The notes beneath the pieces were generated by a model. That model ran no database searches. It was given only the letters and a program-made list of their open reading frames with translations, and was not told where the DNA came from. From positions 1 to 27,804 of the forward strand of contig JAEENZ010000167.1 in NCBI GenBank assembly GCA_016283985.1: a stretch of 27,804 bases of DNA, written 5' to 3'. Origin of the DNA: Bacteroidales bacterium (GTDB taxonomy: Bacteria > Bacteroidota > Bacteroidia > Bacteroidales > UBA932). The translations under genes and the position numbers were made by a program. The number at the start of each line of letters is the position of its first letter. The stretch's first letter is position 1. This document shows positions 1 through 27,804 of this stretch, one piece after another.

Positions 1-742
1 CGTCCTCATCCTTCGGTGCGAGGATGTCCCGGGTGATCTCCACGAGGTAGCTGTCGAGGTCGCCCTTGTTCCATTCGGCGAAGGTGGCGTGCATCTCCTC
101 GTTGGTCATGCCGAGGATGTCCTTCATTATCTGGTAGCACTCGCAGATGAGTTGGATGTCGCCGTACTCGATGCCGTTGTGCACCATCTTCACGAAGTGG
201 CCGGCACCGCCCTCGCCTACCCAGTCGCAGCAGGGAGAGCCGTCCGCGACCTTGGCGCAGATGCCCTGGAAGATGGGCTTGACGTGGGGCCAGGCAGCGG
301 GAGAGCCGCCGGGCATCATCGAGGGGCCCTTGAGGGCGCCTTCCTCGCCGCCGGAGACTCCGGTGCCGATGTAAAGCAGGCCCTTGCTCTCTACGTACGC
401 CGTGCGGCGTGCGGTATCCGGGAAGTGGGTGTTGCCGCCGTCGATGATGATGTCTCCAGGGCTGAGGATGGGGATGAGCTTCTCGATGAAATCATCCACC
501 GCCTGCCCAGCCTTCACCATGAGGAAAACCTTGCGGGGAGCCTTGAGCGAGCCCACGAAATCCTCGAGGGAATGGGCTCCGTAGATGTTCTTGCCCTTCC
601 CTCGGCCTTCCATGAACTTGTCCACCTTCTCGACCGTGCGGTTGAAAACGCTGACGCGGAAGCCCTTGCTTTCCATGTTCAGGACCAGGTTCTCGCCCAT
701 CACGGCAAGACCCACGAGACCGATATCCGATAATTCTTTCAT
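1..742 (-). CDS. gnd: 6-phosphogluconate dehydrogenase, decarboxylating (partial; 3' end beyond the window)
   Basis: Oxidative pentose-phosphate enzyme converting 6-phosphogluconate to ribulose 5-phosphate and CO2 with NAD(P)+. About 247 N-terminal codons are present; the family is usually 470-490 residues, so roughly half lies outside the left edge. Reading from the ATG at 742, a Rossmann motif GLAVMGEN (10-18) opens the protein. The substrate-binding SGGEEGA loop is at 130-136, and GHFVKMVHNG at 181-190 carries the expected catalytic Lys185 and Asn189. The start lies 11 bases after the stop of the second KDG-kinase gene, so the gene is probably cotranscribed with the uronate genes. That is an unusual partner, since Gnd is not on the KDG route. 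Identification is strong because motifs and order fit the family. Confidence 0.93.
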   Translation of the reverse strand, partial: MKELSDIGLVGLAVMGENLVLNMESKGFRVSVFNRTVEKVDKFMEGRGKGKNIYGAHSLEDFVGSLKAPRKVFLMVKAGQAVDDFIEKLIPILSPGDIIIDGGNTHFPDTARRTAYVESKGLLYIGTGVSGGEEGALKGPSMMPGGSPAAWPHVKPIFQGICAKVADGSPCCDWVGEGGAGHFVKMVHNGIEYGDIQLICECYQIMKDILGMTNEEMHATFAEWNKGDLDSYLVEITRDILAPKDED

Positions 743-753
743 TGTATGTCTGT

Positions 754-1827
754 TTATCTTTTTACTCTTGCATTGCCCTTCCAAACGCTCCAGACCTGCT
801 CTTCGTCGGCAGGCTGCGCGTAGTCGGTGAGGAAGGTTGTGGCCAGCGCGCCGGTGGCCCATCCGAACTGAATCCATTTCTCGCTCTCCCAGCCCTTGAG
901 GACGGAATAGAGCAGGCCTCCCACGAAGCCGTCACCGCCGCCGATGCGGTCCAGGACGTGGATTTCGCGGGGTTCGACCACGTGCCAGGTGTCGCCTTCG
1001 AGCATGATGGCGCCCCAGTTGTGGCTGTTGGTATTGTTGACCTGGCGCAGGGTGGTTGCAAACACCTGCGCGTTCGGATACTGCGCCTTCACGCGGCGAA
1101 TCATCTCCTTGAAACCGTCTATCTTGGCTGCGATGTCCTTGCCGCCGGCCTCGGGGCCTTCGATGCCCAGGCAGAGCTGGAAGTCCTCCTCGTTGCCTAT
1201 GAGGATGTCCGCCACCGAGCATATCTCGGAGAAGACTTCGTGGAGCTCCTGCTCACGGCCTGCCCAGAAGGATGCGCGGTAGTTGAGGTCGAAGCTGATG
1301 CGGCTGCCATAGCGCTTGGCAGCGCGTGCGATCTCCAGACAGAAACGGCTGGTTTCCGGACTGAGGGCCGCGATGAGGCCGGAGAGGTGCACTATCTGCA
1401 CGCCTTCCTGGCCGAAGATGCGTTCGAGGTCGAAATCTTTGACGTTAAGCAGCCTGCCTACCTCGCCTGCGCGGTCGTTCCAGACGCGTGGGCCGCGGGA
1501 CCCGTAACCGCTGTCGGCGATGTTGATCTGGTGACGGTATCCCCAGGGGCCTCCCTGAGGCACTTCCGGGCCTTCGAAATCCATCCCACGGGAGCGGAGA
1601 TTGGCCTTGATGAATGCGGCAAAGGGGCTGCCCTCAACGAATGTGGTCAGCACCTTCACGGGCATCCCGAGATAGGATGCGATACTGGCCACATTGGTCT
1701 CAGCGCTGGTGGCATAGAGATGCAGCACGTCGCTGCACTGCACCGGCTGTCCGTTCTCGGGGGTTACCCTGAGACCCATGCTGGTGGGAACCAGAAGGGC
1801 ATATTTACAGTTTTTCTTCAGTTCCAT
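754..1827 (-). CDS. PfkB-family sugar kinase, second KDG-kinase paralogue
   Basis: A 357-residue ribokinase/PfkB-type kinase, clearly paralogous to its upstream neighbour. Shared blocks are FDLNYR (about 179-184), GNEED (211-215), TTLR (258-261) and the anion-hole/catalytic motif DRIGGGDGF with Asp299. The substrate end differs. The GGGEANVA block of the neighbour is replaced by SAETNVAS (41-48), and the IYDR motif aligns with VWNDR (115-119), so a Tyr that usually contacts KDG is lost. It begins 6 bases after the stop of the first kinase and ends 11 bases before gnd. Phosphorylation of KDG or a related 2-keto or aldonic acid is likely; the exact substrate is uncertain. A tandem duplication followed by specialisation is the simplest reading. 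Confidence 0.8.
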   Translation of the reverse strand: MELKKNCKYALLVPTSMGLRVTPENGQPVQCSDVLHLYATSAETNVASIASYLGMPVKVLTTFVEGSPFAAFIKANLRSRGMDFEGPEVPQGGPWGYRHQINIADSGYGSRGPRVWNDRAGEVGRLLNVKDFDLERIFGQEGVQIVHLSGLIAALSPETSRFCLEIARAAKRYGSRISFDLNYRASFWAGREQELHEVFSEICSVADILIGNEEDFQLCLGIEGPEAGGKDIAAKIDGFKEMIRRVKAQYPNAQVFATTLRQVNNTNSHNWGAIMLEGDTWHVVEPREIHVLDRIGGGDGFVGGLLYSVLKGWESEKWIQFGWATGALATTFLTDYAQPADEEQVWSVWKGNARVKR

Positions 1828-1833
1828 ATTCGC

Positions 1834-2871
1834 TTATCTTGAAACTCTTCCGGATCCGTCGCCCTTCATCAGGTTCTCCACCTCGGCGACGGTGACGAGG
1901 TTGAAGTCTCCGAAAATAGTATGCTTGAGGCAGGAGGCCGCGACTGCGAAGTTCAGGGCCTTCTGGTCGTCATTATAGGTGAGGAGGCCGTAGATGAGCC
2001 CGCCCATGAAGGAATCTCCGCCGCCCACGCGGTCCACGATGTGGGTGATGTCGTAGCGGGGGGATTCGTAGAGGGTGCTGCCGTTCCACAGCACTCCGCC
2101 CCAGGTATTGTGGTTGGCGTTGATGCTTCCGCGAAGCGTGATGATAACCTTCTTCGCGCGGGGGAAGCGCGCCATGAGCTGCTCACCTACGCTCTGGAAG
2201 CGGGCCTGGTCGATGGTGCCACCGGTTGCGGCCGCGTCGAAGCCTTCCGGCTTGATGCCGAACACCTTCTCGGCATCTTCTTCGTTGCCGAGGATTATAT
2301 CGGAGCATGCGACCAGTTCGGGCATAACCTCGCCGGCCTTCTTGCCGTATTTCCAAAGATTCTTGCGGTAGTTCAAGTCGCAGGAGACGGTGACGCCCAG
2401 GCGGTTTGCAGCCTTGCAGGCCTCCAGGCACACGTCTGCGGCACCCTGGCTGATGGCAGGGGTGATGCCAGTCCAGTGGAACCAGTCGGCACTCTCGAAT
2501 ACCTTGTCCCAGTCAATCATTCCGGGTTCAATCTCTGAGATGGCGGAATGGGCGCGGTCGTAAATGACCTTGCTGGGGCGCGCCACAGCGCCGGTCTCGA
2601 GGAAATAGATCCCGAGACGCTCGCCGCCGGTGACGCTGTATTTGGTGCCGACCCCATACTTGCGGAGTGTGGCGATGCACGCACGTGCGATGTCGTTGTC
2701 GGGAAAACGGCTGACGAATTCAACGTCGAAGCCATAGTTGGCGAGAGAAACGGCGACATTGGCCTCGCCGCCGCCGAAATTGACGTTCAGGGAATCGGCC
2801 TGGCCGAAGCGCAGATAGCCCGGAGTTGAGAGCCGGAGCATTATCTCGCCGAAAGTGATGATCTTTGGCAT
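1834..2871 (-). CDS. kdgK: 2-dehydro-3-deoxygluconokinase (KDG kinase)
   Basis: A 345-residue PfkB-family kinase that would phosphorylate 2-keto-3-deoxygluconate (KDG) to KDPG, the step after KduD. It opens with ITFGEIMLRL and then NFGGGEANVAVSLA (31-44), the substrate-lid region of KDG kinases. Other motifs are IYDR (103-106), DLNYR (165-169), GNEED (195-199) and DRVGGGDSFMGG with catalytic Asp286. These match canonical bacterial KDG kinases. The ATG at 2871 is 4 bases after the uxaC stop, and the next kinase starts 6 bases after its end. No KDPG aldolase gene follows in this window, although kdgA commonly accompanies kdgK in Bacteroidales. Confidence 0.9.
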   Translation of the reverse strand: MPKIITFGEIMLRLSTPGYLRFGQADSLNVNFGGGEANVAVSLANYGFDVEFVSRFPDNDIARACIATLRKYGVGTKYSVTGGERLGIYFLETGAVARPSKVIYDRAHSAISEIEPGMIDWDKVFESADWFHWTGITPAISQGAADVCLEACKAANRLGVTVSCDLNYRKNLWKYGKKAGEVMPELVACSDIILGNEEDAEKVFGIKPEGFDAAATGGTIDQARFQSVGEQLMARFPRAKKVIITLRGSINANHNTWGGVLWNGSTLYESPRYDITHIVDRVGGGDSFMGGLIYGLLTYNDDQKALNFAVAASCLKHTIFGDFNLVTVAEVENLMKGDGSGRVSR

Positions 2872-2875
2872 AGTA

Positions 2876-4294
2876 CTAAAAACCGAAGTAACGGTCTGCG
2901 TTGTTATAAGAAATGTCTTCTACCATCTGTCCGATGAAATCCATTTCGGATACGGGCAGGCGGCCTTCCTCTATATCCTTGCCGAGCACGTCGCAGAGTA
3001 TGCGGCGGAAGTACTCGTGGCGGGGATAGCTGATGAACGAGCGGCTGTCCGTGAGCATGCCCACGAAGCGGCTCAGGAGCCCCAGAGCGCTAAGGGCGTT
3101 CAGCTGCTTGCGCATGCCGTCTTCCTGATCCAGGAACCACCAGCCGGAGCCGAACTGCATCTTGCCGGGGAACGAGCCGTCGTTGAAGGTGTAGGCCATG
3201 ACCGTCATCACCTCGTTGTCCTTGGGATTGAGGCAGTAGAGAATGGTCTTGGCGAGCTTGCCTTCGTACTCGAGACGGTCGAAGAACCTGTGGCCGGCGG
3301 CCGCGGTAGGCAGGTCGTGTATGGCATCGAAGCCCGTGTCGGGACCTACCAGGTTGAACATCTTCGAATTGTTGTTGCGGATGGCCCCCACGTGGAACTG
3401 CTGTGCCCATCCTGCCTCGGCGTCCATGACAGCCATGTCGTGCAGGAACGCGCTGCGGAACTTCAGGAGTTCGCCCTCCGAGGGGCGCTTGCCGAGGAGG
3501 ACCATCTTGAAGATGGCCTCGATCTCGATTTCCCTGTAGTCGGCGGCGTAGAAGGTCTCCAGGCCGTGGTCGGAGAGTTTGCAACCGTTGGCGGCAAAGA
3601 AATCGTGACGTTTCTTCAGGGCCTCCATGAGGTCGGCATAGGAGTCAATTTCCTTATCCGCGGCCTCTCCGAGCTTCTTCAGGTATTCCTTGTAGGACTT
3701 GGGATCCTCGATTGCCATTGCCTTGTCCGGCCTCCACGCGGGCAGAACCTTGGTGCCGAAAGGATGCTCGGCTATCATCCTGTGCCAGCGGAGGTCGTCG
3801 GCTGGATCATCGGTGGTGCACACTACCTTCACTCCGAACTTGCGGATGAGGGCCTGGCCGCGGAATTCCTCCGTAGCGAGCATGGCGTTGCACTCCTCAT
3901 ATATCTCGCGGGCGGTCTTGGGGCTCAGCACCTTGTCGATGCCGAATACGCGGCTGAGCTCGAGATGGGTCCAGTGGTAAAGGGGATTCCTCATGAGGTA
4001 AGGGACGGTTTCCGCCCACTTCTCGAAGGTCTCCCAGGAGGATTTGGTACCTCCGGTGAGATACTCCTCGCTCACGCCGTTTCCGCGCATCGCGCGCCAT
4101 TTGTAATGGTCGCCGTAGTGGCCGTCCACCAGCCAGAGCTGGGTGATGTCCCGGAACTGGATGTTTTCGGCTATCTGCTGCGGCACGAGGTGGCAGTGAT
4201 AATCGATTATAGGCATGCCTTCGGCGTGCCCGTGATAGAGCTCCCGGGCAGCATCCGTCCGGAGCATAAAATCTTTGTTGATGAATGCTTTCAT
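2876..4294 (-). CDS. uxaC: Glucuronate (uronate) isomerase
   Basis: Cytoplasmic amidohydrolase-fold isomerase converting D-glucuronate to D-fructuronate and D-galacturonate to D-tagaturonate. From the ATG at 4294 the protein has 472 residues, the normal length for UxaC. It begins MKAFINKDFMLRTD and carries the metal-binding DYHCHL motif (31-36). Further family blocks are TTDDPADDL, FHVGAIRNNN and SFISYPRHEYFRR near the C-terminus. A longer reading frame exists upstream, but it would overlap the preceding DUF4861 gene, which ends at 4300; the ATG at 4294 leaves a 5-base gap. In this locus it would process saturated uronic acids released alongside the unsaturated ends. Its usual partners (UxuA/UxuB or UxaA/UxaB) are not in the window. 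Confidence 0.93.
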   Translation of the reverse strand: MKAFINKDFMLRTDAARELYHGHAEGMPIIDYHCHLVPQQIAENIQFRDITQLWLVDGHYGDHYKWRAMRGNGVSEEYLTGGTKSSWETFEKWAETVPYLMRNPLYHWTHLELSRVFGIDKVLSPKTAREIYEECNAMLATEEFRGQALIRKFGVKVVCTTDDPADDLRWHRMIAEHPFGTKVLPAWRPDKAMAIEDPKSYKEYLKKLGEAADKEIDSYADLMEALKKRHDFFAANGCKLSDHGLETFYAADYREIEIEAIFKMVLLGKRPSEGELLKFRSAFLHDMAVMDAEAGWAQQFHVGAIRNNNSKMFNLVGPDTGFDAIHDLPTAAAGHRFFDRLEYEGKLAKTILYCLNPKDNEVMTVMAYTFNDGSFPGKMQFGSGWWFLDQEDGMRKQLNALSALGLLSRFVGMLTDSRSFISYPRHEYFRRILCDVLGKDIEEGRLPVSEMDFIGQMVEDISYNNADRYFGF

Positions 4295-4299
4295 ATTAT

Positions 4300-5157
4300 T
4301 CAGAAAGATGACGCCAGCTCGAACCACTGGTTGAATCCTATGATTTCCCCTTTGCTCCAGCATGAGCCGAACCAATACTCGAGGGGCTCTCCGGATGCGA
4401 CCTTCTTCAGACAGACTCCGTGCCTGTCGCCGTCCACGATGGTGACGGAATCGGCCCCCGGCATGATGACGGCGACGCCTATCATGCCATCTTCGGGCTC
4501 GACGCTCTGGTCGGAGGCCTGCTCCCAGACAGCATAGTAATCCTCGCCGAAGGCTTCAGCTTCGATGGTATTCTGCTCGGGATGACGGAAGATGCCGGCG
4601 GCGATGGTTAGGGAATCTTTGTCAAAGCAATAGACATCCTCGACCTTGCAGAAATAACTGTCTGCATAAACGGTGACGGTCTTGTAGAGACTGACCTTGG
4701 TTTCGCCTGCCTGCCACTCTGGATAGTGCAGCACGAATGAGATTTCGGCTGGAGATTCGTGCAGGATCTCGCTGGTGCGCCAGTTTGTGGCCGGATAGCA
4801 TAGTTTCCCGTCGACGAAAGGCACGGAGCCACCTCCGCCGAGGCTGACTGCCACTTTATAACAGTCCTTGCCGCCATGGTCCTGGTGATAGTAGTTTCCG
4901 TTGCCGGGCTTGGTTGCCTCGGCGTACCAGTCGTTGGCGACCAGAGCCCCGGGCAGTTTAACCCAGATGTCGATTCCGGGAGATGTGGGATTGCCTTCCA
5001 GGGCCTTGCCGTAGAAGCGGCCGGCGATAAGGTTGTTCTCGAAAACGAAATCATCCGCGCGTTCGGGCACGGAACGCGCCATCACTTTCTGCTCCTGCGG
5101 TTTCGGGGCGCAGGCGGCCAGCATAAGCACGCTTGCTATCAGGATTAATTTCTTCAT
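4300..5157 (-). CDS. DUF4861-family lipoprotein
   Basis: A 285-residue protein starting at the ATG at 5157, with a lipoprotein signal peptide (MKKLILIASVLMLAAC, lipidated Cys16). It is therefore predicted to sit in the periplasm or outer membrane. The body (VFENNLIAGRFYGKALEG near the start, SPGIDIWVKLPG, KTVTVYADSYF, YWFGSCWSKG near the end) resembles the DUF4861 family, which has no settled function but often occurs in Bacteroidetes uronate or pectin loci. The beta-rich, Trp/Tyr-rich sequence suggests a carbohydrate-acting or carbohydrate-binding fold. It lies between kduI (1-base gap) and uxaC (5-base gap), so it is in the operon. A longer frame upstream overlaps kduI and is rejected in favour of the signal-peptide start. 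Function unknown; the family assignment is moderately sure. Confidence 0.75.
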   Translation of the reverse strand: MKKLILIASVLMLAACAPKPQEQKVMARSVPERADDFVFENNLIAGRFYGKALEGNPTSPGIDIWVKLPGALVANDWYAEATKPGNGNYYHQDHGGKDCYKVAVSLGGGGSVPFVDGKLCYPATNWRTSEILHESPAEISFVLHYPEWQAGETKVSLYKTVTVYADSYFCKVEDVYCFDKDSLTIAAGIFRHPEQNTIEAEAFGEDYYAVWEQASDQSVEPEDGMIGVAVIMPGADSVTIVDGDRHGVCLKKVASGEPLEYWFGSCWSKGEIIGFNQWFELASSF

Positions 5158-5158
5158 C

Positions 5159-6001
5159 TTATTTGAGATCTTCGGTCTTGCACCAGTCCATGTCGTTGTA
5201 ATCGTCATTTTCGCCGCACATCCCCCAGATGAATGTGTAGTTGCGGGTGGCGCAGGCGGAATGTATGCTCCACTGGGGCGAAATCACCGCCTCTTCATTG
5301 TGCATCCAGATGTGGCGAGTCTCCTGAGGCTCGCCCATGAAGTGGCACACCGCGGCGCCGTCCGGCACCTCGAAGTAGAAGTAAACCTCCATGCGGCGGT
5401 CATGGGTATGGGCAGGCATGGTGTTCCAGGTGCTGCCCGGAGCAAGTTCGGTCATTCCCATCTGCAGTTGGCAGCAAGGCACCACTTCCTTGACCAGCAG
5501 GCGGTTGATGGTGCGCTCGTTGCTCTCCTCGAGGCTCCCCAAATGCATTACCACCGCATCCTTCTTGCTCACCTTCTTCACGCCTGTCTCGCGGTGTGCG
5601 GTGGCGGAGCAGAAGTAGAAGTGCGCGGGCTTGTCGGCGCTGTCGCTCTTGAAGGTGACGTGGCGATCGCCGCGGCCGACATAGATGGCTTCCTTGTACT
5701 CCAGATGGTATTCATCTTCCCCCACCTGCACGGTGCCTGGGCCGCCCACGTTGATGATGCCGAGCTCGCGGCGCTGGGTGAAGAAATCGGCGCGGAGGAT
5801 GTCCGGAGCGCTCAGCAGGAGGTCCTCCTTCACGGGAACGGCTCCTCCGGCGATGATGCGGTCGAACATGGAGTAGACCATATTGATTTCATCCGCCACC
5901 ATCAGGTTCTGCACCAGGTACTCCTTCCTGATGCGTTCGGTGTCGTAGTGCTTGGCATCCACGTTGCTCGATGCCTGGCGTACTGTGCAATTAAGTTTCA
6001 T
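5159..6001 (-). CDS. kduI: 5-dehydro-4-deoxy-D-glucuronate isomerase (5-keto-4-deoxyuronate isomerase)
   Basis: Cupin-fold zinc isomerase that converts 5-keto-4-deoxyuronate, the spontaneous ring-opened form of the unsaturated uronic acid, to 2,5-diketo-3-deoxygluconate. The ATG at 6001 gives 280 residues, the usual length. The metal site is visible: HTHDRRMEVYFYF with His198, His200 and Glu205, and WSIH with His247. It starts 1 base after the kduD stop, a tight KduD-KduI pair. Its presence places lyase products on the pectin/GAG-type route rather than the DEH-reductase route used for alginate. Confidence 0.95.
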   Translation of the reverse strand: MKLNCTVRQASSNVDAKHYDTERIRKEYLVQNLMVADEINMVYSMFDRIIAGGAVPVKEDLLLSAPDILRADFFTQRRELGIINVGGPGTVQVGEDEYHLEYKEAIYVGRGDRHVTFKSDSADKPAHFYFCSATAHRETGVKKVSKKDAVVMHLGSLEESNERTINRLLVKEVVPCCQLQMGMTELAPGSTWNTMPAHTHDRRMEVYFYFEVPDGAAVCHFMGEPQETRHIWMHNEEAVISPQWSIHSACATRNYTFIWGMCGENDDYNDMDWCKTEDLK

Positions 6002-6002
6002 G

Positions 6003-6806
6003 CTATTTGGGTTGTTTTCCGATATAAGCGAGGATGCCGCCATCTACATATAGTATATGTCCGTTCACCGCGTCGGACGCGTGCGAGGCGAGGAAGACCG
6101 CCGGGCCTCCAAGTTCATCAGGTTCGAGCCAGCGGCCTGCCGGGGTCTTGGCGCAGATGAAAGAGTCGAAAGGATGGCGGCTGCCGTCGGGCTGGCGTTC
6201 GCGCAGGGGTGCTGTCTGGGGCGTTGCGATGTAGCCGGGGCCGATGCCGTTGCACTGGATGTTGTATTCTCCGTATTCCGAGCAGATGTTGCGTGTGAGC
6301 ATCTTCAGGCCTCCCTTAGCCGCCGCATATGCGGATACTGTCTCGCGTCCGAGTTCGCTCATCATCGAGCAGATGTTGATGATCTTCCCCTCGCGGCGCT
6401 CCATCATCTCCGGAAGGACGGCGCTGGAAACGATGTAGGGAGCCACCAGATCTACATCGATAACCTGTTGGAACTCAGCGCGTTTCATCTCGTGCATAGG
6501 GATGCGCTTGATGATGCCGGCGTTGTTTACCAGGATGTCGATCTGACCGACTTCCCTGTGGATGGTTTCAACGAGTGCCTTGACATCGTCTTCCTTGGTG
6601 ACATCGCAGACATAACCGTGCACGTTGTCGATGCCCGCCTCCTTGTAATTGTCCAGGGCCTTCTCCATGGACGCTTGATTGGAAGTGTTGAAGATTATGT
6701 TCTTCACGCCGGCTTCCACAAATGCTTTGGCAATGGCGAACCCTATGCCGTATGCAGCGCCGGTAACCCAGGCATTCTTGCCTTCGAGGGAAAAGATATT
6801 GGCCAT
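6003..6806 (-). CDS. kduD: 2-dehydro-3-deoxy-D-gluconate 5-dehydrogenase (KduD), SDR family
   Basis: Short-chain dehydrogenase/reductase of 267 residues that would reduce 2,5-diketo-3-deoxygluconate to KDG with NAD(P)H. The cofactor motif is TGAAYGIG (15-22), followed by the NNAG motif at 94-97. The catalytic set is Ser147, Tyr160 and Lys164 (SAYAAAK). The C-terminal block ILYVDGGILAYIG is typical of KduD. The ATG at 6806 is preceded by an AT-rich leader with a -7 box (6837-6844), so this may be the first gene of a separately controllable catabolic unit as well as part of the longer operon. Confidence 0.93.
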   Translation of the reverse strand: MANIFSLEGKNAWVTGAAYGIGFAIAKAFVEAGVKNIIFNTSNQASMEKALDNYKEAGIDNVHGYVCDVTKEDDVKALVETIHREVGQIDILVNNAGIIKRIPMHEMKRAEFQQVIDVDLVAPYIVSSAVLPEMMERREGKIINICSMMSELGRETVSAYAAAKGGLKMLTRNICSEYGEYNIQCNGIGPGYIATPQTAPLRERQPDGSRHPFDSFICAKTPAGRWLEPDELGGPAVFLASHASDAVNGHILYVDGGILAYIGKQPK

Positions 6807-6836
6807 ACTCTAAAAAGATTAATAATGTAATTTTTA

Positions 6837-6844
6837 CAAAGTTA
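6837..6844 (-). promoter_or_regulatory. Candidate Bacteroidetes -7 box upstream of kduD
   Basis: On the minus strand this reads TAACTTTG, a perfect match to the Bacteroidetes -7 consensus TAnnTTTG. It lies 30 bases upstream of the kduD start, within the 50-base gap after DUF1961. I see no TTTG at the expected 19-21 base spacing for the -33 element, so the promoter is weak, activator-dependent or fortuitous. Confidence 0.45.
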
Positions 6845-6856
6845 AAAAAAACGGGA

Positions 6857-7642
6857 CTACTTTAAATTATAAACAACAAAATTCTCATATCTGGAATTCC
6901 TCGTATACATTTGTCTTAACCCAATGCGTCCATAATCTACTTCAGGAAAACCAGAAGCATCAAAATAGAACAACTCATCCCTTCCATCACCTTCAACATT
7001 CATATAAAGGTCAGTCCCATATTTAATAATACGAATATGGTATTTTATTCCCACCTCGAATAAACCGACATTGATATACTCTTCCTTCATTTCGGTCCCC
7101 TTTAGTCCATTCTTTAAATCCGGCATATACCTTCTGGCTCTGATATAATCAAATTTACCCTCAGAAGGAACAGGTGTTACCGCATAACTCAAATGATAAA
7201 GATTCATATTATCAAAATATGTGCTCATTTTAGGCTTCTTCCTCAAACAATTCCATTTAATAATATCTCTGGCATAGCGCCCGGCGCCACTTCCTGTCGC
7301 TTGTATATAAATGATATTGACAAAATGATATTTAGAACTGTCCAATCTCACAAAGTCATATTCTATCATAAGATTTCCACCAAACTCTTTTTTTGTCCAT
7401 AAAACAGCGTGATCCTCATCATTATATGCTTCGGTACCTGCATACATCTCCAAGCCACCGTTTTTTAGTACCACTTTTGCCCTTTTACCATCTAAATGCC
7501 ACTTATCTTGCCAGTCAGAATTAAAATCATCATAGAAAGCAACTCCAATGATACGATTTGCCAACGACCTAAACTCCATCCTTTTAGATGTATTTCCCAA
7601 AAAAACAAATAAAGGGAGCAACAATACCACAATCAATTTCAT
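6857..7642 (-). CDS. DUF1961-family protein (YesU-like, concanavalin-type fold), AT-rich
   Basis: A 261-residue protein with a hydrophobic N-terminus (MKLIVVLLLPLFVFLG), probably a signal peptide for export; there is no lipobox Cys. The body, with YDDFNSDWQDKWHLDGKRAKV, KNGGLEMYAG, DEDHAVLWTKKEF, HFVNIIYIQATGSG and YGRIGLRQMYTRNSRYENF, resembles DUF1961, the family of Bacillus YesU from a rhamnogalacturonan locus. A jelly-roll, galectin-like glycan-binding or -cleaving role is plausible but unproven. Base composition stands out: only 17 of the 60 bases at 7201-7260 are G or C, against 35 of 60 at 5641-5700 in kduI. That suggests recent transfer. It follows the esterase gene by 39 bases, a gap holding one copy of a 19-base repeat. 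Confidence 0.7.
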   Translation of the reverse strand: MKLIVVLLLPLFVFLGNTSKRMEFRSLANRIIGVAFYDDFNSDWQDKWHLDGKRAKVVLKNGGLEMYAGTEAYNDEDHAVLWTKKEFGGNLMIEYDFVRLDSSKYHFVNIIYIQATGSGAGRYARDIIKWNCLRKKPKMSTYFDNMNLYHLSYAVTPVPSEGKFDYIRARRYMPDLKNGLKGTEMKEEYINVGLFEVGIKYHIRIIKYGTDLYMNVEGDGRDELFYFDASGFPEVDYGRIGLRQMYTRNSRYENFVVYNLK

Positions 7643-7661
7643 AATACATGCATTGATATTA

Positions 7662-7680
7662 TTTCAATAACCGGGAATCT
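7662..7680. repeat. 19-base direct repeat, copy 1 (upstream of DUF1961)
   Basis: The 19 bases are identical to 9062-9080 and the copies are exactly 1400 bases apart, one at each end of the esterase gene. This copy lies just upstream of the DUF1961 start. It holds only one arm of the hairpin seen at the second copy. Confidence 0.85.
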
Positions 7681-7681
7681 T

Positions 7682-9034
7682 TTACAGGCATCCCTCAATA
7701 ACATCTGCCCTGAATGGCCCCACGGGAATACCCCATGCACTTATCAGATTAACCCTGCCGGGAACATTGCGAAATGCATAGCATATAGCCTTTGGAGATT
7801 TGACTTCAGATGGGATATCTACATCCACGCTCTTACGGTCAGAGGCCACTTTTGCGGCAGCCGGATAAAAAACCATGTCCTCGCCGGCAACTTCAAAACC
7901 TGTGATATCATGACCGAGCGGAGCCATTCCATGGCCATAATCCGTGAATTGTACATTTATAACACCTTCTCCAACGCTCATCGACTTGTAGCGGGGAGCA
8001 TCGGCCACGAAACCTTTGAGGCCGTAATCATGGCATAACGCAAGCGCTGCAAGTCTCTGTCCCACTTCCTTTTTCCTGGCAGGATGGATGCAATCCCGAT
8101 CGCCTATATCCACAGTTACCGCCATTCCGCTGTGAGGGATAAGGTCAAGCGCCTTTTCCTGAGCTTCCTGTATCATGCACGCAGACGTTCCGTTTTCCCC
8201 CTCATAAATGTACGGGGCGATTTGCGCATAGTAGAACGGCATATCCGGCGCAGTCCAGCGCTCCCGCATCATGCGGGCATAGCTTTCCATTAGAGAAGCG
8301 TAATGGTCGGCATTGTCCCGGTTCGACTCCCCCTGATACCATATCCAGCCTTTGATGGTATAAGGGATAAGCGGGGCGACCATGGCATTGAACAGTTCTC
8401 CACCCTGCATCCAGCTCTCAATACGGGTACCGCCCCATTTAGAGACGATAATGCCGACCGGCACTCCCAATGTTTCATATAGCTGTTTCGCAAAAAAATA
8501 CGCGGTTGCACTTGTAGCCGACACAACCTCGGGACGATTTTCCAGCCATCTGCAGGCACAATCCTCCTCTTCTTTATCGGATTTGGCTTTGGATACCGTA
8601 CACACTCGTATAGGAGTTCGGGGATTTGCGCCAAGGATAATGTCCATGCTTCCTTCGACCGGCTGTGAACTGTATCCTCTCATGGGCATCTCCATATTCG
8701 ACTGCCCGGAGCAGAACCATACTTCCCCTATCATGATATTGCTCAATTTCAGCTTCTCTCCGTCGCTCAGAACAATTTCATACGGGCCGCCGGCGCCGGG
8801 CGTCTGAATGCGTGTTTCCCACTTCCCGTCAGCGTCGGCAGTAACAACGGTCCGGGTCCTGGCCCACGATGGGGATATGGATACCCTTGCGCCCTCCCTG
8901 GCAGTCCCCCAGAGGGCGACGGAACTGTTCTGCTGAAGAACCATATTGTCTGAGAAGACATGGGGAAGCTTCACTTCTGCGTATGCTGCAGCATACAAAA
9001 GCAATAACAATCCTGCAGTAAACACTTTTTTCAT
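7682..9034 (-). CDS. Sialate O-acetylesterase-like SGNH carbohydrate esterase
   Basis: A 450-residue exported serine esterase, probably removing acetyl groups from sugar residues of the target glycan in the periplasm or at the surface. From the ATG at 9034 there is a clear signal peptide (MKKVFTAGLLLLLYAAAYA). The N-terminal beta domain starts LPHVFSDNMVLQ, as in sialate O-acetylesterases. The SGNH nucleophile block is FCSGQSNMEMPM with Ser112. GWIWYQGESN follows, and DRDCIHPARK supplies the acidic/His pair. In-frame ATGs also exist at 9043, 9055 and 9067; I chose 9034 because it gives the standard signal peptide. The family name reflects homology only: similar enzymes act on acetylated plant and algal polysaccharides, and nothing here implies sialic acid. 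Flanked by 19-base direct repeats. Confidence 0.85.
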   Translation of the reverse strand: MKKVFTAGLLLLLYAAAYAEVKLPHVFSDNMVLQQNSSVALWGTAREGARVSISPSWARTRTVVTADADGKWETRIQTPGAGGPYEIVLSDGEKLKLSNIMIGEVWFCSGQSNMEMPMRGYSSQPVEGSMDIILGANPRTPIRVCTVSKAKSDKEEEDCACRWLENRPEVVSATSATAYFFAKQLYETLGVPVGIIVSKWGGTRIESWMQGGELFNAMVAPLIPYTIKGWIWYQGESNRDNADHYASLMESYARMMRERWTAPDMPFYYAQIAPYIYEGENGTSACMIQEAQEKALDLIPHSGMAVTVDIGDRDCIHPARKKEVGQRLAALALCHDYGLKGFVADAPRYKSMSVGEGVINVQFTDYGHGMAPLGHDITGFEVAGEDMVFYPAAAKVASDRKSVDVDIPSEVKSPKAICYAFRNVPGRVNLISAWGIPVGPFRADVIEGCL

Positions 9035-9061
9035 ATAGTTCATTGTTAAAGACATTTTTTG

Positions 9062-9080
9062 TTTCAATAACCGGGAATCT
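9062..9080. repeat. 19-base direct repeat, copy 2 (upstream of the esterase)
   Basis: Identical to 7662-7680. This copy overlaps one arm of a strong hairpin (9071-9100) in the gap between the mutarotase and esterase genes. On the minus strand the repeat can be read as I-P-G-Y-stop, the kind of tail seen on many SusD proteins, but I do not consider that proof of a SusD remnant. Confidence 0.85.
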
Positions 9081-9100
9081 GCCTCACGACAGACTCCCGG
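9071..9100 (-). other. Intergenic RNA hairpin between mutarotase and esterase genes
   Basis: The arms at 9071-9081 and 9090-9100 are reverse complements over 11 bases with a single mismatch, which is a G-U wobble in the minus-strand RNA. They enclose an 8-base loop. On the transcript the stem is GC-rich and is followed by UUAUUGAAAC and then an A-run rather than a U-tract. That makes it a poor classical terminator and a better candidate for an attenuator or mRNA-stability/processing element within the operon. Confidence 0.6.
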
Positions 9101-9127
9101 AAACAGAAATCGTGGAACGAAGAGAAC

Positions 9128-9442
9128 CTAATCCATATGGAAACATTCCGGCAGAGGAATGCTTACAGGCGAATTATCCGGATTGGTTTCCATGATATCC
9201 GCCATATAGGCCCACCATTTCTGAACTATGGGATTGTCCCCCAAATCCTGCGATCCGCCTTCTCCGGCAGTTTTCTGCACTGCAAAGAGGATGTTGGTTT
9301 CTTTATCCCAGAATATCGAATAATCACTCACGCCCGATTCGCTCAGCAGCTCTTTTAGTTCCGCCCAAATGGCAACGTGGCGCTTCTTGTACTCTTCCTC
9401 AAACCCGGGTTTGAGGAACATCTTGAATGCTTCTCTTTTCAT
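9128..9442 (-). CDS. L-rhamnose mutarotase-family protein (RhaM-like)
   Basis: A 104-residue dimeric alpha-beta barrel protein of the RhaM family, which interconverts alpha and beta anomers of L-rhamnose. Family marks are visible: AFKMFLKPGFEEEYKKRH with His22 in the position of the catalytic His, the block WWAYMADIME, and NPDNSP near the end. The ATG at 9442 gives the normal length; an upstream TTG in frame is unlikely. It starts 14 bases after the fimbrillin-lyase gene. No other rhamnose genes (rhaA, rhaB, rhaD) are in the window. Either the polymer contains rhamnose or the enzyme acts on another released sugar. Confidence 0.85.
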   Translation of the reverse strand: MKREAFKMFLKPGFEEEYKKRHVAIWAELKELLSESGVSDYSIFWDKETNILFAVQKTAGEGGSQDLGDNPIVQKWWAYMADIMETNPDNSPVSIPLPECFHMD

Positions 9443-9456
9443 AACCAAAAACTTAA

Positions 9457-11532
9457 TTAATTCGTAATATCCACATCAACACTTAAGTAGCGGGTATAGC
9501 CCAATTGCTGATGCATCTGCATTACCTGTGCATTGTTCGGATATGCAATGCTGCTTGCCTTGGTATTACTCGCCCTGTTGGGAATAGCGGAAATCACACT
9601 CCGGATCGCGGTATTGGAAGGATACTCGTTGTAACCAAGTTCGAAGAGTCCGTGAAGGTCACCTGCCAAACCGATCCTTTCACTCTCACCGGTATAATAC
9701 CCACCCTGCAGGCTGGCATCCGGAGGAGTTGAAGCATAGAATGGAGCATAGAAGTTGAATGCCAGTTCCAGGTTTTCCCCGGTAGGGCAAGTATAATTAA
9801 AGAGATTGATGCTCCCCCCCGTCTCATTTTTCAATGAACGTGCGATGGTGGAAAGGATCTGCAGAGAAAGCATGGAATACTGCAAGCCCTTGTTGGTGGC
9901 TGTGTAATGACGGTATCTGTCAATCATTTCGCCTGTCTGAGGAGCGACCCCGTTGAGGTCCCTTGCGCAGGGGCTGTCACCAGCCATCAGGATGCAACCC
10001 TGCAGGCAGTCATAAATATCGCGGGGATTGTCGATGCTGTCGAGCGCGTATTCGACAAGTGACATGTCCTTAATGGCATAACCGATAGAAAGCAATCCCC
10101 AGTCACAGGCCAGGGCATGATTCTGGAAGTACTGCTGATCGAGATAATCGTTACTCTGCCAATAAGCCTGGGATTCCTTAATCACATCAGCGATATGCCG
10201 GAGCCATGTATCTATCACGGCATCCTGCGCAGAAGTAGAAAATGCTGTTCCACGGACAAACTCATAATACACAAAGAAGGGGAAGCACGCCCTTGCGAGC
10301 AAAGGACCGGCAGTTTCCTTAGTTGTATATTCGACACTTTTACATGCGTCCGCCCAGTCGTAAAGCAGAGGCGTGGCATAAGTGCCATACGTCGTGGTTC
10401 TCAAAGAACCATTCCCCATCATGGCATACATGAATGCATTCAAAGTCATCAGAGCCACATTTGCACAATTGTCATAGAATTCGCTTGGATCTGTAGTCGC
10501 TTTGTTTACATCTGTTACGGCTTCTATATCATAAGAATTGATTCCCTTGCCACGGGCGTTGGTAAGGTCGCGTGCGGTAATGAGGCTCGATGTTCCGGTA
10601 GCGCCTTTGATAAGGTTTTTCTGAGCTGCCGTATATAACAAGGCCATGTTTCCCGCAGCGCTGGGAGTCAATGACAATTTGTCGCGGTCGAAAGACAGGC
10701 CGCTGTCCAAGACACCAAGCTCAAAAACGCGACCTGCGGAACCCGTTGCCGCTGTCTTCTTGGCCTTGCTGTAAATTTTATTGTCCGTTTTGGTGACATT
10801 CACAGTCAAACCGTCGGTAAGACCGAAGGGAAGCACCACGATGTTGTAAGTGCCAGGGGCAAAAGAACCGCCGCCTTCAGGAACAAGCTGGACCTTACTC
10901 CAGGCAACACCAAGGGCATCCGTATCGATGGAAGGATTACCGCTGCCGTCGAACACGATGGACACGTCTCCGGCAAGTTTCTCCGAGTTGTTCGCCTTGA
11001 TGACAATCTCCGTTATATCAGAAGCTGTTATTGTGAATCTAAGCAGGGTCCCGAGATTGACAAACGTCAAAGAGCTGCCGCTTGCCTTGGCAACCGCTAG
11101 ATTCGTCCCGTCCGCAAATCCGGAAAGGGCTCCTGTCTGCTTGTGGGAGAGATATGTTTTGATAGTCTTGGTAGAATAATTCCACGTAGCTTCATCGTTA
11201 TAGGGATACAATGCATAGAACTCGCTCGCATTTACATCGGCATATCCGGAAAAGGTCGTAGAACTTCCGGCTGCGTTTGCATCGAAAGATGCGTAACTGG
11301 AACAGGTAGCTGTTTCATCGAAGATATTGATTTTGTCCGTGGAAGACCAGACCAAAGATAGGCCGTCTCCAGCCAGATTAGTCTTCGTGGCTGGCACCTT
11401 GAACGTTTTCTTTACGAGTCCAAACTCATTTACTTTTTCTTCAATAGTGAAATCCTGGGATTCCTTCTGGGAACAAGATACCAATCCCGATACCAGAACG
11501 GCAATTGTGGCTATGTATAATAACTTTTTCAT
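9457..11532 (-). CDS. Surface lipoprotein: fimbrillin-like domain fused to an alginate-lyase-type (alpha/alpha toroid) domain
   Basis: A 691-residue predicted lipoprotein (MKKLLYIATIAVLVSGLVSC, Cys20). Residues about 25-275 look like a Mfa/fimbrillin-type beta domain: LVWSSTDKINIFDE, a TTFSGYAD segment, FYALYPYN and FAPGTYNIVVLPFG. Residues about 290-691 are an alginate-lyase-like helical domain paralogous to the proteins at 11690-13237 and 19202-20443. Within it, QQYFQNHALACDWGLLSIG holds His472 in the position of the PL5-type catalytic His. DRYRHYTATNKGLQY holds the presumed catalytic Tyr. It would cut a uronic-acid polymer by beta-elimination at the cell surface. Fusion of a fimbrillin-like module to a lyase is uncommon. 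The family (PL5/PL38-like) and substrate are inferred from fold motifs only. Confidence 0.7.
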   Translation of the reverse strand: MKKLLYIATIAVLVSGLVSCSQKESQDFTIEEKVNEFGLVKKTFKVPATKTNLAGDGLSLVWSSTDKINIFDETATCSSYASFDANAAGSSTTFSGYADVNASEFYALYPYNDEATWNYSTKTIKTYLSHKQTGALSGFADGTNLAVAKASGSSLTFVNLGTLLRFTITASDITEIVIKANNSEKLAGDVSIVFDGSGNPSIDTDALGVAWSKVQLVPEGGGSFAPGTYNIVVLPFGLTDGLTVNVTKTDNKIYSKAKKTAATGSAGRVFELGVLDSGLSFDRDKLSLTPSAAGNMALLYTAAQKNLIKGATGTSSLITARDLTNARGKGINSYDIEAVTDVNKATTDPSEFYDNCANVALMTLNAFMYAMMGNGSLRTTTYGTYATPLLYDWADACKSVEYTTKETAGPLLARACFPFFVYYEFVRGTAFSTSAQDAVIDTWLRHIADVIKESQAYWQSNDYLDQQYFQNHALACDWGLLSIGYAIKDMSLVEYALDSIDNPRDIYDCLQGCILMAGDSPCARDLNGVAPQTGEMIDRYRHYTATNKGLQYSMLSLQILSTIARSLKNETGGSINLFNYTCPTGENLELAFNFYAPFYASTPPDASLQGGYYTGESERIGLAGDLHGLFELGYNEYPSNTAIRSVISAIPNRASNTKASSIAYPNNAQVMQMHQQLGYTRYLSVDVDITN

Positions 11533-11543
11533 GCCTCTATAGA

Positions 11544-11684
11544 TTAAAAATATGAAACGCCGTCCTCATCGGGAAGGAAAGGATCTAGAGTACTAAGCAA
11601 CTCGACTCCGCTCAGGGTGCATAGACTGTTCTCAAGCATGATATCCTGGGTAACAATTTCAGGTTTTAAATAGTTCTTTTTCAT
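11544..11684 (-). CDS. 46-residue small protein of the KP-x-E...SG type
   Basis: A 46-codon ORF in the 157-base gap between two lyase genes. It starts at an ATG 5 bases after the stop of the BACON-lyase gene and ends 11 bases before the next start, spacing typical of a real operon gene. The peptide begins MKKNYLKPEIVTQDIMLENS, continues with LCTLSGVELLSTLDPF, and ends LPDEDGVSYF. This pattern (MKK, aromatic, KPEI, hydrophobic stretch, a small-residue/SG turn, then an acidic tail) is one I recognise from many short, usually unannotated ORFs in Bacteroidales genomes. There is no clear transmembrane segment or classical signal peptide. Function unknown. It could be a secreted peptide, a surface-assembly partner, or an uncharacterised small protein. 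Confidence 0.6.
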   Translation of the reverse strand: MKKNYLKPEIVTQDIMLENSLCTLSGVELLSTLDPFLPDEDGVSYF

Positions 11685-11689
11685 GTCTA

Positions 11690-13237
11690 TCAATTTATTG
11701 AATCTGCATCAATGCTGTACAGACGGGTATATCCAAGCTGATCGTGCATTTGGACTTTGTTCTGATACCTGTTGGGAATTGCGTTTATGACCTTCTTTAT
11801 AGGTTCGCTGTCCGGATATGCATTCAGACCGAGTTCGAACAGCCCCTGCATATCGCCCGCCTTGCTAAGGCGGTCTGTCTCGCCGGTGTAGTAGCCACCC
11901 TGGAGGTCCGCATCAAGCTTCTCATAGAAAGGAGCATAGAACTCATAGCAAAGGCGAAGGTTCTCTCCGCCAGGAGCAGTGTATGCATACATGTCGATAC
12001 CGTTGTTGTAGCAGGTACGGGCAGCGCAGGAAAGAATCTGCAACGTAAGGCTGGTGTACTGCAAGCCCTTCAGCGGAGCGGTTTCATGACGGTAGCGGTC
12101 ATAGATTTCACCAGTCTGAACGGCTGCGCCGGAACTCTCCCTGGAACATGGAGTATCCCCTTCCATGAAGATGCAGTTCTGTATCAGTTCATAAAAATCC
12201 CGGGGGTTTTCATCAGAATCTATCGCATACTGCACAAGGGACGCATCCTCAAGCACATACCCGATGCTTAGAAGGCCCCACATATGGGCGGCCAGCTGGT
12301 TGTTCCAATACTGCTTGCCAAAGTAATCGTTATTGTCCCAGCTGTTGATGCTTGCCTTAGCAGCCTTTTCAATATTGCGGAACCAGGCAACGATAACGGC
12401 ATCCTTCTCGGAAGGAATATACACAGACCCCCCGAGGCAGTCATATACCACAAAGAAGGGCCACGCCACCCGCGACAGATACATGCCCGCGCCAACTGTA
12501 GGCTCATCAGAGTCCGTGGCGTTAATGGGATAATCCACATCCTTGCAGGCATTTGCCCAACTGTAAAGGATATCCACCGCCCCTGCGGCATATGTGGCTT
12601 TTTTATCGGCATCGTCTGTCAGATAGTATGCCACGGCTCGGTGAAGGGCAAGTGCAGAGGGTCCCTTCATATACTTGTAGAGCGTTCCCATATCCGTATT
12701 CTCCTGCTTCTGTGCAACGGTTACGGTTTCGGGATCATAAGCGCCTCCTGCGCGGGCAAAGATCAGGTCCACCGCCCCCTTCACCGTGGGAGCGCCGGCA
12801 GCATAAGCAGCCTTGATCTTGGCAAACTGTTCATCAGTGAAGGCGATGGAAGGATGTTTGAAGGTAATCTCCAACTTTTTCCCATCCTGCTTGATTTGCA
12901 CGGATGCCTTCAATTCTCCGGCAGTAATATCCACCGTCGCGGTTCTCTCCGTCTTTTCGCCGTTAGCCTGGACATCGAGCGTAACCTTTCCATTACCCTC
13001 GCCTGTATTTGCCCCTGAGAAATCAATCCATCCCTGCTCGGAGGTAGTAATCTTTGCTTCCCATTCGCCATCGCAGATGAATTCCACGACAATACCGGTC
13101 TGGCCGGCATACGGCACGGTTACAAGGTCGTCAGTAACTACTGAAAGTTTAGTAGGGCCTGTTTCCACAGGGTCCTTTTTACAGGAAACGCTTGCAATGG
13201 CAAGTGTCGCCATCAAAAGAATAAGAATTTTTTTCAT
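11690..13237 (-). CDS. Lipoprotein: BACON-like domain plus alginate-lyase-type domain with His-to-Gln change
   Basis: A 515-residue predicted lipoprotein (MKKILILLMATLAIASVSC, Cys19). Residues about 30-118 form a BACON/Ig-like module (CDGEWEAKITTSEQGWIDF, then ERTATVDITAG and VQIKQDG), usually mucin- or glycan-binding or a spacer. Residues about 125-515 are paralogous to the helical lyase domain of the neighbouring gene, with near-identical blocks such as GGYYTGE, GLFELG, AIPNR and QLGYTR. The catalytic block reads QYWNNQLAAHMWGLLSIG: Gln314 (codon at 12296-12298) replaces the His found in both paralogues. DRYRHETAPLKGLQY keeps the presumed catalytic Tyr. It may be a glycan-binding pseudoenzyme or use another base. 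Its ATG overlaps the GH105 stop by 4 bases (ATGA). Confidence 0.72.
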   Translation of the reverse strand: MKKILILLMATLAIASVSCKKDPVETGPTKLSVVTDDLVTVPYAGQTGIVVEFICDGEWEAKITTSEQGWIDFSGANTGEGNGKVTLDVQANGEKTERTATVDITAGELKASVQIKQDGKKLEITFKHPSIAFTDEQFAKIKAAYAAGAPTVKGAVDLIFARAGGAYDPETVTVAQKQENTDMGTLYKYMKGPSALALHRAVAYYLTDDADKKATYAAGAVDILYSWANACKDVDYPINATDSDEPTVGAGMYLSRVAWPFFVVYDCLGGSVYIPSEKDAVIVAWFRNIEKAAKASINSWDNNDYFGKQYWNNQLAAHMWGLLSIGYVLEDASLVQYAIDSDENPRDFYELIQNCIFMEGDTPCSRESSGAAVQTGEIYDRYRHETAPLKGLQYTSLTLQILSCAARTCYNNGIDMYAYTAPGGENLRLCYEFYAPFYEKLDADLQGGYYTGETDRLSKAGDMQGLFELGLNAYPDSEPIKKVINAIPNRYQNKVQMHDQLGYTRLYSIDADSIN

Positions 13238-14442
13238 AGAGATGAATTATTAGTGTTTGTGTTAATGTATTTTAATATCTCCCCGCCGACAAGTACCAAC
13301 GAGGCTGTTCCGTAAACTTCATTCTTTTCGGCAGACAAGTGTTCCGGCGTATCGCCTATGGGCTGCACCCAACCCAACTTGCCGCATGGCTGAACCGCTG
13401 AAACCAACGCTTCCCATCCGGCTTGTGCGACGGGTAGGAAAATCGTTTCATCCAGCAGGCCGCTGTTAATCCCCCACCAGAGTCCATAGGAAATAAGCCC
13501 CGTGGAACTGCTCTCCGGGCTGGGATAATCTTCAGGATCCAGCAGACTGGCTCTCCAGAAACCATCTTTTCCCTGGAGCCTGATCAGTTTTGCCGCCATT
13601 TCTTTGAACATGGTTTCGTACCGTCCCATATCAGGATAATCCTGAGGCAGCAAGTCGATCACCCTTGCAAGAGCCGCCAGCACCCAACCATTTCCACGCC
13701 CCCAGAAGACTTTTTCCCCGTTAGGTTCCTTTTTGGAAAAGAAACGGCTGTCGCGGAATATAAGGCTGTCTGATGGGGAGTACAGATACTCTGTCGTGCG
13801 CCAGAACTCCCTGTTCATGAACTCGCGGTACTCATCGCAGCCTGTGATGTTTGCAATGATGGCAAATGTGGGGGCTGCCACGTAAAGCGCATCGCACCAA
13901 CTCCATTTCTCGTGATTGGCAACGGTCATAAAATCAAGATCGTCAGTCTCTGGCCAATGCTTCATCAGATAGTCCATCCTCTCGATCGTGGGAGAAAGTT
14001 TCTGCCAACCTCCTGCCAACACATCAAGTTCTTCCTGAAAATCGGCGATGCGGTCTTTTAAAAAACGAGGCTTTGGATCATCGAGATAAAGACTCACATA
14101 CAACATGCTGACTGCCAACCCATTGGCAGGGTTGAAACATTTCGGGGCCGGCTCATAGCGATTCTGTTTGGCTATGGCCTGGAGTTGTTCACGAAGGCCG
14201 GGCATATTGGGCCAGGTTGCAGCAGCGCCAAGAAGCACACCATCCGCCCAACCTGTGTATGGAGGGTTATACCACGCGCGGCCATCTTCCGGCATGTGTT
14301 TCAGCTGCCAGTCGAGTGAGGCATTCACGACTTCGGTTACAGCTCCCACCTCCAGTGCTCCGGAGTATTTACCGCATCCTGTTTTCTGGACACAAGAAAG
14401 CAGCAGAGCTGCCAAAGACAACATACAAAGTATTCTCTTCAT
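13234..14442 (-). CDS. GH105-type unsaturated uronyl/rhamnogalacturonyl hydrolase, lipoprotein
   Basis: A 402-residue (alpha/alpha)6-barrel glycoside hydrolase, like YteR/GH88-105. It would remove 4,5-unsaturated uronic acid from the non-reducing end of lyase products, which then open spontaneously to the KduI substrate. The N-terminus MKRILCMLSLAALLLSC is a lipoprotein signal with Cys17. GWADGVLLGAA carries Asp67, and WSWCDALYVAAP carries Asp184, the position of the YteR catalytic Asp. FWGRGNGWV is a strong GH105 signature. The ATG at 14442 overlaps the susD stop by one base (TGATG); an upstream ATG at 14448 is also possible. It ends in an ATGA overlap with the next lyase gene, so translation is probably coupled. 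Confidence 0.88.
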   Translation of the reverse strand: MKRILCMLSLAALLLSCVQKTGCGKYSGALEVGAVTEVVNASLDWQLKHMPEDGRAWYNPPYTGWADGVLLGAAATWPNMPGLREQLQAIAKQNRYEPAPKCFNPANGLAVSMLYVSLYLDDPKPRFLKDRIADFQEELDVLAGGWQKLSPTIERMDYLMKHWPETDDLDFMTVANHEKWSWCDALYVAAPTFAIIANITGCDEYREFMNREFWRTTEYLYSPSDSLIFRDSRFFSKKEPNGEKVFWGRGNGWVLAALARVIDLLPQDYPDMGRYETMFKEMAAKLIRLQGKDGFWRASLLDPEDYPSPESSSTGLISYGLWWGINSGLLDETIFLPVAQAGWEALVSAVQPCGKLGWVQPIGDTPEHLSAEKNEVYGTASLVLVGGEILKYINTNTNNSSL

Positions 14443-16136
14443 CACCATCCTGGATTATTAGGTAAAAGTTTAGGATTGTTCGTAACTTCTTCAGAAGGAA
14501 TGGGCCAGAGATTATTTCTGGAATCGAAAGACCTGGTGAACAATGTCAAACCCGTAATCTCATGCTCTTTGCGGCCATTCAACAGTGCTTCAGCAATTCC
14601 CCATCTTCTGATATCCGAAAAACGGTGACCCTCCCCGGCAAGTTCGTAAGCGCGCTCATTGCGGATACGTTCACGCATACCTGCCTGCCCTCCTGCAGCA
14701 AGCCATGAGGGGCCACTGTCAATACCAGGCATTCCAACGCGCGCGCGGACTTTATTGACCTCGATAACTGCTTTGGCAGTTTCATTGTTCTCGTTGTAAG
14801 CTTCTGCCAACATAAGCAGAACATCGGCAAAACGTATGATGGAGAAATTTACCGGGCTGTGCCTGCGGTTGGTAAGGGTTCCGCCTATATCTCCGCACGG
14901 TACGAATTTTCGGTAGAGATAGACTCTCCAACCACGGTCAAACTGGATGAAACCATTTGCAGCGGTGCATCCGGAAGCGATGGCATACTGCTGCCATTTC
15001 GAAGCGTCGGTGACCCATCCTTCATACCATGAGTAGGGAACTATCAAGGTCCAATTCAGGCGCGGATCCCTGCCCCTGTAGATACTGCCGAGCAGGGCCG
15101 TATCGGGAACTGCATCATAACCGTCCAGCTGATTGTTCAGTTTGGCCTCGAAAGCCGTGCGCTTGACCGCATCGTTCGTGGTGAAGCCCGGGATGAAATT
15201 ATCCCAGTTGAAAGCTTTGCCGTCCTTCATCTCATACATATCAGCCAACTTGATACTCGGCATGCAGGTGGCACGTCCGGAACCATATGTTCCGCGGGTC
15301 CCATAAATCATGGGAAATTCCATCCCCAAGACCGGACCCATATTCTGGACGGTAAAAACCTCCTCATGATTTCCGGGAATGACTCCGGCAGTCTGGAAAA
15401 GTGCGTAGAAATCCGGGTAAAGGGAATATTCGTACGAGGCATTCTTGTCATAGACTATCTCTTCGAAGTCCTCTATCGCACCGCTCCATCTCTTCTGATA
15501 CAGTCGAGCTTTTCCCCTCAAGGCATAGGCGGCGCCTTTCGTCGCCCTACCATGGTCACTGTCTGCCCATTTTACAGGCAATAGGGCTATTGCCTCGGTA
15601 AGGTCATCCTCGATGAATTTCCAGCATTCTTCCTGGGAAGAGCGGGGCAGGAGCATTTTCATGAACTTTTTGGTTATATCCCAGCTCTCATCATAGATGG
15701 GAACGGAACCGAACAGATCGACAAGGTGGAAATAATAGAGGGCACGCATAAAGTGGGCTTCTCCCAAAACGGGGCCCTTCACATCGTCTCCGATGGACAT
15801 TTCAGCCACATTTTTCAGCACGGTATTGGCCCTGTGGACCCCGGTCCATGTATCTTTCCAGTTTGCAACAAGGAAGTCTTCCTTTGCAGTGTAAGTACCT
15901 ACTTCCAAAGGGCTCCCGGGGCCATGTGCAATGTCGGAATAAGTGTCCAGCAAAGGCATATATCCAAATGCCCCCTGGTGCTTCATCTGAGCATATACCC
16001 CCATAATAGCCTGTTTTGCATCCGTCTCCGTTTTCCAGAAATTACCCTGCGCAACAGAATCATAAGGAGCCTTGTCCAGGGACATGCACCCGGGCAGAAG
16101 CATAATGATCAACGGGATTATTATAGTCTTTTTCAT
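14442..16136 (-). CDS. SusD/RagB-family surface glycan-binding lipoprotein
   Basis: A 564-residue lipoprotein that caps the SusC channel and captures oligosaccharides. The start at 16136 gives MKKTIIIPLIIMLLPGC with Cys17; a longer frame upstream overlaps susC. The N-terminal FWKTETDAKQAIMGVYAQM block, HFMRALYYFHLVDLFGSVP, GAAYALRGKARLY, FADVLLMLAEAYNE and the end (WPIPSEEVTNNPKLLPNNPGW) are classical SusD features. It starts 1 base after the susC stop and is followed directly by GH105. The ligand cannot be read from sequence. Confidence 0.95.
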   Translation of the reverse strand: MKKTIIIPLIIMLLPGCMSLDKAPYDSVAQGNFWKTETDAKQAIMGVYAQMKHQGAFGYMPLLDTYSDIAHGPGSPLEVGTYTAKEDFLVANWKDTWTGVHRANTVLKNVAEMSIGDDVKGPVLGEAHFMRALYYFHLVDLFGSVPIYDESWDITKKFMKMLLPRSSQEECWKFIEDDLTEAIALLPVKWADSDHGRATKGAAYALRGKARLYQKRWSGAIEDFEEIVYDKNASYEYSLYPDFYALFQTAGVIPGNHEEVFTVQNMGPVLGMEFPMIYGTRGTYGSGRATCMPSIKLADMYEMKDGKAFNWDNFIPGFTTNDAVKRTAFEAKLNNQLDGYDAVPDTALLGSIYRGRDPRLNWTLIVPYSWYEGWVTDASKWQQYAIASGCTAANGFIQFDRGWRVYLYRKFVPCGDIGGTLTNRRHSPVNFSIIRFADVLLMLAEAYNENNETAKAVIEVNKVRARVGMPGIDSGPSWLAAGGQAGMRERIRNERAYELAGEGHRFSDIRRWGIAEALLNGRKEHEITGLTLFTRSFDSRNNLWPIPSEEVTNNPKLLPNNPGW

Positions 16137-16137
16137 A

Positions 16138-19100
16138 TCAGAACGTAAGGTTAATACCTGTGACAAACTGTTTCAGTGTAGGGTATGTGGTGCCGCCGAC
16201 TTCCGGGTCTATACCATGATATCCGGTAAATGTGAGGAGGTTCTCGGCAGACACGTAGAAACGAACTTTACTCACGCCCAAAGCGGCTGTCAAAGATTCT
16301 GGAAGGGAGTATCCTATCTGGATATTTTTCAGACGGACGTAAGATTTGTTTTCGACCCAGTAATCACTCGGCTGGTTATTGATTGCATTCGTTCGGGTGA
16401 GAAGGCGCGGAGCAGTTGCATCGGTGACGCCGGGACGCCATGCATTTTCTGCAAGCCTGGTATTTATCGGGCCGCCATAATTAAGGTATCCCATATTGAA
16501 ATCATCCATCCAGAGTACTTTGTAACCGGCATTACCCTGAATCATCAAAGAGAAATCAATCCGCTTCCAGTCGAATCCCGCCTGGATACCGAAAATCCAG
16601 GGAGCAATGTTGCCGTTTCCTACTGCATAGCGGTCTTTCTCGTCGATAATGCCGTCTTCGTTGAGATCCTTATACAGGAAATCTCCAAGCGCCGGCGTGC
16701 CATAAGCAGAGAACGGATTCTTTTTGGTACCGCTCACCGGATCGACTGGGGCATTCTTCTGCATCTGCTTGACCAGCAGCATGTCCTCGTCCGTCTGAAG
16801 GATGCGGTCAACCGCCAGAACATACTGGACATTGATGGGGTAACCTTCCTTTATCATATTGGATCCGCTGATCGTCGCTTCGTCACCCTTATATGTCTCC
16901 ACTTTGTTCTTTACATATGCAAGATTGCCACCGAAATACCAGTTGAAGGATCCAATCCGGTCACGCCAGCGGATATCCAGATCAAAACCCCTGTTGCTTA
17001 CACGTGCGGCATTTTGAGTGGGAATTGATGCGTTGCCTACAAGGAGCGGAGCGGGAAGGTCCACAAGGATATTGCGCGTATCTTTCAGATACCAGTCGAA
17101 GGATCCGGAAAGACGGGACTTCAGGAAGGCGAAATCCAGGCCGATATCAGTCACGTAAGTGGTCTCCCAGGTAATGTCCGCGTTGCTGATGGAAAGGATC
17201 GCAACTCCCTGGGCGATGCCGCTGTTCAGCACATAGTTGTCTTTGTTGAATACTGACTGATATTCGTAGTTCCCGACTGCGTTGTTACCGAGAGATCCCC
17301 ACGAACCGCGCAATTTGAGTTGCGAAACCCATTTGGCTCCGGCAAGGAACGACTCCTTATCCATACGCCAACCAAGCGAGAAAGAGGGGAAAATGCCCCA
17401 TCGCTTTCCGATGCGGAAACGTGAAGAACCGTCAGCGCGGACATTAGCCTCGAACAGGTATTTATCTTCCCACGCCAGGTTCAATCTGCCGAAGAAAGAA
17501 CGCATCGCCCAATCGGACTTGTTTCCATTGGTTTCCATTACTCCGGTAGCAGCATTCAGCACGGATACGGAACTCGCAATAAGGGAATAGCGCTTTGCGT
17601 TGAAAGACTCGGTCACCGCTTTTTCCTGGCTCGCACCCAGGATGCCTCCTACCGAGAGTTTATCCGCAAAATCATGGTTATATCGCAGAATTACATCCGT
17701 AAGCACCCTGGTGGATGTCGTGTTACTGTTGTATGCATAATCATTTCCGTTTTTTGCATACACTATGGTATTCATCCTGAAGCTCCAGAGATCTTCAAAC
17801 TCAGGGTGCGAGTTCTGCCTGCTGACGCTTTGGGTATAATTGACAGAGCCATCCAGCGTAAGGCCTTCCAGGAGCTTTGCAGATGCGTAGAAACGGGCCA
17901 TTGTCGTATTGTCGTTTATGACTCCCTTCACCTGATTGAATAAGTACAGGGGGCTCTGGCACTGGGCATTCTCCTCAGGGTTCTCAATACCGCCGTAACG
18001 GCCGTCCTCATAACGGTATATAAGTCCGGGCATTCCGACAGCGCCGAAAAGGGACTTCATCTGGCTGGAACCTATATCAGCCTGTCCCACTTTGCCGCTT
18101 GCATTGATTCCGAGAGTCAGATATTTGTTCGCACGCACCTGCGCATTAATGCGAGCATTGTACCTTGTATATGCCGAATTCTCGACGATGCCCGGGTTAT
18201 GCAGGTAACCCAGGGATCCAAAGATGGACATGCGGTCGGTGCCGGCGGAGAAGGACAGGTCATGTCTGTCTGCAATTCCCATCTGGAAAACCTCTTTCGT
18301 CCAATCGGTATTGGGATAAAGAGGATTTCCCTCGTTGGCCCTCCACAGCTCTATGATATCGTCGGAATACTGCTGCTTTGCGCTGGGATCGGTGTTGTGG
18401 AGCGCCTCGTTGTAGTACCCCATATAGTCTGCATAGTTATGGATGGTCTCAAGCAGATGGCTGGGGGCTTCGACCGATGCATAGCCATGGTAGCTGACTG
18501 AAATCTTTCCAGCCTGTCCGGTCTTCGTAGTTATCAATATGACTCCTCCTGCTGCCCGTGAACCGTATATGGAAGAGGATGACGCATCCTTCAATACGGA
18601 GATCGACTGCACATCCTGAGGATTTACCGATGACATATCGCCTTCAATACCGTCAATGATGACAAGGGGTGCTGAATTATTCAGGGTACCACGCCCACGG
18701 ATCAGCAATGTGGCGCCGTCGGCATTGGGCCGGCCTGAATTCTGATTCACATACAGACCAGCGCTCAGGCCGGCCAGACCGGAGGAAAGGCTCGTCACCG
18801 GACGGCCGCCAAGCATTTCATCCATATTGACGGATGATACAGCCCCGGTAAGGTTGACTTTCTTCTGCACACCATACCCGACGACAACGGTTTCCTCAAG
18901 GAACTGTGACGACTCTGAGAGCACCACTGTCGCGTCATGAAGCTTTTCTTCAGGCATCTCCTGTTCTTCATAACCAAGGGCTGAAAAGACAATGACAGAG
19001 CCTTTTGTCACATTTAACGAGAACTCGCCATTCAATCCGGAACCGGTTCCCCGGTCGGTGCCTTTCTCAATCACACCGACACCGGGGATACGATTTCCAT

Positions 19101-19197
19101 CAGAGTCAACAACAACTCCGCTGACCCTTACCAGACTGCTCTGGGCGAAACCCGGCAACATTGCGCCGAGCATCAATAATATGATAAAACGTTTCAT
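16138..19197 (-). CDS. SusC/RagA-family TonB-dependent outer-membrane transporter
   Basis: A 1019-residue outer-membrane receptor importing oligosaccharides together with SusD. The start at 19197 gives a signal peptide (MKRFIILLMLGAMLPGFA). It is followed by a carboxypeptidase-regulatory-like domain (VSGVVVDSDGNRIPGVGV, then GEFSLNVTKG and a conserved GYEEQE turn). The plug domain begins at ETVVVGYGVQKKVNLTGAVS and includes LIRGRGTLNNSAPLVIIDG and VLKDASSSSIYGSRAAGGVI. The rest is a 22-stranded barrel ending in Phe (GINLTF), as expected for BamA recognition. It begins 4 bases after the stop of the preceding lyase gene. Having a lyase ahead of susC in the operon is less usual than susC first. 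Confidence 0.96.
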   Translation of the reverse strand: MKRFIILLMLGAMLPGFAQSSLVRVSGVVVDSDGNRIPGVGVIEKGTDRGTGSGLNGEFSLNVTKGSVIVFSALGYEEQEMPEEKLHDATVVLSESSQFLEETVVVGYGVQKKVNLTGAVSSVNMDEMLGGRPVTSLSSGLAGLSAGLYVNQNSGRPNADGATLLIRGRGTLNNSAPLVIIDGIEGDMSSVNPQDVQSISVLKDASSSSIYGSRAAGGVILITTKTGQAGKISVSYHGYASVEAPSHLLETIHNYADYMGYYNEALHNTDPSAKQQYSDDIIELWRANEGNPLYPNTDWTKEVFQMGIADRHDLSFSAGTDRMSIFGSLGYLHNPGIVENSAYTRYNARINAQVRANKYLTLGINASGKVGQADIGSSQMKSLFGAVGMPGLIYRYEDGRYGGIENPEENAQCQSPLYLFNQVKGVINDNTTMARFYASAKLLEGLTLDGSVNYTQSVSRQNSHPEFEDLWSFRMNTIVYAKNGNDYAYNSNTTSTRVLTDVILRYNHDFADKLSVGGILGASQEKAVTESFNAKRYSLIASSVSVLNAATGVMETNGNKSDWAMRSFFGRLNLAWEDKYLFEANVRADGSSRFRIGKRWGIFPSFSLGWRMDKESFLAGAKWVSQLKLRGSWGSLGNNAVGNYEYQSVFNKDNYVLNSGIAQGVAILSISNADITWETTYVTDIGLDFAFLKSRLSGSFDWYLKDTRNILVDLPAPLLVGNASIPTQNAARVSNRGFDLDIRWRDRIGSFNWYFGGNLAYVKNKVETYKGDEATISGSNMIKEGYPINVQYVLAVDRILQTDEDMLLVKQMQKNAPVDPVSGTKKNPFSAYGTPALGDFLYKDLNEDGIIDEKDRYAVGNGNIAPWIFGIQAGFDWKRIDFSLMIQGNAGYKVLWMDDFNMGYLNYGGPINTRLAENAWRPGVTDATAPRLLTRTNAINNQPSDYWVENKSYVRLKNIQIGYSLPESLTAALGVSKVRFYVSAENLLTFTGYHGIDPEVGGTTYPTLKQFVTGINLTF

Positions 19198-19201
19198 AAC
19201 A

Positions 19202-20443
19202 CTATATATCTCTTCCATGTGTTAAAACTACAGGTCCGAACAGATGCATCTCGCAACACTTGACCCGATCGTTGGCAGCCAGGACGCTTTCATAGTCGGG
19301 GTTTCCGGGGAAACGTGCATTGGCAACCTCCCAGAAAGCGGATGTTGCTTCATCGTTGATGTTGATGTACCACTCCTCCCCGGAATAAATACTGCCGGAG
19401 CAGTTGTGGGTTGCATAATAACGGGCATAGTGGCTCCAGATCAAAGGAATTCTTTCGCCATGTTCCCCTGTCCAGCCATATAGATCCAAACCGTTATTCC
19501 TGCATATTTCTGCAATAATCACCAGCAAGCTACCCGTGAGGTTGCAGTATTGCAGTCCCCTGTCCGGTTTTGTCACATAATCCTTGTAATGACCGCCCAA
19601 TTCAAAATGACGGTAACGGTCATACACTTCGCCATTACAAACCGGATGGTACTCCGGCTCGCGGTAGTAAGGGTCATCACCCTCCATCAGAATACTCCCT
19701 TGAATCAGATCCAGAACATCCCTTTCGTTGTCCCTGCAGTCAAATGAATACTTAAGTAGAGCCTCATCGCGAAGGATGACTGCGATAGAGAACAACCCCA
19801 TCGTTGCAGCTGCCAGATGGTTCTGGAAATACTGCCTGTCGTAGTAATTGTTGAATTTCCAGCGGTGCTCCCCCTCTTTGATTACCGGGACCAGCGCACG
19901 TATCCACTCATAAAAACGGTCACATGTCTGTTGCGGCACCAGATTGTCGGCCATCAGCAGGTCGAATGCATAGAGAAAGGGGAAGATACTGCGCGACGCG
20001 AGCATGCCGCCGTTGCCGCCATCGGTAGAGTCATTAATCCTGATTCCCGGCCACTCTTCGGTTTCTGTCCAGGTCTGAAGAATCTTTACAGCAGCTTCTG
20101 CATAGGAAGGTTTATTTGTTATCTGCCAAAGGATTGCAAGGTCCCTTGCCATACCGCCGTCGCGTTGGGAATGTTTGAAGAGGGCATATCCATCATCTCC
20201 GATATATGCGGACGGGGTCCATTTCCCCTCAACGGCCTTGGCGCCTTTCTTGGCCAGAAGCTCATAGCACGACTTGTACGGCTCCTTTCCTGAAAGGGCA
20301 TTTTGACGCATCGTTTTAATGTCCGACCTGCTGAGAATCAGCCTGGGATATGTATCTTTTATGACGGGCGACACCTTTGAGCCATGGATACAAGACAGCA
20401 TCAACGGCGACAACAACAGTGCGATCAGAGGCAAGTATTTCAT
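19202..20443 (-). CDS. Alginate-lyase-type (PL5/PL38-like) lipoprotein, first gene of the operon
   Basis: A 413-residue lipoprotein (MKYLPLIALLLSPLMLSC, Cys18) with no extra N-terminal module. The start at 20443 is favoured over 20464 because it gives the signal peptide. YPRLILSRSDIKTMR opens the mature domain as in many lyase/heparinase-like toroids. RQYFQNHLAAATMGLFSIA supplies His209 in the PL5-type catalytic position. YDRYRHFELGG and KPDRGLQY supply the conserved Arg/Tyr region shared with the proteins at 9457 and 11690. It is shorter and more divergent than those two. A beta-elimination lyase for a glucuronan- or mannuronan-like polymer is likely; substrate uncertain. It is transcribed from the region shared with the divergent HTCS gene. 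Confidence 0.75.
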   Translation of the reverse strand: MKYLPLIALLLSPLMLSCIHGSKVSPVIKDTYPRLILSRSDIKTMRQNALSGKEPYKSCYELLAKKGAKAVEGKWTPSAYIGDDGYALFKHSQRDGGMARDLAILWQITNKPSYAEAAVKILQTWTETEEWPGIRINDSTDGGNGGMLASRSIFPFLYAFDLLMADNLVPQQTCDRFYEWIRALVPVIKEGEHRWKFNNYYDRQYFQNHLAAATMGLFSIAVILRDEALLKYSFDCRDNERDVLDLIQGSILMEGDDPYYREPEYHPVCNGEVYDRYRHFELGGHYKDYVTKPDRGLQYCNLTGSLLVIIAEICRNNGLDLYGWTGEHGERIPLIWSHYARYYATHNCSGSIYSGEEWYININDEATSAFWEVANARFPGNPDYESVLAANDRVKCCEMHLFGPVVLTHGRDI

Positions 20444-20461
20444 ATCATGTGGTGTTTGGTG

Positions 20462-20469
20462 CAAATTTA
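20462..20469 (-). promoter_or_regulatory. Candidate -7 box of the lyase-susCD operon
   Basis: The minus strand reads TAAATTTG, a perfect TAnnTTTG match, 18 bases upstream of the operon's first ATG at 20443. No good -33 element is visible at 19-21 bases upstream, which fits a promoter dependent on an activator such as the divergent HTCS. Confidence 0.55.
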
Positions 20470-20495
20470 AGTTCTTAATAAATTGAGGGATACAT

Positions 20496-20535
20496 AATAA
20501 TTGTCTTTAAATACAACAATAATTGCCCTTATTTA
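20496..20535. promoter_or_regulatory. Candidate HTCS operator: two 18-base direct repeats with 22-base period
   Basis: Copies at 20496-20513 and 20518-20535 share AATAATTG followed by a pyrimidine stretch and TTA, matching at 14 of 18 positions. Their starts are 22 bases apart, about two helical turns. They lie 26 bases beyond the -7 box of the susCD operon, where an AraC-type activator would bind. The region is AT-rich, so some similarity could be chance. Confidence 0.4.
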
Positions 20536-20567
20536 GTTTAAGTTTTACTTTTTTTATATTATTATGC

Positions 20568-20575
20568 TATCTTCG
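20568..20575 (+). promoter_or_regulatory. Weak candidate -7 box of the HTCS gene
   Basis: TATCTTCG differs from TAnnTTTG at one position and lies 10 bases before the chosen ATG. It would give a very short leader. No convincing -33 element is seen. Confidence 0.25.
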
Positions 20576-20585
20576 TGGTTATTAT

Positions 20586-23500
20586 ATGTTTGCACTGATT
20601 ATATCACTATTGCTGACAGCCGTTCCGGACCTGCACTTTCATCATAAAGGTGTTGAATCCGGACTTGCCCAGCTGGCCGTCAACGGTCTATACCAGGATG
20701 AGAACGGGACGCTGTGGGTCGGCACCAGGGAAGGCATCAAATACTGCGAAGGATCGTTGTTCTATCCCCTTCCCCTGGCAGGGCACGACAAATGGGTAAT
20801 GTCGAACCGGGTGCCGACGATATGCGGCGACGGAAGAGGGTCCCTGTTTATCAATGCGAATTACAACGTCCTGCGTTACGACCTTTCAGGCGAACATTTC
20901 GACGTCCTCTACACCCAGGACAACACTGCATCCCCTCCGGAAATTTCCATGCAGGCAGGGCGCTCCGGACTATGGATTGGTTGCGCCGAAAGGATACTGC
21001 TCTGGAACCGGGACAAGGGGTTGTCGGAGATTAAGAACCTGAACACTCCCGGGGTAACCATATCATCGCTGCTGGAGCTTGGGGACACCCTTTTCATCGG
21101 CACGAAGAAAAACGGCCTGATTGCGATGCGGCTTGCGGGCGGAGACGAAGAATGCATACTCCCCTGCAATGAAGTCCTGTCGCTTTTCGCAGATTCCCGC
21201 AACCGGCTTTGGTGCAGCGCTTTCAACCAAGGAGTGTTTTGCCTGGAGGACGGGAGATTCACCCCCTATAATTCCTCGTCAGGCGCGCTTTCCATCTGCG
21301 ACGACTACGTGCGGACAATGGCGGAAGATTCCATGGGACGTATCTGGCTGGGCACTTCCAGGGGGGTAGACATTTTGGATCTGGGCGCCTCCAAGGTGCT
21401 ACACCAGGGCATGTCCTCGAACGGGCATCCAGGGCTCAGCAACCTTTCCATCTGGTCCCTCCTGAAAGACCGGTCTGGCACAATGTGGATAGGGACGTAT
21501 TTCGGAGGCCTTGACTATTGCCTGTTCGAAGAAGAATCACCGAGCCTTCTGGATCTGGGGATTTCCGGATCCATCTTTGCAACCAGTTTTTTCGCTTCAG
21601 GCAAATACCTCTGGATCGCGACGGAAGGAAAGGGCCTTATCCGGTTTGATGGCGATCATGCCCATGTGCTGAGCGAACTGCCTTTCTCTTTATACAATAT
21701 CAAAGATTTCCTTGCAGACAAGGACTCCTCTTCGATATGGATAAGCACCCACATGGGAGGGCTCTGGCATTATAATACTTCCAACGGTAAAACCAGGCAC
21801 TATACCATCAACCCCAAAGACAACAGCACCAGGTCGGAATGCGTTCTGTCATCGGTGTTTTTCGGCGACAATATATTTATCGGCACACTTCAGGGGGTCT
21901 ATGAACTGAACCCACGGACAGGAGTGGTCAATCCCATCCCCGAAATAAACAGGCATATCTATGAGGCGGATCGCATGCTTGTTTCCTCGGACTCCGAATC
22001 GATATGGATTGTCGGCAATACGATATGCAGATACTCTCCTTCGAACGGAGTCGTGGAAAGTTATTCCCATTCTTTGGAGGCACTCTCCGCAGGAGGCACC
22101 CTGACTTCCACGTCAATCATCGAAACGACGGACGGGAGCATCTATGTCGGGACGGCCGGATCCGGGCTGTTACAATTCGACCGTGACAAGAATACATTCA
22201 CAAAGGCTACTGTACGGAATTCAAGCTTCTCAAGCGATTATATAGGGGCCCTCCACGAGTGCTCCGACGGAAGGCTCCTGATCGGCACCGGAAAGGGCTT
22301 GTGCTGCTACGACCCCGTAACCTGCTTCGTTGATAATTATGAGCCCGAGAATGGTTTTCCGCTTCTATCAATGTTCCCCGGCCAGATTTCACGTGTGGGG
22401 GAAAAACTGTTCCTTTGTGGATCCAACGGCATAGCCGTCAGTTCTGAAAAGCAACTGAAAGGGATATACAAGTCCTGCTCCCTGTCCCTGTGTAGGCTGC
22501 TTGTCAACGGCGAACCGGTACGTCCCGGGGACAAGTCCGGCATTCTTGAAAAAGGGCTCCGCTACTCTGACAGGATTTCATTGCCATATTACAAGAACGA
22601 CCTTGCCTTCATAGTAGGCAGCGATTACCCCTCCCGTTCCAATCAGGTGCGTTACATGTACAGGCTGGAAGGGTTCGAGAACAGCTGGCATACACAATCC
22701 CTCTCACCGCCCATCCACTATCCAGACCTTCCGCCCGGCAAATACCAGCTTCATATCCGGAACACAATCACGCCGAACGACGACAGCGTGCTCCTCAACA
22801 TAAGCGTGCGGCCACCATTCTATTCGACGGCTTATGCTTGGCTGTTATATCTGGTGCTTATCCTGGCAATCGTGGCCTTTGTGGTGTATTTCTTCATCAC
22901 AAAAATAAAACTGACGACATCCCTGACCATTGAACGCGAACGTCAGGCAGAAGCCGAAAAGAACAGCCGCCAAAAAATCCGGTTCTTTACAAACATGTCG
23001 CACGAGCTGCGCACTCCCCTGACCCTTCTCATCGGCAGACTTGAGCTGTTCCGCGATAAACACAGCCTCACAACCCGGCAGAAAGCAGAAATCGACAAGA
23101 TCCATAACGCGGCCTCGGAAATGATGGGCCTCGTCAACACCCAGATGGACGTGCTGAAGATGGGAGAGAATGCCCTATCGGTGAACCCGACAAAAGGGGA
23201 TCTTGTCAGCTTTGTCCGTTCCATAGTCGAAGACTTCCAGGTGCTGGTTGCAAAGAAGCATATCATACTCAATTTTGAGTCGGCGGTAGAGAATTGCTAC
23301 ACCTCCTTCGACCATGCCATGCTTAAAAAGGTTTTTGTCAATCTCCTGTCGAATGCCATAAAGTACACCTCACAGGGGAAGGGGATTATTTCGGTTTCCG
23401 TATCGGAGCCGGTAAAAGACCTGGTCCGTGTGTCGGTAAAGGATAACGGGATAGGGATCGATCCTTCCGAAAAGAATCTCGTCTTCAACCGTTTCTTCCG

Positions 23501-24512
23501 TTCGGAAAACGACATAAACAAAGATCCGGCGACCACCGGAACAGGGATAGGCCTGTATCTGTCGTCCCACATCATGAGGATGCACGGCGGGAGCATAGAA
23601 CTCGACAGCCAGCCGGGGAAAGGAAGCACCTTCACCGTATGCCTGCCGATTATCGAAGAAGCGCCAAAGGCCGAACAGGAGGCCCGACCTAACGACGAGC
23701 CAGTCAGGCTTAAGGCCGGATCGAAAGCAAAACGCATACTCGTAGTCGAAGATGAAAGCAATATCCGCATGATGCTCAGGGATATCCTGGGAGACCAGTT
23801 CGAAGTATTTGAAGCCGACAATGGCAAGAGCGGTCTTCAGGCTGCAGAAGCGATAGGGCCGGACCTGATCATCTCCGACATCATGATGCCCGTCATGAGC
23901 GGGGATGTGTTCTGCCGGACCATCAAATCCAGCTTTACCACCTGCCACATACCGGTAATCCTGCTTACCGCTATGGCAGACGATGACAATATCATATCCG
24001 GATACGACTGCGGGGCCGACGATTATATTACCAAACCATTCAATGCGAGATTGCTTGTCGCCCGTTGCGTAGGTATCATAAACAACCGTTCCCTGCTCCA
24101 GAAACGGTACTCCACAGACATCAACACCGACTCGAACCTGCTCTCCGACAACAAAGACGACATAGCGTTCATGGACAAGCTAGTGGCGGTAATCGAGGAG
24201 AATATTATGGACAATGCCATCAGCGTGCCGTCTCTATGCGAACATATGGCCATGGGCCATACCAAACTGTTTAACAAAATCAAAGGGCTCACGGGAAAGT
24301 CCCCTCAGGACTTTATCCAGACCATCCGTATGAAATATGCAGCGAAGACGCTCCGGGAGCAAAGCGGCCTGAGTGTCAGCGATATTGCGTTCCAGATGGG
24401 CTTCAGTTCGCTGAATTACTTCGAAAAATGCTTCAAGAAAGCATTTGGACAGACACCGAGTTCTTTCCGCAGGAACAGTATGATTACACAGAATAATGAG
24501 CAGAATCAATAG
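20586..24512 (+). CDS. Hybrid two-component system sensor/regulator (HTCS)
   Basis: A 1308-residue one-protein sensor and transcription activator, divergent from the susCD operon it probably controls. After a signal/anchor (MFALIISLLLTA) comes a periplasmic double beta-propeller with Reg_prop blades such as DENGTLWVGTREG, SMGRIWLGTSRG and RSGTMWIGTYFG. A Y_Y_Y domain follows at about 680-745. The membrane helix is at about 749-774 (AWLLYLVLILAIVAFVVYFF). The kinase has the H-box FFTNMSHELRTPLTLL with His806, NLLSNAIKYT, DNGIGID and GTGIGLYLSS. The receiver has VVEDESN, phospho-acceptor Asp1098 (ISDIMMPVMSG) and KPF. A C-terminal AraC-type HTH (about 1208-1308) ends the protein. All key residues are intact. 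The ATG at 20586 is preferred over an upstream in-frame ATG that lacks a signal. The ligand is probably an unsaturated uronic oligosaccharide. Confidence 0.96.
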   Translation: MFALIISLLLTAVPDLHFHHKGVESGLAQLAVNGLYQDENGTLWVGTREGIKYCEGSLFYPLPLAGHDKWVMSNRVPTICGDGRGSLFINANYNVLRYDLSGEHFDVLYTQDNTASPPEISMQAGRSGLWIGCAERILLWNRDKGLSEIKNLNTPGVTISSLLELGDTLFIGTKKNGLIAMRLAGGDEECILPCNEVLSLFADSRNRLWCSAFNQGVFCLEDGRFTPYNSSSGALSICDDYVRTMAEDSMGRIWLGTSRGVDILDLGASKVLHQGMSSNGHPGLSNLSIWSLLKDRSGTMWIGTYFGGLDYCLFEEESPSLLDLGISGSIFATSFFASGKYLWIATEGKGLIRFDGDHAHVLSELPFSLYNIKDFLADKDSSSIWISTHMGGLWHYNTSNGKTRHYTINPKDNSTRSECVLSSVFFGDNIFIGTLQGVYELNPRTGVVNPIPEINRHIYEADRMLVSSDSESIWIVGNTICRYSPSNGVVESYSHSLEALSAGGTLTSTSIIETTDGSIYVGTAGSGLLQFDRDKNTFTKATVRNSSFSSDYIGALHECSDGRLLIGTGKGLCCYDPVTCFVDNYEPENGFPLLSMFPGQISRVGEKLFLCGSNGIAVSSEKQLKGIYKSCSLSLCRLLVNGEPVRPGDKSGILEKGLRYSDRISLPYYKNDLAFIVGSDYPSRSNQVRYMYRLEGFENSWHTQSLSPPIHYPDLPPGKYQLHIRNTITPNDDSVLLNISVRPPFYSTAYAWLLYLVLILAIVAFVVYFFITKIKLTTSLTIERERQAEAEKNSRQKIRFFTNMSHELRTPLTLLIGRLELFRDKHSLTTRQKAEIDKIHNAASEMMGLVNTQMDVLKMGENALSVNPTKGDLVSFVRSIVEDFQVLVAKKHIILNFESAVENCYTSFDHAMLKKVFVNLLSNAIKYTSQGKGIISVSVSEPVKDLVRVSVKDNGIGIDPSEKNLVFNRFFRSENDINKDPATTGTGIGLYLSSHIMRMHGGSIELDSQPGKGSTFTVCLPIIEEAPKAEQEARPNDEPVRLKAGSKAKRILVVEDESNIRMMLRDILGDQFEVFEADNGKSGLQAAEAIGPDLIISDIMMPVMSGDVFCRTIKSSFTTCHIPVILLTAMADDDNIISGYDCGADDYITKPFNARLLVARCVGIINNRSLLQKRYSTDINTDSNLLSDNKDDIAFMDKLVAVIEENIMDNAISVPSLCEHMAMGHTKLFNKIKGLTGKSPQDFIQTIRMKYAAKTLREQSGLSVSDIAFQMGFSSLNYFEKCFKKAFGQTPSSFRRNSMITQNNEQNQ

Positions 24513-24523
24513 TTTTTTTTCCG

Positions 24524-24903
24524 GAAATCCACGGCAACCTGGGCTTTGGATGTATGCGCCTTCCAAGAAAGGGCGAGGAAGTGGATTATGAGCATTTCTG
24601 CGAAATGGCAGATACCTTTATCGCAGAAGGATTCAACTATTTTGACACCGCTCATGCCTATTTGGGAAAAAGGTCGGAGCGTTCGATCGGTGACTGCGTT
24701 TCCGCCCGGCATAAAAGAAGCGATTTTCTTCTTACAGACAAGTTGACGGACAGTTTTTTCCGCTCACAGGAGGATATACGCCCATTTTTTGAGAGGCAGC
24801 TGGAATTGTGCAAGGTGGATTATTTGATTTCTACCTGATGCATGCCCAGGATCGGAATATCTATCAGAAATTCAAGAGGTTCAATGCATATGAAACTGCA
24901 TTC
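24524..24903 (+). pseudogene. Decayed aldo/keto reductase fragment
   Basis: The first part reads NLGFGCMRLPRKGEEVDYEHF, then GFNYFDTAHAY and the SERSIGDCV block, the N-terminal half of a Bacteroidales aldo/keto reductase with its Asp/Tyr motif. The frame then hits a stop just where VDYFDFYLMHAQDR is expected. Three Ts at 24823-24825 stand where four would keep frame, so a one-base deletion is likely. FDFYLMHAQDRNIYQKFKRF continues in the next frame, and the homology ends around 24903. The remaining two thirds of the gene are gone, and no start codon precedes the homology. It fills the interval between the HTCS gene and aroE. Confidence 0.8.
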
Positions 24904-24921
24904 AGATATATTATTTTTCTA

Positions 24922-24929
24922 TATATTTG
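24922..24929 (+). promoter_or_regulatory. Candidate -7 box of aroE
   Basis: TATATTTG matches TAnnTTTG exactly, 19 bases before the aroE ATG. No TTTG is apparent at the expected -33 spacing. It lies just after the end of the reductase remnant. Confidence 0.45.
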
Positions 24930-24948
24930 GGATAGAAAACATAATCGC

Positions 24949-25644
24949 ATGGAAAAATATGGTCTCATAGGGCATCCTATCGCCCATTCGGCCAGTCCTG
25001 CCCTTTTTACGAAGGCTTATGGCGGCAGGTGGCAGTACGACCTCATAGACGGGGAGCTTTTCGACGTGGCATGGAAACGTTTTCTCGAGGGGTATCGGGC
25101 TATAAACATCACCGCTCCGTTCAAGGAGCCGGCCTTCCGGGAGGTGCTTTCAGATGGTGTGATGGATGCCGACGTGCAGGCCATAGGCGCTATCAACATC
25201 GCCGTAAAGGAGGCGGATGGCAAGATTCATGGATACAATTCCGATTATCTGGGGGTGATGAAGGTTCTGCGCGACCATGGTTTCGGCGAAGGAAGCACCG
25301 TGGTGGTTGCCGGATTCGGGGGCGCAGGAAAGGCAGCTGCAGCGGCCGGAAAGGCCCTTGGATCCGATGTGGTGATCTGCAACCGCACGCGCCATACCCC
25401 GGACATACGGCCGCTGGAAGAACTGCCGGTGCTCGCCGGAGTGGCGGATCTGCTCATCTACACTCTCGCCTTCCCCATCCCGGAACTCGACGGGCTGGAA
25501 GTGCCTGCCATCCTGGAAGCCAACTATCGCACTCCATGCCTCTCCGGCCGACCCGGATATATCCCCGGAACCGAATGGCACCGCGCCCAGGCGCTGACCG
25601 GCTATCCCCTCATGACAGGATGCCCGGTTTCCGTTGGTTTTTAG
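24949..25644 (+). CDS. aroE: Shikimate dehydrogenase (short form)
   Basis: Reduces 3-dehydroshikimate to shikimate with NADPH in aromatic amino acid biosynthesis. The 231-residue protein starts MEKYGLIGHPIAHSASPALF, the substrate-binding SxS block. INITAPFKE carries Lys59, IGAIN carries Asn83, and GYNSDYLG carries Asp99. The Rossmann glycine loop is GFGGAGKAAA (122-131). It is shorter than E. coli AroE (about 270) with compact loops, but every catalytic block is present. The reading frame is open further upstream through the reductase remnant, but the ATG at 24949 is the first with AroE homology. Not obviously linked to the polysaccharide locus. Confidence 0.9.
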   Translation: MEKYGLIGHPIAHSASPALFTKAYGGRWQYDLIDGELFDVAWKRFLEGYRAINITAPFKEPAFREVLSDGVMDADVQAIGAINIAVKEADGKIHGYNSDYLGVMKVLRDHGFGEGSTVVVAGFGGAGKAAAAAGKALGSDVVICNRTRHTPDIRPLEELPVLAGVADLLIYTLAFPIPELDGLEVPAILEANYRTPCLSGRPGYIPGTEWHRAQALTGYPLMTGCPVSVGF

Positions 25645-25664
25645 ATTCTTTTTTTGTACCTTGC
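25634..25664 (+). promoter_or_regulatory. Candidate ssb promoter (TTGG ... TACCTTGC)
   Basis: TACCTTGC at 25657-25664 resembles the Bacteroidetes -7 box, and TTGG at 25634-25637 sits 19 bases upstream, the expected -33 spacing. The -33 element lies in the last codons of aroE. The ATG of ssb follows 20 bases later. Confidence 0.4.
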
Positions 25665-25684
25665 AAGTCCTAAATTTTTGAGAT

Positions 25685-26239
25685 ATGAGTCTGAATAAAG
25701 TTATGCTGATCGGTAACGTTGGACGCGACCCTAATGTACGTTACCTTGATGGAAATTCCGGAGGTGGCCCCGGAAGTAAAGTAGCCACATTCACACTTGC
25801 TACCACTGAGAGATACAGAGATCGCAGCGGAGAGACCAGAGAGAATACGGAATGGCACAACATCGTTGCATGGCGCAATTCCGCAGACCTTGCAGAGAAG
25901 TTCATACATAAAGGAACAATGATCTACGTAGAAGGACGGCTTCGCACCCGCCAGTATACGGATCAGGCCGGAGTCCAGAAGTACACCACAGAAGTCGTGG
26001 CGGACAACATCCAGCTCCTGAGCCGCCGTCCGGATGAAGAGGGCGCACAGCCCCGCCAGCAATACGGCTATCCCGCTCCTCAGGGTGGACCTCAGTTCGG
26101 AGGCAACCAGTACAGCCAGCCCCAGTACGGACAGCCGGCGCCTCCCGTGCAGTCCGAGCCCGTGCAGTCCGCGGCACCCGTGCAGCCTGAAGCCCCCGCA
26201 GGTTTCGGTGGCGATCCTTCAGACGATCTTCCGTTCTAG
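25685..26239 (+). CDS. ssb: Single-stranded DNA-binding protein
   Basis: A 184-residue OB-fold SSB. MSLNKVMLIGNVGRDPNVRY opens the fold, followed by VATFTLATTERYRD, EWHNIVAW, KGTMIYVEGRLRTRQY and VVADNIQLLSRR (to about residue 118). A disordered Gln/Pro/Gly-rich linker (about 125-172) leads to the acidic tip DDLPF, the partner-binding tail of bacterial SSBs. The length is normal. The MFS gene starts 10 bases after its stop, so the two are probably cotranscribed, though without functional connection that I can see. Confidence 0.96.
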   Translation: MSLNKVMLIGNVGRDPNVRYLDGNSGGGPGSKVATFTLATTERYRDRSGETRENTEWHNIVAWRNSADLAEKFIHKGTMIYVEGRLRTRQYTDQAGVQKYTTEVVADNIQLLSRRPDEEGAQPRQQYGYPAPQGGPQFGGNQYSQPQYGQPAPPVQSEPVQSAAPVQPEAPAGFGGDPSDDLPF

Positions 26240-26249
26240 TATTTGAATT

Positions 26250-27611
26250 ATGGCAGAAAAAATACAAAAACTGATGAACGACAGCGCCGTGGCGCGCTGG
26301 AGCGCTCTGATTCTCATAGCGTTGATGATGTTCTTCGCATATCTGTTCGCAGACATCCTCTCTCCGCTCAAATCCACCCTTGAAAGCGTCCGCGGATGGG
26401 ACAGCGCCACCTTCGGCACATACGCCGGAGGCGAATATTTCCTCAACGTGTTCTGTTTCTTCCTCATCTTCGCGGGCATCATCCTCGACAAGATGGGAGT
26501 GCGTTTCACCGGCATCCTGTCGGCAGCGCTCATGGTCGGCGGCGCATTCATCAAATACATCGGCGTGAGCGACTGGTTCCAGGCCACGGACTTCTGCAAC
26601 TGGATGGGCAGCTGGTGGACTTCATTCCCCGCCAGCGCAAAGATGGCTACGCTCGGATTCATGATTTTCGGATGTGGATGCGAGATGGGAGGCACGACCG
26701 TCTCCAAAGCCATAGCCAAGTGGTTCAAGGGCAAGGAGATGGCAATGGCCATGGGTGTGGAGATGAGTATCGCCCGCCTCGGCGTCTTCGCCGCGATGTG
26801 GCTGTCTCCCGCCATCTCCAAGGCTGCCGTTGACACCGTGGGCGCACCCGTACTTGTAGGCGCACTGCTGCTCTGCATCGGCCTCATCACCTTCACATCC
26901 TTCACCTTCATGGACAAGAAGTTCGACGGCCAGCTTGAGGAAGTCGGCCAGAGCGATACTTCCAAGGCCGATGAATTCCAGATCAAGGATCTTGGCATCG
27001 TTTTCCGTTCCAAGATGTTCTGGATTGTTTCCATCCTCTGCGTGCTATATTACAGCGGCATATTCCCCTTCCAGAAGTTCGCCCCGAACTACCTGGAGGT
27101 GACCCTGGGCGTAGAAAATGATTTCGCTGCGCGCCTGTTCAGCGTCTTCCCCATACTTGCGATGGTTCTCACCCCGTTCCTGGGCCTGTTCCTCGATAAG
27201 AAAGGCAAGGGAGCATCCATGCTTCTGGTTGGCGCGATCATCATGGTTGTATGCCACCTGAGCTTCGCTTTCCTGCTTCCCGTGGTCAAGTCTTCCGCCC
27301 TCGCAGTGGTGCTGATCCTGGTGCTGGGCGTGAGCTTCTCGCTGGTGCCCGCCGCCCTTTGGCCGAGCGTGCCGAAAATTATCGACGAGAAGGTGCTGGG
27401 CAGCGCATACTGCCTTATCTTCTGGGTGCAGAATATCGGCCTCTGGGGTGTTCCGCTCCTCATCGGCAACGTAGAAAAGGCAACCGGCGGATACACCGTG
27501 CCTATGATCATTTTCGCCAGCTTTGGTGTCATCGCCTTCATAATCAGCATTTTGCTCAAGGCGGAAGACCGCAAGAAGGGCTATGGCCTGGAACTGCCTA
27601 ACATAAAATAG
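26250..27611 (+). CDS. Major facilitator superfamily transporter
   Basis: A 453-residue inner-membrane transporter with about 12 hydrophobic helices (for example ALILIALMMFFAYLFAD, FCFFLIFAGIIL, LLLVGAIIMVVCHLSFAFLL, VLILVLGVSFSLVPAALW). Loop 2-3 carries the MFS motif A core DKMGVR, and the matching loop after helix 8 reads DKKGKG. A soluble central loop (about 227-250, QLEEVGQSDTSKADEF) separates the halves. It resembles the MFS subgroup common in Bacteroidales next to a second, similar copy. The substrate is not evident; peptide, sugar and organic-acid transport all remain possible. It lies downstream of ssb and outside the polysaccharide operon. Confidence 0.88.
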   Translation: MAEKIQKLMNDSAVARWSALILIALMMFFAYLFADILSPLKSTLESVRGWDSATFGTYAGGEYFLNVFCFFLIFAGIILDKMGVRFTGILSAALMVGGAFIKYIGVSDWFQATDFCNWMGSWWTSFPASAKMATLGFMIFGCGCEMGGTTVSKAIAKWFKGKEMAMAMGVEMSIARLGVFAAMWLSPAISKAAVDTVGAPVLVGALLLCIGLITFTSFTFMDKKFDGQLEEVGQSDTSKADEFQIKDLGIVFRSKMFWIVSILCVLYYSGIFPFQKFAPNYLEVTLGVENDFAARLFSVFPILAMVLTPFLGLFLDKKGKGASMLLVGAIIMVVCHLSFAFLLPVVKSSALAVVLILVLGVSFSLVPAALWPSVPKIIDEKVLGSAYCLIFWVQNIGLWGVPLLIGNVEKATGGYTVPMIIFASFGVIAFIISILLKAEDRKKGYGLELPNIK

Positions 27612-27639
27612 GATTCCTTCGCGTCGCTCTGAATGACAG
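27611..27639. repeat. Short dispersed-type element between the MFS genes
   Basis: The segment contains TTCGCGTCGCTCTGAATGAC, similar to the TTCGCTTCGCTC-type palindromic elements scattered between genes in many bacterial genomes. It begins at the MFS stop and covers the presumed start of the next gene. Only one copy is in this window, so the repeat status is inference. Confidence 0.3.
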
Positions 27640-27804
27640 AAAAAAGCCGTAAGCTGTTGCCGTGGCTGGCACTCGCCTGTCTGGTGGTGCCGATGTTCGG
27701 CTCGTACTTCTTCGACGATATGTTCTCGAGCATATCGCACCTTTTCAGCGACCCGTCCCTCACACTGCTGGGATGGGATGCTGCAGGGTACGGGCTCTAC
27801 ACCA
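27633..27804 (+). CDS. Second MFS-type transporter (partial; continues beyond the window)
   Basis: About 57 codons to the window edge. MTEKSRKLLPWLALACLVVP is followed by MFGSYFFDDMFSSISHLF and then LLGWDAAGYGLYT. This parallels the first helix and loop of the upstream transporter, FFAYLFADILSPLKSTL then GWDSATFGTYAGG, so the two are probably tandem paralogues. The ATG at 27633 lies within a possible dispersed element 21 bases after the upstream stop; a later start is possible. Confidence 0.65.
   Translation, partial: MTEKSRKLLPWLALACLVVPMFGSYFFDDMFSSISHLFSDPSLTLLGWDAAGYGLYT

Follow-up and report, generated by a model that had tools for sequence, protein, structure and literature searches.

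The lyase encoded at positions 11690 to 13237 on the minus strand of the window (the whole 27,804-nucleotide stretch of Bacteroidales DNA analyzed here) carries glutamine, Gln314, at the position of an active-site histidine, and this histidine has been lost repeatedly within one clade of the family while most of the active site stayed fixed. The fold, the family, and the polysaccharide utilization locus are ordinary; the recurrent, clade-restricted loss appears to be the new part. We consider the chances about even that this protein, P0002, is a Tyr394-driven, syn-only lyase for D-glucuronate-type sugars that has lost its anti base. No report of a His-to-Gln variant or of recurrent clade-restricted His loss was found among titles and abstracts, in searches not aimed squarely at such variants.

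P0002 is a 515-residue protein that joins a BACON domain (PF13004, 29.7 bits against a cutoff of 25) to an (α/α)-toroid lyase domain (PF05426), and its N terminus, judged by eye, is lipobox-like (SVSC). Its two paralogues, also on the minus strand, are P0001 (9457 to 11532; 691 residues) and P0003 (19202 to 20464), which consists of the toroid only. P0001 has an extra N-terminal region of about 280 residues (10693 to 11532) that gave no Pfam match at E values up to 1 besides a weak lipoprotein site. All three proteins scored above the PF05426 cutoff of 22.2 bits (P0001, 31.9; P0002, 40.7; P0003, 55.8), and the P0002 toroid is 47% identical to that of P0001 and 29% identical to that of P0003. 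A sequence-only reading of this DNA had placed Gln in one of the three lyases and His in the other two, and translation bore this out: the motif, found once in each protein, is QYWNNQ in P0002, with Gln314 encoded by CAG at 12298 to 12296 on the minus strand, and QYFQNH in both P0001 (His472, codon 10117 to 10119) and P0003 (His209, or His216 when counted from an upstream TTG at 20464; codon 19817 to 19819). The same reading took the Tyr block and the fold to be conserved, rightly: GLQY is present in each of the three paralogues (Tyr552 in P0001, Tyr394 in P0002, and Tyr306 in P0003, numbered from 20464), and P0002 keeps the Tyr, the Asn, and the fold.

We then compared P0002 with lyases of known structure. 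It has the (α/α)-toroid fold of the PL5 and PL38 CAZy families (AF2 model pLDDT, 90.7) together with their neutralizer Asn and catalytic Tyr (Asn313 and Tyr394), and lacks the His that stands beside the Asn in those families. Profile alignments to PDB chains placed Gln314 (12296 to 12298) on His243 of the PL38 enzyme BoPL38, Asn313 on Asn242, and Tyr394, within Gln393-Tyr394 (12056 to 12061), on Tyr298; Tyr394 also aligned with the Tyr of the SLHY motif in the PL5 enzyme A1-III. Asn312, which shares 12299 to 12304 with Asn313, is a second derived residue next to Gln314, giving NNQ instead of QNH, and the 17 His-bearing BACON-lyases compared all have Gln there. In the block running from Glu377 through Asp380-Arg381-Tyr-Arg383-His384 (12086 to 12109), Glu377, Asp380, Arg381, and Arg383 were invariant in a 38-row alignment and His384 was not.

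As a single sequence, P0002 matched no lyase chain in the PDB at E values up to 10. The family profile reached PL17 (8bdd and 3nfv), PL39, and PL5 chains at E values of 8e-13 to 2e-8, none of these families standing out as the nearest, and the stronger scores of the BoPL38 alignment were obtained with a profile to which two other PF05426 proteins contribute; in the fold comparison, PL15 and PL33 appeared at lower Z, a ranking that does not eliminate other families. The earlier proposal that this His is catalytic by analogy with PL5 is partly supported: profile alignment matches residue 314, as a homologous position, to the active-site His in PL38, PL17, and PL39, and the link to PL5 comes from the fold and the aligned Tyr. 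BoPL38 (PDB 8BDQ and the 9FH/9FI series) is 14% identical to P0002 and has His243 and His297 in place of Gln314 and Gln393, and the N-terminal BACON domain is a feature of P0002. The PL5 enzymes A1-III and Smlt1473 have the active-site His where P0002 has Gln, at 14 to 16% identity to the A1-III chains. The PL17 and PL39 alginate lyases have an Asn-His motif that aligns with Asn313-Gln314; unlike P0002, they have two domains, and additional catalytic residues lie beyond the toroid. The PL35 glycosaminoglycan (GAG) lyases, or GAGases, differ from P0002 in having a C-terminal β domain, and the exact equivalence of His188 of GAGase III to residue 314 is insecure because the His precedes the Asn there.

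Three protein searches yielded 122 further proteins, which together with the lyases of five comparison loci (L001 to L005) gave 131 rows. Some locus rows duplicate protein rows; six fragments shorter than 380 residues (P0071, P0074, P0075, P0078, P0079, and P0122) were left out of the count, as were L006 and L007, which hold strong PF05426 proteins of another type. The two-lyase-domain proteins P0027, P0028, and P0030 contribute one domain each per alignment, and His was aligned in either domain. When whole genomes were searched with the full-length alignment (A1), 263 of 299 matched, mostly through the BACON domain alone, and among the matches listed only six rows, from G001 and G003, extend past about residue 190; a toroid-only search matched 2 of 199 genomes at 1e-40.

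Residue 314 is His in 109 rows, Met in 12, Gln in 5, Trp in 2, and Ile, Ser, and Glu in 1 each. In the tree, all 22 His-less rows fall in one clade of 58 rows made up of P0002-type and P0001-type proteins, with none among the 73 rows outside it. At least nine letter changes, or seven His/non-His changes, are needed at this position, all inside the clade, which accounts for 9.2 of 40.5 branch-length units (P = 3e-5 if rates are equal, for a clade delimited post hoc). An irreversible (Dollo) count gave eight His losses; binary His/non-His parsimony, which produced deep His-less ancestors with reversals, was replaced by the irreversible classes. With about eight losses in the clade of these paralogues, the missing His is not the peculiarity of one protein for which it had been taken. 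The sister pair P0007 (Gln) and P0005 (His) differs at this residue on branches of nearly the same length, 0.070 and 0.064. Over all 131 rows, position 393 changes eight times, 384 six times, and 346 and 347 five times each, mostly outside the clade. P0014 (Trp), P0025 (Trp), and P0061 (Gln) are all listed with a longest contig of 25712 and possibly represent one wholly His-less locus. The neutralizer position also varies: P0099, a His-bearing P0003-type relative, has Ser there (QSH), and the strong PF05426 protein at 47 to 1246 of L006 (222 bits as an L011 match) reads NSH against NNH in its neighbor, so that its neutralizer Asn may be Ser.

Such a pattern might arise by neutral relaxation, in which the shared substrate is D-configured, the His is dispensable, and residue 314 drifts without a change in specificity. 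The spread of replacements (Q, W, M, I, S, and E) at one site is consistent with drift, as are the nine letter changes, compared with zero to three at each of 15 other active-site positions in the clade. Nonetheless, 36 of the 58 clade rows keep His, and Gln314 is stable in P0002, P0004, and P0006 along with the linked changes Q312N and G354N; we regard drift as unlikely. This explanation overlaps with the syn-only one, and the probabilities that we attach to the alternatives do not sum to one. Gly307, Asn312, and Asn354 (12176 to 12319) are the linked derived residues of the Gln lineage. Gly354 is present in all 55 His-bearing rows of a 77-row tree; Gly307 tracks His loss (16 of 22 versus 3 of 55), an association that was not significant in independent pairs (median P = 0.125).

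P0002 is also a mosaic. Along 118 informative sites, at which P0004 (Gln) differs from P0005 (His) and P0002 matches one of them, residues 1 to about 151 follow P0005 with one exception, 152 to about 422 follow P0004, and about 423 to 515 follow P0005 again (5 runs versus 56.7 expected; z = −10). Thus, a Gln-bearing core sits in a frame that carries a His core in the nearest relative. Judged from these sites, recombination between alleles would be the simple reading, and a chimeric assembly is possible. That Gln314 itself reflects a sequencing or assembly artifact, such as a chimeric contig, is hardly credible to us: the mosaic of two known alleles and a possibly metagenomic source fit such an origin, but it would need two breakpoints inside one gene, and substitutions in the gene follow an ordinary coding pattern. 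A read error at Gln314 is likewise unlikely because Gln recurs in P0004, P0006, and P0007 (representatives of clusters of 9, 3, and 10 sequences, respectively) and in the distant P0061. More speculatively, and with odds that we put well short of even, the clade may have repeatedly shed the anti base to give Tyr-only syn enzymes, with His and Gln cores serving as exchangeable cassettes in one frame and recombination tuning epimer specificity.

Work on other lyases indicates what the missing His might do, although the reports point in two directions. In BoPL38, H5 is described as being abstracted by Tyr298 in syn elimination and by His243 in anti elimination (PMC13169297). In the PL5 enzyme Smlt1473, Asn167 is reported to neutralize and Tyr222 to supply both the base and the acid with ManA, while His168, which hydrogen-bonds the +1 sugar, can serve as base when the sugar is a C5 epimer, for example GulA or IdoA (PMC8511899). 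That report also calls H168A inactive; the mutant was combined with tetra-HA, whose GlcA makes it a syn substrate (PMC8511899). For GAGase III, H188A and H188N are stated to lose alginate activity and partly keep GAG activity (PMC12088678), and residue roles in these lyase families are said to shift according to whether the +1 sugar is in the D or the L form (PMC11848413). Judging by their titles, structures exist for the mutants A1-III H192A, Alg17c H202L, PanPL H172A, and AlgL H202A; the available part of PMC11381880 contained nothing on the residue equivalent to 314. By analogy, then, there is one reason to expect a narrowed scope in P0002 and one to expect inactivity, and the H168A result, with the His168-sugar bond, would count against a syn-only P0002.

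The main rival is that P0002 is a pseudo-lyase: Gln314 abolishes useful catalysis, the BACON domain and toroid cleft bind the polymer and present it to SusCD, and P0001 and P0003 do the cutting. The two His-bearing paralogues at the same locus could indeed supply the chemistry, and the possible sharing of one locus by P0014, P0025, and P0061 might mean His loss throughout it. Four P0001-type proteins (P0054, P0065, P0066, and P0085) have lost Tyr394 too, two of them along with Asn313, and their conserved sites lie nearer to background; from their sequences, they are likely true pseudo-lyases. Tyr loss is confined to His-less proteins (4 of 22 versus 0 of 109 His-bearing), as if His loss opened the way to inactivation, which would count against the syn-only reading. 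On the other hand, 18 of the 22 His-less proteins, including P0002, keep both Asn313 and Tyr394.

To compare constraint, we used 26 sites at least 95% conserved in the 73 outgroup rows, with the background as expectation. His-bearing lineages showed 31 changes versus 124 expected, lineages that had lost only His (six losses pooled) 14 versus about 48, and multi-loss lineages 15 versus 18.7. The His-only-lost class did not differ from the His-bearing class (Fisher P = 0.62) and differed from the multi-loss class (P = 0.011). When the class-defining residues 313 and 394 were removed, multi-loss lineages showed 10 changes versus 17.2 expected, and their difference from the His-only-lost class fell to P = 0.17; the test separates live from dead lyases poorly because multi-loss lineages without these residues still change less than background. 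The Gln lineages P0002, P0004, P0006, and P0007 alone showed 2 changes versus 6.2 expected (P = 0.05, a weak test). A first version of the test (1 change versus 29 expected in His-only-lost lineages) was rejected as circular, its sites having been picked partly from His-less sequences. For P0002 itself, comparison with its L001 counterpart gave a dN of 0.19 and a saturated dS, and none of four relative-rate comparisons showed acceleration (chi-square, 0.1 to 2.3). Thus, selection acts on P0002 and its active site is nearly complete, both of which speak against simple decay, but a binding-only role could preserve these sites too and would leave much the same constraint trace in P0002, so that constraint does not decide the matter.

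The sequence-only reading had offered a glycan-binding pseudoenzyme or a variant whose substrate is another uronate epimer. The variant fits better because pooled constraint is undiminished and because, in PL38, His serves anti and Tyr syn elimination; the pseudoenzyme remains a rival, possible though in our judgment not probable, because the PL5 enzyme with Ala in place of this His is called inactive and because decay has clearly gone further in four relatives. Under the favored syn-only mechanism, P0002 would be a toroid lyase that works, or did so until recently, with Gln in place of the imidazole beside the neutralizer Asn. Tyr394 would supply both catalytic functions, base and acid, in syn β-elimination with D-GlcA or D-ManA at subsite +1, and Asn313 and a nearby Arg would neutralize the carboxylate. 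Lacking the His, P0002 would not perform anti elimination of L-GulA, L-IdoA, or D-GalA, and the His-bearing P0001 and P0003 would cover the remainder of the polymer. A surface location is our guess from the lipobox and BACON domain. The Trp, Met, and Ile found at position 314 are hard to explain as a specific neutralizer swap and count against this mechanism.

We also considered His318 (12284 to 12286), one helical turn past Gln314, as a stand-in for the lost His. It occurs in 20 of the 22 His314-less rows and 53 of the 109 His314-bearing rows, counts that are phylogenetically confounded, and residue 318 is Cys in 12 of the 13 P0001-type rows that have His314. Since His318 is just as constant where BACON-lyases have retained His314, its presence can be explained without compensation; moreover, P0061 lacks both His residues yet keeps Asn and Tyr. 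We judge substitution by His318 very unlikely.

Arguments about which base serves which epimer in toroid lyases still depend mostly on single-enzyme mutants. Natural His losses beside close His-bearing relatives, such as the sisters P0005 and P0007, allow a direct test of the syn/anti division of labor, and the same pairs bear on when a lyase becomes a pseudoenzyme. The annotation "alginate lyase family" hides proteins with different active sites.

The gene cluster is a Bacteroidota PUL, with a SusC/SusD pair, CAZymes, and a hybrid two-component sensor/regulator (HTCS). The HTCS gene (20523 to 24512, plus strand; profile match) is divergent from the minus-strand genes, which include those for the SusC-like TonB-dependent transporter (16138 to 19218; TIGR04056, 883 bits), the SusD-like glycan-binding lipoprotein (14442 to 16166; PF07980 and PF14322), a GH88/GH105-type Glyco_hydro_88 protein that is likely an unsaturated uronyl hydrolase (13234 to 14448; PF07470, 202 bits), a SASA-type carbohydrate acetylesterase (7682 to 9067; PF03629, 78.5 bits), and a DUF1961 protein (6857 to 7642; PF09224, 44 bits). 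After DUF1961, a block assigned by gene families to uronate catabolism (2 to 6806, minus strand) encodes, in order, a gluconate-5-dehydrogenase/KduD-like SDR, KduI, DUF4861, UxaC, two PfkB kinases resembling KDG kinase, and Gnd, which is cut by the window end. These genes would suit a lyase whose products carry a terminal 4,5-unsaturated uronate; the GH88-type hydrolase, KduI, the KduD-like dehydrogenase, and the KDG-kinase-like PfkB proteins may process such products. No sulfatase was present among the 19 gene products scanned at the locus; given this together with the GH88-type gene and the esterase, we lean toward an acetylated, unsulfated uronate heteropolymer as the putative substrate. 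The DUF1961 and DUF4861 (4300 to 5208) proteins adjoin the lyase genes.

The order HTCS-P0003-SusC-SusD-GH88-P0002-P0001-SASA recurs in L001 and L002, from two uncultured Bacteroidales; in the few kilobases examined beyond SASA, these two loci contain neither DUF1961 nor the catabolic genes. L003 to L005 are arranged differently and lack a P0001, and all six P0002-type lyases of L001 to L005 have His at 314. In L002, an extra 542-residue lipoprotein-like open reading frame (11654 to 13282) lies between the BACON-lyase and P0001 orthologues. In L005 (2623 to 9930), which comes from a metagenome-assembled genome, the SusC, SusD, and P0003-type lyase genes each consist of two separate open frames, reflecting either decay or assembly errors.
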